Origin: Sporomusa sp. KB1
GTDB lineage: Bacteria > Bacillota > Negativicutes > Sporomusales > Sporomusaceae
Assembly (NCBI RefSeq): GCF_007830295.1
Contig: NZ_VLKC01000002.1
Span: forward strand, 1,734,513-1,798,512
Reading direction: 5' to 3'
Length of the DNA stretch: 64,000 nt
Numbering within the stretch: the first letter of the stretch is position 1; every line of letters starts with the position of its first letter. Made by a program: the position numbers and the translations under genes. The notes beneath the pieces were generated by a model, which saw nothing but the letters and a program-made list of their open reading frames with translations, searched no databases and was not told the DNA's origin. This document shows, in pieces, positions 1 through 64,000 of the stretch.

Positions 1-89
1 GGGAAATGGGTTTCAACCGGGCTTTTCGGGTTTCTACAACTGCAGCAGAAGTGGTTAAGGCTTTGAAGGAAGATCTGGGTATCGCCTAA
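1..89 (+). CDS. C-terminal end of an unidentified protein (partial)
   Basis: The third frame is open from the left edge to a TAA at 87-89 and encodes 28 residues ending in ALKEDLGIA. The piece is too short to assign to a family. A hairpin with a T-run follows about 100 bp downstream, consistent with the end of a real transcription unit. Confidence 0.5.
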   Translation, partial: EMGFNRAFRVSTTAAEVVKALKEDLGIA

Positions 90-188
90 TTGATTTACAT
101 AACGATTGGAATAGAGCGATAAGCTCCCTGATCTCTTTTCTATGTTTTAGAAATCTTTACTACTGAGAATCTAATCAAATATAAAAAT

Positions 189-225
189 AAAGCATTCCAC
201 GCAAATGTCTGGAATGCTTTATTTT
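189..225 (+). terminator. Rho-independent terminator
   Basis: A 9-bp perfect stem (AGCATTCCA / TGGAATGCT) with a 10-nt loop is followed by TTATTTT. It lies downstream of the partial gene at the left edge. Confidence 0.7.
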
Positions 226-227
226 AC

Positions 228-275
228 TGGTGCAGGCAACGAGATTCGAACTCGCGACCCACGGCTTGGGAATTG
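228..275 (-). pseudogene. tRNA-Gly(CCC) 3' half, orphan fragment
   Basis: Read on the minus strand, this holds the 3' side of a tRNA: loop TTCCCAA, variable region, a T-arm with TTCGAAT and a terminal CCA. Homology to tRNA stops at the anticodon and no 5' half precedes it. Breakage at the anticodon is typical of the part carried by elements integrating into tRNA genes. A second, diverged copy in the same orientation lies at 9686-9732. Confidence 0.65.
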
Positions 276-578
276 GAAAACTTGGTTTCTTAGCCGTTCA
301 TCATGTATTTTAAGTCCATCTAATCCGGATATCTAGCGGTTCCATTCTCCACTTTGTCCAATAAATCCAAGTCATATTAATGCGAATCGATCCGCAAAAA
401 TTGAACGCCCGCATCTCAATCAGCTATAATTCTGGCTGGTATCCACGTATACGACAGAGCTTTTGATCTGATAAAGCAAAAGATTATCTCTTTGCCTGCT
501 GTGCATCTTCCCGGTCTGAACCATAGCTGGCTTCAGAAAAGATGAGTGCAAATCCCCCTTTGTGTACAGCGTCAAAAT
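276..578. other. Intergenic stretch with possible decayed coding sequence
   Basis: No intact gene is visible. On the minus strand around 420-545, two short open segments in different frames (ending QNYS and QQAKR) could be a frameshifted relic. I could not match them to a family. Confidence 0.25.
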
Positions 579-1388
579 TTATTCTTCAATCAGTTGATAC
601 TTTTCTGGAGTATCTTTACAATAGGTTTTTTCTGCTGCTTCGTGCCTAAACAGCCAACTTACAACATAGGGAAACCGGTTCCTAAATACTTCTTCGTTAT
701 GTACTACAGCTTCTTCTATATAAAACTTTAGATTTTTTTCATCCAAGCCCTTACTCTTGATTATCTCATAGGCCTCTTTTACATAGTCTACCATCTGATT
801 TAGAGGGTTCGGCTTTCCAACTCCCTCTTCACTTCCTACATCAAGATAAATCTTTTTGTTTTCTACAGGCAGCGCTTCATGCTTCATATATTTGATAAAT
901 CTTTCGTACCAGACAGACGGTGATATTGCTCCAATCTTTCCAAACTCCTTCGGATATAAAAATGCCGCATACAAAGATATGAGTCCACCTATAGAAGCAC
1001 CTGCAATACCGTTATTACTACAATCTGTGTCCACATTATACCTATTGGCTATATACGGTTTCAGGGAATTAATAACGAAAGCTAAATATTGCCCTCCTTT
1101 CCCTCCAAAGTCATCATACTTATCTGAAATAGCTCTTGCGTACCACGGTGTATAATCGTCTACTCTTTTATTGCTTTCTACCCCAACTAAAATTACTTCA
1201 CGTGTTTGCTTTGTTGCATACAGCCTCTCTAATTTATTTAAAACAGAATACTTATCATCAAAAAATAACCTCTTCCCATCCTGAACGTATAATACTGGAA
1301 AAGCCATCTTTAAATTTAAATAAGAAGGCGGCAAATAAATAGTAAGTTTCCTTTCACAAAACACTTCCTCTAAAAGTTTTCCCTTCAT
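579..1388 (-). CDS. Fes/IroE-like alpha/beta-hydrolase (siderophore esterase)
   Basis: This 269-residue protein is probably an esterase of the Fes/IroE/BesA class that cleaves imported ferric siderophores to release iron. It has the nucleophile elbow GASIGG near residue 131, a downstream acid in YLDVGSEEG and a late His in VVHNEEVFR, forming a Ser-Asp-His triad in the expected order. No signal peptide is seen, so it should act in the cytoplasm. An AGGAGGAG site precedes the ATG. It is the last gene of the FecCDE-type uptake operon, which supports the role. The actual siderophore cannot be told from the sequence. Confidence 0.75.
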   Translation of the reverse strand: MKGKLLEEVFCERKLTIYLPPSYLNLKMAFPVLYVQDGKRLFFDDKYSVLNKLERLYATKQTREVILVGVESNKRVDDYTPWYARAISDKYDDFGGKGGQYLAFVINSLKPYIANRYNVDTDCSNNGIAGASIGGLISLYAAFLYPKEFGKIGAISPSVWYERFIKYMKHEALPVENKKIYLDVGSEEGVGKPNPLNQMVDYVKEAYEIIKSKGLDEKNLKFYIEEAVVHNEEVFRNRFPYVVSWLFRHEAAEKTYCKDTPEKYQLIEE

Positions 1389-1430
1389 CCGTTCTTCTCC
1401 TCCTATAATAAAATTGTGGATAGATGGCTT

Positions 1431-2231
1431 TCATTTGTTTTCCTGCCCCTTAATCAGATCATAGGAAATGCAGACGGGTCGTCCGTTTCGGGGCTCTGCA
1501 ATGACTTGTGCGTCGATATGAAACACTTCCCGGAGTACTTCGGCAGTCACGACCTCTTCCGGCGTGCCGTGGCAGATGATTTCTCCGCTGCGAATGGCGA
1601 TCATATAATCCGCAAAACGCGCTGCGAGGTTCAGGTCATGCAGCACCATGACAATCGTGCAGTTCTGCTCCCGGTTGAGCCAGTATAAAAGCTCCAGGAC
1701 TTCCAGTTGATAGGATAGGTCCAAATAGGTCGTCGGTTCATCCAACAAAATAAGGTCGGTTTGCTGCGCCAGCGCCATGGCAATCCACACCCGCTGCTTT
1801 TGTCCGCCAGAAAGATTTTCCATTACCGTGGTTTCAAGTTCTGTAAGCTTCGTGACCTCCAGAGCCCATGCGATGATTTTTTTATCCTCTGACTTGAGCT
1901 TGCCAAAACCTCGCTGGTGGGGGAAGCGGCCATAGGCCACCAACTCGCCTACGCTGAGCCCCGTCGGCGCCTGCGGTGACTGAGGCAGAACCGCCATCTT
2001 CTGCGCTATTTCTTTGGCGGAAAGGCTCCGGATATCGTCTCCGTTTAAGTACACCATGCCGGTTTTCGGCTTCAAAATACGCCCTACTGCTTTGAGCACC
2101 GTGGATTTCCCACAACCGTTCGGTCCGATGATGGTGGTGATCTTTCCCCGGGGAATTTTAAACTCCAAATCAGCGATAACGAGGTTATCATCATAGGCGA
2201 CGGTCAGATTTTCAGTTGCAATGCTATTCAT
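1431..2231 (-). CDS. Iron-siderophore ABC transporter ATP-binding protein
   Basis: This 266-residue ATPase of the FecE/FhuC/BtuD class powers inner-membrane import of a ferric chelate. Walker A is GPNGCGKST (about residue 36), the ABC signature is LSGGQKQR, Walker B is LILLDEP, and the H-loop is in VLHDLNLAA. The length is standard for the family. It starts 19 bp after the upstream permease stop and is followed by the esterase gene, so it belongs to a binding protein-permease-permease-ATPase-esterase operon. Confidence 0.93.
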   Translation of the reverse strand: MNSIATENLTVAYDDNLVIADLEFKIPRGKITTIIGPNGCGKSTVLKAVGRILKPKTGMVYLNGDDIRSLSAKEIAQKMAVLPQSPQAPTGLSVGELVAYGRFPHQRGFGKLKSEDKKIIAWALEVTKLTELETTVMENLSGGQKQRVWIAMALAQQTDLILLDEPTTYLDLSYQLEVLELLYWLNREQNCTIVMVLHDLNLAARFADYMIAIRSGEIICHGTPEEVVTAEVLREVFHIDAQVIAEPRNGRPVCISYDLIKGQENK

Positions 2232-2250
2232 ATTCTATCCCTGCCTTTGC

Positions 2251-3291
2251 TTACTGTTTGCTTTTGGTGAGCAGGTACAAAAAGTACGGTGCGCCCACAA
2301 TCGCAACCATAATACCGGTGGGAATTTCGGCTGGCTGGACGATCACCCGCGCAAGCGTATCCGAAGCGGACACCAGCAATGCTCCGGCCAAGGCACAGAC
2401 AGGAAACAAAACCCCATGGCGCGGCCCCACCAGCCGCCGCGCCACATGGGGCGCGATCAGCCCAGCAAAGCTGATGTTGCCGCTGACTGCCACACAGGAG
2501 GATGCCAGCGCCACAGCGGCGGCCAGCAAACACCTACGCTCTTTTTCCACAGAAAGGCCTAAGCCGCAGGCGATATCATCTCCCAGACTCAGCACGTCCA
2601 GCACACGGGCCTTGGACAGCACATAGGGAATCAGCAGCAACAGCCATGGCAACAGCGCCAAAACAAACTTCCAGTCGGAACCCCAGATGCTGCCTGCTTG
2701 CCACGCTGCCACAAAATCAAACTGCGTATCATCCAGTTTGACCACCAGCACTGTAGTCAGTGCCAAAATGCCGGCCTGCACCGCCACACCGGTTAAAATC
2801 AAGCGAATCGGCGCAAGACCACTCTGCCGCTTAAACGCCAGAGCATAAATCAGAATCGCCGTAATTCCTGCACCTATAAGTGCCAGAAGCGGTAAAGCAA
2901 AAACCGACAAGATGGACTGTGCGCCGAAAAACAGCACAAATAAAATGACCGTCAGCCCCGCGCCGGCATTAATCCCTAAAAGACCGGGTTCCGCCAAAGC
3001 GTTGCGGGCCACACCCTGAATGATACAGCCGGACAAGGCCAGCCCTGCTCCCACCAGACTGGAAATCACAATGCGGGGCAGCCGGAAGCTGAACAAGATG
3101 AGGTTTTCCCTGTCGCTGCCATCACCGAACAGCGTGCGCAGCACATCCAAGGGTGAGAGCTTTGAATAGCCGGTGTTCATGCTGACAAGGAACGATATTA
3201 TAAGCAGTACTAAAAAAGCGAGTACCACACCGGTATTCCTGATCGCAATTTTTCGCTTATATGCTTGATTTTCCTCCAACTGTGCGTTCAT
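2251..3291 (-). CDS. Iron-siderophore ABC transporter permease (FecD/FepG type)
   Basis: This hydrophobic protein of about 346 residues belongs to the FecCD/BtuC permease family, with about nine to ten predicted membrane segments and the family motif SGCIIQGVARNALAEPGLLG near residue 105. It pairs with the preceding permease as a heterodimer. The ATG at 3291 is chosen because an AGGAGG lies eight bases upstream; its first base overlaps the TGA of the upstream permease, indicating translational coupling. An alternative GTG lies one codon earlier. Confidence 0.92.
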   Translation of the reverse strand: MNAQLEENQAYKRKIAIRNTGVVLAFLVLLIISFLVSMNTGYSKLSPLDVLRTLFGDGSDRENLILFSFRLPRIVISSLVGAGLALSGCIIQGVARNALAEPGLLGINAGAGLTVILFVLFFGAQSILSVFALPLLALIGAGITAILIYALAFKRQSGLAPIRLILTGVAVQAGILALTTVLVVKLDDTQFDFVAAWQAGSIWGSDWKFVLALLPWLLLLIPYVLSKARVLDVLSLGDDIACGLGLSVEKERRCLLAAAVALASSCVAVSGNISFAGLIAPHVARRLVGPRHGVLFPVCALAGALLVSASDTLARVIVQPAEIPTGIMVAIVGAPYFLYLLTKSKQ

Positions 3292-4343
3292 CACAGCGCC
3301 CTCCTTTCCTTGCCGGCCAGGTATAGAAAGAAGGGAACGCCAATCAAGGCGATGAGCACGCCGATTGGTGTTTCAAAGGGCGGATTGAGCGACCTTGCAC
3401 CCAAATCGGCCAATACCACCAAAAGGCTTCCCGCCACTGCCGAAGAAGGGATAATGAAGCGATAATCAATACCCACCAGAAACCGCGAAAGGTGCGGCAC
3501 TATCAGCCCCACGAAGCTCACTGCGCCGACCACCGCCACGGAAGCGCCAACCAGCATCAGCACGACAGCGGCGCAAAGAAAATTGACAAGCATGGTATTC
3601 AGCCCCAATCCCTTTGCCACATCTTCTCCCAAGCTCATGATGGAAATGGAACGGGAAAGGGCAATTGCCCCCAGAATTGCAGCCGCAAGCCACGGGGTCA
3701 TAATTCTGATTTGTTCCCAGTTGGAACCGGCCACGCCGCCTGCTGTCCAAAACATGATGTTCTGTGCCACATCAAAATACAAGGCGATACCCTGGCTGAG
3801 CGCAGCCAGCAGCGCACTGACCGCAGCGCCCGCAAGCACCAGCCGCATGGGGGTCGCCCCGCCGCGCCGCAAGGACGCGATACCATAAGTAAGCACTGCG
3901 CCTATTGTCGCTCCTATAAAAGAAAACAGGATAAGCCGCATGTAGGACAGTCCGGGGAAAAACGCAAAACAGAGAGAAAGGGCAAAACCTGCGCCGGCGT
4001 TTAGGCCCATCAAGCCAGAATCCGCCATAGGATTGCGGGTCACACCTTGCATAACAGCCCCTGCCACCGCAAGGGATGCACCCACCAGGGCGCTGGCCAG
4101 AACGCGGGGCAGCCGCAGATCCACCACGATCAAACGCTGTGTATCGGCCGCGTTACAATGAAACAGGGCCTTCCAAACCGAGGACAGAGGGATTTCCGCC
4201 GCTCCCCTGGTAATGGAAAACGCCATAGTCACCGCCAGCAGCCCTATACCGCCAGCAATGATCAGCCAAGCCGCCCATGCGCGGCTTCCTTTTTTTATTT
4301 GATTGATTTGAACCGGCCTTGCCGGGGCATTTGATTGATCCAT
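3291..4343 (-). CDS. Iron-siderophore ABC transporter permease (FecC/FepD type)
   Basis: This 350-residue FecCD-family permease has a cytosolic N-terminal tail of about 25 residues, then about nine membrane helices. The motif GAVMQGVTRNPMADSGLMG is characteristic of the family and faces the binding protein and ATPase interface. It overlaps the next permease gene by one base. GGAGG lies 12 bases before the ATG. It is the first permease after the binding-protein gene. Confidence 0.92.
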   Translation of the reverse strand: MDQSNAPARPVQINQIKKGSRAWAAWLIIAGGIGLLAVTMAFSITRGAAEIPLSSVWKALFHCNAADTQRLIVVDLRLPRVLASALVGASLAVAGAVMQGVTRNPMADSGLMGLNAGAGFALSLCFAFFPGLSYMRLILFSFIGATIGAVLTYGIASLRRGGATPMRLVLAGAAVSALLAALSQGIALYFDVAQNIMFWTAGGVAGSNWEQIRIMTPWLAAAILGAIALSRSISIMSLGEDVAKGLGLNTMLVNFLCAAVVLMLVGASVAVVGAVSFVGLIVPHLSRFLVGIDYRFIIPSSAVAGSLLVVLADLGARSLNPPFETPIGVLIALIGVPFFLYLAGKERRAL

Positions 4344-4447
4344 TGGTTATGTATTTCCTCCATAGCGAGTGCTCACGTACCGGAACAATAATAAGGCGGG
4401 GTCACACCTTGGCTGAAAACCGTGCCTTAGAACAAGCAAGAGAATCG

Positions 4448-5446
4448 TTACTCGATCATGCTCTTGACGATGGTTGCAATTCCAAGCTCAATACTCAAAG
4501 GGCCGCCGGCCCGCACCGCCGCGTCAAGATAATAAATATGCCCATTTTTTACGGCAGTTAACGACTGCCATACGGAGGAAGCCTGCGTGTTTTCAGACAA
4601 ATAGCTTTGCGTGTAGCCATTCGCTTCCGATCCAAATGAACCGATTAAGAAGATATAATCCGGATTCATCGCTGCTAAACCTTCCAAAGAAATTGTTTCC
4701 CCTTTCTCAGGATATGCGTCCGGAGGCGTCAGCCCAAGGCCGTTCTCTTTGTTGAACCACACAGGATTTTCCGCAGAGCTTATGATGACAAAGTTGCCTT
4801 TATTGCCGCTCTCAAATAGTAACGCCACAGTTTTATCGCTATACCCGGAAAGCTTTTTCCTGGATTCACCAATCAGCGCTTCGATAGCCGAAATGTATGC
4901 CTCGGCCTGTTTTTCTTTCCCAAGGCATTCAGCAAAAACCTGTAACTGTTTCTTCCAATCGGGGCTGTTGAACGTCACCACCGGGGCGATCTGAGAAGCT
5001 TTCGCGTATAGCTTCATATCCAGATGCCCTGGCTCGGCGGTATATAAAATAAGGTCGGGCTTTAGCTCTACAAGTTTTTCAAGATTGGGCGCCCTGACTT
5101 CTCCCAAATTTTCGACTTGTGCATGCGCAGCGTACGGCTGCAAGGTTCCAAACCCTTTTAACGTCCGTTCAGCATATGTTGCTGCAATAGGGGGAGTCTC
5201 CAACGCAAACATAGTTTCCATAAAACCGAAATCAAGGATCGCAACACGTTTAGGCTTTGTCTCCAGGGTTATTTGTTTGCCTAGCGCATCTTTTATTGTT
5301 CGCGGCCAGGCTGCTTGTCCTGCATCTGTTTTACTGGCAGCTTCCGATGTGGGTGTTGCACTATTGTCCGCAAGTGTCCCGGCACATCCGGCCAGTATGC
5401 CCGTCAATAGGGAAAGAGATACAATCGTCCCTATAAGCTTTTTCAT
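4448..5446 (-). CDS. Ferric-siderophore binding lipoprotein (FepB/FecB-like)
   Basis: This 332-residue substrate-binding protein has a lipoprotein signal peptide with lipobox LAGC at about residues 18-21. The mature part has the two-lobed class III fold seen in FecB/FhuD/BtuF, including KRVAILDFGFMET and the NPDYIFLIGS region. It would capture the ferric chelate in the periplasm and deliver it to the two permeases downstream. The gene opens the ABC operon 205 bp after the TonB receptor. Confidence 0.9.
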   Translation of the reverse strand: MKKLIGTIVSLSLLTGILAGCAGTLADNSATPTSEAASKTDAGQAAWPRTIKDALGKQITLETKPKRVAILDFGFMETMFALETPPIAATYAERTLKGFGTLQPYAAHAQVENLGEVRAPNLEKLVELKPDLILYTAEPGHLDMKLYAKASQIAPVVTFNSPDWKKQLQVFAECLGKEKQAEAYISAIEALIGESRKKLSGYSDKTVALLFESGNKGNFVIISSAENPVWFNKENGLGLTPPDAYPEKGETISLEGLAAMNPDYIFLIGSFGSEANGYTQSYLSENTQASSVWQSLTAVKNGHIYYLDAAVRAGGPLSIELGIATIVKSMIE

Positions 5447-5651
5447 TGTACTTTGTAATTTCCTCCGTTTTGTTTAATCCGATAACTAACCGTTTCTTTA
5501 CATCTAACCGGCAGAGCTATCTGCTACTTGTTAAGGAGAAACGATACCGGTAATGCAATTGTATCAGTGTCGGCTGTCTCCCAGCCACCGTCGGGATAGT
5601 GGAAACAATCCGGTCTTGGTTGTCAAGGCGTCAATAACCAGGTACACTTCT
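5447..5651 (-). promoter_or_regulatory. Receptor-to-binding-protein spacer with GGCTG hairpin
   Basis: This 205-bp non-coding spacer holds a compact hairpin (GGCTG/CAGCC stem, 5572-5586). On the minus strand the loop reads GGGAGA, recalling the B12 box of cobalamin riboswitches, but the other conserved blocks are missing. It may be a processing or attenuation structure that sets expression of the transporter relative to the receptor. Confidence 0.25.
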
Positions 5652-7895
5652 TTAAATATCTATGCTAGTCGACAATTTGAAGGTCCGGCCGCTGCCTGTC
5701 GTGAGATAGCCGTCAGTATAGCAACCGGCCCAATAGTTCTTATCAAGCAAGTTCTCTATGCCCAGCCGGAAAGTGACCGGTTTGCCGTGGATTTTGGTCA
5801 CATATCTGGCGCCGACGTCATAGCGAATCCAGCTTGGCATTTTCAGCGTATTGGCGGAATTAGCATATTGCGCGCCTGTATAAACAGCGCGGGCAGACAG
5901 CGTCAGGCCGGGAACATTTGGCGTATCCCATTCGAAGCCCAGATTACTTTGCCATTTTGGTGTGCCATAAGCTGTGTTGCCGTCATAGGTGCCGTTGGCA
6001 GTATGCGTTGTCACGCCGCGGAGAAAGGTCACGCCGCCCAGGATGCGCCAATTTTGATTGATTTTTCCCAATACACTCCACTCAATGCCCCGGTTGCGCT
6101 GCTTTCCGTCCTGGTTATAAGTATTGGTGCTGCTGTCCAAGATGACGCTTGGTTTGATAATTTGGAACAAACTCAGGGTATGGGCATAATCGCCTGCATC
6201 CCATTTAACACCTGTCTCAATCTGTTTCGTCTTGAAGGGGGCAAAGACGTGACCGTAATTGCTGGCAGTCGTATCGGTAACGGTGCTGCCTTGGCTTAGA
6301 CCTTCGATATAGTTTGCATATAAAGACACTGGAGCGGCCCATGGTTTGACGACAAATGCGATTGCCGGGGTGACGGCGCTTTCGTCATAGCTGGAAGTTT
6401 TTGCGCCGGTGCTGCTGAAGTTTTTGGTACGCACCCGTTGATTGCGTACCCCCAGTGTGAGTTGGTATTTATCCTGATTGAAGGATAATGTGTCGGTCAG
6501 CGCCACACTGGACAGTGTAGTCTCCGCTGTTTTGGACGGTGGCCCCGGATCAGCTGCTAATACGGGCGTGGCCGGATTATAGATATTGGAAGCATATTTG
6601 GAGCTTTCACTCTTAACCGAGCCGCTTTCAATATCAAGCGAAGTTGCACTTAAGACTACCTGGTGGCTGACTGTCCCTGTTTGGAAGCAGCTGCGCAAAC
6701 CCGCCTCGCCTGACACGGTCTCGGCATAACCGCGATTATAGGTGGTGGTGCCGCTATAATTTCCCAGTGCATCTACGTTTTTTGCATGTGTCGATTGAAC
6801 ATAGCCAGAATAGTCGTAACGTAATGTTCCCAGACCGGCATAGGCAGTTAGATTGTCATTAATGTCATACTCGCCGCGAGCCACCACGCCCTTGTTTTCT
6901 ATCTCGCCCCAGATACCGCGAAATAAGTTTGTGCTAGAATCGGGGGCTGCAGGAAGGGAAGTGACAGCGCTGCTGAAATAGACATCCGCCGACGATCCGC
7001 CGGTGAAAGTTTCTTTACTGTCATAGGCATCAAGCGAAGCGCGCCAGCGTTCTCCGCGGTAGTCCAGTCCCACTGCTCCCAGTTCGCGTTTCTTTGACTG
7101 CCCGGAGACACCGGTATTTCCATCCTGATAGACACCGTTGAATCGTATGCCCCACTCGTTGTTTTGGCCGAAGCGCCGGCCGATATCCAGATGGGTGCCG
7201 AACTGCGAGTCCGACGTATAATCCGTTGTGATACGAGTCAGCGGCTCATCCGCAGCGCGTTTTGGGACCAGATTGATCGTTCCGCCCACAGAGCCCTGGG
7301 GCGGCATACCATAGAGTAAGGCGCTCGGCCCTTTTAGTACTTCCACCCGTTCAAGAAATTCTGTCGGTACATGGCCAAAAGGCGCCAGACCATACATACC
7401 GTTAAGGGCCAAATCCCAGGAATTAACGAAAAAACCGCGAATGCTGTAGTTTTCGATCATGTGACCGTTGGGAGTTGTATAACGTACCGACGCATCATTG
7501 GCCAGAACCTCGGAAACGGTGCGGGCTTGCTGATTTTCGATAGTTTGCGCCGTATAACTTGTAATGCTGAAGGGAGCGTTCATGATGTCAACGTTGCCCA
7601 GTAATCCAAGCCGCGCTCCTCTGGCCATCTGACCGCCGGCATAGAAGGGAGGCAAATCTTCTTGCTTTTTGCGGTCACGGTTAGCCGTAACTTCAATCCC
7701 TTCAAAATTAAATTCATATTTCCCTTCCATTGTCGCATCTGACTTATCCTGTTTCTCGGTTTGCTCTGTGGGAGCCGCTGTTTGAGTTTCTTCCCCGACG
7801 GCGCAGGCAATAAATGGAGTTTGCCAAACCAAGCTGCCGCCAATTACAGCGCAGAGAAGTTTTTTTTTTGCAGGACACGAAAACTTTCTTTTCAT
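5652..7895 (-). CDS. TonB-dependent ferric-siderophore receptor
   Basis: This 747-residue outer-membrane receptor resembles FhuE/FhuA/FpvA. An N-terminal signal peptide (to about residue 32) is followed by a plug domain (about 70-200) with the typical RVEVLKGPSALLYGMPPQG and GGTINLVPKRA blocks. A 22-strand-type barrel ends in FKLSTSIDI. It would take up a ferric siderophore using TonB energy and pass it to the ABC system encoded downstream. An overlapping Fur-like box lies just before the gene and an AraC regulator is divergent, indicating iron and ligand control. Its presence implies an outer membrane. Confidence 0.93.
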   Translation of the reverse strand: MKRKFSCPAKKKLLCAVIGGSLVWQTPFIACAVGEETQTAAPTEQTEKQDKSDATMEGKYEFNFEGIEVTANRDRKKQEDLPPFYAGGQMARGARLGLLGNVDIMNAPFSITSYTAQTIENQQARTVSEVLANDASVRYTTPNGHMIENYSIRGFFVNSWDLALNGMYGLAPFGHVPTEFLERVEVLKGPSALLYGMPPQGSVGGTINLVPKRAADEPLTRITTDYTSDSQFGTHLDIGRRFGQNNEWGIRFNGVYQDGNTGVSGQSKKRELGAVGLDYRGERWRASLDAYDSKETFTGGSSADVYFSSAVTSLPAAPDSSTNLFRGIWGEIENKGVVARGEYDINDNLTAYAGLGTLRYDYSGYVQSTHAKNVDALGNYSGTTTYNRGYAETVSGEAGLRSCFQTGTVSHQVVLSATSLDIESGSVKSESSKYASNIYNPATPVLAADPGPPSKTAETTLSSVALTDTLSFNQDKYQLTLGVRNQRVRTKNFSSTGAKTSSYDESAVTPAIAFVVKPWAAPVSLYANYIEGLSQGSTVTDTTASNYGHVFAPFKTKQIETGVKWDAGDYAHTLSLFQIIKPSVILDSSTNTYNQDGKQRNRGIEWSVLGKINQNWRILGGVTFLRGVTTHTANGTYDGNTAYGTPKWQSNLGFEWDTPNVPGLTLSARAVYTGAQYANSANTLKMPSWIRYDVGARYVTKIHGKPVTFRLGIENLLDKNYWAGCYTDGYLTTGSGRTFKLSTSIDI

Positions 7896-7921
7896 ATTCT
7901 ATTCCCTTTCCACCTTTGTTT

Positions 7922-7943
7922 GATAATGATTATGATTATCATT
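7922..7943 (-). promoter_or_regulatory. Fur box upstream of the TonB receptor
   Basis: The stretch contains overlapping palindromic halves GATAAT/ATTATC and AATGAT/ATCATT, close to the classic Fur operator built from GATAAT repeats. It lies between a plausible -10 (TATACT on the minus strand) and the receptor start, where a bound repressor would block transcription. Confidence 0.8.
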
Positions 7944-8087
7944 CACTTGCTTTATCAGTATAACAAACTGCAAAGTAAGGGTAAATATAGATTTTTCCAA
8001 ATGATTCTTGATTTTTTCCAAATTGTTACCGAATATGGCTATAAATAAAGTTGAAAATTTTTGGTATATTGGTAAAATAGAAATTGA

Positions 8088-8107
8088 TGATAATGATTAT
8101 TATTATT
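8088..8107 (+). promoter_or_regulatory. Second Fur-like box, near the AraC regulator promoter
   Basis: GATAATGATTATTATTATT matches the Fur hexamer repeat in its left part and is less perfect on the right. It lies about 200 bp before the regulator gene, in the divergent intergenic region. Confidence 0.5.
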
Positions 8108-8303
8108 AATTATTTTTTTAAGACTACCTTCAGGTAGGGCTTACCCCAGCAGGAGTTTAACCGACCTTATCCAAAGATTTAGCGCTCTTAACTCCTACGA
8201 GTTCATCCCAAGATGGTTGGCATGAATTATTTATAAACGCAGAATAGTCTTTACAGACTCGATATGAGCTACAGAATAATTGTGACTTAGGAGGGGATAT
8301 AAA

Positions 8304-9122
8304 ATGGAAGCGGATGTGAACGATCTATCTGGCTATTTTGCCAAAATACACTTTAGCGTAATCGACATAAGACGAGCGGTTATCGAACCTGGAACAAAAC
8401 ATTTCGGTACGGTTACTTCACCATTTTCAGGTATGATTTTTCCGCTGCGCGGCCGGTCAAGAATGTTTTTTGACGGCGTTCCTTATGATATGGAGCCCGG
8501 TAAAGTATTCCACGGAGGGCCGAATACGCCATTGGATAAAGAGGTTTTGGGACAATCGAAATGGGATTTTATGGTTATACATTACCAAGTATATGGCAAT
8601 ACCCAGGGGACGTTTCCCTATGCATTGTCGCATTATGAACTTAGCCCAGGACATAATTCCCGGATAAACGACACGCTGTACCGGATGTACCATATCTACG
8701 CAAAAGCGGGTAACCTATCGGGTCTGAGAGCTAAATCCCTGTTTTTCATCATTTTGGATGAAATTTTAACTTGCGCCAGTTGCCGCTTTCATAACGACAG
8801 CCGCGAGCTGACGGAATCAGCCGTCGAATATATAAAGAATCACTATATGGAGCCGCTCACCGTACCGGAATTAGCCAGGCAATATGGTCTGTGCAGCAAA
8901 CAATTTGCCTATTTGTTTCAAAAGTATACGGGAACCAGTCCGAATAAATTTCTGACTGAATACCGGATGCAACGTGCGAGAGACCTGCTCTGCACCACAG
9001 CCTGCTCTGTCGCTGAAATTTCGGCTTGCGTGGGCTACTCAGATCCTTCTTACTTCAGCAACTTATTCAAGAAACGAACTGGTTTGTCTCCTAAGTTATT
9101 TAGAAATAAAAAAACCCGCTAA
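8304..9122 (+). CDS. AraC-family transcriptional regulator
   Basis: This 272-residue regulator has an N-terminal cupin-like sensing half and a C-terminal pair of helix-turn-helix motifs. The first lies around LTVPELARQYGLCSKQFAYL and the second around VAEISACVGYSDPSYFSNLF, followed by the family motif KKRTGLSPKLFR. GGAGGGG lies before the ATG. Divergent to the TonB receptor, it probably activates the uptake genes when the siderophore is present, as YbtA/PchR-type regulators do. The ligand is inferred from context only. Confidence 0.88.
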   Translation: MEADVNDLSGYFAKIHFSVIDIRRAVIEPGTKHFGTVTSPFSGMIFPLRGRSRMFFDGVPYDMEPGKVFHGGPNTPLDKEVLGQSKWDFMVIHYQVYGNTQGTFPYALSHYELSPGHNSRINDTLYRMYHIYAKAGNLSGLRAKSLFFIILDEILTCASCRFHNDSRELTESAVEYIKNHYMEPLTVPELARQYGLCSKQFAYLFQKYTGTSPNKFLTEYRMQRARDLLCTTACSVAEISACVGYSDPSYFSNLFKKRTGLSPKLFRNKKTR

Positions 9123-9133
9123 CGCGGGCTTTG
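9112..9133 (+). terminator. Terminator of the AraC gene
   Basis: The hairpin CCCGC-taac-GCGGG starts inside the last codons of the gene and is followed by CTTTGGGCTTT. Confidence 0.6.
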
Positions 9134-9137
9134 GGCT

Positions 9138-9665
9138 TTATCTCACATCCGAAACCTTATACTCATATCCGTGAATACCTTTATAATACTCTGGATACAT
9201 GGCCCCACCACATTTCTCGCAACTAAACTGCGGTGGTACTGTTGGGTCTCCATCATCCATGGCATCAAAGTCTCTGACTACCTCATAGGGAATTGCTTCC
9301 TCACTTTTCTCTTTTCTGCCAATTGCTTATTAGTTTCTTGCTTATCGCTTTTATCCGTCTACTATAAATCCCATAATGCCGAATCAATTTAAATTGTTCA
9401 TCGGGAATATGCTGTATCAATCGTCCAATGAATTCAACAGTTACTGTTTCCATTTTTTCTTCCCCGGATATTTTATCCTTATATCGGAATGTCACAGTTT
9501 TCCCGTCATAGTCGACTATTCGGTTTAGACCGATTGCCGGTCGACGCATATATCTCCCTATATACTGTAGCTGATACTGAACATTTCCCTTCTGGTTTGG
9601 CGCATACACGTAAAACCCCTCTGCGTTATCTTTGTACGCTGCTTGCAACAGGGGCTGACAAAAGG
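9138..9665 (-). pseudogene. IS91-family (Y2-type) transposase, C-terminal remnant with frameshift
   Basis: The open part on the minus strand (about 9301-9660) encodes YVYAPNQKG, YIGRYMRRPAIG and RLIQHIPDEQFKLIRHYGIYSRR, hallmarks of the C-terminal half of IS91/IS801-type transposases. After the codons for NWQKREK the frame shifts by one, and coding continues to a TAA at 9138 with a zinc-finger-like FSCEKCGG. The N-terminal catalytic half is missing; the copy ends at a small palindrome next to the tRNA fragment. It is a dead relic. Confidence 0.8.
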
Positions 9666-9677
9666 CCCGAAGGCCTT
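9662..9677. repeat. Small perfect palindrome at remnant junction
   Basis: AAGGCC-CGAA-GGCCTT followed by AATTTT. It sits between the transposase relic and the tRNA fragment and could be a leftover terminator of the original tRNA gene. Confidence 0.45.
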
Positions 9678-9685
9678 AATTTTAC

Positions 9686-9732
9686 TGGAGCGGGCAAAGG
9701 GATTCGAACCCTCGACCCACGGATTGGGAAGG
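9686..9732 (-). pseudogene. tRNA-Gly(CCC) 3' half, second orphan fragment
   Basis: On the minus strand it reads from CCTTCCCAA (anticodon CCC) through the T-arm GGGTTCGAATCCC to GCTCCA. Stem changes relative to the copy at 228-275 are partly compensatory, so the two derive from different Gly tRNA versions or old duplicates. Homology stops at the anticodon loop and no 5' half follows. Confidence 0.7.
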
Positions 9733-9787
9733 CGGTGAAATATCAACTGGCACACGCCAGGGGCTTACTATTAAATGGAGCTTTGGG

Positions 9788-10495
9788 CTATTCCTCTTTC
9801 AATTTACGAAGAAGATTTAAAACTTCAATGTATAGCCAAATAAGCGTAACAAGGAGTCCAAAGGCACAAAACCATTCATATTCTGCCGGCAGTCCTTGAC
9901 GTACACTTTGGCTGATATTCTCATAATCAATAAACAAATTCAGGGTAGCTACACCGATTACAACAAGGCTGAATATAATCCCAACAACTCCGCCTTGGTG
10001 TATTTGGGGAATGCGAATGCCGAAGAAACTTAAAACAAATTCAAGCAAATACGTTATAGCGATACCGAGCGTAGCCATATAGACGGCCCTCATAAAGCCT
10101 TCGTTAACTTTCACATACCCTTTTGCGTAAATAAGCGCTGAACTAATTGCAATACCAAATGTTATCATAACGGCGTTGACAACAATGCCGTTATACATTT
10201 TGGCAAACATTGCTGATACAGCGGCTAAAAACATGCCTTCTAATATAGCGTAAAGCGGCGATAAAAATCCAGCCCATGCTGGCCGAAAGGTTATGGCGAG
10301 AGCCGCAATGAATCCCATAATGGAGGTAACTATCGCCGTAACCGGAGTTGCATAACCCATTGCCCAAGTTATTAGCGCCGAAGCCGTAACAATTCCTACT
10401 AAAGCGAGGCTTTTTGTCGCTACCCCCGCATATGTAGCAGTTTCACCACTATATGTATGAAGGGCTCTAACTTTTGAAATTACAGGATTTGCCAT
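9788..10495 (-). CDS. BI-1/YccA-family seven-helix membrane protein
   Basis: This 235-residue integral membrane protein has about seven hydrophobic helices and matches the Bax-inhibitor-1/YccA/YetJ family in length and pattern. Family members act as pH-sensitive calcium leaks or interact with membrane proteases; the role here is not known. The acidic/polar SIDYEN-like stretch (residues about 185-200) falls before the final helix. AAAGGAG precedes the ATG and a TATAAT sits about 35 bp further up, so it appears to be a single-gene unit. Confidence 0.85.
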   Translation of the reverse strand: MANPVISKVRALHTYSGETATYAGVATKSLALVGIVTASALITWAMGYATPVTAIVTSIMGFIAALAITFRPAWAGFLSPLYAILEGMFLAAVSAMFAKMYNGIVVNAVMITFGIAISSALIYAKGYVKVNEGFMRAVYMATLGIAITYLLEFVLSFFGIRIPQIHQGGVVGIIFSLVVIGVATLNLFIDYENISQSVRQGLPAEYEWFCAFGLLVTLIWLYIEVLNLLRKLKEE

Positions 10496-10684
10496 AGTAA
10501 ATCATCTCCTTTGATTGTAACTACACAATATTATACCATATTAGTGGAGTATTTCCAGCTTAATCTATCTACTCTCAGTATACCATTGCCCATCCAAATC
10601 AAGCACTTATTTAGTTGGTGTAAAGATAACCCAAAGCTACTTTGTCTGCATATCATGTAGTATCTGACACAAAGGAGTTATATT

Positions 10685-10873
10685 ATGAACCGCAAAAAAA
10701 GGAAGGCTGTGGAATATCCCGAAATAACTGAATGGAATGAACAACAATCCCCTCGTCAGTGTTGCATCCCGTTTAATTGCCGTCCGTATCATTGCCGGCC
10801 TTATTACTGCCGACCCTACCGACTATGCCGGCCATTCGATTGTTGTAATTCGCATATAATACTATGGCCTTAG
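10685..10873 (+). CDS. Small Cys/Arg/Pro-rich repeat protein
   Basis: This 62-residue protein has a basic N-terminus (MNRKKRK) and a C-terminal half built of near-repeats CRPYHCRPYYCRPYRLCRPF, with nine cysteines overall. It has an excellent ribosome site (AAAGGAG, 8 bases from the ATG), which makes it more than a chance frame. I do not recognise the family. The composition recalls small cross-linked spore-coat proteins or metal-binding peptides, but this is inference. Confidence 0.6.
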   Translation: MNRKKRKAVEYPEITEWNEQQSPRQCCIPFNCRPYHCRPYYCRPYRLCRPFDCCNSHIILWP

Positions 10874-10885
10874 TCTTTCAATCCA

Positions 10886-10904
10886 GGGAAAGTTATACTT
10901 TCCC
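10886..10904 (+). terminator. Hairpin after the Cys-rich gene
   Basis: A perfect 8-bp stem GGGAAAGT/ACTTTCCC with a 3-nt loop lies 13 bp after the stop codon. There is no clear T-run, so termination is only likely. Confidence 0.45.
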
Positions 10905-10917
10905 ATCGGATAAAAAA

Positions 10918-10948
10918 GTCGCCTGCCAGGACGAACCGGGCAGGCGGC
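10918..10948 (-). terminator. Terminator of the 63-residue gene
   Basis: On the minus strand a GC-rich stem (GCCTGCC/GGCAGGC plus flanking pairs) is followed directly by ACTTTTTT, just after the stop codon at 10952. Confidence 0.8.
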
Positions 10949-10951
10949 AAA

Positions 10952-11143
10952 CTACATTAAACGCTCTGCATCATTATCAAGCAAATCAGTTAAATAATCA
11001 CGGATAATGGCATTTGCTCTACTCTTTTCAGCAGCATTTGCAAAATAAAAATTACCGTCGGCAATCTCAAAATCAGTAATCCCTTTTACTACTAGCTGTT
11101 CTCGTATACGTGCCGTTAGCTTTTGTATTAACGTCTCTTCCAT
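10952..11143 (-). CDS. Conserved-type small hypothetical protein (63 aa)
   Basis: The protein is short, soluble and acidic, with predicted helix-strand-helix character (MEETLIQKLTARIREQL ... GITDFEIADGNFYF). No membrane segment or cysteine is present. A good terminator directly follows. The ribosome site is weak (GAGGATG lies 17 bases upstream of the ATG). I do not recognise a family. Confidence 0.6.
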   Translation of the reverse strand: MEETLIQKLTARIREQLVVKGITDFEIADGNFYFANAAEKSRANAIIRDYLTDLLDNDAERLM

Positions 11144-11347
11144 ATCAGTAACTATATTATCACATCCTCAATTTCCATAATATGGATATATTATAGCACT
11201 ACACACATAGAAAGCCAAGAAAAAAATAGCCGCCTCTATTTAAACCTTTCCATCTGGATAAAATAACGCCAAGCAGTATAGCTGCCTGGCACTTGGTTAA
11301 GCTAATCCTATTTGCGCCGCCACCATGGGGCGCTATTTTTATACCGC
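11144..11347. other. Intergenic region with hairpin
   Basis: No gene supported. A hairpin at 11269-11291 (GCCA-GCAG / CTGC-TGGC) and a T-rich flank may terminate the small gene that ends at 11348. Confidence 0.4.
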
Positions 11348-11503
11348 TTACAAAATAATCATCATAATCAATACAATCAAAATAGCAATCGCTAGCCATA
11401 CTTGCCACTTTTCAAAATTATGGACAGCAGCGAAGCCATCTATAGCCCAGTTAGTTTTACGTCCGACATCATCAATCACATTTTTGATTTTTTCTTTATT
11501 CAT
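11348..11503 (-). CDS. 51-residue single-helix membrane protein
   Basis: The frame begins MNKEKIKNVIDDVGRK, continues through an amphipathic middle (NWAIDGFAAVHNFEKWQ) and ends in one strongly hydrophobic helix (residues about 34-51) at the very C-terminus. GGAGG lies 8 bases before the ATG. The architecture is a tail-anchored or small bitopic membrane protein. Family and function are unknown; a larger overlapping frame in the same place lacks such a start site. Confidence 0.65.
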   Translation of the reverse strand: MNKEKIKNVIDDVGRKTNWAIDGFAAVHNFEKWQVWLAIAILIVLIMMIIL

Positions 11504-11518
11504 AATTAAAACCTCCAT

Positions 11519-11623
11519 CTTATGTTACTTTATCATATGCGGCTCATGAGTCAGATTGTGTTATGTCATTAGCCCGAATTGTTGACAGTGTGTTACCCGC
11601 ATACTTTCGCTTAGTAACATAAG
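11519..11623. repeat. 105-bp inverted-repeat element
   Basis: Perfect 11-bp ends CTTATGTTACT / AGTAACATAAG are continued inward by CATATGCGG / CCGCATA. The whole non-coding spacer downstream of the binding-protein gene could fold into one long stem. It may be a miniature mobile element or a terminator-like structure. Confidence 0.5.
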
Positions 11624-11637
11624 AGGGAGGGACACTG

Positions 11638-12714
11638 CTACTTTCGCATAGCGTTTTGTAATAGTTCATCCACTTCTTGATCGTTTAAGTTATAGTCAAA
11701 AAATTTAGCATAAAACTCTTTTACTTCCGCTTTAATATCCATAGGTACATAGTCTGGATAGAGGAGGTTTGCCAGCCATTTAATCCCGATAACCCGGCTG
11801 ACTGAAGGCGGCCGGTCAAACCAATTAAACGGGTAAGCTGGAATCTCATACACTTGTCCAGATTTTACAGCTTTGATATTTTTCCAATTATCATCTTTTA
11901 AAGCATAACTATAAAATCCATCGCCGTTATGATGGCCTTTGCCTTTGCCTGTAATAATAACATCCGGATTCCAGATCATCACCTGTTCCAAAGAAACACC
12001 TGCCGGAACTGAATCCAAACCAGTTTGAACTTGTGCCACGTTTATACCTCTGACAAAATCCAATACCTCAGTATGCCTAGAGCCTGCAGGATCAGTTGTC
12101 AGACCGGCAGGCCCTTCGGCATAATAGACACGGACTAGTTTTTCTGCTGGTATTTTTTCCACCATGTCTTTAATTTCTTTTAGGGCCTTGGTACAATAGT
12201 CGCCCAACTCTTTGGCACGCTCTTTTCTGTCCATAATATTGCCCAAGAATTCGTATGTCTTGTCCGTATTGGTAAGTCTGCCGTCAATAACTACAACCGG
12301 CCTATCTAATTTCTTTTGTAAACTATCTGCATTGGTAATAGTAATAGCCTTATCTACATCAGCCATCATCAATGAAATAATAATATCTGGATTCGCTTTC
12401 AAAACAGCTTCACTATTCACCGATTTCCCCTCGACATCTCCCAGTACCGGTATTTTATGATATTGCTCACTAATATATTTTGCTGTTCCGCTCGCCGGTA
12501 AAACACCCAAGCCAATCAGCTTCTCCGGAGCCAGTGTATATACCATAATAGAGCCATTTATGCCTACCGCATATATCCTGTTTATCTCCCTGGGAATAGT
12601 TACTGTTCGTCCACTCATATCAATCACATCAATGGTTGGTTGGTTATCTTTTGGTAAAACCGGCTCTTTCCCACATGCAGTCAGTACAATAAGAATGGTA
12701 GCAATAGATAACAA
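11638..12714 (-). CDS. Metal-chelate ABC transporter binding protein (FecB/BtuF-like)
   Basis: This 358-residue class III substrate-binding protein has a hydrophobic N-terminus ending in a lipobox-like LTAC. Typical blocks are VPREINRIYAVG, NPDIIISL and NPDVIITG. The TTG start at 12714 gives a signal peptide without positive charges. The frame is open further up through basic residues (ASRRLCV) to an ATT at 12736-12738 that follows AAGGGGG, so a non-standard ATT start or an upstream error is possible. It is the last gene of the second uptake operon. Confidence 0.85.
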   Translation of the reverse strand: MLSIATILIVLTACGKEPVLPKDNQPTIDVIDMSGRTVTIPREINRIYAVGINGSIMVYTLAPEKLIGLGVLPASGTAKYISEQYHKIPVLGDVEGKSVNSEAVLKANPDIIISLMMADVDKAITITNADSLQKKLDRPVVVIDGRLTNTDKTYEFLGNIMDRKERAKELGDYCTKALKEIKDMVEKIPAEKLVRVYYAEGPAGLTTDPAGSRHTEVLDFVRGINVAQVQTGLDSVPAGVSLEQVMIWNPDVIITGKGKGHHNGDGFYSYALKDDNWKNIKAVKSGQVYEIPAYPFNWFDRPPSVSRVIGIKWLANLLYPDYVPMDIKAEVKEFYAKFFDYNLNDQEVDELLQNAMRK

Positions 12715-12745
12715 TACACATAACCTTCTCGACGCAATAACCCCC

Positions 12746-14707
12746 TTAAAATTTCATGCTCATTTCAACACCGTAAGTCCGTCCGACATCATAGAAATAA
12801 CCAAGGGACGGTCTGTAAATAGTAGCATACTGCACGTCACCAATATTTCTCGCATATAAAGTGAGCGTGCGATTCTTATCCAGTTCCTTACTAATGTTGG
12901 CATCGACGCGGTTAAAATTACCTGCCTTTTTTCCATTACTGAGAAATGGATCAAGATGTAACGCCGTTACATTGGCAGCGATGTTTTTGTTTTTGTAATT
13001 CAGCCGCAAGGTATAGGTATTTGTCGACAACTGACTGTTGTCATCGGCATTGCTGGAATTGATATAAGAATAACTCAAATCGTATTTCCACTGGTCTGAC
13101 AGTTGTCCATTAATTCCAAGTTCCATCCCGCGTCTACCAACATCAGCTTCTTTATACGTTGAAGTCAAATTAACACCACTCCCGGTAGTACCATCAGCAA
13201 TTTTACAGTTATCAATGTTATAGTAAAATGCCGTCAGCGCAACATTGAACGCTTTATTGTAATCTGCCGTAATTCCTGTTTCGTATTTCCACCGTTTCTC
13301 ACCATGCAAGGTTACGCCACTAATTGGGATAAGATACTCACTGACTGGCTGGCGAGAATACGCCAAACGGGTCGACAGCTTATATAAAGAGTTTAATTTG
13401 TACGAAGTCCCCAGCGAATAAGTCACCCCATCTTGCGCCCATTGATCATTTATTCTTTTTGTGATCTCACCGGTTCCAGATATAATATGACGCTTATCGA
13501 GCCTTATCCCACCATCTACAGTCCAGCGGTCATCGACTCTGTGCTCATCAGTCAGATAATAACCATATAAACTTTCCTGTTGTTCTTTCCCCTCGAAATT
13601 AACCGTACCGGTCGGCGTATGCCAACTGATATACTGTGTGCCGAATTTTAATGTATCCTTATCTGCGGCAATGGTATGCCAAAGATTGTACTCTCGCCAG
13701 TAATCCACATACTTAACAGCAGCGACAGGCGCCTTGCCAAAGGTATCTTGGTGGAAGTCCGAATCAATCTTAGTATAGCTAAAGCTAAAAGAAGTTGTAT
13801 TTAGCTTGTTCCATTGTTTGGCCATGTCATAGGCGACTACCGTCGTTTCCATCGGGTCATAACCCCATTTAGCCGAAGATAGTTTACCATTTGACTCTAG
13901 TCCCCGTTGAAACGGTGAGGTTGTTCTGTCGTGATATAGCATAAGATTGCTGGAAAAACCTTTGTCACTATAGCCGCCTTTCAGTAAAATTGAATCCGAG
14001 TCAGAGAAATTGTACCAGTTGTCTTTTCCATCTGTTTTAGCTTTTGTATACCCTATGTTATAAGACAATTTATCCTTCTTATCACCGTAGAAAACTTGAT
14101 ATTTTTGCGTATTTAGTGAGCCATAACCAATGCTTAATTCCGTTTCCGGTGATGTTGCTTTTTTGGTAGTGATAATTATAAATCCCTGACCAGATGCGGC
14201 CTGATCTGCTCCAAAAGGCCCCATCGGCGCAATTGTTAAAACAGTAGAATCCCTTACTACTTTCACTGACTCGATCATATTGACCGGCAAACTCGCTACC
14301 ACACGGGATACTGCCGACCAAGGCAGATACACGCCATCAAGAATAATCCCCATTTGATCGCCGCCGCGGTCTCTGATAAAATACGGATGTTTTCGCCCCT
14401 GATAGGTCACCACTATACCTTTTGCCTGTTCAAGAATATCGAACACATTACGAGGATGCATGGCTTCAATATCTTTTCTGGTAAAAACCTCCATCCCACT
14501 CTTTGCACTCTCCGGCACGGTTAGCCGGCTGGAAACAGTTTCTTGATTATCCTGCTTCTCATCCTGTTTCTTAACCTTATTCGCTGAAACCACAACCGGA
14601 CTTAATTCAGAACTTTCTTTGGGATCACTTGGTTCGGCAAAGGCCGCCAAGGGCATACAAGCCACCGTGGCAAGGCACACCGTCGATATTAGCTTTTTTC
14701 CTATCAT
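12746..14707 (-). CDS. TonB-dependent outer-membrane receptor
   Basis: This 653-residue receptor has a signal peptide (to about residue 24, cleaving after AFA), a TonB-box-like SPVVVSANKV, then a plug (about 50-180) with NVFDILEQAKGIVV, IRDRGGDQMGIILDGVYLP and GQGFIIITTKK. The barrel ends with VEMSMKF, with a terminal Phe as usual for barrel assembly. It resembles the BtuB/CirA-like group more than the large siderophore receptor at 5.7-7.9 kb. Its operon encodes a FecCD-type ABC system. The substrate, a metal chelate or corrinoid, is not defined. Confidence 0.9.
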   Translation of the reverse strand: MIGKKLISTVCLATVACMPLAAFAEPSDPKESSELSPVVVSANKVKKQDEKQDNQETVSSRLTVPESAKSGMEVFTRKDIEAMHPRNVFDILEQAKGIVVTYQGRKHPYFIRDRGGDQMGIILDGVYLPWSAVSRVVASLPVNMIESVKVVRDSTVLTIAPMGPFGADQAASGQGFIIITTKKATSPETELSIGYGSLNTQKYQVFYGDKKDKLSYNIGYTKAKTDGKDNWYNFSDSDSILLKGGYSDKGFSSNLMLYHDRTTSPFQRGLESNGKLSSAKWGYDPMETTVVAYDMAKQWNKLNTTSFSFSYTKIDSDFHQDTFGKAPVAAVKYVDYWREYNLWHTIAADKDTLKFGTQYISWHTPTGTVNFEGKEQQESLYGYYLTDEHRVDDRWTVDGGIRLDKRHIISGTGEITKRINDQWAQDGVTYSLGTSYKLNSLYKLSTRLAYSRQPVSEYLIPISGVTLHGEKRWKYETGITADYNKAFNVALTAFYYNIDNCKIADGTTGSGVNLTSTYKEADVGRRGMELGINGQLSDQWKYDLSYSYINSSNADDNSQLSTNTYTLRLNYKNKNIAANVTALHLDPFLSNGKKAGNFNRVDANISKELDKNRTLTLYARNIGDVQYATIYRPSLGYFYDVGRTYGVEMSMKF

Positions 14708-14789
14708 GGTATTCCTTCTCCCCCATCTAAGATTAGTGTTAAGAAGCCCTATTGCTCATGATTTTACTTATACTGGATTGCCACTTGCT

Positions 14790-15998
14790 TTACGCTTTTC
14801 CAATAGCCAAATTCCCCCTCTCCGTAGACGAAGGCTTATTATGCAGTTGATCGCCACGATAGCTTACCAAAAACCAGTTATTCAATTTTTTAATCAAAGC
14901 CTCGATGTCATGTTCTTTTATATAATCCCAACCGAGCCACTTAAAGGTAGCGTCAATTGGTAATCTATTGCTTACATCCGGGTGAACGGAAGGAAAGTAC
15001 GCATTAGCGCAGATTTGCCCGACTTGCGGACCTGTTAAAAAATCGACCAACTCTTTGAACTTCTCGGCTTTGTTAGCCTTGACCATAAAAAAAAGCGGCG
15101 TTACCAAAGCGCCGTCTTCCGGCCAGACTATTTCAATAGTAGAGGTAGAACTAATGGTATGTGCAAAAAAATCCGGCATGATATAAATAGGCGGCAAATC
15201 CGTATTGCTACTCGCCAGGCCTTTGATCATTTGTGCTGAATGCGAACCGCTATGTATCGTCCGCCCCAAAGCAGCAATTCCAGCCTCACCATACTCCTTA
15301 TAAATGCTAAGTAATACTGCGTCACTGAACGACTCGCCACGGCTGTTTATCATGACTTTACGCTCGTACTCCGGTTTCAGTAAATCTCCCCATGTTTTCG
15401 GCATCGGTAGATCGCCAAGCCGTTTTCGATCAACTACCATTACCGAGATTCCAAGGCAGATTACATTATAAGGCCATTCCTGATCAACAATCCCAAGGTC
15501 AGCCAATTGCTTATTTACCACTTTCTGTGGTGCCGCGACATAAAGACCCTTGTTAACAAATTTGTTAACGAAATTTTCATTAAAAAAATGATAGCCTTTA
15601 GTTAGCACCAGATCTGGTGCTCTATCCATATCCTGATTATGCGGAATCTCGTCATTTTTTTGTATTGCCTGTAACAGCGGCTGTAATTTACGCTCTAATG
15701 GCCCCTTCAAGCCGCAGGGAATATGGATGTTAAAACTGCCAGACTTATTGCCACCCATGGAAGAAAATAGACTGTTATAGTAGGCTGTATCCTCAATTTT
15801 GTCCTTAATCAACTGCATGAAAGCTTCAATACCAATTTTTTTGGTGCGTAAGGCTGATTGCAGTTTCAAAATTGACCCCAGTTCATTTAGGACTTTTTCT
15901 TCAGCAAATAGGGCAAAACCATTGTTGATAAATACTTCCAGAGTTTCAGGATATTGTCTGACAATCTCCTTAATTGTGCATTCGAGCAGATTATCCAT
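14790..15998 (-). CDS. ScdA/DUF1858-like domain fused to a solute-binding-protein fold, no signal peptide
   Basis: This 402-residue protein starts with a domain of about 60 residues (IKEIVRQYPETLEVFINNGF) like the N-terminal ScdA/DUF542-DUF1858 group linked to iron-sulfur repair and redox metabolism. The remainder resembles periplasmic iron/spermidine binding proteins of the FutA/PotD type (TWGDLLKPEYERKVMINSRG). It lacks any signal peptide, so it should be cytosolic, which is odd for that fold. It lies between the ATPase and receptor genes and may handle the imported ligand inside the cell. A decayed paralogue lies at 18.0-18.4 kb. Confidence 0.75.
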   Translation of the reverse strand: MDNLLECTIKEIVRQYPETLEVFINNGFALFAEEKVLNELGSILKLQSALRTKKIGIEAFMQLIKDKIEDTAYYNSLFSSMGGNKSGSFNIHIPCGLKGPLERKLQPLLQAIQKNDEIPHNQDMDRAPDLVLTKGYHFFNENFVNKFVNKGLYVAAPQKVVNKQLADLGIVDQEWPYNVICLGISVMVVDRKRLGDLPMPKTWGDLLKPEYERKVMINSRGESFSDAVLLSIYKEYGEAGIAALGRTIHSGSHSAQMIKGLASSNTDLPPIYIMPDFFAHTISSTSTIEIVWPEDGALVTPLFFMVKANKAEKFKELVDFLTGPQVGQICANAYFPSVHPDVSNRLPIDATFKWLGWDYIKEHDIEALIKKLNNWFLVSYRGDQLHNKPSSTERGNLAIGKA

Positions 15999-16102
15999 AA
16001 TTCACCTCTACAACATATTGCATTATCATTTTCATCTTTTCTTTTGCATATCTTCAAAGACCCTTCGCCAAACAACTTACCTATTTTCGTATACTAGCCC
16101 AA

Positions 16103-16894
16103 TCAACCGCAATCTGCGGCAACCGGAATACAAACTCTTCGACCGTCATGGTTTTCCCCGATGCTGATTATTTGTACATCAACCCCGTAAACGGTTTTTA
16201 AGTAATCTTCAGTAATCACTTCCTCAGCAGTCCCAATGCGAAAGGCATTGCCCCTTTCAATTACTGCCACCTTCGATGCGCAGTAAAAGGCATCATTAGG
16301 GAAATGAGTTGTCATGATTACCCCCAAGTTTTCATTTCGCACCAGCTTTTTGATTTGATTCAATACCTTGATTTGATTTCCGAAATCAAGATTGGCCGTA
16401 GGTTCGTCCATAATCAAAAAAGCCGGCTGCTGCGCTAACGCCCTTGCAATCAGCACAAGTTGTCGTTCCCCACCGCTTATTTGCGTATAGATACGGTCTT
16501 TTAACTGCGCTATTCCAAGGGTTTGCAACGCCTCTTCGGCAATTTCCCTGTCCTGCCGGGTTGGTGATGAGAAAAATGACAAATGAGCTGTTCTTCCCAT
16601 TGTTACCACCTCAATGACCTTAAAGGGAAAAGGAGGATTATGCGCTTGCGGAACATAGCCCACCTTCCTGGCTAAATTCCGCCGCTCACAACGGCTGATG
16701 TCCTCTTCATCCAGAAGGATTTGTCCGGACTGCAGCTTAATAAAGCCTAACATTGCTTTAAAAAGTGTCGTCTTGCCAATACCGTTTGGCCCTAGAATAC
16801 ATAGCGACTCACCACATCTCACGGTAAGTGATAGGTCACTGATTACTGCCCTAGTGCCATAGCCACAGGAAACATTTTTTACCTCTAGTATCAT
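16103..16894 (-). CDS. Metal-chelate ABC transporter ATP-binding protein
   Basis: This 263-residue ATPase of the FecE/BtuD class has Walker A GPNGIGKTT, signature ISGGERQLV, Walker B FLIMDEP and an H-loop in MTTHFPNDA. It drives uptake through the permease encoded just upstream. The permease is probably homodimeric because only one permease gene is present. The gene starts 44 bp after the permease stop. Confidence 0.92.
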   Translation of the reverse strand: MILEVKNVSCGYGTRAVISDLSLTVRCGESLCILGPNGIGKTTLFKAMLGFIKLQSGQILLDEEDISRCERRNLARKVGYVPQAHNPPFPFKVIEVVTMGRTAHLSFFSSPTRQDREIAEEALQTLGIAQLKDRIYTQISGGERQLVLIARALAQQPAFLIMDEPTANLDFGNQIKVLNQIKKLVRNENLGVIMTTHFPNDAFYCASKVAVIERGNAFRIGTAEEVITEDYLKTVYGVDVQIISIGENHDGRRVCIPVAADCG

Positions 16895-16938
16895 ACTGTT
16901 TCAATCCTTTCAGCAGTTTATCCTCATGATGCCTGTTC

Positions 16939-17976
16939 TTAAGCCCAGCCCCTTTTTTTGGTGTTGATCAATAAATAGAGAAAAAATGGCGCGCCAATCA
17001 TAGATGTAAGAATACCCAGCGGAATTTCCACAGCATACAGCGTTCTGGCCAAATTATCCACTAACAGTAAAAAAAGGGCTCCCAGCAACATCGCTGCTGG
17101 TAACAACACTTTATAATCCGGACCAACAAGCAGTCGCGCCAGATGAGGCACAATCAAGCCGACCAGCCCGATCATCCCGCTTATTGCGACAGCTGAAGCA
17201 GTCATCATAGTGGCACACAGGATGACCACCAATCTCACCCTGCCGGTGTCTACACCTAATGCACTTGCTTCTTCTTCACCAAACGACATTACATTCAGGT
17301 TCCATCTGACTAGCATTACTGCCACTAACCCCAAGACGATAGGGATACTGGCCACTTCCACATCATTTATGTTAATCGAAGCCAAACTGCCCATCAGCCA
17401 ATACGTTATCGCCGGCAATTTGGTATAAGGATCGGCTGCATATTTAATTAAGGAAAGAAAGGAAGAAAACAGTATCCCGACAATAATCCCCGTAAGAATC
17501 ATTACCAGCATGGTGTCGCCATTCCGTCCGAGCCATACACTGATGAAGTAGGTAATCGTTACAGCTAGCATTCCGCCAATAAATGCACCAATTTGAATAC
17601 CGACATTACTATACGAAAGCAATATTGCCAGCGCTGCCCCCAGACTGGCACCAGCTGAAACTCCTAAAATTCCCGGCGATACCATCGGGTTTTTGAACAT
17701 CCCCTGGTAAGCAGCACCTGACGTGGCTAAAGCAGCGCCAACCAATAGTGCGGCAATAATTCGTGGCAGACGGATCTTAAATACAACAGTCTCCATGTCG
17801 TTTGTCCAATAGTGCGGCAAAGAAATAAATTTCCCTGCGATAATAGCCAAAACCGTTTCAATGGAAATCGGGTAACTGCCAACAACAAAAGACACGAAAA
17901 ATACCGCGACTAACAAAACAAGCAACAGTAACAGCGTTATCGCGGTCCCCCCTGGCAAGGAAACGCCTTTTAACAA
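16939..17976 (-). CDS. Metal-chelate ABC transporter permease (FecCD/BtuC family)
   Basis: This 345-residue polytopic permease has the family motif SGAAYQGMFKNPMVSPGILG near residue 87 and VGLIVPHLARLLVG near residue 270. The start is TTG at 17976, chosen because GGGGGTG lies five bases upstream and the first hydrophobic helix follows directly. It is the first intact gene of the operon running down to 11638. Confidence 0.9.
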   Translation of the reverse strand: MLKGVSLPGGTAITLLLLLVLLVAVFFVSFVVGSYPISIETVLAIIAGKFISLPHYWTNDMETVVFKIRLPRIIAALLVGAALATSGAAYQGMFKNPMVSPGILGVSAGASLGAALAILLSYSNVGIQIGAFIGGMLAVTITYFISVWLGRNGDTMLVMILTGIIVGILFSSFLSLIKYAADPYTKLPAITYWLMGSLASININDVEVASIPIVLGLVAVMLVRWNLNVMSFGEEEASALGVDTGRVRLVVILCATMMTASAVAISGMIGLVGLIVPHLARLLVGPDYKVLLPAAMLLGALFLLLVDNLARTLYAVEIPLGILTSMIGAPFFLYLLINTKKRGWA

Positions 17977-18001
17977 ATTGTCACCCCCGGTTCGGCCGGT
18001 A

Positions 18002-18358
18002 TTAGATCAATGCACCCTCCGTTACTAACCGGCAACGGTAAGGCTTGAAAAAAATCAGCCGCATACGGATAGGCAGTAAACAATTCTTCCATAGTCATAG
18101 AAGACAGCTTCTCCCACACTTAGACCCCAGTCCCTTCTCAGTTCAACTCCATTTTTTCAAAACTTTGCGCTCGTATTCAGGCTTTAACAAGTCTCTTCTT
18201 GGCTCACAGCGCAGTGTTAAGCTTTAAGTATCGCCCCTAGTTCGTTAAGCACGTCTTCATTAGCAAATTCATCAATGCCGTTATTGCTAAATACCTCCAG
18301 TGTTTCTGGATATTTTTTAATAATGCCCTGAATGGTTATTAAGCATGTTTTCTTTCAT
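18002..18358 (-). pseudogene. Degenerate, internally deleted paralogue of the ScdA-SBP fusion gene
   Basis: From an ATG at 18358 behind GGAGGG the sequence is frameshifted after a few codons, then encodes IIKKYPETLEVFSNNGIDEFA and VLNELGAILKA, closely matching the start of the 402-residue fusion protein. It stops, then jumps to LKPEYERKV, a motif about 180 residues further along in that protein. The tail encodes MEELFTAYPYAADFFKPY, which looks like another domain of the same type. So the gene has lost its centre and its frame. Confidence 0.75.
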
Positions 18359-18793
18359 TTGGCCCTCCCTCCTCAATATTTTTCCCCTTTTTCTGCAAAA
18401 AGCTTTGCAATTAGCTTTGTATGTTGCAACCAATAGACATGATTTTCCCATTAAAGCTATATTATTACATTATCCTACATAAGTAAATAAAAATGATATA
18501 ATAATGTTAAGCATCCACCTTTTTATTTGTTCTTGTTATGTTGGTTTTGTAAGCAGATGGTAGTTACGCCTCCCACACCTTGCTTCGGCGAGGATTTCGT
18601 AAGGATAAATTTAACCTTTTTAAAACACGTTTGCAAAATAAAATAGATATAAATAAACATCTTTAGGAAATACATTTTGTTTATATTTGTTATTATTTGT
18701 TTTTGTTGTAAGTTATTGTTGGTATATAGTATACTCACTTATAGAGATTATGTCGGTAACCAAGGTTACTCATCGCAAAAGGTTGTGGTAATA
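18359..18793. other. AT-rich intergenic region
   Basis: Divergent promoter region between the uptake operon and the Crp-type regulator. No intact gene is supported; longer frames here lack ribosome sites. AATGATATAATAATGTT at about 18491-18507 faintly resembles a Fur half-site array but is not convincing. Confidence 0.4.
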
Positions 18794-19495
18794 TTGCAAG
18801 ACATCTTAGTCAAAATTGTTGCAAAATCACCGATGTTCTCCGGTATTTCCATTGATACGTTAACCATTATGTTTGCCTATCTTAGCCCGAAATTGCTACA
18901 TTGCTCAGCCAATTCCTATATTGTCGAACAAAATGAAAAAATAGCCGGGTTGGGTTTATTAATTCATGGGAAAGCATCAATCATAAAAGAAAACGTGACG
19001 GGAAAATCCATGCTAATAAAAAAAATTAAAAATGGGGAATCATTCGGAATAAGAGCTGTATTTTCCCAGCAGAATGATTGGCCAGTGTCTGTAGTTGCGA
19101 AAACAGACTGTACTGTGATGTTTTTACCGCGGGAAAAAATTGCAGGCAAATGTAAAAATACTTTTTTAGGTCGTGAACAAGTATTACAAAATATGTTACT
19201 GTTAGTATCGCAAAATAATTGTCTCCTACATCGTAAGCTGGAGTATATCGCCCTCAAAAACCTGCGAAAAAAAATCTGCATGTATTTTCTGGAACAATAT
19301 GAAGCTAGCGGGGAAAAAACCTTTACACTGCCATTAAACCGCAATGAATTGGCTGATTTCTTGTACGTCTCGCGCCCTGCTTTATCCAGAGAAATCGGTC
19401 GCATGCGCGATGAAGAAATTATTGATTTTTTTAGCACATCTATCACGCTTCGTAATGTGGATGTTTTAAAACAAATCTTAGAATACCCAGACTAA
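18794..19495 (+). CDS. Crp/Fnr-family transcriptional regulator
   Basis: This protein of about 233 residues has an N-terminal cyclic-nucleotide-type beta barrel (GLGLLIHGKASI, GESFGIRAVFS), a dimerisation helix and a C-terminal winged helix-turn-helix (NRNELADFLYVSRPALSREIGRM). The start chosen is the TTG at 18794, behind AAAAGG, which gives the normal family length; the frame is open further upstream but encodes an unlikely hydrophobic leader. Without an Fnr-like N-terminal cysteine cluster it probably senses another effector. It is divergent to the chelate-uptake operon and may regulate it. Confidence 0.85.
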   Translation: MQDILVKIVAKSPMFSGISIDTLTIMFAYLSPKLLHCSANSYIVEQNEKIAGLGLLIHGKASIIKENVTGKSMLIKKIKNGESFGIRAVFSQQNDWPVSVVAKTDCTVMFLPREKIAGKCKNTFLGREQVLQNMLLLVSQNNCLLHRKLEYIALKNLRKKICMYFLEQYEASGEKTFTLPLNRNELADFLYVSRPALSREIGRMRDEEIIDFFSTSITLRNVDVLKQILEYPD

Positions 19496-19536
19496 CTTAC
19501 CTGGCACTTAGGCAGCTGAAAATTGCTTAAACTAAA

Positions 19537-19572
19537 TTGCCAAGCCTTTTCCGCTATGGATAGGCTTGGCAA
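19537..19572 (+). terminator. Terminator of the Crp-type regulator
   Basis: An 11-bp perfect stem TTGCCAAGCCT / AGGCTTGGCAA is followed by CTTTAGTT. Confidence 0.75.
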
Positions 19573-19580
19573 CTTTAGTT

Positions 19581-19697
19581 CAAGCTTTATCTTGGATATG
19601 AGTCAAGACTCCCGCCTCTATAGGTGGCGTTAATTCAGGTGGAGTAGACTCTCCAACTGAATCCCCAATGTTTCAGCTATGCTGAAACGAGTTCACT
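19581..19697 (+). repeat. Structured repeat, copy A (inverted relative to copy B)
   Basis: This ~117-bp element is nearly the reverse complement of 21455-21570 and overlaps the last codon of the GGDEF-HD-GYP gene. It is made of consecutive small hairpins: GAGTC-aa-GACTC, CGCCTC-like, a GGTGGAGT/ACTCTCC stem and GTTTCAGC-TAT-GCTGAAAC. Confidence 0.8.
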
Positions 19698-21285
19698 GGG
19701 TTATCTTTGTCGAATTAGTTAGCATGGCAATAAAAGTTTCAGTAAGAGCAGGATCAAATTGAGTTCCCGCACCTTTGCGTATTTCATCAATAGCTTCTTG
19801 ATAACTCAGTGCTTTGCGGTATGGACGGTCATTCGTCATGGCATCAAAGGCATCGGCTAACGCAAGTATACGACATGCCAATGGAATTTCTTCGCCAGCA
19901 AGGTTAAGGGGATATCCATTTCCATTCCACCATTCTTGATGCTTTAAAATCCAATCGGCAATAGGAGCTAAGTCAGGCACTGACTTCGCTATCCGAAAAC
20001 CAATATCACAGTGACGACGCATAACAGAAATTTCATCAGGCGTTAGTTTGCCTGGTTTAAATAGAATATTGTCAGGAATACCTACTTTCCCTGTATCATG
20101 GAATTTTGCCAGAAGCTTCAAATCGGCAAGCATTGGGTCAGACAGTTGTATTTTCTGAGCAAAATTTGCGACAATGCTTTCCAGTCGCTCAGCATGCCCT
20201 TCCGCAATATAGTCTCTGGCTTCCAGGGCCTGCAACATTGCATTTACTATTGCACTACGTGCACTTAAACCCTTATGCATTTTTTCCCGGTACATGTTGT
20301 TATCTGCTTCTTTAAACAGCGAATTGATATCCTCAAAACCTATTGCCCAGCCACTGGAAATACTTAACGGAAGCTTGCGGTTAGTAGCATTATATTTTTC
20401 AATAGCTATTTCAATTGCCTTAGATAACTCGTCCATTTTTTGAATCTCGGGATTTGACACTAATATTGCAAATTCGTCTCCGCCAATTCTGGCGATAATA
20501 TCTGGAGGTGATATACAGGAACTCAGTATTTTGGCTGCAGCTTTGAGTAATTCATCGCCTGAAAAGTGCCCTAATATATCATTAATTAATTTAAGACCAT
20601 CAACATCACAGACAATAATGCCAACATTACCATTTTGCCTGCCGCGCTTGCGTATTTGCTCTTCGAAATAAGTACGGTTGTAAACTTCAGTAAGGGAATC
20701 CCTTATACTAAGAAGTTCTAACCTCTGCTCGATTTGCTTTTTATAAGTGATATCTCTTACTATTGCCATTACCTCGAAATCATCATTCTTGACAAAACGA
20801 GCTTCAAAATAATGTACTTGATTGTTTTGCGGCAGCTGGTACTCCATAAATTGTATATTCCCACTACTGATGGTCTGTTTTATATGCTCAAGGGCTTGCC
20901 GTGCCAATTCCTGAGTAAAAATGTCCATAATATTTTTCCCCAGGAATTGATTTGGAGGAACATAGGAATCAAAATTAGCCGGTTTATTATAGTCAAGAAA
21001 ATTACCATGACAATCAATACGTAGAATTAAATCTGGAATTGATTGCAAAATTTGTTGTTGCACCTGGTTAGTGTAAGCTAATTTACGTATATATCGGTTG
21101 GCTATAATATAAATAAGAAAAGCCGATAAACTAACAAAAATCCAGCCCTTTATAACAGAAAACAAAATTGTACTATCTCTGTTTAAAGATAAAAATCCAA
21201 CAATAGTATCAGATAAAAAAATCCATATTACCCCAAAGGCAAAATATACTAAAGAAATTTTTATTGCGTAGTTTTTGCTTGTCAT
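19693..21285 (-). CDS. Membrane PAS-GGDEF-HD-GYP cyclic-di-GMP turnover protein
   Basis: This 530-residue protein has two N-terminal membrane helices (about 10-30 and 42-62), a PAS domain (about 80-185), a diguanylate cyclase with intact catalytic motif IGGDEFAI (about residue 267) and an HD-GYP phosphodiesterase. The HD-GYP part has metal motif HDTGK (about 392) and HQEWWNGNGYP (about 446), so all signature residues are present. It could both make and degrade cyclic-di-GMP in response to a PAS-sensed signal. The gene stands alone and is flanked by long inverted repeats. Confidence 0.93.
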   Translation of the reverse strand: MTSKNYAIKISLVYFAFGVIWIFLSDTIVGFLSLNRDSTILFSVIKGWIFVSLSAFLIYIIANRYIRKLAYTNQVQQQILQSIPDLILRIDCHGNFLDYNKPANFDSYVPPNQFLGKNIMDIFTQELARQALEHIKQTISSGNIQFMEYQLPQNNQVHYFEARFVKNDDFEVMAIVRDITYKKQIEQRLELLSIRDSLTEVYNRTYFEEQIRKRGRQNGNVGIIVCDVDGLKLINDILGHFSGDELLKAAAKILSSCISPPDIIARIGGDEFAILVSNPEIQKMDELSKAIEIAIEKYNATNRKLPLSISSGWAIGFEDINSLFKEADNNMYREKMHKGLSARSAIVNAMLQALEARDYIAEGHAERLESIVANFAQKIQLSDPMLADLKLLAKFHDTGKVGIPDNILFKPGKLTPDEISVMRRHCDIGFRIAKSVPDLAPIADWILKHQEWWNGNGYPLNLAGEEIPLACRILALADAFDAMTNDRPYRKALSYQEAIDEIRKGAGTQFDPALTETFIAMLTNSTKITQ

Positions 21286-21323
21286 ATAGATAGATCATTC
21301 CTTTCTATATGTATAGGGAAAAT

Positions 21324-21363
21324 GGGATAAACCTAGGCAAAGTACCGTTTTGCCGTTTTTCCC
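21324..21363 (-). promoter_or_regulatory. Leader hairpin before the GGDEF-HD-GYP gene
   Basis: A two-part stem (GGGA/TCCC outside, GGCAAA/TTTGCC inside) lies about 40 bp before the start codon. It could be a structured leader. Known cyclic-di-GMP riboswitch core sequences are not visible. Confidence 0.3.
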
Positions 21364-21454
21364 ATGCGTATAGTGTCTCACTAGACACCTGCTGCATTTT
21401 TAATGTAATTATACTATATTAATCCAGGAGGTGTTTTAAAGATTTTCTAAAGAA

Positions 21455-21570
21455 GTGAACTCGTTTCAGCATAGCTGAAACATTGAGGATTCAGGTGGAG
21501 AGTCTACTCCACCTGAGTTAACGCCGCCTGTAGAGGCGAGAGTCTTGACTCGCGTACTAAGATAAAGCTG
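21455..21570 (-). repeat. Structured repeat, copy B
   Basis: The reverse complement of this stretch aligns with 19581-19697 with roughly a dozen scattered differences by eye. Several differences keep the small stems paired (for example TATAGGTGGCG against TACAGGCGGCG). Together the copies enclose the cyclic-di-GMP gene. Confidence 0.8.
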
Positions 21571-21602
21571 CTTACCTGCAATTTTGCCTATTACCGACCT
21601 TT

Positions 21603-21635
21603 CCCCGGACTTTTCGAAGTCCGGGGATTTTTTTT
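21603..21635 (+). terminator. Strong terminator of unknown transcript
   Basis: A 10-bp GC-rich stem CCCCGGACTT-ttcg-AAGTCCGGGG is followed by ATTTTTTTT. There is no plus-strand gene immediately upstream, so it may end a small RNA that includes repeat copy B. Confidence 0.75.
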
Positions 21636-21863
21636 AACAGAAAAAAGCCGCCACACTAATTTCGTTAATGCGACAGCCCCACTAAAACCCGTCTCTGTAA
21701 TATGCATCGAGACCGTGCATCCTGCCAAACCACCACGAAAGGCTTGGTATACCAACAAAAGATGCGATGTTGCTTTTTTCACCCACCCAAGGATTTATTT
21801 ACTATGTGTCGAAATAATACTTATTTAAATTGTCACTTACGTCGAAAAGGAGAAATAGGTATA

Positions 21864-22655
21864 ATGAAAAAACTTGTTACATTGCTTGTATTCTTGTTCC
21901 TCTTTGGATTTTCTTCCATGTGTGCAGCAAATGATCCGCCAGCGAAAACTTCCACAACCATCCCTTTTGCTACCAAAACCGATCAACCGGGTAGCGAACG
22001 TATACTACCCCAGAAGCTGTTAAAAGATACCGGGGAAGTCCTAACAAGTCCCAAGCACTGGGATACTGCAAATTGGAACAGATTTTTATTGCTCGGCGGA
22101 TTTACTTACCTTACATATAAAAATGATAGCCACATTCAAAATTGGTTTCAAGAAAAACGCAGTAAGAATACAAATAACATAGCAAATGTTGGGAATGCAT
22201 TCCCGGTAGTGGGTGCGGCTTATTTAACAGGTGCATATTTTCTTGGAAACCAACAGCAACGTGCATTGGCAGTCAATGGACTTGAAAGCATGGGAATTGC
22301 CGTGCTCTCTACCGAAGTCATCCACTTAGCTACCAACAGAAAGCGACCAGATGGTAAAAAGGACTCATTCCCGTCTAGCCATACAGCTGCTGCCTTCGCA
22401 CTAGCTACAGTTATTGCCGATGAATATGGCGACGATGATAAATCAGTTCCTTTTCTTGCTTATGGACTTGCCACACTTACAGCATATGGCCGGCTTAATG
22501 ACAACCGGCACTGGGGTTCGGATGTTGTCGCTGGTGCTCTGATCGGTCACTATACTGCCAAAACGGTCGGGAAAATAAATGGTTCGAGAAATGTTAGAGT
22601 GCAGCCTTATATACATTCAGACCAGAAGGGTATGGTTATAAGTAAACAATTTTAA
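21864..22655 (+). CDS. Secreted PAP2-family phosphatase
   Basis: This 263-residue protein has a signal peptide (MKKLVTLLVFLFLFGFSSMCAA). The three PAP2 phosphatase motifs are visible: NRKRPDG, PSSHTAAAF (Ser-His pair) and RLNDNRHWGSDV (catalytic His and supporting Asp). It may dephosphorylate undecaprenyl pyrophosphate, lipid phosphates or lipid A in the envelope. The start is the ATG at 21864 behind AAGGAG; a longer frame upstream has no ribosome site. A terminator follows. Confidence 0.87.
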   Translation: MKKLVTLLVFLFLFGFSSMCAANDPPAKTSTTIPFATKTDQPGSERILPQKLLKDTGEVLTSPKHWDTANWNRFLLLGGFTYLTYKNDSHIQNWFQEKRSKNTNNIANVGNAFPVVGAAYLTGAYFLGNQQQRALAVNGLESMGIAVLSTEVIHLATNRKRPDGKKDSFPSSHTAAAFALATVIADEYGDDDKSVPFLAYGLATLTAYGRLNDNRHWGSDVVAGALIGHYTAKTVGKINGSRNVRVQPYIHSDQKGMVISKQF

Positions 22656-22748
22656 CCTTAACAAAGGCTAACTACCTTGGATCTGTCCAGTGCCAAAGTC
22701 GATCATTAAACGCCTTACTGAAGCATCATACTGCAGACAGAGAGACAG

Positions 22749-22791
22749 AAAATCCCCTTACCCGGTAAATAACCGCGATAGGGGATTTTTT
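22749..22791 (+). terminator. Terminator of the PAP2 gene
   Basis: The stem AAAATCCCC / GGGGATTTTTT encloses a 23-nt loop that can itself form a small stem. Confidence 0.75.
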
Positions 22792-22964
22792 GCGTTCCAA
22801 GCCCACACCATATTACCACTTAAAATACGTACTCAAAGTACAAATTGGAATTATTATTGGAATTATTACATATAAAATATATGGTCAGGATAGTAGACGT
22901 TTCCTGTAAATGGAATTATTTTATATCCACACAGGAAATAGTTTAAATCAAGGGGGATGCTATC

Positions 22965-23459
22965 ATGAAAAAACTTTTACTCACAATTATTTTGGCCATG
23001 TTAACCAATGTGTGCTTTGCGGAAGATATATATACCGTTACAGAAAACGGCTTTGTTAAGTATCTTCGTACAGAATCACTAAATGTAAAAGTAACAGCTA
23101 AAACTAAGCAAGCTTCACTTTTTGAAATGACTTATAGCTTGATCTGCATACCAGATGAAAGTACCTTAGATAAATTAAGAACCCAAAATTTCAATAATAA
23201 TATTTCTTTTGAAAAGCAAACTTTTACCTTTAAATGCTCATTTAACCCCAATAGCAATCAGTGGAACCAAGATGGTTCTATTTTGATAAAAAATGATGAG
23301 CTCTGGGGAAATTACCCTCCAAAATGCTTATACAAAACCACTGGCAATATGCCAGGTGGAGCCTATTACGGCAATGATCCGGAAGCAGTTTTTAACAGAA
23401 CTATAATTATCACTGCTTACAAATATGCTCTTTCACATAAATTAGTAAAATTTAATTAA
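22965..23459 (+). CDS. Secreted hypothetical protein (164 aa)
   Basis: A clear signal peptide (MKKLLLTIILAMLTNVCFA) is followed by a mature domain of about 145 residues, probably mostly beta structure, with two cysteines. GGGGG lies seven bases before the ATG. The region MPGGAYYGNDPEAVFNRTIIITAYKYAL is the most distinctive. I do not recognise a family; it should sit in the periplasm. Confidence 0.7.
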   Translation: MKKLLLTIILAMLTNVCFAEDIYTVTENGFVKYLRTESLNVKVTAKTKQASLFEMTYSLICIPDESTLDKLRTQNFNNNISFEKQTFTFKCSFNPNSNQWNQDGSILIKNDELWGNYPPKCLYKTTGNMPGGAYYGNDPEAVFNRTIIITAYKYALSHKLVKFN

Positions 23460-23798
23460 CCTTTTCTATAAAACACCTAACCTAATACTCAAATCATCAA
23501 GGCCAAAATGTCGCGAGGACAGGTCCTTTGACATAACTGACCTTCGCACTATTTCCCGGTTTAGACCCAATCTGCTGCCATCCTCCTAGTAAAAAGTTAG
23601 CGGTCCATCAGAAGCTTTATTAGTTCCTCTCAGCGTCTTATTGGCTCCTATACTTATTACCTCGCAGCATGGTGTGGAATCTGCGGTGGCTTTTATTCGA
23701 GCATATCCTGGCACACTGCCTAATACACAGACTTTGCCATTTGCTACAGACCTGTCCTCGAGACACCTTGTCCTTGTGACACCTTCTCGTAATTCTGC
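23460..23798. other. Intergenic region without a clear gene
   Basis: This lies between two convergent units. On the minus strand the frame of the upstream hydrogenase subunit stays open for about 70 codons beyond its TAA, ending in DGPLTFY. I see no known domain there and no ribosome site, so it is left unannotated. Confidence 0.35.
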
Positions 23799-24533
23799 TT
23801 ACTTTAAACGGTCTAAAGCAAGCAGCAAACCATGAATTAATGCCTGTGGACGTGGCGGGCAACCCGGAACATAGATATCAACAGGAATAATGCGATCAAC
23901 CGCGCCCCGAATAGCATAGCTCTCACCGAAAATCTGTCCACTAGCTGCACAAGCCCCTACAGCCATAACTAGCTTTGGATGCGGTGTAGCATCATAAGTC
24001 ATTTGCAGCGCTTGTGTTGAATTACGAGTAACAACACCGGTTACCATAAGTAAATCTGCATGCCGTGGTGAAGGTACAAAATCCACCCCATACTGCTGTA
24101 TATCATATATGGGATTACACAAATGATTCATCTCAAAATCACAAGCGTTACATGATCCGACATCTACATGTCTAACATGTAGAGAGCGGCCTAATAATGA
24201 CCGTATTTTACGCTTAAACTCAGATGCAGCTTCATCAGCAAGACCTGCGCCCAAAGTAGCTAATTTGTAATTATCGGTCTGCTTACAGCAGGCCGCTTCG
24301 CAATTTTCTACACAAAGGCCACAAAATACACAAGCTTTTTGATCGATACTAATTGATCCGGGAATAACTCTGATTGCCTTTGTTGGACAAACAGCCGCAC
24401 ATTTCTGGCAATCCTGGCAAGAGGCAGAGCTGTTGGCCACTACCTCACCCCGGAAACGCGGGGCTGGTAGTGCCGTATCCCAATTTTCAGTTACTGTCCC
24501 TGTGGAAATTATTTTACGCAATATATTCAACAT
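23799..24533 (-). CDS. HyfH-HyfI-type fusion: ferredoxin domain plus NuoB-like hydrogenase small subunit
   Basis: This protein of about 244 residues joins a two-cluster ferredoxin part (CQDCQKCAAVC and CVFCGLCVENC) to a NuoB/HycG-like small subunit with CNAC, GACAASG and PGCPPRPQ, which together ligate one 4Fe-4S cluster. In Hyc/Hyf complexes these are separate proteins linking the electron source to the active-site subunit. The start is the ATG at 24533 with AGGAGG nine bases upstream. It is the last gene of the operon. All iron-sulfur cysteines look intact even though the partner large subunit has lost nickel ligands. Confidence 0.88.
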   Translation of the reverse strand: MLNILRKIISTGTVTENWDTALPAPRFRGEVVANSSASCQDCQKCAAVCPTKAIRVIPGSISIDQKACVFCGLCVENCEAACCKQTDNYKLATLGAGLADEAASEFKRKIRSLLGRSLHVRHVDVGSCNACDFEMNHLCNPIYDIQQYGVDFVPSPRHADLLMVTGVVTRNSTQALQMTYDATPHPKLVMAVGACAASGQIFGESYAIRGAVDRIIPVDIYVPGCPPRPQALIHGLLLALDRLK

Positions 24534-24546
24534 GTGTCTCTTCCTC

Positions 24547-26055
24547 CTATCGGTCAAGGCAGGCATACGATAATTCATAGCTTTTATTAACCAGTGGAAA
24601 ATCCGGAATAATATTTCCAGGAGCTGCTACCGTAAGCGCCGGCCAGTTACAATATGCCGCGGCACGTACAAAAAGCCGGTAAATCGTATTATTTTCGCCT
24701 ACCATCAACCAATGAATACAATGTCCTTGTGACGACTCGCTCCAGCCAAAGCCACAACTATATGGTTTAATCTCAGGAATAGCAATGATAAGCGCTCCAT
24801 CAGGCATCTTGGCAATAATCTGACGTATCAGCTGCATAGTTTGATATACTTCATCTACCCTCACCCAAAGCCGGGCGGCTACATCGCCGGTCGTATATAC
24901 CGGAACCTCAAATTTTAGTTTCGAATAACAATCATATGGATAATCACGACGACTATCAATATCTACCCCTGAGGCCCGCGCTCCCACGCCTACCACGCTC
25001 AAATCCAGCGCTGCTTGGCGAGAGACAACCCCAGTTGTATTAACCCGATTCAAAAACGCGTCGTTTGTACGGAAAAGACCGATCATTTCCGTAAAATCCG
25101 GTTCAAGTACATCCAACAGATTGATAATTTCATCTGCCAGATTAGTAGTAATATCCTGCCTTACTCCACCGGGTACCACCATGCCCCGTAGAAAACGATT
25201 TCCGGTTACAGCTTCATTGACGCGCATAATGGCTTCTTTCATACGTGCTCCTGCCATAACCGCCACTGCAAAGCCCATACCAGCACACAAGTTGCCGATA
25301 TCACCAACATGATTATAAAGACGTTCCAATTCAGCAACAAGCGCTCTCATATACTGTGCCCTTTTAGGGACTTCAACCCCGGCCAGCGCTTCAATGGCAT
25401 GACAGTAGGACAGAGAATGCGCTACGCCACAAACACCCGAGATACGTTCAACCTGATAAAAGGCTTTTTCTAACGGCAATCCTTCAATGGCTTTCTCTAT
25501 CCCGCGATGAACAAAAAACATTTTGGCATCCAAACGCAGGATGGATTCACCAGCCTGACTGAAGCGAAAATGACCTGGTTCGATGATACCGGCATGAATA
25601 GGCCCTACCGGCACTTCAAATACGCCTTCACCTTCTACGCTATTCATATGCCAAGGCCTATTGGCCGTTGGCACCGGTGCAGTAACATCAAAATCCTTAC
25701 GTAACGGATAAATAGTATCCGGCCAGTTTTCGTGTAATACCAGCGCACGCAAATCTGGATGACCTATTGGTTTTAAGCCGAATAAATCATATATTTCCCG
25801 TTCATACCATGCTGCTGCCGATATATGGGGAGTTATGGAGGAAAACTCTAGTGCTCCGGTCGCTGCTAGCAGCGCTTTAATTACTCTAAAATCTTTCCCT
25901 ACAGCAAAAACACAATATATAGCATAGTTGCCGTGTAAGCCGCATTCGTCATTAGCAAACATAGCTATCAGTCGGTTTTTACCCTCTTCATAAATAGCCT
26001 CGGCAGCCTCTTGCAATTTAGACGCAGGAATAGTTACATATTCAACCATTTCCAC
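24547..26055 (-). CDS. HyfG/HycE-like large subunit with degenerate nickel site
   Basis: This 502-residue protein has an N-terminal NuoC-like domain (about 1-160, containing WYEREIYDLFGL) fused to a NuoD/[NiFe]-hydrogenase large-subunit domain. The first nickel motif reads RISGVCGVAHS where hydrogenases have RxCGxCxxxH. The second, near the C-terminus, reads YELSYACLDR instead of DPCxxC. So in each motif the first Cys is Ser and only the second remains. Nickel binding in the normal way looks impossible, and it may act like NuoD as a quinone-type or structural module. The start is GTG behind GGAGG. Confidence 0.88.
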   Translation of the reverse strand: MEMVEYVTIPASKLQEAAEAIYEEGKNRLIAMFANDECGLHGNYAIYCVFAVGKDFRVIKALLAATGALEFSSITPHISAAAWYEREIYDLFGLKPIGHPDLRALVLHENWPDTIYPLRKDFDVTAPVPTANRPWHMNSVEGEGVFEVPVGPIHAGIIEPGHFRFSQAGESILRLDAKMFFVHRGIEKAIEGLPLEKAFYQVERISGVCGVAHSLSYCHAIEALAGVEVPKRAQYMRALVAELERLYNHVGDIGNLCAGMGFAVAVMAGARMKEAIMRVNEAVTGNRFLRGMVVPGGVRQDITTNLADEIINLLDVLEPDFTEMIGLFRTNDAFLNRVNTTGVVSRQAALDLSVVGVGARASGVDIDSRRDYPYDCYSKLKFEVPVYTTGDVAARLWVRVDEVYQTMQLIRQIIAKMPDGALIIAIPEIKPYSCGFGWSESSQGHCIHWLMVGENNTIYRLFVRAAAYCNWPALTVAAPGNIIPDFPLVNKSYELSYACLDR

Positions 26056-26061
26056 TATTTG

Positions 26062-27525
26062 CTAACCTCCTAATACAATTTCAGCTGCCTGCACTAATAC
26101 GCTATTCACTACCGGCGGCAGGTATAGCCCCGCAACAACAATAACTACCAGCGAAAGTGTCATAGCTGTCATGGTTGTAAAAGACATACGGAAACGGTAT
26201 TGTTCGTTTGGTGCAGAGCCAAAACCCATTTTTAAACAATAGTACATCATGCCAGCAAAAATACCAGTGAGTAAAAACAACGTAATACTGCCAAGCAACC
26301 ACTGCTGATTTTCAAACATGGATAAAACAATATAGAACTTAGATGTAAAAATATTAAACGGAGGCGTGCCAGTAATAGCGAAAATGCCGATAACCAACAT
26401 CGTAGCCACCAGTGGCATAACCCGGGCAATACCATAAATTTGTTTAATATTTTTGGTTTTGTACTCCTGGGTAACTATGCCTGCCAGATAAAATAAGGAA
26501 GACTTTGCTATTGCATGATTGACAATATGCAGTAAAGCCGCATAAACAGCCAGCGGTGTACCAACACCCAGCCCTAATGTAATGATACCCATATGCTCGA
26601 CACTGGAATAGGCCAACAACCGTTTTACATCATGCTGTGTCAAAACAAAAGGAATAGCTATCGCGATTGACAAAATTCCCAATGCTAATAGCATATAGTG
26701 GGAAAATTCAACCCCAATTGCTCCCTGTACAATAATCGTATTACGTACCAAGGCATACAGTGCACAACTGAGCAGCGCTCCGGACAAAAGTCCGCTGACA
26801 GGTGAAGGTGCCTGACTATGCGCATCAGGCAACCAGGTATGCATCGGAGCCAATCCGGCTTTTGTGCCATAGCCAATAAGAATGAATATAAAAGCAATCT
26901 TCATGATAGAAGGATCCAGTTTTCCACTTATATTTTTGAGTGTAAGCCAATCCAGCGCTTGTCCGCCAGCACCTATGCTGACTTGAGCATAATACAATAT
27001 AATAGTGCCGAAGAGAGCTAAACAGATTCCGACTGTGCAAATCATAACATACTTCCAAGCCGCTTCCAGAGCATCGCGGTTAAAGTAAAACGCGACCAAT
27101 AATGCGGAGGCTAACGTTGTTCCTTCTACAGCCACCCACATCAAACCAAGGTTGCCCACAACAATTACGCTAATCATGGCAAAACTAAACAAATTTAATA
27201 GTGCATAATAGCGTGGCAGCATGGCTAGCGTTATGCTACCTTCATGCACTTCTTTTTCCATATACGATAAAGAAAACAGCGTGGCTGTAAAGGTCAATAA
27301 AGCTACCACAAATAATAGTACCGCACTTAAATGATCCACATAAAAATGCTCTGACCTAAACACGTTTTGCTGGGTAATACCGTAAATAATAACCATAAGA
27401 ACAGCGCTAGTCGCAGCACTTCCTAGAAAATTAATTCCTCTGATAACAGTCTGATTTCTTTGTAGTAACGTCAACAATCCTGTAACAACTGGTATTACTA
27501 ATGCAAGCAAGATTATCTCCTGCAT
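26062..27525 (-). CDS. HyfF-like antiporter-type membrane subunit
   Basis: This 487-residue polytopic protein is related to NuoM/N and MrpD, with about 13-14 helices. Conserved charged segments are visible around LIGYGTKAGLAPMHTWLPDAHSQAPSP and LTQHDVKRLLAYSSVEHMG, the broken-helix and lysine elements used in ion translocation. It lies four bases after HyfE, suggesting tight coupling. With HyfB it would provide two ion-pumping modules. Confidence 0.9.
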   Translation of the reverse strand: MQEIILLALVIPVVTGLLTLLQRNQTVIRGINFLGSAATSAVLMVIIYGITQQNVFRSEHFYVDHLSAVLLFVVALLTFTATLFSLSYMEKEVHEGSITLAMLPRYYALLNLFSFAMISVIVVGNLGLMWVAVEGTTLASALLVAFYFNRDALEAAWKYVMICTVGICLALFGTIILYYAQVSIGAGGQALDWLTLKNISGKLDPSIMKIAFIFILIGYGTKAGLAPMHTWLPDAHSQAPSPVSGLLSGALLSCALYALVRNTIIVQGAIGVEFSHYMLLALGILSIAIAIPFVLTQHDVKRLLAYSSVEHMGIITLGLGVGTPLAVYAALLHIVNHAIAKSSLFYLAGIVTQEYKTKNIKQIYGIARVMPLVATMLVIGIFAITGTPPFNIFTSKFYIVLSMFENQQWLLGSITLFLLTGIFAGMMYYCLKMGFGSAPNEQYRFRMSFTTMTAMTLSLVVIVVAGLYLPPVVNSVLVQAAEIVLGG

Positions 27526-27529
27526 ACTA

Positions 27530-28147
27530 TCACCCCTTTAACTTCTTGAGCAGGCCTGTATCAGTAGTAGCCAAGGAGAGTTTCAGTCGGTAAGTCAAGA
27601 TAACCAAAACAACAACTGCCACCAGCACGTCGAAGAATATCCCCAATTCAATGATTAACGGCAAACCTTGCGTGATAGATAAGCCCATCAAATACAGTCC
27701 ATTCTCCATGGTAATCAGACCAATAATCTGCAGCAGCGCTTGATTGCGGGTCATAATCAGCAACAGTCCAATAAAGGATAAAGAAATTGCAGCAGGCAGC
27801 GTAGATGCTGCAGCAAAGCCCGGCAACGCTTTACCAATCAAACCATATGCTAAAATGATGGCCAAAATAGCAGTAAAGGTACTGAAGTTTGGTTTTACAA
27901 TTTCACGTTCCTCATGTAAATAAGGCAATACCCGATATAAAGCGTACGGAATAAGTCCGACTTTGATTACGACTGTCAGCAAGGCGGCAATATACATATG
28001 AACTTGTCCAGTTTGAATTCCGGCAACAACGCAGGCGATAGCAACAATGACAGACTGCGCGCTAACAATATGAATGCCTAGCTTTAAGTTTGATACTCTT
28101 GTCAGTAAAATCGCAGCTGACAAAAGCAATACCGTTAATAGATCCAT
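27530..28147 (-). CDS. HyfE-like membrane subunit
   Basis: This 205-residue hydrophobic protein has about six helices. It matches HyfE, which is NuoK-like in its C-terminal half (MENGLYLMGLSITQGLPLIIELGIFFD). It forms part of the membrane arm joining the antiporter-like subunits to HyfC. Purine-rich GGGGG lies about ten bases before the ATG. Confidence 0.85.
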   Translation of the reverse strand: MDLLTVLLLSAAILLTRVSNLKLGIHIVSAQSVIVAIACVVAGIQTGQVHMYIAALLTVVIKVGLIPYALYRVLPYLHEEREIVKPNFSTFTAILAIILAYGLIGKALPGFAAASTLPAAISLSFIGLLLIMTRNQALLQIIGLITMENGLYLMGLSITQGLPLIIELGIFFDVLVAVVVLVILTYRLKLSLATTDTGLLKKLKG

Positions 28148-28166
28148 TGCTCTTCTTACCCCCTTA

Positions 28167-29072
28167 TTACTGAGCCACTAGTGCCAGCAATGACAAGCAT
28201 CCCGCTGCAACCATAAGGCCTGGCACCCTGAATAGGCGCATTTTATTAGTGCTGGATTCTATGCAGGCAAGTAAAACCGCCATGATAAGAACCTTAGTAA
28301 ACATGGATACTGCAGACATTACATTGGAATCAAAGCCTGGAAGGTCCCAGGGAATAAAGAGCTTGATCAGTAACAAAATAAATACTAATTGTTTAATTGC
28401 AGCAGCCCAAAAAATTAAACCCACAGATCTACCGGAATACTCCAGCACCATGCCTTCATGGATCATGGTCAATTCTAAATGGGTATCCGGATTGTCGACC
28501 GGGATACGCCCTGTTTCAGCTACCGTAATAATCAAAAACGCAATCGCCGCCAGAACTGTTGATAATGAAATAGGCTCACTGGCTGCGTTACTGGCCATAG
28601 CAGACAATACTGTCGAATTGGCACTGATTGCCACTGTGAATAGGGTAATCATCAACGCAGGCTCCACAAGGACACTAACAAACATTTCCCGCGAACCACC
28701 CATTCCTCCGAATGAACTGCCAGCATCAAGCGATGCAATAGCCAGAAAAAATCTCCCCAGAGCCAATAGGTATACTAAAATAAACAAGTTATCAAACTGC
28801 CCATTAGTCTCAGTAAAAATAGTCGGCACCAACGCCGCTGCACCAATCGCTGTTGCAAAATATATATAGGGTGCAAAATGGAATACCCATGATACAGTCG
28901 GAGATACCACACTGTCTTTGGCGAGGAATTTAACAAAATCAAAATACGGCTGGAAATAACCCGGACCCCTCCGGCTCTGCAAACGTCCTTTTGTATTTTT
29001 AACTATACCTTGAACTAAGGGCGCCAGTATGACCAAAGCTATAACTTGAATAATAGTTGCCGTAATAGACAT
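28167..29072 (-). CDS. HyfC/HycD-like (NuoH-family) membrane subunit
   Basis: This 301-residue NuoH-family protein has about eight helices. Family loops are visible: SRRGPGYFQPYFDFVKFLAKD near residue 33, and ETGRIPVDNPDTHLELTMIHEGM near residue 185, which carries acidic residues involved in proton transfer. It anchors the peripheral hydrogenase arm to the membrane. AAGGTGG precedes the ATG. Confidence 0.92.
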   Translation of the reverse strand: MSITATIIQVIALVILAPLVQGIVKNTKGRLQSRRGPGYFQPYFDFVKFLAKDSVVSPTVSWVFHFAPYIYFATAIGAAALVPTIFTETNGQFDNLFILVYLLALGRFFLAIASLDAGSSFGGMGGSREMFVSVLVEPALMITLFTVAISANSTVLSAMASNAASEPISLSTVLAAIAFLIITVAETGRIPVDNPDTHLELTMIHEGMVLEYSGRSVGLIFWAAAIKQLVFILLLIKLFIPWDLPGFDSNVMSAVSMFTKVLIMAVLLACIESSTNKMRLFRVPGLMVAAGCLSLLALVAQ

Positions 29073-29076
29073 ATGG

Positions 29077-31107
29077 TCACCACCTTGTCCCTATAATCAA
29101 CACCACTGCTGTAACTGCCATGATATAACCGATGTAAAGCTGCAAACTTCCAGCCTGAACCCGTTTGAAGCTACTGGCTAGATTAAGAATTCCATTAGCT
29201 AGCGGTTGATACAGATATTCATTAATAAAGTAACTAACCTGTACCTTTAGCGACATCTTAACGCCATGATACGGATTTTGCGCTGCGTCGTCTGTCGTCA
29301 GCCGGGCAACCGGATGCAAAATATCACCAAATGCGCGACGGATAGGTTCAGCAAATCCAGTTGCCGTATATTCCATGCGAGCTGTAGGTATTTGACCACA
29401 AGTCCAGGTTTCATTGGTTTCCACTTTGGGAGTTCCTGCAGCACGGGCAAATAAGAAAGCTACAAGTAGACAAACGGCAATTATAATTACAACGATTGGC
29501 ATAGTAATCAGACCAAAACTACCTTGCTGAGCTTGGAATGCTACTGCATACCATTGGCTGGTTTGAAAAAGATTATCTGCCGCTAAACCAGCATGCCCTG
29601 CTACCACATTTTTAAGAATATGAATCATCCATTGAGGCCATACACCAGCAGCAACACACACCACTGCGAGCATTGCCATCCCTAGTATCATGGAGCCGGG
29701 AACTTCTTTTGCCTGCTCCGCCTGCTTGCTGCGAGGCATTGCTAAAAAAGTCACGCCGAAGGCTTTAACAAAACAAGCGGCAGCTAAAGCCCCTGTCAAC
29801 CCAAGTAAAGCTATTAGGGCAACTGCCCCCAGCTTACCAGTTAAGCCAACAATAGCTTTGGGTAAAAAAAACAAGGCTTGAAAAGTTAGCCATTCGCTAA
29901 CAAAACCATTAAGCGGCGGCAGCGCTGAAATAGCGGCCGCACCAATCAAAAAACAAAAAGCAGTATAGGGCATCTTCTTGATTAAGCCACCCAGCTGTTC
30001 GATATCTTTGGTATGGGTAGCAGACATTACCGCCCCTGCTCCCATAAATAACAAGGATTTAAAAACAGCGTGGTTAAACACATGATAAAGACTGGCAGCC
30101 CATGCCAAGCCGCCAAGAGTTGGATAATTATTGCTCATAAACACCATACCAGCACCGATACCAAGCAGTATAATGCCAATATTTTCTACACTGTGATAGG
30201 CTAAAAGACGTTTAAGATCATGTTCCATAAGCGCATATAATACCCCAAGAACGCAGGATACAATTCCTAAACCTAAGATTAATTCTCCCCACCACGCAGG
30301 ACCTACCCCTAAGAAATCAAGGAAAAAGCGCGCCATGCCATAAATTGCTGTTTTAATCATAATGCCTGACATCATGGCTGAAACGTGACTTGGAGCCGCC
30401 GGATGGGCTTCTGGCAACCAAATATGCAGCGGCATAACACCCGCTTTGGTACCAAAACCAATCAAAGCACACAGAAACACTACATTTTTCATCGGTTCAG
30501 TAAGTGCGCTTCCTTTAAGAAGTTCAAAATCCAAACTATTGGCTGCAGCAGCAAGTAGCAAGAATGCTATTACAATAAAAGCAGTACCAATATTAGTCAT
30601 TAAAATGTATATGTAAGCGGCATTCGTATTGGATGTTTTTTCATATTCATGATTAACCAATAAAAATGACACCACCGTCATTAGTTCCCATACAATAACA
30701 AAAGCGACTACTTGGCTAATCGTCAATACTAAAACCATGGATAGCAAAAATGCATTAAAGAGTGACGCTAAGACTGCTAACCGCCGTCCATAATACTCCC
30801 GGCTGTATCCGATCGCATACACACTGGCAGCAGTACCTACTATTCCAAAAGCTAACAGGAAATAGGCCGCTAAATAATCGATTCTGACTTTAATAAGACC
30901 CAGAGGAGCTCCTAAAGCAACAGCTATAGTCTGTTCTCCTGTCTGTAGCGCCACTACCGCGCAGCCTACAGTTGCCAGACACCCTAATGCAGCAAAACCA
31001 TGCGATAGATAATTGGTGGCTTTGGGATTGCTTTGAGCGACAAACGCAGAAAATATACCTAACGCAAACAAACATAGTATCGCAAAATATAATTGATCGA
31101 TAAGCAC
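29077..31107 (-). CDS. HyfB/HycC-like antiporter-type membrane subunit
   Basis: This subunit of about 676 residues, related to NuoL/MrpA, has about 15-16 helices. Ion-path motifs include IGFGTKAGVMPLHIWLPEAHPAAPS and LMEHDLKRLLAYHSVEN. A C-terminal extension contains the ETWTCGQIPTARMEYTATGF region also found in HycC. The GTG at 31107 is preferred because GAGG sits eight bases upstream; another GTG three codons earlier overlaps that site. It directly follows the [FeFe] hydrogenase gene. Confidence 0.9.
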   Translation of the reverse strand: MLIDQLYFAILCLFALGIFSAFVAQSNPKATNYLSHGFAALGCLATVGCAVVALQTGEQTIAVALGAPLGLIKVRIDYLAAYFLLAFGIVGTAASVYAIGYSREYYGRRLAVLASLFNAFLLSMVLVLTISQVVAFVIVWELMTVVSFLLVNHEYEKTSNTNAAYIYILMTNIGTAFIVIAFLLLAAAANSLDFELLKGSALTEPMKNVVFLCALIGFGTKAGVMPLHIWLPEAHPAAPSHVSAMMSGIMIKTAIYGMARFFLDFLGVGPAWWGELILGLGIVSCVLGVLYALMEHDLKRLLAYHSVENIGIILLGIGAGMVFMSNNYPTLGGLAWAASLYHVFNHAVFKSLLFMGAGAVMSATHTKDIEQLGGLIKKMPYTAFCFLIGAAAISALPPLNGFVSEWLTFQALFFLPKAIVGLTGKLGAVALIALLGLTGALAAACFVKAFGVTFLAMPRSKQAEQAKEVPGSMILGMAMLAVVCVAAGVWPQWMIHILKNVVAGHAGLAADNLFQTSQWYAVAFQAQQGSFGLITMPIVVIIIAVCLLVAFLFARAAGTPKVETNETWTCGQIPTARMEYTATGFAEPIRRAFGDILHPVARLTTDDAAQNPYHGVKMSLKVQVSYFINEYLYQPLANGILNLASSFKRVQAGSLQLYIGYIMAVTAVVLIIGTRW

Positions 31108-31183
31108 AAATTTCACCTCTAAACCAACATGGATTTATAGTATAATCAGGTTGCGCACTAGGTCCCCATACCTCACACACAAA

Positions 31184-32566
31184 TCATATTTCACACCACC
31201 CCCGTGGATTGTATTTTGTATGAAGCAGCTGTTGGATAACATCCTCATCCAATAATTCTTCATAAATCTCTTGGATTTCTTGTCGATTATGCAAATTCCT
31301 ATATTCTATACTTTGCTCCTGCACCTCAGCAGTAAAGGTTCGGTTAGAATACACGATTACTTCGTCGTCAGGCATGATTATTTTCGGTTGTCCACCACCA
31401 TTAATACATCCGCCAGGGCAGGCCATAACTTCCACGAAATGAAAATCTGCTTTTCCAGCTTTAATTGCTGCCAAAATGGACACAACATTCTTCAAACCGG
31501 CAACTACTGCCACTTTTATTGTCCGATCTCCGATTTTAATTTCTGACTTTCTCACGCCTTCGTCACCCCCGACGAATTTATGGTTGTCATCAGAAATCTC
31601 TTGCTTTGCAAGCAGCTCGTATCCAGTACGCAAAGATACCTCCATGACATCCTCAGCAGCACTAAAAATAGTGCCATCTCCAGAGTAAATCCTCAACGGC
31701 TTATCAAATTCTTTTTCAGGTAAGTCCTTTAAATCAATGCCCGCATCCTTAATTAATTGTGCAAGTTCCCGGGTAGTAATAACAACATCCACATCACGAT
31801 AGCCACTATCTCTCATTTCAGGACGTTCACATTCAAACTTCTTACCCGTACAAGGCACAACTGAAACACTATAAACTTTTGCAGCATCCACACCATCAAT
31901 TTCAGCACCATATGTCTTATATAACGTGCCCGCCATTTGCTGTGGAGATTTACAAGATGACAGATGTGAGATCAACTCCGGATAATCCTGCTCAATAAAT
32001 TTTACCCAGGCAGGACAAAAAGAAGTAAACATTGGCAGTAAGCCGCCTCCAATAATGCGCTCAAGAAGTTCACTACTTTCTTCCATAATTGTGAGCTCAG
32101 TCGAGAAATACGTGTCATAAACTCGATTAAAACCTAATTCCCTTAGGATAGCTGCCATTTTACCTGGTGTTAAACTTCCCAATGGCATGTCAAACTCTTC
32201 AGCAATAGCCACACGAACAGCTGGCGCACATTGCACCATCGTAAGAAGGTTATGATTCGCTAAGACCTCTTTTACAGTTGGCGCATGACCTGCATAGTAA
32301 GCTGCAAACAAGGGTTCTTTAACAGAAGGAAGCATATTACGTTCCTGCAGCTTTTTTCCTCGTAAAGCAAGATTCTCATCAAGCACAGAAGCATAGGCAG
32401 TGCAAACCTGCACACATTGACCACACATAATACAGCGCTCTCTATTAATCATTTGAGGGCTTCCCTTTTTGCCTTCTATAGCATCTACAGGACAAATAGC
32501 TGCACAACGCTTACAACCGATACATAACTCTTTATCAATATTGATAATCCCTTGCATCTTGGTCAT
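31184..32566 (-). CDS. HydA-like [FeFe] hydrogenase with altered active-site surroundings
   Basis: This 460-residue protein has an N-terminal two-cluster ferredoxin domain (CIGCKRCAAIC, CIMCGQCVQVC) and an H-cluster domain. The cluster cysteines are present in TSFCPAW, VVPCTGKK and EVMACPGGCINGGGQP. The Cys that normally precedes the ligand in TSCCP (proton relay) is Phe, the Met before PC is Val, and the usual GATGGVMEA loop reads SAAEDVMEV. It lies between focA and the Hyf-type membrane genes, so it is probably the catalytic or electron-input partner of that complex. The start is the ATG at 32566. Confidence 0.88.
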   Translation of the reverse strand: MTKMQGIINIDKELCIGCKRCAAICPVDAIEGKKGSPQMINRERCIMCGQCVQVCTAYASVLDENLALRGKKLQERNMLPSVKEPLFAAYYAGHAPTVKEVLANHNLLTMVQCAPAVRVAIAEEFDMPLGSLTPGKMAAILRELGFNRVYDTYFSTELTIMEESSELLERIIGGGLLPMFTSFCPAWVKFIEQDYPELISHLSSCKSPQQMAGTLYKTYGAEIDGVDAAKVYSVSVVPCTGKKFECERPEMRDSGYRDVDVVITTRELAQLIKDAGIDLKDLPEKEFDKPLRIYSGDGTIFSAAEDVMEVSLRTGYELLAKQEISDDNHKFVGGDEGVRKSEIKIGDRTIKVAVVAGLKNVVSILAAIKAGKADFHFVEVMACPGGCINGGGQPKIIMPDDEVIVYSNRTFTAEVQEQSIEYRNLHNRQEIQEIYEELLDEDVIQQLLHTKYNPRGWCEI

Positions 32567-32620
32567 CAAAATAAGCGTCTCCTATCGTATACAAAATGCT
32601 AATGCATTCCCAGAGTTATC

Positions 32621-33487
32621 CTATTTCTTCATAGCAGCTAAAACACCACTCGTGCAACCAACAGATGACGTAGTGCGCATGTAACTATACCAATAAAACA
32701 TAGCCACAAAAATACCAAGACCAACAATATTCCCCAATACGGCAGGTATCCAATTATTCATAATGGTTGTTTCGATTGTCAGAGTATCTATCTTCACTCC
32801 TAATTTGCTTGCCTCTACCACTGCCGGCATAGTTTTTGCAAATAACCCAGCAGGAATATAGTACATATTTGCAACACTATGCTCAAAACCACTCATGACA
32901 AAAGTCATAACCGGGAGATAGCAAGTTGCCACTTTACTAATAATATCTTTGGAAGAAAAACTCATCCATACGGCAAGACCAACCAGCCAGTTACAAAGTA
33001 TGCCGCGGAAAAACACTTCACCCCAAGTAAGATTCACTTTAGCAACAGCAGTTGCTAACGTCGCTGCACCAAGCAAATTATTATTAAATTTAAACAGTCC
33101 AGTCATATACATAAGCCAGGCTACCAGTATTCCACCCACCATATTACCCAGTAATACAATCGTCCAGTTTCTCATAACATCATAAAAACTAATCTTTCTG
33201 GAAAAAAGTGCGGTCAGCATGAGTACATTGCCGGTAAACAATTCCGCTCCGCAGATAATAACATACATAAGACCTACAGAAAAAACTGAACCTGTGATAA
33301 ATCGTTGCCAGCCTGCACCAAGAGAAGTAAGATCATGAGCTGCCATAGTTGAGCCTTCAGCACCAAATGCAATAAAACAACCAGCAAGTATCCCTAGTAT
33401 GAATAGTTTGCCAGCAGGCATTGTTGCCCTTTTCACCTGCGCTTCCATACAATTTTGAGCAATTTCCGGGGGTGTACAATAATTCAT
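32621..33487 (-). CDS. FocA/FdhC-family formate channel
   Basis: This 288-residue formate/nitrite transporter-family protein has six predicted helices. The family signatures LAGCFIAFGAEGSTMAAHD (near residue 33) and the VMSGFEHSVANMYYIPAG region with the pore histidine are visible. It would move formate or a related anion across the inner membrane. It is first in the hydrogenase operon, with AGGAGG seven bases before the ATG and a -24/-12 promoter about 95 bp further up. No formate dehydrogenase is encoded with it. Confidence 0.9.
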   Translation of the reverse strand: MNYCTPPEIAQNCMEAQVKRATMPAGKLFILGILAGCFIAFGAEGSTMAAHDLTSLGAGWQRFITGSVFSVGLMYVIICGAELFTGNVLMLTALFSRKISFYDVMRNWTIVLLGNMVGGILVAWLMYMTGLFKFNNNLLGAATLATAVAKVNLTWGEVFFRGILCNWLVGLAVWMSFSSKDIISKVATCYLPVMTFVMSGFEHSVANMYYIPAGLFAKTMPAVVEASKLGVKIDTLTIETTIMNNWIPAVLGNIVGLGIFVAMFYWYSYMRTTSSVGCTSGVLAAMKK

Positions 33488-33580
33488 AATTCATCCTCCT
33501 TTGTTTTATAAAACGTACCGTACTGCGCCGCTTTCCTTATACTAGTAAGACGCTTATTGTCACTTCTGCCGATAATAAAA

Positions 33581-33596
33581 GCAAAAAGCATGCCAG
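33581..33596 (-). promoter_or_regulatory. Sigma-54 promoter of the focA-hydrogenase operon
   Basis: On the minus strand TGGCAT-GCTTT-TTGC matches the -24/-12 consensus with exact spacing. It overlaps a GCATGCC/GGCATGC hairpin. Expected transcription start is near 33570. Confidence 0.75.
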
Positions 33597-33757
33597 CAAG
33601 GCATGCTTTTTTTGCTTTTACTATCCAGGTTTTTAAAGATAAACCGTACACTATCAGACTATTCAAGGTTCATAGCCGATATTTATTTTTTATCACTACT
33701 TATTTTTTACATAAATTATTGTAATATTCATAAATAATTAGTTTAATTAAAACATTT

Positions 33758-33807
33758 AGTTATTGCAGACCCTGCAATAACTGCAGGCTTTTTTTGCACG
33801 GTCTGCA
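33758..33807 (-). promoter_or_regulatory. Paired 14-bp activator sites upstream of the focA operon
   Basis: TGCAGACCCTGCAA (33764-33777, within a perfect 11-bp palindrome) and its inverted relative TGCAGACCGTGCAA (33794-33807, read on the minus strand) have centres 30 bp apart and lie 165-225 bp upstream of the -24/-12 element. This fits enhancer sites for the neighbouring sigma-54 response regulator. The first palindrome could also act as terminator of the regulator gene. Confidence 0.55.
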
Positions 33808-33838
33808 GTTTTTACATATTTAGATAATTTTTTGCACA

Positions 33839-35317
33839 CTATGTTTCTGATCGCTTTTTTTTCATCTTTTCAAGCCGGTAATATAGTGTTCGTACTGCAA
33901 TCCCAAGATAATTAGCAGCCTTAGTTTTATTTCCGCCACACTTTTCTAATGCTTCTTCCACCATACTATCGACACGATCTTGTAAAGCAAAGTTATCCGA
34001 TTGCGCTTCCAGCTTCTTTTGCGAACCATCGAAGGCGGATTCTGCTTTTGTCGCTCCATTTGAAGTTTTATTGTATCTATTATTAATATTACTTAAATGT
34101 TCTATTTTAAGTTCCTCTTCATCATACATGAAGGAAACCCATTCCATCACATTTCTAAGTTCACGAACATTACCCGGCCATGGATAATGTAAAAGAAACT
34201 CAGCCGCTGAATTACTTATACCCGCAAAGTGCTTTCCGCGCCGCTGCGCAAAATCTTGCAAAAACATTAGTGATAAGGGAAGTATATCCTCCTGCCGTTC
34301 GCGCAGCGGCGGTATAATAATTTGTCCAACTTTAAGCCGGTAGTACAAATCTGTTCTAAATAAACCCTGCTCAATACGTTTTTCAAAATCCACATTTGTT
34401 GCGCAAATAATTCTTAAATCAGTTTTTATTTTCCTTAAACCACCGACCCGGTAAAAACTTTTTTCCTCCAGTACTCGCAATAACTTAGGCTGTAATTCAA
34501 TCGGAATTTCTGCAATCTCATCAAGAAACAACGTTCCTCCCATGGCCATATCCAGTTTACCCTTACTGCCACGTGACGTTCCGCCTGTAAAAGAACCAGC
34601 TTCATAGCCAAACAATTCACTTTCAAACAAACTAGGTGTTATAGCCGTACAATTAATATCAATAAATGGACCGGGATTTTCCAGCTTGCCATAATGCACC
34701 ATTCTAGCAATAATCTCTTTTCCTACACCAGTTTCCCCTTGTATAAGAACAGGGAGTGAGCGATCAGTGTGATATTTCTCAGCTTGCTGAACAATATTTT
34801 TCATTTTATTGGAAAATACACCAACATGACCTATTCCGGCCTGCTCTGCAATAATCTTTTTTAATTGTTCTAACTGACGCTCGGTATCTTTTGTAGCACT
34901 CTTTACTTTCTCGTCAAAATGCTGTACCAATTCTTTATTCTCGTTTAATAAAAACTGGTGTTCTTCAACCCGATTTAAAACTGCTTTTAATTCCTGCACA
35001 TTAATTGGCTTTGTCAGATAATCATAGGCTCCGACTCGTAATGCTCCAATAGTGAGGGCAATATCGATAAATCCTGTATATAAAACAAGGTCAGCTTCCG
35101 GACTACATTTTAGTGCCTTAATATCTCGTATTAAATCAATTCCTGACATGCCGCCCATCTTTATATCAGACAACACCATCTCATACCTATTTCTTTTATA
35201 GGTTTCAAGAGCCTCTTCACCAGAAGAACACTCATCAACGTGATGACCAAGCAATAGTAAATAATCAGCCAAAAAAGACCTGCTTTCCTTTTCATCATCG
35301 ACAAGTAAAATACGCAT
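33839..35317 (-). CDS. Sigma-54-dependent response regulator (NtrC family)
   Basis: This 492-residue protein has a receiver domain (phospho-acceptor Asp in VLSDIKMGG, about residue 52), a short coiled linker and an AAA+ domain with Walker A GETGVGKE. The sigma-54 contact loop reads GSFTGG instead of GAFTGA. A Fis-type helix-turn-helix follows (NKTKAANYLGIAVRTLYYRLEKM). It lies 16 bp downstream of the kinase gene. It probably activates the adjacent focA-hydrogenase operon, which has a -24/-12 promoter and paired dyads. Confidence 0.92.
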   Translation of the reverse strand: MRILLVDDEKESRSFLADYLLLLGHHVDECSSGEEALETYKRNRYEMVLSDIKMGGMSGIDLIRDIKALKCSPEADLVLYTGFIDIALTIGALRVGAYDYLTKPINVQELKAVLNRVEEHQFLLNENKELVQHFDEKVKSATKDTERQLEQLKKIIAEQAGIGHVGVFSNKMKNIVQQAEKYHTDRSLPVLIQGETGVGKEIIARMVHYGKLENPGPFIDINCTAITPSLFESELFGYEAGSFTGGTSRGSKGKLDMAMGGTLFLDEIAEIPIELQPKLLRVLEEKSFYRVGGLRKIKTDLRIICATNVDFEKRIEQGLFRTDLYYRLKVGQIIIPPLRERQEDILPLSLMFLQDFAQRRGKHFAGISNSAAEFLLHYPWPGNVRELRNVMEWVSFMYDEEELKIEHLSNINNRYNKTSNGATKAESAFDGSQKKLEAQSDNFALQDRVDSMVEEALEKCGGNKTKAANYLGIAVRTLYYRLEKMKKKRSET

Positions 35318-35333
35318 GGCTTATCTCCCTTCT

Positions 35334-37448
35334 TTATTCTGCGTATACAGGAAATGACACCTTTATTTTCGCGCCGCCACGAGAATTATTCCCAACACTA
35401 ATAGACCCATTGCTGGCAATAACAATGGACTGAATTATCGATAAACCAAGCCCCATAGAATCCCCGGATTTGGTTGAAAAAAACGGTTCAAAAATTCTTT
35501 CTTTCATAGCTTCATTAATACCAGGACCATTATCTCTTACTTCCAGGTATACTTTTTCGTCATCATTCCAGGTGCAAATAGATATTTTTCTTTGGTTTGA
35601 AGAAGCAGCATCTAAAGCCTGCATGGCATTCATCAGTAAATTGAGTAATACTTCCTCAAAACGAATAGGCGCACCATAAACAAAAGGTAAATTGGATGCT
35701 AAGTATTGATTAACTTGAATATGGCGCGAAATAAGCTGATTTCCTACCAAGGATAATGCCTTTTCGACGATATCATTTAAATTACAAGGTGTATAATCGT
35801 AATTTTGACTGTTACGCAGAAAAGAGCGCAGATGATTCACTATATTATCAATTCTATCCACCTGCTGAGAAATATTTGAAACATTTTTAATAACTTCTCC
35901 ACTTGGCATATCACCTTTTGACTGATAATGCAACAAAACGGTTTCTGACAAAAGACGAATTGCATTGAGTGGCTGATTTATTTCATGTGCTATACCGCCG
36001 CCAATAATGGCCAGTGTTGTAACCCTCGCAGCACGTTCAATAGCTTCTCTAGCTTCTGCCACTCTGATTTGAGCCTCTTTTTCGACAGTTATATCCCGTC
36101 CCACTGATTGATATTCGATGACCTCACCCAACTCATTGAATATTGCATGGTTATTCCATTGAAGCCAACAATTACTATTATTAGTTTCAATTTTGTATTC
36201 TGACATTGCAACCGGGTGTTCAGGACTAAGGCCGTCAAAAAGACGTAAGATAGCATCCCGATTCGCCGGTGGTACAAAGTTTATAAAATTTCGGCCAATT
36301 ATATCATCCATACTTTTACTAAAATAACGGCAAAACGCGCTATTAACAAAAGTCAGTGTGCCATCTGGAAGAAAACGGCGGATTAAATCCACCTGATCTT
36401 CTACAACTGCACGATAACGGGCTTCACTTTCTTTTAACTGTTGCTCTATTTGCTTTTGGGCAGTAATATCCCGCCCCACTGACTGAAACTCAAGTAATTT
36501 ACCACTTTCATCAAAAATAGCTCTATTTACCCACTGCTGCCAACGTACTTCTCCATCTGGTTTGACAAATTTCCGCTCGGACATAGCAACCGGGTTGTCC
36601 ACATGCAATGAAAATAACTGTTCTTTAAAAATCTCACGTTCTTCAGCAGGAATAAGTAAAATAACATTTTTCCCAAGCAGTTCTTCCATCGACTTATCAA
36701 ACCAATTACATAATGCTCCATTTACAAATGTTAAGGTGCCATCAGGACGAAAACGACGAATTAGCTCTATCTGGTCCTCTATAATCGCGCGATAACGTGC
36801 TTCGCTTTCTTGCAAAGCCTGTTCACGGGCAACACTGCGAGAAACCAAAAAGGAAATGATCATTGCCAGAATAATTACTATTATATTGACAACAACGAGA
36901 ATTATCTTCGAATGCACAGCATTTTGAGCATATTTTTCTTGTTCTTGCCTTACATACTCTTTAGTAGCGCTAATTATAGCTTCCGTAGCAGCCATAGCCT
37001 CTTTATAAGGCTGCCCGGCTTGAGCCATGTACATAGCGACATCCTCTAGCTTATTCGCCTGCTTGGCGGCCATAGACTTTTCTGCAATTTCTTCATAGGA
37101 TGATTTTTCTTTTTTTACGATAATAAGATATGCTTTTGAATTTTCGGTTCTAAGATTACTTTCCAACCAATGTATCCGTTCATTAGCCTTTGCCTTATAA
37201 TCATTATAAATCGGAATATCATTGGGATCGCCAGTAAAGTTGAACCGGCGCATAACAACACCCTCATTTGCAATATCTGCCGCCGTCCCCTGCACCATCT
37301 CCCTTACATCAATATTGACTTTGCTGAATTCTTGGTAAGATGAAGTTATTTCGCCAATCTTCCAGTATGTAAAACAGCTTATAACAATAATGAGCGTTAA
37401 GAGGAAGAAAAAGCCGATGTTTATTTTTTTCCCTACAGTCCATTTCAT
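35334..37448 (-). CDS. Membrane sensor histidine kinase with two PAS domains
   Basis: This 704-residue kinase has a membrane helix at about 11-32, a periplasmic four-helix-bundle sensor (about 35-185) and a second helix (about 186-208). Two tandem PAS domains both end in QSVGRDIT. The HisKA box is IAHEINQPLNAIRLLSE and the HATPase domain has NLLMNAMQAL and DNGPGI, with DSMGLGLSI as a further glycine box. It is predicted to phosphorylate the downstream sigma-54 regulator. The ligand is unknown; formate or redox state is plausible from context. Confidence 0.92.
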   Translation of the reverse strand: MKWTVGKKINIGFFFLLTLIIVISCFTYWKIGEITSSYQEFSKVNIDVREMVQGTAADIANEGVVMRRFNFTGDPNDIPIYNDYKAKANERIHWLESNLRTENSKAYLIIVKKEKSSYEEIAEKSMAAKQANKLEDVAMYMAQAGQPYKEAMAATEAIISATKEYVRQEQEKYAQNAVHSKIILVVVNIIVIILAMIISFLVSRSVAREQALQESEARYRAIIEDQIELIRRFRPDGTLTFVNGALCNWFDKSMEELLGKNVILLIPAEEREIFKEQLFSLHVDNPVAMSERKFVKPDGEVRWQQWVNRAIFDESGKLLEFQSVGRDITAQKQIEQQLKESEARYRAVVEDQVDLIRRFLPDGTLTFVNSAFCRYFSKSMDDIIGRNFINFVPPANRDAILRLFDGLSPEHPVAMSEYKIETNNSNCWLQWNNHAIFNELGEVIEYQSVGRDITVEKEAQIRVAEAREAIERAARVTTLAIIGGGIAHEINQPLNAIRLLSETVLLHYQSKGDMPSGEVIKNVSNISQQVDRIDNIVNHLRSFLRNSQNYDYTPCNLNDIVEKALSLVGNQLISRHIQVNQYLASNLPFVYGAPIRFEEVLLNLLMNAMQALDAASSNQRKISICTWNDDEKVYLEVRDNGPGINEAMKERIFEPFFSTKSGDSMGLGLSIIQSIVIASNGSISVGNNSRGGAKIKVSFPVYAE

Positions 37449-37645
37449 AATAAAATTTTTCCTTTATATAGAATATTGTACCTTGTATTGGCACAAAATC
37501 TGACTAGAGACAATAATCCAGATTTATTGTACACCTATAAGCATAACCTTACTAGTAAGTTGACAAAAAATGCAGACTAATTCTTTAGGTTCTGGCGACA
37601 AAATCTTAAAATTTTTTTATGTGCTATATTTTATTTTTTATCTTA

Positions 37646-37688
37646 CACAAAAAGCCCCTGCCAAGTAATGTAAATTTGGCAGGGGTTT
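37646..37688 (-). terminator. Terminator of the chemoreceptor gene
   Basis: A 9-bp perfect stem CCCCTGCCA/TGGCAGGGG with a 13-nt loop, followed on the minus strand by CTTTTTGTG, separates the chemoreceptor from the kinase-regulator pair. Confidence 0.85.
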
Positions 37689-37720
37689 TCTGACTTAACG
37701 TATCAAACCATATTTTTTCT

Positions 37721-39691
37721 CTATACTTGAAATTTAGACACTGCCACCTGCAGATCTTCTGCAAGCTTTGCCAACGCTTGGCTAGAGCTTGCAATTTCCT
37801 CCATGGAAGCCAATTGTTCTTCCGCAGCTGCCGAAACTCCCTGAGCCTCACCTGCCGATTTTTTGCCTAAATCATCAATCCTTTTGACCGAATCCACGAT
37901 ATGCTGGCTGCCTGAAGCCATCTGCTGCATGGCTGCCGAAATTTCCTTCACCTGGCCTGATACCCCTGTCACTAGGCCTGCAATTTCCCTAAAGGCAGCG
38001 CCTGCAGTATTGACAACTTCGGCCCCGGTTTTGACTTCCCGTGTGCCGTTGTCCATGGCCACAACCGCCCTATCCGTATCCTCCTGAATTTCCCCAATTA
38101 GCTCGGCAATCTTTTTCGCTGCCTCCTGGGACTGTTCAGCCAATTTACGGACTTCCTCGGCCACCACCGCAAATCCACGGCCTTGTTCTCCCGCCCGTGC
38201 CGCTTCAATAGCCGCATTAAGCGCCAGAAGGTTGGTCTGGCCAGCTATACCGGAAATGGTATCAACGATCTGGCCGATTTCTTTCGAACGTTCGCCCAGC
38301 TTTGATACAACCTGGGAGGAAGCATTGACTGTTTCTTCGATTTGGCCCATCTGATTTACTGCCTTCTCCACCGCTTTGTCACCGTCTTTCGCCTTTTCGG
38401 CCGCCTGGGCCGAGTGAGCAGCTACCTGGTTGGCATTAGCAGCGATCTGCTGAATACCAGCGGATATCTGTTCCACAATAGCAGTGGTATCGTTGGCTGC
38501 AGCCAATTGCTCACTGGCTCCCGACGCCACATTGGTAATCGAAGTGGCAATCTGACTGGCGGCCTGAGCCGATTGCTCCGAACTAGCTGTCAGTTCCTGC
38601 GATGAAGCCGCTACTTGCTCTGTGGCCCCGCTAATTTTTTGGATAAGATCACGCAGGTTCCCGGCCATCTGTTCGAAGCTATGGCTTAGTCGGCCAATCT
38701 CATCGTCAGCGTTACTATCCAGTGTTATATTTGAAATATCACCATCGGCAATCCGGTTAGCCGCCATTTCCAGTTCGCGGAGGGGTTTCGTCATACTGCG
38801 GGCGTACCAGGCAATAAGTAAACCTGCCAAAACCAAAACTACAATGATTGTCACCAACGAAATTACCGTTAACGACGCCACTTCCTTTGACACTTCAGCA
38901 GTAGGAACTTTCACCACCAATGACCAGCCTGTTCTAGGCACAGGCGCGTATGCCACTGTGGTAGCAATACCTTTATCATCGTATTGGGCAAGCCCTTTTT
39001 CTCCCTTAACCATACGTTCGTACGTTGCCTTTATAGCCGAACTGGCCTCTTTGCTTTCTAAAACATTAATCTTCATTGCCATTTCCTTGTTCTGATGAAC
39101 AATTAGTAAGCCATTCTCCTGCACCATGAAACCGTAGCCAGTCTCTCCCGCCTTAATCTCAAGCACCTTTTGGTTAATATCCGCTATACTAATTGCGCCA
39201 AACAATACACCATTAATTTTCCCCTCCACCTTGATCGGCACTGCCAGTACGATCTCCAAATCGCCAGAGGGCGATAAAACCGGGTCAGATACGCTAGCTT
39301 TACCTTGCATCGCCTCTTGAAACCAAGTCTTTGATCCAAAATTCAGCCTGAACCCTTTTGCGTCGATTGCTTGCCCATTTTGCGCTACGTATCCAATGGT
39401 GGCAAATTTAACCATATTTTTTTTAACCTGTACAAAAAAAGGAGCCATCTCTTCCAGATTACCACTTTGGACTGCCGGCGCCTTTGCTATCCCTTCAAGA
39501 TGGAAAATGCCTTTATCCAACCAATCACCAATACTAAGCGCAGAATTCTCCGCTAGTTTTTCCATGCTGCTTGTGATTTCTCCGGTAACAATTGTTCGCG
39601 CTTTCCAGTAGTTGAGGCCACCCAAAACGCTCATCGCTATCAAGAAGATAATGAGAATAGTAACCGTTAGTTTAGTTTGAATGCTTTTCAT
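37721..39691 (-). CDS. Methyl-accepting chemotaxis protein with Cache sensor
   Basis: This 656-residue chemoreceptor has membrane helices at about 9-29 and 280-303 flanking a periplasmic double-Cache-type domain (about 35-275). A HAMP domain (about 305-360) follows, then a long cytoplasmic signalling coil with the conserved tip [17 protein letters not shown]-type region. It should bias swimming in response to a small organic ligand. Its -24/-12 promoter and upstream dyad are the same as those of the molybdopterin and CoA-transferase genes, so it is probably part of that catabolic regulon. Confidence 0.92.
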
Positions 39692-39753
39692 CGCAACCTC
39701 CTGTTTATTACAAAAAAATCCATTTCTCCGTTCAGCTTAATATATATTTGAAA

Positions 39754-39770
39754 TGCATTTATTGTGCCAT
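39754..39770 (-). promoter_or_regulatory. Sigma-54 promoter of the chemoreceptor gene
   Basis: On the minus strand TGGCAC-AATAA-ATGCA has correct -24/-12 spacing; only the first base of TTGC differs. It lies about 60 bp before the start codon. Confidence 0.75.
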
Positions 39771-39808
39771 AGGTGAAAACCCTGAAAATATGCACCCTTA
39801 TTAAGGCG

Positions 39809-39849
39809 TTGGGACACAATCCTTTAATTATGAGTCAACCTTGTCCCAA
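39809..39849 (-). promoter_or_regulatory. 41-bp activator dyad, copy 1
   Basis: On the minus strand: TTGGGACA, 8 bp, TCATAATT, 9 bp, TGTCCCAA. It ends 40 bp upstream of the -24 box. It has the same layout as three other sites in the window. Confidence 0.8.
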
Positions 39850-40015
39850 ATTGATTCGATATTGAGATGGCCAGTCTATCTAGGGAAAGTGCTGCTATTG
39901 GGGGATTTTCCTTCACAAAATTTGTACCTATCCTAAAAACTAAAAACTTTAAAAAACAAGAGTAAAATATGGTATGATAAAATAAATGTATAAATTCTCA
40001 GGGAGGATGAGCTGT

Positions 40016-40165
40016 ATGGGCACGTGCTTAAGCTGTAACGAGTGTGGGAGATGCACAAGCATCAATAGAAAAATTATAAAATGTCCAAAATGTAGACGCG
40101 CAAATCTTAAGGATAATAAGATTTGTAAACGATGTGGCACTGTACTTGAACCTAATGAAGTTTAG
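40016..40165 (+). CDS. 49-residue zinc-ribbon-like protein with four CxxC pairs
   Basis: A short frame behind GGGAGG (nine bases before the ATG) encodes CLSC, CGRC, CPKC and CKRC, i.e. four CxxC pairs in 49 residues. This is enough for two zinc or iron-sulfur knuckles. The flanking residues (KIIKCPKCRRANLKDNKICKRC) resemble zinc-ribbon domains. A TATGATAA-type promoter precedes and a hairpin follows. Function unknown. Confidence 0.75.
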   Translation: MGTCLSCNECGRCTSINRKIIKCPKCRRANLKDNKICKRCGTVLEPNEV

Positions 40166-40180
40166 TACCCCAAAAAAACC

Positions 40181-40236
40181 AAAAAGAAGAAACGTAGAAG
40201 GGCTGAGTTTGCGCCGCATCTATGATTCTTCTTTTT
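40181..40236 (+). terminator. Terminator of the zinc-ribbon gene
   Basis: Complementary arms AAAAAGAAGAA / TTCTTCTTTTT lie just after the stop codon, ending in a T-run. Confidence 0.65.
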
Positions 40237-40295
40237 AATTTTCCTTACCTTTTTGTGAATAACTCAAATATGAATTATAAAATTTACTCAATTAA

Positions 40296-40363
40296 CAAAA
40301 CCAACTTTGCCGAAATGGTCAGAGACCAATCCAGCAAAGTTGCGGTAAATTCACTTTAGTCAA
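40296..40363. repeat. Dispersed repeat, short copy
   Basis: Starts CAAAACCAACTTTGCCGAAA and ends with AGCAAAGTTGCGGTAAAT and TCACTTTAGTCAA. It shares both ends with the longer copy at 41549-41642 but lacks its central part. Both copies lie just downstream of minus-strand genes. Confidence 0.75.
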
Positions 40364-40392
40364 ACCTTTTCCATTTTAAGTTACCGATGACC

Positions 40393-41253
40393 CTATTTAT
40401 GCTTGTACAGCCCCACCCGATTGCCTTCGCAATCCTGGAAATGAGCAATGAAGCCAAGCTCGCCTAGTTCCGTCTGAGGCTGAAGTGTTTTTCCCCCATT
40501 AGCTTCTATTTTAACTAGGGTGCCCGGAATATCGTTAACCGACAGATAAACTACATTTCCGGTTTCCGCAGGTATATACCCATCCGCTTTTACCAAAGAA
40601 CCACATGTTCCGGGGGTTTTGGGTTTCATTGGAAACCAAACCATATCCAACTTTCCCATTTTACTACTGGAAGGAAGAGAATAGCTAAACACTGTTTTGT
40701 AGAAATTCTTAGCTTTCATCAGATCATTAACTGGAATCTCAAACCAATTGACAGGATTCATTTTTGCAGCCATTGTCGTTGTATACAAACCCACCCGGTT
40801 GCCTTCACAATCCTGGAAATGAGCAATGAAGCCAAGATCTCCCATTGCTGTTTGAGACTGAAGTATTTTCCCCCCATTAGCTTCTATTTTAGCTAAGGTT
40901 TCCGGAATATCTTTAACCAATAGATAAACTATACACCCAGTTTCTGAAGGCGTATATCCATCCGCTTTTACCAAAGAACCACTTGTTCCGGTTATTGCCG
41001 GTGTAAATGGAAAATAGGCCCTATTCGGCGTTTCCGTTTCATTAATAGTAAGGGAATAGCCAAACACTGTTTCGTAGAACGTCCTAGCTCTCAACAAATC
41101 ATTAACCGGGATATCAAACCAATTGATAGGGTTTATTTGTGTAATCGTAAGATCTGCTTGACATTTACTGCAGATTTTTTTCGTTGGCGGATTTACTGTA
41201 CCACAATCAGGGCATTTTGCTGGTTTTACTATAGATGGAGGTCTAAAACACAT
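40393..41253 (-). CDS. Zinc-ribbon plus duplicated glyoxalase/VOC domain protein
   Basis: The 286-residue protein has an N-terminal zinc ribbon (CPDCGTVNPPTKKICSKC, about residues 14-31) and two tandem VOC domains (about 42-158 and 165-284). The domains are strongly alike, each with NPxNWFxIPVNDL and GFIAHFQDCEGNRVGLY, so the gene arose by recent internal duplication. VOC proteins include glyoxalases, dioxygenases and resistance proteins; the activity here is unknown. GGGAG lies before the ATG. Confidence 0.85.
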   Translation of the reverse strand: MCFRPPSIVKPAKCPDCGTVNPPTKKICSKCQADLTITQINPINWFDIPVNDLLRARTFYETVFGYSLTINETETPNRAYFPFTPAITGTSGSLVKADGYTPSETGCIVYLLVKDIPETLAKIEANGGKILQSQTAMGDLGFIAHFQDCEGNRVGLYTTTMAAKMNPVNWFEIPVNDLMKAKNFYKTVFSYSLPSSSKMGKLDMVWFPMKPKTPGTCGSLVKADGYIPAETGNVVYLSVNDIPGTLVKIEANGGKTLQPQTELGELGFIAHFQDCEGNRVGLYKHK

Positions 41254-41548
41254 TTTAACATCTCCCTAATACTTATTGAATTTTCTACGCTTCAAATTGA
41301 TACTCAAGGCAAAGGAAGCTCAGCCTTGCATTTTCTACACATAGTATTTTTTCTTTTTGAGAAAATTATGGCTTTATTGCATCACACAATAAGATTCTCG
41401 CTTACTTCAGTTCGATGGGTCATAAAAGAATGTACAAGCACGAGTTGTCCCAAAAGAAAAGACCATCCATATCTTCACAGTAAAATTGGTAGCCAGCCGG
41501 CCTTTATCATATTTCCCCTTGAGTAATTATCTTTATCATAAGTAATTA
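41254..41548. other. Intergenic stretch, no gene recognised
   Basis: AT-rich sequence between the VOC gene promoter and the dispersed repeat. One isolated TTGTCCCAAA (about 41444-41453) resembles half of the activator dyad but no partner arm lies at the expected distance. Confidence 0.35.
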
Positions 41549-41642
41549 GCAAAACCAACTTTGGTGAAATGGTCAGGGACCAACTTTGCTGAAATGGTCC
41601 CTGACCATTTCAGCAAAGTTGCGGTAAAATCACTTTAGTCAA
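41549..41642. repeat. Dispersed repeat, long copy with perfect palindrome
   Basis: The core 41581-41621 is a perfect inverted repeat of 19 bp per arm with a 3-bp loop (arm CAACTTTGCTGAAATGGTC). A third, imperfect copy of the arm lies directly to the left. The outer ends match the short copy at 40296-40363. There is no T-run. Confidence 0.8.
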
Positions 41643-41712
41643 TAATACTTCGATTTTACTAAGGTTGCAGGCTGCCTTTTGTTCGTTATCAGGCAAATGA
41701 TTAGCTGATTTC

Positions 41713-41943
41713 TTAAGGCCTGCCTTCAGCAGAACAAGTTTCTGTTGATCTCCAATCCACAATATACGTACCTGATGCTTGTTTTAACGCAACATACTTA
41801 ACCTTTTGCGGTAATTCGGGAAATTTTTTGCTGTTCCGTGTTAATGCTTTGGCGTAAAGGGTAGCTATTGCTTCATCAGTAATTTCTTCCTTGTTTTCAA
41901 AAGCTTTTTTTGCATTCAGGATGTCTTCTTCAGTAATTACCAT
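41713..41943 (-). CDS. Small hypothetical protein in the molybdoenzyme operon (76 aa)
   Basis: An AGGAGG site six bases before the ATG supports this gene. The product is soluble and helical at the N-terminus (ITEEDILNAKKAFENKEEITDEAIATLYAKAL) with a single Cys near the C-terminus. It follows the ferredoxin subunit by about 100 bp, separated by a strong hairpin. No family recognised; an accessory role for the molybdoenzyme is inference from position. Confidence 0.65.
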   Translation of the reverse strand: MVITEEDILNAKKAFENKEEITDEAIATLYAKALTRNSKKFPELPQKVKYVALKQASGTYIVDWRSTETCSAEGRP

Positions 41944-41978
41944 TCCAATTCCTCCTTAATTAAAAATCAAATAATTAT

Positions 41979-42013
41979 CTGGAGACAAAGGGAAAAGATC
42001 CCTTTGTCTCCAG
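41979..42013 (-). terminator. Intercistronic hairpin after the ferredoxin subunit
   Basis: A perfect 14-bp stem CTGGAGACAAAGGG / CCCTTTGTCTCCAG with a 7-nt loop. The downstream side on the minus strand is AT-rich (ATAATTATTTGATTTTT) rather than a clean T-run, so it may be a partial terminator or an mRNA stabiliser. Confidence 0.6.
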
Positions 42014-42045
42014 GTAAACCACTAAGTTATGTCCCAAACCGGACC

Positions 42046-42480
42046 TTATTTAGGTGTAAACAATACCATTTTGGGCTTTCTTGCCATTTTTTCAGCCAGT
42101 TCTTTAACAGGGCCATAACTCATTACCAGTGATTGGCAATGCTGTACGCAACTAGGTATCTTGCCCTCAGCGGTTCGGTCCTTACACAGATCGCACAGTG
42201 AGGTGGGGAAAGGAACATAATTCAAATCCCATTTGCCATCAGCCATCTTGCGAGGTCCATCTTCCAGTAGCTTAAGACCGTATTGATTGGGACCAAGATT
42301 TAACTCTTTGATGCAGGCAACTTCACAAGCGTGGCAGCCTGTGCAATATTCGTAGTCAATTAACAGACCATTTCCAGAGGTCTCCTCTGATTTTAGAAGG
42401 CGTTCCAAACCCTCTCTGGCTTGGGGAAACGCGGCTGCTTTTCCTTTGGTCTCTTTATTCTGGCAGTTGAGCTCTGACAT
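42046..42480 (-). CDS. Ferredoxin-type electron-transfer subunit of the molybdoenzyme
   Basis: This protein of about 144 residues has two cysteine groups: CTGCHACEVAC, and CDLCKDRTAEGKIPSCVQHC, typical of short DmsB/NrfC/PhsB-like subunits with about two 4Fe-4S clusters. It should shuttle electrons to or from the molybdopterin subunit. The ATG at 42480 is chosen because AGGAGG lies eight bases upstream; it overlaps the end of the catalytic gene by 26 bp, indicating translational coupling. No signal peptide. Confidence 0.88.
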   Translation of the reverse strand: MSELNCQNKETKGKAAAFPQAREGLERLLKSEETSGNGLLIDYEYCTGCHACEVACIKELNLGPNQYGLKLLEDGPRKMADGKWDLNYVPFPTSLCDLCKDRTAEGKIPSCVQHCQSLVMSYGPVKELAEKMARKPKMVLFTPK

Positions 42481-44830
42481 ATTCCCATCCTCCTCTTCGG
42501 GTGACTTGTTCACCTGGCATTATTTTACTATTTTCTTCAGTTACTTTATAAATCCGGCAAAGCAAGTTTTTGTTAGGTGCTCCATAACCAGTTGGCCCGT
42601 TCTGGCACTGGGAGGTCAGGTTATTAATATTGGAATCAAAGGTCCCAAAGAGGCTCGGCTCGGCTCCTTCTTTTTCCGGGAACCACCAACCATGCTCAGC
42701 ACTTACTACTCTGGGGTCAATAGCAACTTTTAATGTAGCGATTTGTTTGCATCTGCCACGCTTGCTTTCGATCCATACCCAGTCTCCTTCTTGGATACCC
42801 AAGTTCTTGGCAGTATCAGGGTGAATTTCTACCAAGGGCTGTGGATGGAACATTCTCATAGTGGGCTGCTGCCGATGTTCAGAGTGGAAGAATTCCCATG
42901 AACGTGCACCTGAAGTTAGAATTAATGGATATTCTTTATACAGCTCAGGAGCTGAATAGGGACTTTCTGGCGGTTCAATATGAGTCGGCAACGGATCAAC
43001 GTCAAAGGCGTCAAACAAGTCAATATATAATTGAACCTTGCCGTCAGCCGTATTGAAACCAGGCTGTCTATCACGGCGCAGAAGACCTTTTTCATATTTC
43101 TTGTACTGCCATTCGGGGTAAATATAAACGTTTTCCTTAAGTTCCGAATAAGTAAGACCCTGTGTATTACCTCTTTCACGGAACTTTTTACCTTCTTCGG
43201 ACCATTCATACTTGAAGGCATCCGGATATTTGTCTTTGTCATTGCCCATTTTCCAGTTTAACCAATCTGGCACAGTTTCCCAGGGGAAGGCTTCGGGGTG
43301 CAGACGTTTTCCAAGGTCAAGAATAATCTGCTCGTCGGATTTGCATTCCTCATACTGTGTTAACTTGGTGATAGCACGCAGCGGTGCAAACCAGGCTCTG
43401 AAACTATCACGTTCTGCACTCATACCTGCAGGTAAGACGATATCTGCGCAAGCAACGGCAGTCGGAGTCATGAAGAGATCAACTACTACATTGAAGTCGA
43501 CTTTTTTCATGGCCTCATAAACGCGGGGTGCCTCAGATGCCATGTTGGCAAAGGTATTTGTGGTTTGCAACCACAACATTTTAACCGGGTACGGATGACC
43601 GCCATTTTCAATTGCCTCGAGGCATGTATCCCCATGGGCAGTTGAAGCTAACCCATACTTTTTAAGAGGATTTTTCTCATTTCCAAAGCGTTCTTCCTGG
43701 ATTTCTTTAGGCACCCAGCCGTAACCGCAGCTATAGCCATCATCAACATTGAATCCGCTCTTGGCAATGATGTTCCCACCCGGGACATCTGTATTTCCAG
43801 TTATCGCCCATAGGCTATTAACGGCCTGGGCAGTCGCAATACCGGTAACTTGTTGGTCAATAGCCAGACCCCACTGGATAGATGCCGGTTTGGCTTTAGC
43901 ATAACGCCGTGCTGCGGCTTCGATGATTTCCTTCGGAACCCAGGTAATTTCAGCAACTTTGTCAGTCGGATATTCCTGAACACGTTCTTTTAATTCTTCA
44001 AATCCTGAACACCAGTTTTCAACAAAATCATGATCATAAAGATCTTCGTTGATAATGACATTTAGCATACCCATAGCCAGCGCACAGTCAGTTCCGGGCC
44101 TTAACTGCAGCCAGTAATCTGCTCTCGCTGCCAACCATGTCAAACGAGGGTCAACAACAATGAGTTTTGCTCCCATTCTCATTTCATCAACAATCCAATG
44201 TCCAAAGAACCCATCGCCATTACTGATGATAGGATTATTACCCCAGATCATGATCACTTCCGGGCACTTAAACTCGGGGTTATTATAGCGGTCTTCAAAA
44301 AATTGTCCACAGTCAGCAACGAAGAAGTCACTATTCATAACCGCCTGCTGCGCAGCTCTAGGCAGATAGCAGGAATCACCGCTCAGGAATCCCAGCACAT
44401 AGTTGGGGCTGCCAAATGCAGCATAAGTCAGATAAGGTACCTGCCAGATAATATTTCTCCCGGTACCTTCCATGCCGACGATTGACTTGCCGCCAAATTC
44501 TTTTTGGATACCTTTGACTTTTTCAACGATAATATCGTAAGCTTCGTCCCAGGAAATACGTTCCCATTTATTTTCGCCGCGCTCACCGACACGCTTTAAC
44601 GGCCATTTCAGACGTTGGGGGCTATTGTATGCTTCCACCTGATTCAGGCAACGCATACATAATCTTCCCATGTTATAGGGATTATCTAGGTCTCCCTCGA
44701 CTTTTACTAATTTGTCATCTTTCGTGTAATACAGAAGGCCGCACCCATCATGACAACCCGGTCCTGACCAATGAGTAGAACGGGTTACAGTATATTCGCC
44801 TTCCTGCCACTGCCATTCTTTTGCAGACAT
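42455..44830 (-). CDS. Molybdopterin (DMSO reductase family) oxidoreductase catalytic subunit
   Basis: This 791-residue protein carries bis-MGD molybdenum or tungsten. N-terminal iron-sulfur ligands are C26-x3-C30-x27-C58 (plus C61), preceded by H20. The putative metal-ligand Cys lies in GDSCYLPR (about residue 152). Further family blocks are MIWGNNPIISNGDG, VVDPRLTWLAARAD and the C-terminal LTSGARSWEFFHSEHRQQPTMR substrate/cofactor region. No Tat signal, so it is cytosolic. It could be a dehydrogenase, hydroxylase/dehydroxylase, transhydroxylase or acetylene-hydratase-like enzyme; the reaction cannot be assigned. AGGAGG lies six bases before the ATG. Confidence 0.9.
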   Translation of the reverse strand: MSAKEWQWQEGEYTVTRSTHWSGPGCHDGCGLLYYTKDDKLVKVEGDLDNPYNMGRLCMRCLNQVEAYNSPQRLKWPLKRVGERGENKWERISWDEAYDIIVEKVKGIQKEFGGKSIVGMEGTGRNIIWQVPYLTYAAFGSPNYVLGFLSGDSCYLPRAAQQAVMNSDFFVADCGQFFEDRYNNPEFKCPEVIMIWGNNPIISNGDGFFGHWIVDEMRMGAKLIVVDPRLTWLAARADYWLQLRPGTDCALAMGMLNVIINEDLYDHDFVENWCSGFEELKERVQEYPTDKVAEITWVPKEIIEAAARRYAKAKPASIQWGLAIDQQVTGIATAQAVNSLWAITGNTDVPGGNIIAKSGFNVDDGYSCGYGWVPKEIQEERFGNEKNPLKKYGLASTAHGDTCLEAIENGGHPYPVKMLWLQTTNTFANMASEAPRVYEAMKKVDFNVVVDLFMTPTAVACADIVLPAGMSAERDSFRAWFAPLRAITKLTQYEECKSDEQIILDLGKRLHPEAFPWETVPDWLNWKMGNDKDKYPDAFKYEWSEEGKKFRERGNTQGLTYSELKENVYIYPEWQYKKYEKGLLRRDRQPGFNTADGKVQLYIDLFDAFDVDPLPTHIEPPESPYSAPELYKEYPLILTSGARSWEFFHSEHRQQPTMRMFHPQPLVEIHPDTAKNLGIQEGDWVWIESKRGRCKQIATLKVAIDPRVVSAEHGWWFPEKEGAEPSLFGTFDSNINNLTSQCQNGPTGYGAPNKNLLCRIYKVTEENSKIMPGEQVTRRGGWEYVRAQLPE

Positions 44831-44906
44831 TTAGCTTCCTCCTTTGAAAATTTAGTTTTTCAACTAATTAATTATTGTGGCTATCTTTTACTTTGGATGC
44901 CACCTC

Positions 44907-44935
44907 CTAAAAAACTCCTCCGTGGGAGTTTTTAG
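44907..44935 (-). terminator. Terminator-like hairpin in the molybdoenzyme leader (possible attenuator)
   Basis: On the minus strand AAAAACTCC-CACGGA-GGAGTTTTTT forms an intrinsic-terminator shape inside the leader, between the sigma-54 promoter (start near 44990) and the ATG at 44830. Confidence 0.6.
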
Positions 44936-45000
44936 CCAGAAACCTAGATATAATCCAAAACAGATATGGATAATAAATTCGGCTGACATCTCTTAATATT

Positions 45001-45016
45001 GCAAGTATTGTGCCAA
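45001..45016 (-). promoter_or_regulatory. Sigma-54 promoter of the molybdoenzyme operon
   Basis: On the minus strand TTGGCAC-AATAC-TTGC is a perfect -24/-12 element. It lies about 170 bp before the start codon. Confidence 0.85.
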
Positions 45017-45053
45017 CCGTTAAGCGCCTCTAATTCGCCACACAAATCTGGCT

Positions 45054-45094
45054 TTGGGACACACAATTTTATTTGTGAAACCATTCTGTCCCAA
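45054..45094 (-). promoter_or_regulatory. 41-bp activator dyad, copy 2
   Basis: On the minus strand: TTGGGACA, 8 bp, TCACAAAT, 9 bp, TGTCCCAA, ending 39 bp upstream of the -24 box. Confidence 0.85.
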
Positions 45095-45212
45095 ATTAAT
45101 TTTGCTCGCATTCTGGTTATATCCGCCAAGTCATGGGCCGAATAAAGAAATAAAGTTGGCACGACTAATGTCTGCCAACCTCATCATTAGCTTATCCGAT
45201 AACCAAGCTGCT

Positions 45213-45260
45213 CGACTTAGCTTCAGATGGGGTTAAAACCCTACCTAAAGCTAAGTCTCG
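45213..45260 (-). terminator. Terminator of the CoA-transferase gene
   Basis: The long stem GACTTAGCTT / AAGCTAAGTC with an inner GGGGTT/AACCCT stem lies about 40 bp after the stop codon. Confidence 0.55.
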
Positions 45261-45296
45261 CTTTATCCCCATATTGGATACTCTTTCAGGCAATGC

Positions 45297-46589
45297 TTAA
45301 TCAATTATACCCTTACCCTTTAACGCCTCAATTTCGCTTTCGCTGTAGCCAAGGAGTTCGGTAAGAATCTTATTCGTGTCCTGTCCTAGAGCCGGAGCCC
45401 CACGCCATACCTGTCCCGGAGTTTCCGAGAGCTTAGGCATAACACCAAAGGCTTCCACTTCCTTGTTTAGCGTCTGATCGGTGTATTTTACCCAGTCACC
45501 TCTCATGCGCCAGTGCGGTTCATTGTAAACCTCCTCAGCGGTTTTAATATGTGCTGCTGAGATCTTGTTGTCAATGCAAATGTTTATTGCTTCCTGTGCC
45601 GTATGGTCCTTAAAGAATTTTTTGAAAATACCATCCAGTTCACGCCCCAGCGGACTGGCAACTGCTTCCGGTGAGCTGCTGCATTCTTCGTAGGAGTATT
45701 TCTTCGAGTCAATGCCAAAGCCTTTTAATACGTTATTGTAAGCTGTCTTTCCATAGGAACCAAGATTAATAAATCCTCCGTCCCCACATTCAAAAACGCC
45801 TGCTGGCTGGAAAGCCACCTGCATGATGCCCTGTCTGTGTTTGAGGGTTTTGTTCATGGTCCAAAGGACAAAGTTGTCATCCATTACCCTCATCCAGCTT
45901 TCAGTCAAGCTAGCATCGATCCTTTGACCCTTGCCGGTTTTTTGGGCATTCATATAAGCCATCAAAATTCCGTTGACTGCGATTAAACCTGTCAGGTAGT
46001 CACCTACATACTGCTGAGCATAGTATGGCGCAAGATCAGGATAACCCTGCAGCAGCGCCCAGCCCGATTCAGACTGTCCCAAGGGGTCATATCCGGGTCG
46101 GTTTATGTGTCTTTGCTCACCGCCAAATCCAGTTGTTCCGTAACCGCTGATGTGACAGATGACTAATTTGGGGTTGACCTCCATTAACATTTCATCGGTG
46201 ATTCCCAGCTTGTCAATCCAAACCATGTTTTCAATCCAAACATCTGAGTTCTTAATCAACGACAAAAAGATTTCTTTGGATTCCGGTATATTCAGGTTGG
46301 TTTCCAAGGCAAAACTTAATTTGTTTCTGGAATTTTGCATCCATCCACCACCGATATGCTTGTCTCCTTCAACAATCTGTGGTTTCTGATGGCGGGCAGG
46401 ATCACCGCCTACTTTAGGCCGTTCAAGAGCAATTACCTCGGCACCAAAGTCACTCATCATCGTCGCACAGAAGGGAGCTGCCACGACGGTTCCATTAAGC
46501 AGAACCCTGATTCCGGAAAGGGGCCCAAAGGTAGGGGCAAAAAGTGGAGCCGGTTTGTATTCAATTTGTTCCCATCGATTCATATTCAT
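45297..46589 (-). CDS. CaiB/BaiF-type (family III) CoA transferase
   Basis: This protein of about 430 residues moves CoA between carboxylic acids. The N-terminal block GIRVLLNGTVVAAPFCATMMSDFGAEVIALE and the catalytic Asp in RPGYDPLGQSESGW (about residue 180) are typical of the CaiB/formyl-CoA-transferase family. Length and C-terminal half (TAEEVYNEPHWRMRGDWV) also fit. The start is uncertain among three nearby ATGs; the one at 46589 has GAGAGG five bases upstream. Its own sigma-54 promoter and dyad link it to the molybdoenzyme and acyl-CoA ligase genes. Confidence 0.9.
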   Translation of the reverse strand: MNMNRWEQIEYKPAPLFAPTFGPLSGIRVLLNGTVVAAPFCATMMSDFGAEVIALERPKVGGDPARHQKPQIVEGDKHIGGGWMQNSRNKLSFALETNLNIPESKEIFLSLIKNSDVWIENMVWIDKLGITDEMLMEVNPKLVICHISGYGTTGFGGEQRHINRPGYDPLGQSESGWALLQGYPDLAPYYAQQYVGDYLTGLIAVNGILMAYMNAQKTGKGQRIDASLTESWMRVMDDNFVLWTMNKTLKHRQGIMQVAFQPAGVFECGDGGFINLGSYGKTAYNNVLKGFGIDSKKYSYEECSSSPEAVASPLGRELDGIFKKFFKDHTAQEAINICIDNKISAAHIKTAEEVYNEPHWRMRGDWVKYTDQTLNKEVEAFGVMPKLSETPGQVWRGAPALGQDTNKILTELLGYSESEIEALKGKGIID

Positions 46590-46906
46590 CATTTCCTCTC
46601 TATTTTTATTTTTCATGCAAAAACCAAACCACACTTGTCCATTGCTTGTTTGTATAGCTTGCGTATAGCTTGCAAAAGGCAATTCCCTAAGAAAAGACTT
46701 GACTTGTGCCAAGTCCTTAAGGACGCCGGCCGAAGCCTTAGTCGTTCACTCCCGGGAAAGTTTTATACTTTCTCTCTGGACTAGAAAGCTTGTTTCACTG
46801 ACATGAACCACCCCTTCATCTAGCAATTTTTGCCGAATAATAACTGCGAGTACATCTAAGCCAAAAGAGCAATGGGTAACCGTGCGGCTTATCATATAAT
46901 TGAGAT
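46590..46906 (-). other. Long leader of the CoA-transferase gene
   Basis: About 300 nt separate the sigma-54 promoter from the start codon. The leader can form small stems (for example GACTTG/CAAGTC near 46698-46713 and GAAAGT/ACTTTC near 46757-46772). No coding sequence is supported. Confidence 0.4.
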
Positions 46907-46922
46907 GCAATTATTGTGCCAT
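46907..46922 (-). promoter_or_regulatory. Sigma-54 promoter of the CoA-transferase gene
   Basis: On the minus strand ATGGCAC-AATAA-TTGC is a perfect -24/-12 element. Confidence 0.85.
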
Positions 46923-46959
46923 AGGGCAGAACCCCGGAAATATGCGCTTTATTCATGTG

Positions 46960-47000
46960 TTGGGACATAATCTTTTAATTGTGACCTAATCATGTCCCAA
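46960..47000 (-). promoter_or_regulatory. 41-bp activator dyad, copy 3
   Basis: On the minus strand: TTGGGACA, 8 bp, TCACAATT, 9 bp, TGTCCCAA, ending 39 bp upstream of the -24 box. It lies in the divergent region before the activator gene, so it could also affect that gene. Confidence 0.85.
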
Positions 47001-47153
47001 ATTGATTAGGTATTGATAATGGGAAAAATGCTACCAATAAATTATTACGATGCAAAAACCACCTAGAACCTATAATTTCTGGTATAATAAAAAATATAAC
47101 TAAACTTTTAAATATGTTACACTTAGAATATAAGCGAGAAAGGGAGTGTCATC

Positions 47154-49205
47154 ATGAAACCTCTGGAGCATTTACTCAGCCCAATTATAAATAATTTAAA
47201 CAGCATTACTACTATTAATGAAAATGATAAAATTCTCATCGGGAAAATAAAGAAACAAAAAATGGATCTGCTTCAGAAAAAAATCACCCCTTCTCAAGCT
47301 GACTTAGTTCGACCAGAAATAGTTGAGTCATGGATAAGATCAAGCGAAAATGGTCTTGACCCTTTAGTTTATAATGATCCGCCCCTTATGGATGCACTTT
47401 CCTTTGACAAGCGAATTAAAGAAAAAGACTTTTTTATTCAAACAGCAAATCCCTATATCGCTCAATTAGAAAACATGCTGTCCCATATCGAGTCTTATAT
47501 TTTCCTAACAGATGAACATGGACTCATTCTTCGGGTAGTTCAGGCTTTGGGTAAAAATAATTTCCGCCTTACTCCAGGCACAATTTGGACAGAGAAAACA
47601 ATCGGAACCTGTGCACATGAAATGTGTATACAATTGAAAACCCCTATTCAACTCTGCGGTCCTGAACATTTCTGCCGAATATTTAATAATATTTCTTCCT
47701 CATCTGCCCCTGTTTTTGATTCGAATGGTAATCTGGAGGGAACACTGACTATTACCAGTCCACGCTTTGACCGTCAAAATTCATATTCACTGGGACTTGC
47801 TGTTATCATGGCTGAAACAATCCAGAAGGAGTTTCAGCTTTCGGTAAACAGGGAGTTGTTTCATATTGCGCTTACGGGCACAGAAGATGCTATTATTATG
47901 ATTAATAAGTGCGGGATAGTTCAAAAAGCTAACGAGGCCGCCTGCGGGATAGTTAAACATGTCATCCCAAATTTAATTGGTTTGCAAATTGGCGATATTT
48001 TTGAAAACCAGCTCTTGGTGAACTCTATTTTGGAGACAGAAAAGCCCAATATAAATACTAATATTAAACTAAAAAAAATAAAGCAAAAATCATTTTCACT
48101 TTTTATCCAACCAATAAAAAGTGAAAGCATCATTGTAGGCTACTTATTAACTCTTAAACCAATTAATCAACCACTAAAGATTAGTCAATCATGCAACGGT
48201 TTTGCATCAAGATTTACGTTTGATAATATAGTTGGCACTTCCCCACAATCCGTAAAATTAATAAGCTTAGCAAAAAGATATGCACGCTACACTTCTAATG
48301 TACTTATACAAGGTGAGAGCGGAACTGGCAAAGAGGTATTTGCCCAGGCAATTCATAATGAAAGCAGGCCGGATGGCCCATTTGTAGCCGTAAACTGTGC
48401 AGCAATTCCTAAAAACCTGATCGAAAGCGAACTATTTGGTTATGAACCAGGTGCATTTACTGGCGCTGAACGCATAGGCAAACCTGGCAAAATTGAGCAG
48501 GCCTGTGACGGCACTCTCTTTCTGGATGAGATTGGCGATATGCCTGTAGAGCTTCAGGCAGTCCTACTTAGAGTGCTGGAAGATAAAATGATTATGCGCC
48601 TGGGAGGTAGCCACTACATTCCTGTTAATTTCCGATTAATTACAGCTACTAATAAAAAATTGTTAGATCTAGTGGAGAAGGATTTATTTCGTGAGGATTT
48701 ATACTACCGTATATCAGTATTTAAACTCAATATCTCACCCTTAAGAGAAAGAGGGTCAGACGTCGTTCAACTGATAGATCACTTAATTACTGCATATGCT
48801 AACGCGGAAGGTATTGATAAACCTACTTTAAGTAACACTGCTAAATATATATTATTGCAGTATAACTGGCCTGGGAATATTCGGCAATTGAAAAATGTTA
48901 TTTCTTATGCGATGTGCATGCATACCGACGGTATTATTTATCCTGAACACCTTCCAGATGAAATTCTAAATACAGCTTCTACTCCCATCTCAGAAAAAGA
49001 TGTAGTTGAAATAGAATCGCTGGCCACTAGCGATGTGTTAACAAATACTGTTTCCGTCAAAGAAATGGAAAAAGAGGTTATTAAAAAAGCTCTTCATAGT
49101 TCCGATAATCATGTACGCGATGCAGCCAAAATAGTAGGTCTTAGTAAGTCCACTCTTTATAGAAAAATAAAGGAATACGGACTAGACCCCAATGACACAT
49201 TATAA
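47154..49205 (+). CDS. AcoR-like sigma-54-dependent activator
   Basis: The 683-residue protein has an N-terminal AcoR-type module (VRPEIVESWIRSSENGLDP), a GAF-like sensor (about 95-220) and a PAS-like domain (about 235-330). The AAA+ domain has Walker A GESGTGKE, the intact sigma-54 loop GAFTGA and LFLDEIGDMP. The C-terminal Fis-type helix-turn-helix is VRDAAKIVGLSKSTLYRKI. No receiver domain, so it likely binds a small effector directly. It is the best candidate to bind the four TTGGGACA dyads. AGGGAG lies seven bases before the ATG; upstream TATAAT elements suggest a housekeeping promoter. Confidence 0.93.
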   Translation: MKPLEHLLSPIINNLNSITTINENDKILIGKIKKQKMDLLQKKITPSQADLVRPEIVESWIRSSENGLDPLVYNDPPLMDALSFDKRIKEKDFFIQTANPYIAQLENMLSHIESYIFLTDEHGLILRVVQALGKNNFRLTPGTIWTEKTIGTCAHEMCIQLKTPIQLCGPEHFCRIFNNISSSSAPVFDSNGNLEGTLTITSPRFDRQNSYSLGLAVIMAETIQKEFQLSVNRELFHIALTGTEDAIIMINKCGIVQKANEAACGIVKHVIPNLIGLQIGDIFENQLLVNSILETEKPNINTNIKLKKIKQKSFSLFIQPIKSESIIVGYLLTLKPINQPLKISQSCNGFASRFTFDNIVGTSPQSVKLISLAKRYARYTSNVLIQGESGTGKEVFAQAIHNESRPDGPFVAVNCAAIPKNLIESELFGYEPGAFTGAERIGKPGKIEQACDGTLFLDEIGDMPVELQAVLLRVLEDKMIMRLGGSHYIPVNFRLITATNKKLLDLVEKDLFREDLYYRISVFKLNISPLRERGSDVVQLIDHLITAYANAEGIDKPTLSNTAKYILLQYNWPGNIRQLKNVISYAMCMHTDGIIYPEHLPDEILNTASTPISEKDVVEIESLATSDVLTNTVSVKEMEKEVIKKALHSSDNHVRDAAKIVGLSKSTLYRKIKEYGLDPNDTL

Positions 49206-49213
49206 AGACAGAC

Positions 49214-49246
49214 AAAAAACTCAGAGGACAAGCCTTTGAGTTTTTT
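49214..49246 (+). terminator. Terminator of the activator gene
   Basis: AAAAACTCA / TTGAGTTTTTT arms lie about ten bases after the stop codon. Confidence 0.8.
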
Positions 49247-49305
49247 CAATTCTCTAATTACGCTTCTTTTCTTGTACACTTTCAGTTTAGACAAAACAGT
49301 TGGGC

Positions 49306-49322
49306 TTGGCACGCAATTTGCA
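49306..49322 (+). promoter_or_regulatory. Sigma-54 promoter of the thioesterase gene
   Basis: TTGGCAC-GCAAT-TTGCA is a perfect -24/-12 element, 41 bp before the start codon. The TTGGGACA dyad seen at the other promoters is absent at the matching position; only AGAGGACA is there. Confidence 0.75.
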
Positions 49323-49362
49323 TTATCATATAGACAAGATGAGAAAAAAAGGAGATTACAGG

Positions 49363-49782
49363 ATGAATCATACAGAGAATGCAAAAGAACAGCCTGCGCC
49401 TTCCCAAGTACCTTTTTTAAGTGAATTTTCTAAATCTGTCGGCATAACGGTCGAAATGGTTACCGAGAATTGCTCCAGACTCCACTTGACCACTAATGAA
49501 GGAACTACGAATGCCTATGGTATTATTCATGGAGGCGTCTTAGCTACCTTAGCCGACAATTGTATGGGCATAATTTTACGTGCTGCAAATTTACCGGCAG
49601 TTACGCTGGAGTTAGCGATAAATTATCTTAGTGCCACTAAACCCGGAGACGAACTAATTGCCGACGGACAGGTAGTTCATTTCGGCGGCTCCGTCATTAC
49701 TACTCAGTGTATGATAAGCTCCACTAGTGGTAAAAAAATTGCTATCGCAAAAGGTACTTTCTTCCTGCGTAAGCATCAGTGA
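49363..49782 (+). CDS. PaaI-like hotdog thioesterase
   Basis: This 139-residue single hotdog domain has the PaaI/YbgC-like signature GIIHGGVLATLADNCMG with the catalytic-type acidic/polar residue in the central helix. It would hydrolyse acyl- or aryl-CoA, releasing CoA from dead-end products. The start at 49363 follows AAAGGAG; longer in-frame starts would lie upstream of the expected transcript start. It is placed between the activator and the carrier/ligase operon, consistent with CoA housekeeping for the pathway. Confidence 0.87.
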   Translation: MNHTENAKEQPAPSQVPFLSEFSKSVGITVEMVTENCSRLHLTTNEGTTNAYGIIHGGVLATLADNCMGIILRAANLPAVTLELAINYLSATKPGDELIADGQVVHFGGSVITTQCMISSTSGKKIAIAKGTFFLRKHQ

Positions 49783-49878
49783 GGAACACCGGTGCCATTC
49801 TTGCTAACTAGTGGCACCCAGGCTTCTTAGATATCCTGCAAAAGTACCCTGTTTTGAACTTGCAAATTGATAACAAGT

Positions 49879-49922
49879 AAAAAACTGCAGCGAGCCCGTT
49901 AAAGGGTGGCTGCAGTTTTTTA
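49879..49922 (+). terminator. Terminator of the thioesterase gene
   Basis: AAAAACTGCAGC / GCTGCAGTTTTTT forms a 12-bp stem with a T-run. Confidence 0.85.
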
Positions 49923-50017
49923 CTACAGTTGCAGCTTAAAACACCCTTTTCACATTGGGCATGTCTTACACTGTTCTACATTAAAGTAAACTATTACTGA
50001 TTTGACCAAAAATCAAA

Positions 50018-50057
50018 TTGGGACACCCGAGTTCACAATTTGATTTTTTTGTCCCAT
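50018..50057 (+). promoter_or_regulatory. 40-bp activator dyad, copy 4
   Basis: TTGGGACA, 7 bp, TCACAATT, 9 bp, TGTCCCAT. The same parts and orientation relative to its promoter as the other copies, one base shorter, ending 37-38 bp before the -24 box. Confidence 0.8.
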
Positions 50058-50094
50058 GAAGGATTCGTCTTGAGCAATAATGGGTGTTTCAAAA

Positions 50095-50110
50095 TGGCAT
50101 GAATATTGCA
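50095..50110 (+). promoter_or_regulatory. Sigma-54 promoter of the carrier-ligase-porin operon
   Basis: TGGCAT-GAATA-TTGCA fits the -24/-12 consensus with exact spacing. The expected transcript has a leader of about 200 nt before the carrier gene. Confidence 0.8.
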
Positions 50111-50322
50111 TAAATTTAAAATTGGACAATTGGCCGCCTGCCAATACTCTTGTGTCTGAAAAAGTGACCGTGAAACTTCAACGGCATAATGCCTTGAATA
50201 TTCTTCCCGGCCACAGGGAGGTGTTAGCAGTGACATAGTAATTACTATAAAAACTGATTCCGAGATGGTATCTTCAAACTTTGGCGTGCCCGGTTACCAA
50301 GACGGATAATGGGAGGAAAGGT

Positions 50323-51558
50323 ATGAAAGCAAACTATAACCGCTGGTTAATTCTCGTTGCAACAATAATCGTTAATATTTGTATCGGAGCACAATACGCT
50401 TGGAGCGTGTTCGCTCTTCCCTTGTCGAAACTATTCGGGTGGAGTGGGATGACGCTGGCCTTAGCCTTTACGATCACCTTTGCCACAGGACCGATTGTCA
50501 TGATTTGCGGCGGCATGCTGCAAGACCGCAAAGGGGCAAAATTTAACATTGTTCTTGGAGGTATCCTTTGGGGTGCAGGGTTATTTCTTACAGGATTTGT
50601 TTCAACCCCTGAGGCTCTTTACTTAACGTTTTCAGTAATTGCCGCTGTTGGCGCTGGCATCGTTTATTCTGGCAATGTTGCCAACACGAACAAATTTTTC
50701 CCGGATAAACGGGGCCTTGCCGTGGGTTTGGCTGCCGCCGGGTATGGTTCCGGAGCAATGATTGTCGCTCCGATTGCCAGCTCTTTAATTATCAGCTATG
50801 GAGTACTTACCACTTTTAAAATCCTCGGTGCCGCATTCCTGATCATTATCATGCTGTGCTCCCTAATTATCAAAGGTGCTCCGGCTGGATATAAACCTGA
50901 GGGCTGGGTACCGCCGGTTTCGGCAGGCAAACCCGGGGGTAACGACAAGAATTGGAAACAGATGCTGCAAGATCCCCTATGGTATGTTATGGCTTGCATG
51001 TTTGCAATCGCTGCGCTGGCCGGGCTGATGATTTTAGCGCATGCTTCACCAATCGGTCAGACAATGTTCAAGCTAGAACCACAAGTCGCAGCTTTTTACG
51101 TCAGTTTAATCGCCTTGTTTAACATGGCTGGACGAGTTATCTTTGGATTTATATCAGATAAAATTGGGCGACCCAATACTCTGGCAATTATGTTTGCACT
51201 CTCAGCTGGAATGCTTTTCCTTCTGACAAACACAACTTCAAGTTTCATGTTCGGCGTTGCTGGCGCTGGAGTAGGAGCTTGCTTTGGCGGGGCCCAGGCC
51301 GTTTTCCCATCGCTTGTAGCTGAAAAATATGGGACACAAAATATCGGCGTCAACTATGGAGTAACCTTTGTTGCCTTTGGTATTGCCGCTTATTTTGGTC
51401 CAATGATTGCAGCAAATGTTGCGAAGGCCAGCAACGGAATCTATACACAGGCTTTCTATATTGCGATGATTTTAAATATCATCGGTATTGCCGTAACATT
51501 TATCTACAGACTTCTCGACAAAAAAGGTAAAAACACAACCACCAATGTGGCGCAATGA
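50323..51558 (+). CDS. MFS transporter of the oxalate/formate antiporter (OFA) family
   Basis: This 411-residue carrier has twelve predicted helices. The N-terminal NICIGAQYAWSVFALPLSKLFGW block and the GGMLQDRKGAKFN loop are typical of OFA-type MFS proteins, which move small carboxylates. The ATG at 50323 sits behind GGAGGAAAG; the longer upstream frame has no site. It is first in an operon with an acyl-CoA ligase and a porin, so it probably imports the acid that the ligase activates. The exact substrate is unknown. Confidence 0.9.
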   Translation: MKANYNRWLILVATIIVNICIGAQYAWSVFALPLSKLFGWSGMTLALAFTITFATGPIVMICGGMLQDRKGAKFNIVLGGILWGAGLFLTGFVSTPEALYLTFSVIAAVGAGIVYSGNVANTNKFFPDKRGLAVGLAAAGYGSGAMIVAPIASSLIISYGVLTTFKILGAAFLIIIMLCSLIIKGAPAGYKPEGWVPPVSAGKPGGNDKNWKQMLQDPLWYVMACMFAIAALAGLMILAHASPIGQTMFKLEPQVAAFYVSLIALFNMAGRVIFGFISDKIGRPNTLAIMFALSAGMLFLLTNTTSSFMFGVAGAGVGACFGGAQAVFPSLVAEKYGTQNIGVNYGVTFVAFGIAAYFGPMIAANVAKASNGIYTQAFYIAMILNIIGIAVTFIYRLLDKKGKNTTTNVAQ

Positions 51559-51625
51559 GAATCCTAAAAAAAATCCATCAACAGGTAGCTTACATGAAGT
51601 AAAATGATGTCATGGAGGCTAAATC

Positions 51626-53236
51626 ATGACTATTCGATCCAAAATACCATATATTCCATTAGAGCAACAGCCTTATCTTAAAGGACGACAACTGGAATTT
51701 GAGAGTATCGCACAAATGCTTACTGTACGCTCAAATGAAACCCCGAATGCTCCGCATGTTTATTACTATGACCAGACATTAACTTATAAGGATACCAATG
51801 ATCGGGCAAATAGGGTCGCAAACTATCTCAAAGAAAAGGGTGTAAAAAAAGGGGATATCATAACTATTATGCTATCGAATTCTCCCGAATTTTACTACGC
51901 CATGTGGGGAACTCATAAACTGGGAGCAATTGCGATGTGTATCTCGCCTATGCTGAGAGGCCCGGAAATTGCCTATATCTTGGATGATGCAAAACCGAAG
52001 GTAGCGTTTGTTGTTAGTGATAGCATGACTGAATTTTTCAAGGGATTAAATAACGCTACTACTAAACCGATTGTCGTCGAAGTAGCAACCGGAGATAAGT
52101 ATGATTCAACAATAGCCCAGGATAATCTTGACAACATTTTGAACAAGTTTCCGGATGATGAGTGTTTGATCAAACAAAACCCTGATGATATATTTTTGCT
52201 ATTATATTCATCCGGTACAACCGGAAGACCCAAAGGTATATTACTTTCCAACAAAGCCGGGCTGTCATTATGCCGTGATCAAAACAGGAGCGGGATCGTA
52301 ACCGGCAATGACGTCATGTTGCTTATTCTGCCGATGTATCACTGTTGCCCCTTATGTGTGTTTACATACCCCCTGAGCTATGCCGGACAAGCTCTCTGTA
52401 TACGCCAATTTTCTGTTAACGATTTCTGGCCAACCGTTATTCAATATGGGATAACAATTATTATGGCTGTTCCCACCATGCTTGACTATATTCTCAGTCG
52501 GATTGATGCGAAGGAAGTTGATCTGTCCCAAGTAAAAATAAGGTATGCAAACACCGGCGCAGGTCCTCTTTCCCTTGAAACGCGCAAGCGGTTTAAAGAA
52601 CAGTACCATATTGATCTGTTGGTAGGATATGGTCTCACTGAAGGGGGTGGAGGATGCTGCGTCGAGCCGCCCCTAGGCCGTTACAAAGAAGGGTCGTGCG
52701 GATTACCTTATCCTGAACAGCAAATCGAGATACTAGACGAACACGATACTATACTGCCAAATAACCAAATTGGTCAAATCTGTATAAAAGGCGATAATGT
52801 GATGTCAGGGTACCTGAATAAGCCTGATGAATTTGCCAAGGTTATGGCTGGTGGCTTTTTGCATACTGGGGATGTAGGCTATTTTGATGATGAAGGCTAT
52901 CTATTCGTTACAGACCGTAAGGGAGACATGATTGTTCGCGGCGGGGAAAATATCTATCCACGAGAGATAGAGAGCGTATTAGAATCCAATCAACTGGTTG
53001 CTGAGGTTGCTGTTATCGGCGTTCTTGACAACCTGCTTGGAGAAAGATTAAAAGCGTTTATTGTTCCAAAAGTGCAGGGAACTATGAACGCCGAAGCAAC
53101 AAAAGCATGGTTGGCAGAACGAATCGCTGATTTCAAAATTCCTGATTATTATGAATTTGTAAGTTCACTTCCACGGACGGCAACAGGTAAAATTCAAAAA
53201 TTTGAATTGCGGAAAAGAGCAAACTCACCGGGATAA
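51626..53236 (+). CDS. AMP-forming acyl-CoA ligase
   Basis: This 536-residue class I adenylate-forming enzyme makes a CoA thioester from a carboxylic acid, ATP and CoA. Motifs: P-loop-like YSSGTTGRPKGI (about residue 190), GYGLTEGGG (about 337), the hinge TGDVGYFDDEGYLFVTDRKGDMI (about 415-440) and the C-terminal lysine motif PRTATGKIQK. It resembles CaiC/long-chain-type ligases broadly. It follows the carrier gene by 67 bp with GGAGG before the ATG. It cooperates with the CoA transferase in activating the substrate. Confidence 0.92.
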   Translation: MTIRSKIPYIPLEQQPYLKGRQLEFESIAQMLTVRSNETPNAPHVYYYDQTLTYKDTNDRANRVANYLKEKGVKKGDIITIMLSNSPEFYYAMWGTHKLGAIAMCISPMLRGPEIAYILDDAKPKVAFVVSDSMTEFFKGLNNATTKPIVVEVATGDKYDSTIAQDNLDNILNKFPDDECLIKQNPDDIFLLLYSSGTTGRPKGILLSNKAGLSLCRDQNRSGIVTGNDVMLLILPMYHCCPLCVFTYPLSYAGQALCIRQFSVNDFWPTVIQYGITIIMAVPTMLDYILSRIDAKEVDLSQVKIRYANTGAGPLSLETRKRFKEQYHIDLLVGYGLTEGGGGCCVEPPLGRYKEGSCGLPYPEQQIEILDEHDTILPNNQIGQICIKGDNVMSGYLNKPDEFAKVMAGGFLHTGDVGYFDDEGYLFVTDRKGDMIVRGGENIYPREIESVLESNQLVAEVAVIGVLDNLLGERLKAFIVPKVQGTMNAEATKAWLAERIADFKIPDYYEFVSSLPRTATGKIQKFELRKRANSPG

Positions 53237-53289
53237 CTTAGATTAAATTAGCAGAACGAAAAATAGTAGGAATAGGGGAGAAATTATTC

Positions 53290-54765
53290 ATGACAAAGAA
53301 GAAACAACTAAAAAAATGGTTATCTATTGTACCTGTGGCACTTATGACCATCACCCTGAGCGGAACTACCATGATCCCAGGCACCGTTCAAGCTGCGCTT
53401 GGCCAGTCCTTTAACGATGTTCCAGCAAACCACTGGGCCTATGCTGCCGTAACGAAACTGGCTAATGCCGGTATTGTTACTGGCTACGACAACAGCTACT
53501 TCAAAGGTGATAGAACTATAACCCGCTACGAAATGGCCGTTATGGTGGCAAAAGCGATTGACAAATATGACACAGCCAACGATGCCGACAAGCAGGTAAT
53601 TGATAAGCTGTCTGCTGAATTTGCCAGCGAACTTAACAAGTTAAGTGGTCGGGTAACGAAAGTAGAATCGAAAACAAATACCTGGCTCAGCGGTGAAACC
53701 CGGTTCCGTTTTATGGGAAATGATGCCAATGCTCCCGGTGCAAAAAAGCTCAGCGGTTCCGACAGATTTGAGTTTCGTCAGCGTATTAAGATTAATGGCA
53801 ATATCAATGAAAATATATCCCTGACAGCCCGGATGAATGCCACCACCAAAATGGGTAACTACGGCGCTTCCAGTGGTGATGCAATGACCATGGATATCGC
53901 TGCAGTGACTGCCAAAAATGCGCTTGGCTTAGATAGTATTCGTTTGGGGCGTTACTTTTACGATCCCTTTACCCATGGCCTGTTCGGCAAAGCGATTGGT
54001 GTTGATGGCGTTCGGGTTGACAAAACCATCGGCACTACCCGGTTTACCGGATCAGTTAATAATGTTGTCGGCAATGGTAGTGCCGCAAACGCGTTCAAAG
54101 ACAGTGCTGTGGGGGATGCTGAAACCGTTACAGCGGCGCAACTTACCTTTAAAGCAAGCAACAAGCTTAATCTGACTGGCGGCTATTACTGGTCTGATGT
54201 TCCTGGTACCAGCAGCACAGCCGGAGTTGGTGGCACTATGAATATCACTACCGGTGACAGCTTTGATGGCTCGAAAGGCTGGGCTGTAGGCTTTGATGCC
54301 AAAATAGGGGATAAACTGCTGCTTATGGGTGACTATGTTTCCACTAAACTTAACGATGTCAATGGATCGCACCTGTCCGATAGTCCTAAGGGCTGGGCTG
54401 TAGAACTTACGAGCGCCACCAAAATGCCGGCGGCCTACTTTGAGGCCAAACCGCTGACAGACTATAGGAAAGTCCACGACTTTGGCTGGTCGATTTCGTA
54501 CCGCAGCGTTGAGGCTGGCGCCACTCCGTATGGTATTGGCGGCTTTGACGGTCAAGCTGTAAGCTCTACGTCTGGAGCATATCCAACCTATATGAAAGGC
54601 ACTGACAATATCAAGGGTGTGTCCATAGCCCTGGCTAGCACGATTGCTAAGAATGTAACCTGGACAATTGGAATGCAAGACCTCAGAATTAAGGATAGCA
54701 AGCTTACTGGCGGAGTAAGCGACCTCGGCAAATCGTATTTTTCGAAGGTTGAGTTCTTCTATTAA
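53290..54765 (+). CDS. SLH-domain outer-membrane porin (OmpM-like)
   Basis: The 491-residue protein has a signal peptide (cleaving after VQA, about residue 35) and one SLH domain (about 38-95: FNDVPANHWAYAAVTKLANAGIV, ITRYEMAVMVAKAID). A short coiled linker (DKLSAEFASELNKLSGRV) follows, then a beta-barrel ending in SKVEFFY with terminal aromatic residues. In Negativicutes such proteins tether the outer membrane to the cell wall polymer and act as porins. Being in the carrier-ligase operon, this copy may admit the pathway substrate. Confidence 0.92.
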   Translation: MTKKKQLKKWLSIVPVALMTITLSGTTMIPGTVQAALGQSFNDVPANHWAYAAVTKLANAGIVTGYDNSYFKGDRTITRYEMAVMVAKAIDKYDTANDADKQVIDKLSAEFASELNKLSGRVTKVESKTNTWLSGETRFRFMGNDANAPGAKKLSGSDRFEFRQRIKINGNINENISLTARMNATTKMGNYGASSGDAMTMDIAAVTAKNALGLDSIRLGRYFYDPFTHGLFGKAIGVDGVRVDKTIGTTRFTGSVNNVVGNGSAANAFKDSAVGDAETVTAAQLTFKASNKLNLTGGYYWSDVPGTSSTAGVGGTMNITTGDSFDGSKGWAVGFDAKIGDKLLLMGDYVSTKLNDVNGSHLSDSPKGWAVELTSATKMPAAYFEAKPLTDYRKVHDFGWSISYRSVEAGATPYGIGGFDGQAVSSTSGAYPTYMKGTDNIKGVSIALASTIAKNVTWTIGMQDLRIKDSKLTGGVSDLGKSYFSKVEFFY

Positions 54766-54801
54766 AAGTAAGGGATTTAAAACAAGCGTTTCTTGACCCC
54801 T

Positions 54802-54839
54802 GCCCTTCATAGAACACAGCTAGGTGTCCTATGAAGGGC
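54802..54839 (+). terminator. Hairpin after the porin gene
   Basis: An 11-bp perfect stem GCCCTTCATAG / CTATGAAGGGC with an inner CAC/GTG pairing ends the operon; the trailing T-run is weak. Confidence 0.65.
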
Positions 54840-54981
54840 TTACCAATATCTAAATACTCCCCCACCATGACTTGCTTAAATCCTGGGAATATAATACCAT
54901 AATACCTAGGTCAAGCTCCCGCATATCTATAAAAAGAAGTACTAGAATCCACTAAATATTATTTTTAAGGAGTAATACTAC

Positions 54982-56283
54982 ATGAATGCAACGTTAGAAA
55001 AGGTCGAAAACGGCGAAGCTCATTTGGAAATTATAATTGCAGCAGACAAAATGGAAGAAGGTCTGGAAAAGTCGTACAAAAAGAATGGTAAGAAATATAA
55101 CATTCCCGGCTTCAGAAACGGAGCAACGCCTCGAACAATTTTAGAATCGAAATTTGGAGCGGAAATTTTTCTAGAAGATGCCCTTGAGTTTGTTGTGCCT
55201 AATGAATATTATGCTGCAATTAAACAATTTGAACTAAACATTATTGGTGAACCTGATATTGAAGTGGGTTATGTAAAAAAAGGAAAACCAGTTAGTGTTA
55301 AGGTACGTGTGCCGGTTAAACCTGAAATTACCCTCGGAACGCTGGAAGGACTGGAAGTCAAAGTGCCAAAGGATGTTGAGGTAACTGAAAAAACTATTGA
55401 TAACTATTTACAAAACTTGCGTTCCCAAAATAAAAAAGTAATTGATAAAGCGAATGACCCTGCTGCTATTGGGGATACCGTAACTATTGATTATGAAGGC
55501 TCACTACAAGACACCACCATGAACCAAACAGAAAAAGATTTTAAATTACTCCTCGGCTCAGGCACTTTTTTCCCTGGTTTCGAAGACAAATTGGTGGGTG
55601 TAAAAAAAGGCAACAAATTGAATGTTGAAATTTGCTTCCCGCAAGACCACTCGCTGGTTCAATTAGCTGGCAAATGTGCCTCATTCAAAGTAACCGTAAA
55701 GAAAGTTGAAAACATTCAACTTAGAGAACTGAATGATCAATTCGCTCAAGAAGTATTTAAACTGACTAGCCTGGAAGAATTGCGTTTAGATAGCAAGAAA
55801 AAACTACTTGAAATGGCCTCCCAACGTACTTCAAATGCTAAAAAACAAGCTGCTATTCATGCTTTATTGGATATGCACCCCTTCACTGTTTCTGAATCCA
55901 TTATTATGTCGCAGGCTAAGGCAATGCTAGAACAATTTGCTAACCAATTGAAAGCCCAGGGAGGAAGTATTGAATTATATCTCCAAATGACTAACAGCAC
56001 TATGGATAACCTCAAAAAGGAAATATGGCAAGATGCTACAACTATTACGAAATCCAATTATATCTTGGAGAAAATCATTAAAGAAAAGAAAATTGAAGTA
56101 AGTGATGAGGAGCTAAATAGCGGTATTGAGGCTTTTGCTGCCAGTATCGGCATGGCTACGAAAAATGCGAAGGAGAACCTTGGTCCGCTAGTTGAGAAAG
56201 TGCTGTTTGATTTAAAAGCAAATAAGGCAATCCAATATTTGCTGGATCATGCGGTTATTACGATTGCTGATTTTGCCGCATAA
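54982..56283 (+). CDS. Trigger-factor-like chaperone / peptidyl-prolyl isomerase
   Basis: This 433-residue protein has trigger factor's three-part layout: an N-terminal ribosome-binding domain with the signature GFRNGATP (about residue 44), an FKBP-like PPIase domain (about 155-240; GDTVTIDYEGSL, PGFEDKLVGVKKG) and a C-terminal helical chaperone domain. It is not next to clpP or clpX, where the housekeeping gene usually lies, so this may be a second copy. AAGGAG lies about 11 bases before the ATG. A DUF2064 gene follows within 40 bp. Confidence 0.88.
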   Translation: MNATLEKVENGEAHLEIIIAADKMEEGLEKSYKKNGKKYNIPGFRNGATPRTILESKFGAEIFLEDALEFVVPNEYYAAIKQFELNIIGEPDIEVGYVKKGKPVSVKVRVPVKPEITLGTLEGLEVKVPKDVEVTEKTIDNYLQNLRSQNKKVIDKANDPAAIGDTVTIDYEGSLQDTTMNQTEKDFKLLLGSGTFFPGFEDKLVGVKKGNKLNVEICFPQDHSLVQLAGKCASFKVTVKKVENIQLRELNDQFAQEVFKLTSLEELRLDSKKKLLEMASQRTSNAKKQAAIHALLDMHPFTVSESIIMSQAKAMLEQFANQLKAQGGSIELYLQMTNSTMDNLKKEIWQDATTITKSNYILEKIIKEKKIEVSDEELNSGIEAFAASIGMATKNAKENLGPLVEKVLFDLKANKAIQYLLDHAVITIADFAA

Positions 56284-56317
56284 AAGGAGACTCCACACTA
56301 CAAGGAGGTACGGAGAA

Positions 56318-57154
56318 TTGAGGAATGCTATTGTCATATTTACAAAGGTCCCCAAAATTGGCGACAACAAGACTCGGCTCACAACAGAACGGGGCGGCAT
56401 TTTAACAGTTGAAGAAGCAAAGGAATTTTATGAAGCTTCTCTGTTAGATGTAATTGATAGCTGTATTGCTGCAAATTGTGGTGATGTGTATATTTGCCAA
56501 AACCTGAATGGAGATAAAGACTATCTGAATCAGCTCATTGAATCAACGTTCGGCAAAGAAGCGGTAAAGGAAATCTTCACAGATGAGGGCCGCTCTTTCG
56601 ATCAGGGCATGCAATATGCGGTTGATTACATATTTAAAGATGGTTCCGGTCAAAGACTAGCAGACAGTGTCTTTATTATGGGTGGAGATATCCCTTCACT
56701 TCAACCCTCTACAATACGAGAAGCAGTAAAAAAACTTGAGCTAATTGCCTCCAGCCCCCAAGCATTTACTTGTGTAAAGCAGACAGAAATAGTAAATCCA
56801 ACGATTGGCGCAGGAATCATCGAGTCTGTCGATCAAGAAGGCGGCTTTAATTTAATTGGGTACACTTATTCAACGCCCTTTTCATTTAATGGCGTTTTCT
56901 ATAATTCTGATGGTGTAACAGCCTTGGATATGATTGCTTTTAAAGCTGCGGAACATACTATTCCCATTATGCTCGTGGAAATGATTCCGGACATTGATCT
57001 GCCGGTAGACCTGGCCAGCTTTCTCCCGGTATTAAACACTCTTAAAATTGTTCAGCAATACGATTCGAATATTATGCTGCCTAAAAGAACGATACGCTAT
57101 TTGGAAGAATTAGGCCTGCAAACTACAGCCCCGGTAACTAAGATTGTTGACTAA
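56318..57154 (+). CDS. DUF2064 / TIGR04282-type nucleotidyl- or glycosyltransferase-like protein
   Basis: This protein of about 278 residues with a Rossmann-like glycosyltransferase-A fold starts LRNAIVIFTKVPKIGDNKTRL, where the KTRL motif is characteristic of the family. Further blocks are GRSFDQGMQYAVDYIF and FIMGGDIPSLQPSTI. The TTG start at 56318 is chosen because AAGGAGG lies nine bases upstream, while the longer frame overlaps the preceding gene. Function in the cell is not established. It is co-transcribed with the trigger-factor-like gene. Confidence 0.82.
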   Translation: MRNAIVIFTKVPKIGDNKTRLTTERGGILTVEEAKEFYEASLLDVIDSCIAANCGDVYICQNLNGDKDYLNQLIESTFGKEAVKEIFTDEGRSFDQGMQYAVDYIFKDGSGQRLADSVFIMGGDIPSLQPSTIREAVKKLELIASSPQAFTCVKQTEIVNPTIGAGIIESVDQEGGFNLIGYTYSTPFSFNGVFYNSDGVTALDMIAFKAAEHTIPIMLVEMIPDIDLPVDLASFLPVLNTLKIVQQYDSNIMLPKRTIRYLEELGLQTTAPVTKIVD

Positions 57155-57169
57155 CTAATCTCGCATACC

Positions 57170-57193
57170 TAAAAAAAAAGGCCCGCAGGCCTT
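57170..57193 (-). terminator. Terminator of the amidase-peptidase operon
   Basis: On the minus strand AAGGCC-TGCG-GGCCTT is followed by a run of nine T, about 45 bp after the stop codon at 57236. Confidence 0.75.
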
Positions 57194-57235
57194 GAATTGA
57201 GCTCATTACTTTAGCAGCATTTGTTTTATGCCAAA

Positions 57236-58540
57236 TTAGTCAAGCACAAATGCATCACTGGAAAGCTGGCACATTTCTAAAAAAATAGCTACATTACCGG
57301 CAATTGCTTTTTCCATGTAATCAATTCTGACTTTATCAATAGGCCGGTGACAATACAGTTCCTGCATGGGTGAATAGCCAACCGACGGCTTGCGTATCCG
57401 ACCGCAAACAACGGATAAATCGGTGCCAAAATCCCAATAACCATATTTAACTGGCTGGCCTAACTTCGCGAGTCCTGCTGACGCGGCTTGAACAAAAGGA
57501 TTGGTTTCGCTTATTTTCCAGGCTTCTTTAACGTTTGGCAACGTGGCGCCTTTACCTGTATAAGATATGCGAGGTACTGCGGCTATTTCGACGTTAGCCC
57601 TAAAATTCTGATCTTGCGCAGAAAGAGCATCAATAATGTCTTGTATCTGCTGCACACAGCTTTCCGGTGTCTCACCGGGAACAAGCCGGCGGTCATAGGT
57701 TATATAACACCGGTCAGGCACAATACACATTGAGCCAGGCGAACAGGTTATATTAGTCAGAGCAATACTTGAACGTCCAAGTTGTGGGTCCTGAAGCGCA
57801 CTTTCGGCTACTGACGCTTCGACTTTTTCAATAAATTTGGCGGCCTTATTGACGGCATTAATACCTAGCCATGGAGCACTGCCATGAGAAGTAACACCCT
57901 CAACAGTAATCTTAAGCTCAACGCGCCCCCTGTGCCCTAAATATAGTTTCAGCCCGGTAGCTTCACAGGAAACCACACCATCAAAGGGTATCCCCTTCGC
58001 CGGCAAAGTCTCTTCGACAAGCTTAATCATGCCTAGTTGCTCAGCAGGTTCCTCCAACACCACCCCGGTAAACATAAAATTACCGGCAATCTTATACCCC
58101 TTTTCACGGAGTTTCAGCAGAGCTGCCCCCGAGTAAACCTGACAAGCACCGCCTCCCTTTACGTCGGACGCAGCCCGACCATGGATTACTTCCGTCTTTT
58201 CCAGCGCGGTACGATCCTGATTTTCCATTTCATCTATATCAATGGCAGCGCCATATGGATCATATCCTTGCCACTCACTATAGTCACCAGGGTCTACGTG
58301 ATCTAAATGGCAGTTGTACATAATGGTCGGTCCTGGTTCGGTTCCCTTAATGATACCGACAACATTACCCCATTCATCCCTAAAAACCTCATCATACCCA
58401 AGTTTCTCCATCTCCGCGAGGTATAAATCAGCTACCCCTTCCTCGCGCCCGGATAATGCCGGCACACGTATCAGACGCTGACAAAACTCAACAGTGAGAG
58501 GTTTTAGTTCGGCAGCGATCATGGTCAATTCTTTAAACAT
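57236..58540 (-). CDS. M20-family metallopeptidase (YgeY-like)
   Basis: This 434-residue zinc hydrolase of the ArgE/DapE/CPG2 clan has metal-binding motifs NCHLDHVD (His, about residue 75), ASDVKGG (bridging Asp, about 122) and LEEPAEQ (catalytic Glu pair, about 158), with a late H in LYCHRP. Resembles YgeY-type hydrolases linked to carbamoyl or amide compounds. The ATG at 58540 has AGGAG seven bases upstream. It is the last gene of the amide-transporter/amidase operon and probably processes the same class of nitrogen compound. Confidence 0.88.
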   Translation of the reverse strand: MFKELTMIAAELKPLTVEFCQRLIRVPALSGREEGVADLYLAEMEKLGYDEVFRDEWGNVVGIIKGTEPGPTIMYNCHLDHVDPGDYSEWQGYDPYGAAIDIDEMENQDRTALEKTEVIHGRAASDVKGGGACQVYSGAALLKLREKGYKIAGNFMFTGVVLEEPAEQLGMIKLVEETLPAKGIPFDGVVSCEATGLKLYLGHRGRVELKITVEGVTSHGSAPWLGINAVNKAAKFIEKVEASVAESALQDPQLGRSSIALTNITCSPGSMCIVPDRCYITYDRRLVPGETPESCVQQIQDIIDALSAQDQNFRANVEIAAVPRISYTGKGATLPNVKEAWKISETNPFVQAASAGLAKLGQPVKYGYWDFGTDLSVVCGRIRKPSVGYSPMQELYCHRPIDKVRIDYMEKAIAGNVAIFLEMCQLSSDAFVLD

Positions 58541-58588
58541 CTTCCTTCTCCTCACCTTCTGTAAAAATAGCTAAAACAAGTACAGCTT

Positions 58589-58792
58589 CTATTTACCAAC
58601 ATCCCTTTTATACCAAGGGATAAAAACCTGAGCAGGGCTCAGTTCCAGCGGAAAATTCCGAGCAACCGTGTTGACCGATTGCAGCAGCGTCTCTAGTTCC
58701 AGGGTATACTGCGGTAAGTGAGACTCTATGAAGACGTCCGTATTTCTTCCAGAAAATTGTGCCGTTATATCGCGCAAGGTATTTACCTGCAT
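58589..58792 (-). CDS. Small AtzG/GatC-like amidase partner (67 aa)
   Basis: Lies between the amidase and peptidase genes, with GAGGTG eight bases before the ATG. The pattern LETLLQSVNTVARNFPLELSPAQVFIP resembles the small AtzG/DUF4089 and GatC-type proteins that bind amidase-signature enzymes, especially the hydrophobic helix followed by a proline-rich tail. Such partners usually precede the amidase gene; here it follows. The assignment is by pattern and context, not by strong similarity. Confidence 0.5.
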   Translation of the reverse strand: MQVNTLRDITAQFSGRNTDVFIESHLPQYTLELETLLQSVNTVARNFPLELSPAQVFIPWYKRDVGK

Positions 58793-58827
58793 AATCCATT
58801 CACCTCATTTCGTTAGGGTCGATAAAC

Positions 58828-60252
58828 TCAACAACATAGCGGCGGCAGCCGCCGCTGGTTTGTATGTGTCTGCTCGTAAATATACGCGGTTTGCAACAGG
58901 CTGGCTTCCTCAAATGGTTTGCCCTGCAGTTGAATACCTACCGGCAATCCTTCTGCCGTAAAGCCGCAAGGCAGGGAAATAGCAGGATAGCCGTTGAAAT
59001 CACTGATTGAGGTCATTAGCGTTAACGTATTATGAATTCTCGGGTCTACTTCTTCATCGCCAAAAGGAATTGTATCGATTCCGATTGGAAAAGCAGAAAC
59101 AATTGTTGTCGGCAATATGACTAAATCAACTTCATTATATATCTTGGCCCATTCTTGCTGATCCAGCTGGCGCAAGCGCTGCGCATTCACATAGGTATGG
59201 GCCGGAACGTACTGGCTTTTTTCCATTCTTCGCCGTACTATGCTGCCATACTTTTCGGGACAAGTCTTTAAAAACCGTTCATGGTACGCGTAAACTTCTC
59301 CCATCGTAAGTACACCGGTAATTCCAAGGATATCCCGCGGCGGATAAGAAAGGGTTCTGATGCAGGCACCGTTATCTTCAAACCAGCAAATGACCTCTTT
59401 AAGTACCGTTGCAATGTCCGGCTCTAAAATACCGTCATAACAATCCGGGCAAATTCCGATGCGCATACCCTTAATGTTTGCAATACTATTGCGGGATAAC
59501 GGCTCAATATAATCATCACAGGGTACTAGCGCCGAAGCCGGATCTTGAGGATCAAACCCGGCAATTGCCGTCAAGACAGCGGCGTTATCCCACACCGATT
59601 TAGCAATAGGACCGGCATGATCTTGTGACCAGCTTAAAGGGATGACACCGTGCTTGCTTACTCTGCCATATGTCGGCTTTAAGCCGGTAACACCACATAA
59701 TGCGGACGGTATCCGTATCGATCCTCCGGTATCGGTTCCCAGAGAAAATAGGGAACTGCCTGCCGCGACCGAGGCGGCCGAGCCACCGCTCGACCCTCCG
59801 GGTATCCTATTGGTATTCCAGGGATTGCGGCATGGCCCGAAATATTCATTTTCATTAGTCGTCCCATAGGCAAATTCGTGCAGGTTATTTTTTCCCAGCA
59901 ATATGGCACCGGCCTGGGTTAGCCGTTCAATGACAGTGGCACTATAATCTGGAATAAAATCGGTTAATACTTCTGAACCGCCTGTGGTTCTTATTCCTTT
60001 TGTATAATATAAGTCTTTGGCGGAATAGGGTATTCCGTGCAAAACTCCTTGGTACCGTCCCTGCAAAATATCCTTTTCAGCTTTATTTGCCGCGCGCAGC
60101 GACTCTTCCTTAAAAACTGAGATATAGGCGTTCAGTTCCGGTTCGGTTTTTTCAATCTGTTCCAGGCAGGCAGTAACCAATTCAACCGGTGAAATTTGCT
60201 TTTGCTTAAGTAACGGCGCTAACTCCTGAATCGTTTTTTGTATGAGTGACAT
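58828..60252 (-). CDS. Amidase-signature hydrolase (GatA/AtzF type)
   Basis: This 474-residue enzyme has the amidase triad: Lys in YSAKDLYYTKG (about residue 77), the cis-Ser region GGSSGGSAASVAAG (about 150) and the Ser nucleophile in GTDTGGSIRIPSALCG (about 176). It hydrolyses a carboxamide to acid and ammonia. Its place after an amide/urea-type ABC transporter suggests that the imported compound is its substrate. It is not next to gatB/gatC, so a tRNA amidotransferase role is unlikely. Confidence 0.9.
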   Translation of the reverse strand: MSLIQKTIQELAPLLKQKQISPVELVTACLEQIEKTEPELNAYISVFKEESLRAANKAEKDILQGRYQGVLHGIPYSAKDLYYTKGIRTTGGSEVLTDFIPDYSATVIERLTQAGAILLGKNNLHEFAYGTTNENEYFGPCRNPWNTNRIPGGSSGGSAASVAAGSSLFSLGTDTGGSIRIPSALCGVTGLKPTYGRVSKHGVIPLSWSQDHAGPIAKSVWDNAAVLTAIAGFDPQDPASALVPCDDYIEPLSRNSIANIKGMRIGICPDCYDGILEPDIATVLKEVICWFEDNGACIRTLSYPPRDILGITGVLTMGEVYAYHERFLKTCPEKYGSIVRRRMEKSQYVPAHTYVNAQRLRQLDQQEWAKIYNEVDLVILPTTIVSAFPIGIDTIPFGDEEVDPRIHNTLTLMTSISDFNGYPAISLPCGFTAEGLPVGIQLQGKPFEEASLLQTAYIYEQTHTNQRRLPPLCC

Positions 60253-60306
60253 GAATTCACCCCTTTTCTTAAGTAAGCCTCTAGTGGTGTCTATGCTAAG
60301 CTATCC

Positions 60307-61002
60307 TTATACAGTTAAGTATTTATGAATAATTTCGTCCGTCAATTCGCCCGCTTTGCCGCTGGCCACTATTTCGCCTTTTTGCATAACGACAAAGCAA
60401 TCGGCAAGTTTTTTGGCAAATTTTAGATTCTGTTCCACGATAATGATTGGAATCAACATTTTCCGGTGTATTCTGGTCAAAATATTGGCGATTTCAGCGA
60501 CTACATTGGGTTGTATTCCCTCTGTCGGTTCATCCAGCAGCAGTGTTTGCGGATGACTCATGAGAGCTCTGCCGATAGCCAGTTGTTGTTGCTGCCCGCC
60601 GGATAATACACCGCCTTTGCGGTGCAGATGCTCTGTTAGAATCGGAAAGTATTCAAAAATTTCTTCCATGCGCTGGGTAATTTCTTTGGTATGTGCCAGT
60701 GCTCCCAATTCCAAATTTTCCTTAACAGTAAGGTGAGGAATAATTTCCCTGCCTTGCGGCACATAAGCCACGCCTCTAATGGCTCGTTCATAGGCTTTCA
60801 GTCCGCTAAGATCTTCATTATTGAGAATGATTTTGCCATTTTGCAGCGGCAATAAACCGATAATACTTTTCAACAGCGTAGTTTTACCGACTCCGTTACG
60901 GCCGAGAATGACCAGCTTTTCTAATGGCTGCACCTGAAAGGAGACATTGTTGACAACCCTGCTTTGCCCGTAATTTACGGATACATTACAGATTTCAAGC
61001 AT
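60307..61002 (-). CDS. Branched-chain-amino-acid/urea-type ABC ATPase (LivF/UrtE)
   Basis: This 231-residue ATPase has Walker A GRNGVGKTT, signature LSGGQQQQLAIGRAL and Walker B TLLLDEP. Short length and sequence fit LivF/UrtE. The ATG at 61002 has GGAGG nine bases upstream; the much longer frame is spurious because it overlaps the neighbour's coding sequence. It overlaps the previous gene by 8 bp, so translation is coupled. It forms a heterodimer with the LivG-type ATPase. Confidence 0.92.
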   Translation of the reverse strand: MLEICNVSVNYGQSRVVNNVSFQVQPLEKLVILGRNGVGKTTLLKSIIGLLPLQNGKIILNNEDLSGLKAYERAIRGVAYVPQGREIIPHLTVKENLELGALAHTKEITQRMEEIFEYFPILTEHLHRKGGVLSGGQQQQLAIGRALMSHPQTLLLDEPTEGIQPNVVAEIANILTRIHRKMLIPIIIVEQNLKFAKKLADCFVVMQKGEIVASGKAGELTDEIIHKYLTV

Positions 61003-61759
61003 TTTTTTCCACCTCCCCGTCATCATCGTCCTTAAGATAAACCTGCACAACCTTCGGATTTTTCTTGACCTCGGCAAAGGAACCTTCTGCCAGCAATTTA
61101 CCTTGATGCAAAACAGTAACCTTTTGGGCAATTTGTTCTACAAAATCAATGTCATGCTCTACCACAATAACCGTCTTATCCTTCATCATTGTTTTTATCA
61201 TTTCACCGGTTTTACAAGTTTCATCAGCGGTCATACCTGCTGTAGGCTCGTCGAGGGTAATAAGCTCCGGTTTCTGTGCAATCACCATCCCCATCTCCAA
61301 CCATTGCCGTTCTCCGTGCGATAAAGAAGTTGAAATGACATCACGCTTGTTATATAGATTAATCTGACTCAATATAGACTTTATTTCCTCTTTTATAGCC
61401 TTATCACGCTTATAAACAAAGCTTTTGAAAACACTGCTGTGCCCGGCTAAAGCTACCTCGATATTTTCGTAAACGGTAAGACTATCAAATAAATTAGGTC
61501 CTTGAAATTTACGTCCGACTTTATGTTTAGAGGCTATTTCATAAGGATCCAGTCCGGTAATATCTGCCCCGTCCAACAGAATTTTACCTCCGGTCGGAGC
61601 CGTTTTGCCTGTAACCATATCAATGATGGTCGTTTTACCGGCCCCGTTGGGACCAATGATAACCCGCGTTTCTCCCTTCTCTACCCCTAACGATACGCTA
61701 TCGACAGCCAAAAATCCGCTAAAATTTACACTGACCGCTTGTAGTTCTAAGAAGGACAT
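60995..61759 (-). CDS. Branched-chain-amino-acid/urea-type ABC ATPase (LivG/UrtD)
   Basis: This 254-residue ATPase has Walker A GPNGAGKTT, signature LSHGERQWLEMGMVIAQ, Walker B LITLDEP and a C-terminal LivG-type tail. The LSHG signature and the GKTAPTGG region are frequent in UrtD. It works with the LivF-type subunit to power the two permeases encoded just upstream. Confidence 0.92.
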   Translation of the reverse strand: MSFLELQAVSVNFSGFLAVDSVSLGVEKGETRVIIGPNGAGKTTIIDMVTGKTAPTGGKILLDGADITGLDPYEIASKHKVGRKFQGPNLFDSLTVYENIEVALAGHSSVFKSFVYKRDKAIKEEIKSILSQINLYNKRDVISTSLSHGERQWLEMGMVIAQKPELITLDEPTAGMTADETCKTGEMIKTMMKDKTVIVVEHDIDFVEQIAQKVTVLHQGKLLAEGSFAEVKKNPKVVQVYLKDDDDGEVEKNA

Positions 61760-61762
61760 TGT

Positions 61763-62866
61763 CTACACCTTCTCTCTTATCACATTGTAGTTATCAGGAG
61801 GTATCGCCTGCTTTGCACTGTCATCACACTCTGACGGCTGGTGGTGGCCTCTTTTGTTTTTCTGCCAATCGATTAAAGTACCGATAATTCCTTTGGGAAA
61901 GAAGACAACCACAATCAGCATGACTGCCCCTAGCACTAATTGCCAGCTATCGGCAAGTCTTTCAGACAACAAGCTCTCCATCCAGGTTATCAAAAAGGCG
62001 CCAATCATGGCTCCCGTTAAATTTCCCCGGCCGCCGACTGCCAGCCATACCAAAACTGAGGTTGAGAATACTACACCAATATTATTTGGTGAAATAAAGG
62101 AATTGACCGGAACATACAGCATCCCGGCCAGCCCGGCAATCATCCCTGAAACCATAAAAACAACCAGTTTAAAGGCTGCCGGATTAAACCCTAGAAACTG
62201 CAATCGGCTTTCATTCTCCCGCACGGAACGGAGGATCAGTCCAAAGCGGCAGTTATTCAGCCACCGACAGAAAATATACACCAGTAGAGCTGCCACCAGC
62301 ACCAAATAATAGGTCTCCAGAATGGATAGCGGCGACCCGCCGAAGGACAGTGGCGGCAAACCGCTGATTCCGTTGGCACCACCGGTATATTTTTGCTGGT
62401 TATTGAAAAACAGTTCTATCAACGAAGCCAACGCTAATGTAATTATATTGAAGAAAACGCCCTTTACTCTACTGGTAAAAATAAAGTAACCCAAGAGGGC
62501 AGCGACTGCACCGGGTACCAGTAATCCAAGCAAGAAAGCCACCGCCTGATTTTGCAGAATCTGCATAAACCAGGGAAGTTCGGTAACACCAAAACTAGCC
62601 ATAAAGGCCGGAACTCCATTTTTTACCGCATAGGAAAGCGCCAGTACGTATCCTCCCAAACCAAAGAACATGGCATGTCCTAAATTCATTAAGCCGGCAC
62701 TGCCCCACAGGATATCAAGAGAAAGTGCAAATATCAGATATATTACGCATTTACTCATAAGCTCTACCCGAAAGGGTGATGCAAGCAAAGGAAAGCTTAT
62801 TAAAAAGACAAGCAGAAAAAGATCAATATATTTTTCTATACCTAAATTCCTAATTTTATTGAGCAT
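61763..62866 (-). CDS. ABC transporter permease (LivM/UrtC type)
   Basis: This permease of about 367 residues has ten predicted helices and the family blocks LDILWGSAGLMNLGHAMFFGLGGYVLAL near residue 55 and FISPNNIGVVFSTSVLVWLAVGGRGNLTGAMIGA. The ATG at 62866 has AAAGGAG nine bases upstream; an ATG nine bases earlier would be too close to that site. The C-terminus has a basic cytosolic tail (QKNKRGHHQPSE). Confidence 0.9.
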   Translation of the reverse strand: MLNKIRNLGIEKYIDLFLLVFLISFPLLASPFRVELMSKCVIYLIFALSLDILWGSAGLMNLGHAMFFGLGGYVLALSYAVKNGVPAFMASFGVTELPWFMQILQNQAVAFLLGLLVPGAVAALLGYFIFTSRVKGVFFNIITLALASLIELFFNNQQKYTGGANGISGLPPLSFGGSPLSILETYYLVLVAALLVYIFCRWLNNCRFGLILRSVRENESRLQFLGFNPAAFKLVVFMVSGMIAGLAGMLYVPVNSFISPNNIGVVFSTSVLVWLAVGGRGNLTGAMIGAFLITWMESLLSERLADSWQLVLGAVMLIVVVFFPKGIIGTLIDWQKNKRGHHQPSECDDSAKQAIPPDNYNVIREKV

Positions 62867-62871
62867 AATAG

Positions 62872-63732
62872 TCATCTCCTTTCGCTCGTAAATAACCCTT
62901 CAGGTTTAAACCTGATTACAATAATAATGATACAGAAAACAAGAACTCTAGCTGTTATTTCACTCATATAGCCGGCCATCACGGTAACCGATTCACTAAT
63001 TACCACTGAACTGGCGGCAGTCCCGATGATCGAGGTAAATCCGCCTAAAACAACCGTAAGAAATCCATCTACGATATAAGCAGTACCCATATAAGGCATT
63101 ACACTTTTGACCGGCGCCAAAAGAGCGCCTGCCAGTCCTGCCAGCCCTGAGCCAAACGCAAAAGTGAGACTATCAATGCGTGTCGTATTAATACCAAGGC
63201 ACTGTGACATACTTCGGTTCTTAGTGACGGCCCTTAGCTGCATACCAAAAGAAGTTTTAAAGAACAAGCCTAACGTTGCCAGCAAAATTAAAATTGAAAT
63301 TGCTATAAGAAACAGATTATATTGCGGTATTACTATACTCCCGACGGTAAAGCTCCCCTCTATCGGCAAGCCGACAAACTTATCTTCAGGTCCCATGGTC
63401 ATTCTGACCACTTGCTCGATAATGATGGAGAGTGCAAAGGTCGCTAATAAGGTTTCAGCAACTTTTCCGTATAGTTTTTTTATCAGTGTTGCTTCGATTA
63501 CTACGCCGAATAGAGCAGTAAGAATAAACGCCAGTACCATCGCAAGGAAAAATGAAGCATGAAAAACGGTAGTTACAAAATAGGTTATATAGGCACCCAG
63601 CATAATGAGATCACCGTGAGCCATATTGACAACATCCATCAAGCCAAATATAATGACCAGCCCTAATGCTGCGATAAACAACATTGAGGAAACACTCACA
63701 CCATTTATAAGCTGTGAAAGGAGAAGTTCCAT
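62872..63732 (-). CDS. ABC transporter permease (LivH/UrtB type)
   Basis: This permease of about 286 residues has eight helices and the motifs GLVIIFGLMDVVNMAHGDLIMLGAY (about residue 25) and YIVDGFLTVVLGGFTSIIGT. The ATG at 63732 lies ten bases after GAGAGG; a start three codons earlier would abut that site. It pairs with the LivM-type permease. A hairpin-rich spacer separates it from the binding-protein gene. Confidence 0.9.
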   Translation of the reverse strand: MELLLSQLINGVSVSSMLFIAALGLVIIFGLMDVVNMAHGDLIMLGAYITYFVTTVFHASFFLAMVLAFILTALFGVVIEATLIKKLYGKVAETLLATFALSIIIEQVVRMTMGPEDKFVGLPIEGSFTVGSIVIPQYNLFLIAISILILLATLGLFFKTSFGMQLRAVTKNRSMSQCLGINTTRIDSLTFAFGSGLAGLAGALLAPVKSVMPYMGTAYIVDGFLTVVLGGFTSIIGTAASSVVISESVTVMAGYMSEITARVLVFCIIIIVIRFKPEGLFTSERR

Positions 63733-63774
63733 GATCGCCATTCCTCTCTAATACGTGCCTGAACAAAAGAATAC

Positions 63775-63809
63775 GCCTCTCTACGATCCTATCCGGAAAT
63801 TAGAGAGGC
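63775..63809 (-). terminator. Hairpin between binding protein and permease genes
   Basis: A 9-bp stem GCCTCTCTA / TAGAGAGGC. It probably reduces read-through or protects the upstream message, a common device giving excess binding protein over membrane parts. Confidence 0.5.
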
Positions 63810-63844
63810 GCACTACACTGTGCTGCAAGCACTGTTATTTTTTT

Positions 63845-63860
63845 GCCGGCCTTGGCCGGC
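63845..63860 (-). terminator. Second hairpin after the binding-protein gene
   Basis: Perfect 7-bp GC stem GCCGGCC-tt-GGCCGGC, about 27 bp past the binding-protein stop codon. The plus side carries TATTTT, the minus side AAAAAAA. Confidence 0.5.
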
Positions 63861-63886
63861 ACTGCTATTTTGTCAGATTAAACATC

Positions 63887-64000
63887 CTAAAGCTCGGGTT
63901 TAACCAAATCTTTTGAGCTATAAACAATTTCAAATGTCCCATCTTCCTTAATTCTGGCAATCCGTGACTGCAGCCAAGTATGGTTATTGGTTTCATCCAC
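63887..64000 (-). CDS. Amide/urea-type ABC transporter binding protein, C-terminal part
   Basis: The final 37 residues of a minus-strand gene continue beyond the window: NNHTWLQSRIARIKEDGTFEIVYSSKDLVKPEL. The pattern H-x-x-x-x-x-R-I-A-x-I-x-x-D-G-x-F-E-I-V is typical of the C-terminus of UrtA/FmdD-like amide and urea binding proteins. It is the first known gene of the operon leading to the permeases, ATPases and amidase. Confidence 0.75.
   Translation of the reverse strand: MDETNNHTWLQSRIARIKEDGTFEIVYSSKDLVKPEL

Follow-up and report, generated by a model that had tools for sequence, protein, structure and literature searches.

A Hyf-type gene cluster with a serine-substituted large subunit and a linked HDCR-type [FeFe] hydrogenase gene in Sporomusa sp. 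KB1

The locus described here raises the question of how a Hyf-type membrane complex might operate once its large subunit has lost terminal nickel ligands, and whether an [FeFe] hydrogenase encoded directly upstream could have taken over its function. The locus lies in a 64,000-nucleotide stretch of the Sporomusa sp. KB1 genome (the window), in which the whole of focA-hydA-hyfBCEFGI forms one minus-strand run (23799-33487) according to the ORF list and family matches. The run opens with a FocA-family formate channel (32621..33487), followed by a 461-aa HydA of the HDCR HydA2 type (31184..32569) and, after a hydA-hyfB gap of 67 bases, by the antiporter-like subunit HyfB (29077..31116), the NuoH/HycD-like membrane subunit HyfC (28167..29072), the membrane subunit HyfE (27530..28147), the antiporter-like subunit HyfF (26062..27525), a HyfG-like large subunit with 30 kDa and 49 kDa domains (24547..26055), and a ferredoxin-HyfI fusion, in which a two-[4Fe-4S] domain is joined to the proximal-cluster subunit (23799..24578). 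Every ORF of the cluster is intact, and ORFs and families agree with the composition given in an earlier reading of the sequence alone (hereafter the sequence-only reading). Neither fdhF nor hycB was found at the window locus, where FocA is the sole formate-type gene; the formate linkage of the window cluster is accordingly indirect and rests on FocA.

Lost nickel ligands and a conserved electron path and membrane arm

The first Cys of each [NiFe] motif pair is a terminal nickel ligand. The alignment of window HyfG with E. coli HycE (7z0s_E; 319.7 bits, residues 7-502) spans almost the whole length, and the HycE motifs RVCGIC and DPCYSC correspond to RISGVC and ELSYAC, such that the first Cys of both pairs is Ser while the second is kept. 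The nickel-ligand positions are consequently Ser206, Cys209, Ser496, and Cys499, in place of a four-Cys NiFe site, and the alignment to HycE that the sequence-only reading had proposed bears out its claim of Ser at both first-Cys positions. Among 38 HyfG rows (L010 having been dropped as a copy of L039, along with matches below 200 bits), both Ser occur in 5/5 members of the Ser clade and in none of the 33 Cys-clade rows, which include one duplicate (a gene listed as both L057_11753 and L035). At the canopy Arg position, all five Ser-clade rows carry Gln (Gln443 in the window), whereas the Cys clade carries 32 Arg and one Lys. The Ser-clade sequences all fall on one side of a tree branch with support of 100/99. 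As the Ser pair is common to every member of this supported clade and absent from the Cys-clade rows, and as a comparison of window HyfG with that of the nearest relative gives a dN/dS of 0.10, chance is not a satisfactory explanation; sequence error is likewise ruled out by the recurrence of both Ser in five members from two phyla. The third nickel Cys is also gone from the Solidesulfovibrio copy (RISGIA), Cys209 being Ala in L040. The NiFe site has thus been dismantled in a fixed way across the clade, with both terminal Cys exchanged for Ser and the canopy Arg for Gln. Close Cys-type relatives of the Ser-type HyfG exist, one of them in the window's own genome.

The electron wire and membrane arm are retained. 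All 12 Fe-S Cys of HyfI are kept (eight in the ferredoxin domain and four at the proximal cluster), and the latter (Cys143, 146, 210, and 240) preserve CxxC spacing, with no sign of the shortened three-Cys MBS pattern; HyfI dN/dS is 0.16. The fusion does not set this cluster apart, as its eight ferredoxin Cys are invariant in 18/18 Cys-clade HyfI examined. The membrane arm has kept nearly all its acid and base residues in a comparison covering 18 of the 21 Cys-clade regions (L057, L059, and L060 were left out): in HyfC, the 18 Cys-clade rows agree on a K/R/D/E/H residue at 25 positions, and the window has the same residue at every one. Departures from residues that never vary in the Cys clade occur at HyfB K460 (a Lys that is Met in the window), HyfF R362 (changed in 4/4 Ser rows), and HyfF K396 (changed in G015). 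A Hyf-type arm with a proximal-cluster subunit (HyfB, C, E, F, and I) is a feature that the cluster shares with group 4 [NiFe] hydrogenases and FHL. The linkage of the genes, the lost motifs, and the preserved wiring are all directly observed.

The run also shares its upstream surroundings with relatives. A sigma-54-type -24/-12 element, TGGCATGCTTTTTGC (33581-33595), lies by sequence match within a minus-strand inverted repeat upstream of focA (33581..33615), for which an intrinsic terminator is an alternative assignment. The same element precedes focA in L041, and in L042 with one base changed, so that a near-identical element stands before focA in 3/3 Negativicutes loci with that flank; at the Solidesulfovibrio locus, no -24/-12 match above chance was found. 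Farther upstream, the motif TGCAGACYRTGCA (33795..33807, minus strand), picked out by visual inspection wherever this flank is available in Negativicutes (three loci), is a possible activator site. The run is adjoined by minus-strand genes for an NtrC-type sigma-54 response regulator (33839..35317) and a PAS-domain histidine kinase (35334..37448), both of which are also neighbours in L041 (75% and 74%, respectively). A sigma-54 activator thus probably switches the operon on.

Ser-type relatives and their gene neighbourhoods

Ser-type members occur in a few anaerobic bacteria, five having been found in two phyla. Four occur among 380 genomes of the window's class (E-value limit 1e-200), and none beyond the window itself was recovered from 398 evenly drawn genomes of its phylum (limit 1e-180). 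Evenly drawn genomes of the family, class, and phylum of G380 each yielded one (among 199, 347, and 395 genomes at limits of 1e-100, 1e-120, and 1e-100, respectively). The phylum survey of G380 returned 12 other matches, 37-40% identical, and the nine whose motifs were read are all Ehr-like. A genome-contig scan gave two loci (L039 and L040), and all 73 records from a plasmid collection fell below 60% identity, E. coli being among the matches listed.

The synteny survey suggested by the sequence-only reading upheld the link between HydA and hyf. HydA is encoded upstream of hyf in 4/4 Ser-clade loci with that flank vs. 0/21 Cys-clade regions, and HydA2 accompanies Ser-type HyfG in all five regions seen. 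No match to HydA, FdhF, HycB, or FocA of at least 60 bits was obtained in the 21 Cys-clade regions. Upstream sequence amounts to 6.4 kb or more in 18 of these regions and to just 0.8-1.6 kb in L048, L052, and L057; downstream, L055, L057, L058, and L060 extend for less than 3 kb. Two Cys-type fragments were not counted among these 21 regions, one in G004 (L118, its hyf frames broken) and one in G018 (L119), with no HydA in either. Because the Ser-clade members share one origin, the linkage does not represent many independent events; nor is gene linkage alone proof of one complex.

The fullest clusters combine the Hyf genes with formate-type genes. G015 and a Solidesulfovibrio MAG carry focA-hycB-hydA-hycB-hyfBCEFGI-fdhD, plus fdhF and hycB, and the order up to fdhD is identical in G015 and the Solidesulfovibrio contig; with a GC content of 67.6%, compared with 43-51% in the Negativicutes loci, that contig is unlikely to stem from contamination. 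In G001, a 58%-complete MAG, fdhF-fdhF-hycB-hydA-hycB directly follows hyfI. Both fdhF and hycB are thus found with hydA in G015, G380, and G001, and the G006 cluster lacks fdhF and holds only one short hycB-like gene, an HDCR being encoded elsewhere in that genome. In G015, a search for the NiFe large-subunit family recovers nothing but the Ser-type HyfG, HydF is present, and HypD (the one Hyp gene searched) has no match; lacking both a further large subunit of that family and a HypD match, G015 can hardly have NiFe in this complex. HypD was found in the window genome, G006, and G380, all with other NiFe enzymes (G001 is incomplete).

Function of the complex and rival explanations

The sequence-only reading proposed that the [NiFe] site had been retired and an [FeFe] unit added. 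For the clade, this proposal gains strength from the paired Ser, the Arg-to-Gln exchange, the distribution of HydA, the lack of HypD or another NiFe enzyme in G015, and the occurrence of fdhF and hycB in two phyla, but it fares poorly for the window's own HydA. Over its full length, this protein most resembles HydA2 of the T. kivui HDCR (593 bits), and it keeps eight ferredoxin Cys and four H-cluster cubane Cys (Cys185, 240, 384, and 388), yet its proton-relay Cys is Phe184 (TSFCP, vs. TSCCP in G006, G015, L040, and G001). Phe184 is one of 18 broken positions among 129 otherwise invariant in HydA2, and since 17 further positions are affected, a sequence error is unlikely. The lineage is also accelerated (64 window-only vs. 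37 G006-only changes, chi2 7.2), whereas seven other cluster genes tested, including FocA and Hyf subunits, are not (chi2 <= 2.3). Decay limited to the H domain is not borne out: all 18 broken positions lie at or beyond residue 127, yet, taken as a whole, the ferredoxin domain is less similar to that of G006 HydA (58% identical) than the H domain is (66%). A HydA tree with partly covered rows was kept out of the evidence. A working [FeFe] hydrogenase in the window is therefore not supported by its predicted HydA, and the cluster there resembles a pared-down derivative with questionable H2 chemistry.

With moderate confidence, we favour a history deduced from these comparisons in which the HyfG NiFe site would have been lost once in this Hyf clade and its function taken over by an HDCR-type [FeFe] module, the window being a reduced derivative. 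In the full form (G015 and the Solidesulfovibrio MAG), FocA, FdhF, HycB-like proteins, and HydA2 would constitute a formate/CO2 - H+/H2 module, presumably anchored to the membrane through docking on the HyfI ferredoxin domain and exchanging electrons with the HyfI proximal cluster, and the HyfB/C/E/F arm, with its ion-path residues nearly all kept, would pump ions. In the window version, HydA would most likely serve as the electron-entry subunit, with H2 turnover severely impaired and the Hyf arm apparently under purifying selection. It counts against this account that, with H2 chemistry located in HydA, electrons could bypass the HyfG pocket, so that the arm would have no obvious drive. Further points against it are the missing fdhF and hycB and the degenerate HydA of the window, the changed arm residues, the lack of fdhF in the G006 cluster, the incompleteness of G001, the Solidesulfovibrio locus without a -24/-12 match, and the small number of members.

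Several rival explanations, not all exclusive of this account, were weighed. The Ni-free HyfG pocket may have gained another substrate (menaquinone or another acceptor), yielding a respiratory pump fed by formate, H2, or ferredoxin, much as hydrogenases gave rise to complex I and MBS, which is possible although somewhat unlikely. Such a pump would account for retention of the pump-like arm and would suit a conserved electron path to the proximal cluster and arm with the nickel site gone; MBS likewise lost two nickel Cys and kept two (PMC7684303), and Glu159 of the HyfG beta1-beta2 loop is invariant in 27/27 aligned rows. However, Ile158 and Gly207 stand at the positions aligned with the quinone-binding His38 and Tyr87 of T. 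thermophilus Nqo4, the canopy residue is now Gln, where non-protonatable changes impair complex I (PMC9474812), and the CxxC proximal spacing is that of MBH, unlike complex I or MBS. Complex I- or MBS-like chemistry thus finds no residue support, although it is retained as a rival. A bolder combination, in which a Ni-free pump is fed by an HDCR-type module while the vacated pocket serves a new acceptor, such that the window lineage, with neither inherited hydrogenase site working, would possess a complex I-like machine with a new function, arrived at independently of MBS, Ehr, and complex I, we regard as unlikely.

That HydA and Hyf are mere operon neighbours, the one part of a soluble HDCR-like enzyme and the other a separate Ni-free complex, is quite improbable: HDCR is described as soluble (PMC6288185), and hydA2 adjoins hycB, apart from hyf, in several genomes of the window's class, but HydA2 occurs with Ser-type HyfG in all five regions seen and with Cys-type HyfG in none of 21, the hydA-hyfB gap is short, and the order is kept across phyla. 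Decay of the window cluster, with HydA heading for loss and the Hyf arm a remnant, would fit the broken, accelerated HydA and the missing fdhF and hycB, but is very unlikely given the intact ORFs, the unaccelerated remaining genes, the low dN/dS of HyfG and HyfI, the kept Fe-S Cys of HydA, and the promoter-like element kept upstream of focA.

Comparison with known systems

No described complex combining HydA2 with a Ni-less Hyf arm was found in the open-licence literature, which is a weak negative. The Ser clade has a Hyf/Hyc-type arm in common with FHL of E. coli and the predicted Fdh-Ech of Moorella thermoacetica, and its complete members resemble both in that their run also encodes a formate channel, FdhF, and HycB. 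E. coli FHL is under sigma-54 control, a further likeness to the probable control of the window operon. FHL and Fdh-Ech have a four-Cys [NiFe] site, whereas the Ser clade has a dismantled nickel site and an [FeFe] HydA2 gene in the operon. If the favoured history is true, the hydrogenase chemistry of FHL was swapped from NiFe to FeFe while the ion-pumping arm was retained, and the full form would be a candidate Ni-independent formate/H2 route.

Also similar are L129-L137 from the phylum of G380, which we take to be Ehr-type complexes and whose Ni-less, Hyf-like large subunits also bear Ser at both terminal positions. Unlike the Ser clade, these have lost all four Cys and kept the canopy Arg; membership of window HyfG in this Ehr-like group is excluded by identity and Cys pattern, and HydA, FdhF, HycB, and FocA were found in none of the nine Ehr-like regions (only six have at least 2.9 kb upstream).

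HDCR shares the HydA2-type hydrogenase with the Ser clade and its HycB-like proteins and FdhF with G015, G380, and G001, although the window locus lacks fdhF and hycB; HDCR is described as soluble and without a Hyf arm (PMC6288185), whereas the Ser-clade module is linked to hyf genes. Finally, MBS and complex I are group 4 relatives that lost nickel Cys and kept the ion-pumping arm, MBS with a shortened, three-Cys proximal cluster (PMC7684303). The Ser clade differs from both in its hydrogenase-like proximal Cys pattern and the absence of the quinone His/Tyr. If the favoured history is correct, it would stand beside them as a recent, independent loss of the NiFe site with close Cys-type relatives for comparison, and would allow a direct test of whether pumping in the complex I superfamily needs large-subunit pocket chemistry or just charge movement along the Fe-S wire.

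Loss of the nickel site in HyfG

The focA-hydA-hyfB-C-E-F-G-I run, delineated by ORFs and family matches, spans positions 23799-33487 of the window on the minus strand, and genes for an NtrC-type regulator and a PAS histidine kinase lie upstream of it; among the locus genes examined there is neither hycB nor fdhF, and the formate dehydrogenase genes of this genome lie outside the hyf locus. From residue 7 to its C-terminus, window HyfG can be aligned with E. coli HycE, and Ser replaces the first Cys of both Ni motifs (RISGVC, ELSYAC). This substitution, already claimed by the sequence-only reading, was seen again in five of 38 HyfG rows (5 Ser-type, 33 Cys-type), namely those of the window, G001/L039 (a 58%-complete MAG), the relatives G006 and G015, and G380/L040 (a Solidesulfovibrio MAG from another phylum); the other 33 have all four Ni Cys. 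The C-terminal end at LDR, directly after the second motif, is uninformative by itself because the Cys-type relatives read end alike.

The canopy Arg is Gln in every Ser row (vs 32 Arg and 1 Lys in the Cys rows), and at six more positions, including Thr182, Ser267, and Ser465, the residue of nearly all Cys rows occurs in no Ser row; in Solidesulfovibrio HyfG the second Cys of motif 1 is also gone, being Ala. The Ser rows form one side of a branch in the HyfG tree (support 100/99), and the window-G001 comparison gives dN/dS values of 0.10 (HyfG) and 0.16 (HyfI). Because the canopy Arg and a terminal Ni Cys are described, in an FHL structure paper, as belonging to the active site and proton path (PMC9474812), the Ni-site change in the Ser clade reads as an orderly dismantling; the earlier proposal that an ancestral NiFe site was retired agrees with the fixation of Ser/Ser and Arg-to-Gln in 5/5 Ser rows, Ser/Ser occurring in 0/33 Cys rows.

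G015 (99% complete) offers a natural control. HydF is present, HypD (the sole Hyp protein searched) gave no match, and a NiFe large-subunit family search matches only the Ser-type HyfG, so that G015 is not expected to make the NiFe cofactor, and a Hyf complex carrying it is very unlikely there. HypD was found in three genomes that also have other NiFe enzymes, namely those of the window, G006, and G380; G001, being incomplete, carries no weight here.

A Cys-type Hyf complex is also encoded in the window genome (L044; G000:C1:3750818-3752308), its HyfG 62% identical and with no HydA or Fdh adjoining; a Cys-type hyf cluster of the same genus (L118; G004:C73) has HyfB and HyfG in broken frames.

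The Fe-S wire and membrane arm

Ser rows were compared with 18 of 21 Cys-clade regions at invariant K/R/D/E/H positions and Fe-S Cys. HyfI retains its full set of 12 Fe-S Cys in 5/5 Ser rows, and HyfC all 25 invariant positions in 4/4. Exceptions are confined to K460 of HyfB (Met in the window protein), R135 of HyfE, R362 (lost in 4/4 Ser rows) and K396 (Glu in G015) of HyfF, and two positions of HyfI, neither a cluster ligand. The arm (HyfB/C/E/F) and the wire to the HyfI proximal cluster look functional; the HyfG catalytic pocket does not. The proximal cluster Cys spacing in Ser-type Hyf is hydrogenase-like, unlike that of MBS and complex I, and the quinone-type residues of complex I are absent from window HyfG.

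Linkage and condition of HydA

The survey of focA-hydA-hyf synteny suggested by the sequence-only reading found hydA upstream of hyf in 4/4 Ser loci with upstream flank, in some with a small hycB-like gene between. A match to any of HydA, FdhF, HycB, and FocA (E ≤ 1e-10 and 60 bits) occurred in 0/21 Cys-clade regions, the upstream flank being 6.4 kb or longer in 18 of them and 0.8-1.6 kb in three, and in 0/9 regions encoding distantly related Hyf-like complexes of the Ni-less kind, only six of which have 2.9 kb or more upstream. In G001, where the contig ends within hyfG, two fdhF (the first in broken frames), hycB, hydA, and hycB directly follow hyfI. G015 and the Solidesulfovibrio contig have in common focA-hycB-hydA-hycB-hyfBCEFGI-fdhD, followed by hycB-fdhF and fdhF-hycB-hycB-fdhF, respectively, with an in-frame TGA (selenocysteine) in the G015 fdhF and both G380 fdhF. 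The Ser loci are of one origin and their linkages are not independent events, yet the linkage is present in two phyla. Hyf-like large subunits that lack every one of the four Ni Cys but keep the canopy Arg occur in the phylum of G380 (L129-L137; regions L138-L146), mostly with RVSGDSTVAH and NQSYSGHD motifs and with no neighboring HydA or Fdh within available flanks.

A perfect -24/-12 element, TGGCATGCTTTTTGC, lies 94 bases upstream of window focA, recurs upstream of focA in the Negativicutes locus L041 and, with one base altered, in L042. Perfect matches are rare (five in the 64-kb window), although allowing up to one mismatch yields no excess over chance there (30 vs 22.9 expected), and the Solidesulfovibrio locus has no match above chance; the window element lies within an inverted repeat, which could be a terminator. 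Perfect -24/-12-like matches also fall at 45001, 46907, 49307, and 50095, around a region (42455-49205) encoding a sigma-54 activator, a molybdopterin oxidoreductase that scores under the cut-off for Fdh-alpha, and a CaiB-like CoA-transferase whose best model, L-carnitine CoA-transferase, likewise falls short of its cut-off. The stretch 5652-16894 is probably an uptake region, with genes for two TonB-dependent receptors, an ABC ATPase, and two binding proteins, one periplasmic and one an extracellular solute-binding protein.

The best solved relative of window HydA is T. kivui HDCR HydA2 (593 bits, nearly full length; next, 321 bits). The first H-cluster motif is TSCCP in G006, G015, L040, and G001 and TSFCP in the window; the second motif of G006 has Met replaced by Thr. 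Some natural enzymes of the sensory type lack the Cys that is Phe in the window motif and are slow, so window HydA need not be wholly inactive. In a C. acetobutylicum HydA saturation study, Asp alone replaced this Cys with high activity, others falling below the 14% detection limit; for Ala, Ser, and Leu variants made before, 6-17% or no activity is cited (PMC3485046). Against 20 other HydA2 proteins, each of which breaks 0-7 of 111-118 invariant positions, window HydA breaks 18 of 129, all at residue 127 or beyond; its eight ferredoxin and four cubane Cys are intact. Identity to G006 is 58% in the ferredoxin domain and 66% in the H domain, and with G015 as outgroup the window has 64 private changes vs 37 in G006 (chi2 7.2; at most 2.3 for FocA and the six Hyf subunits). 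The earlier view of an [FeFe] unit joined to a Ni-less Hyf holds for gene linkage in the Ser clade and falters on the window HydA itself; in the window, both inherited hydrogenase sites appear impaired.

Proposed working and known systems

Upon the observed Ni-site loss, retained wire and arm, HDCR-like gene linkage, and lack of a HypD match in G015 may be built a model in which an HDCR-like module would dock on the ferredoxin domain of HyfI and carry out formate and H2 conversion at the membrane. If HydA is the site of H2 chemistry, electrons would not need to enter the HyfG pocket; charging of the proximal cluster might drive the arm, the pocket might have a new substrate, or the arm might serve only as an anchor.

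Several pieces of such a system are already known, E. coli FHL among them. Passages of the respective sources describe a predicted [NiFe] Fdh-Ech in Moorella with the order focA-fdhB-fdhA-hycB-ech (PMC13040438), HDCR as soluble (PMC6288185), a putative HDCR in S. sphaeroides (PMC12456013), and MBS as a Ni-less relative (PMC7684303). A pairing of HydA2 and a Hyf arm that lacks the Ni site, of which no description was found in the open-licence literature searched, may tentatively be regarded as new.
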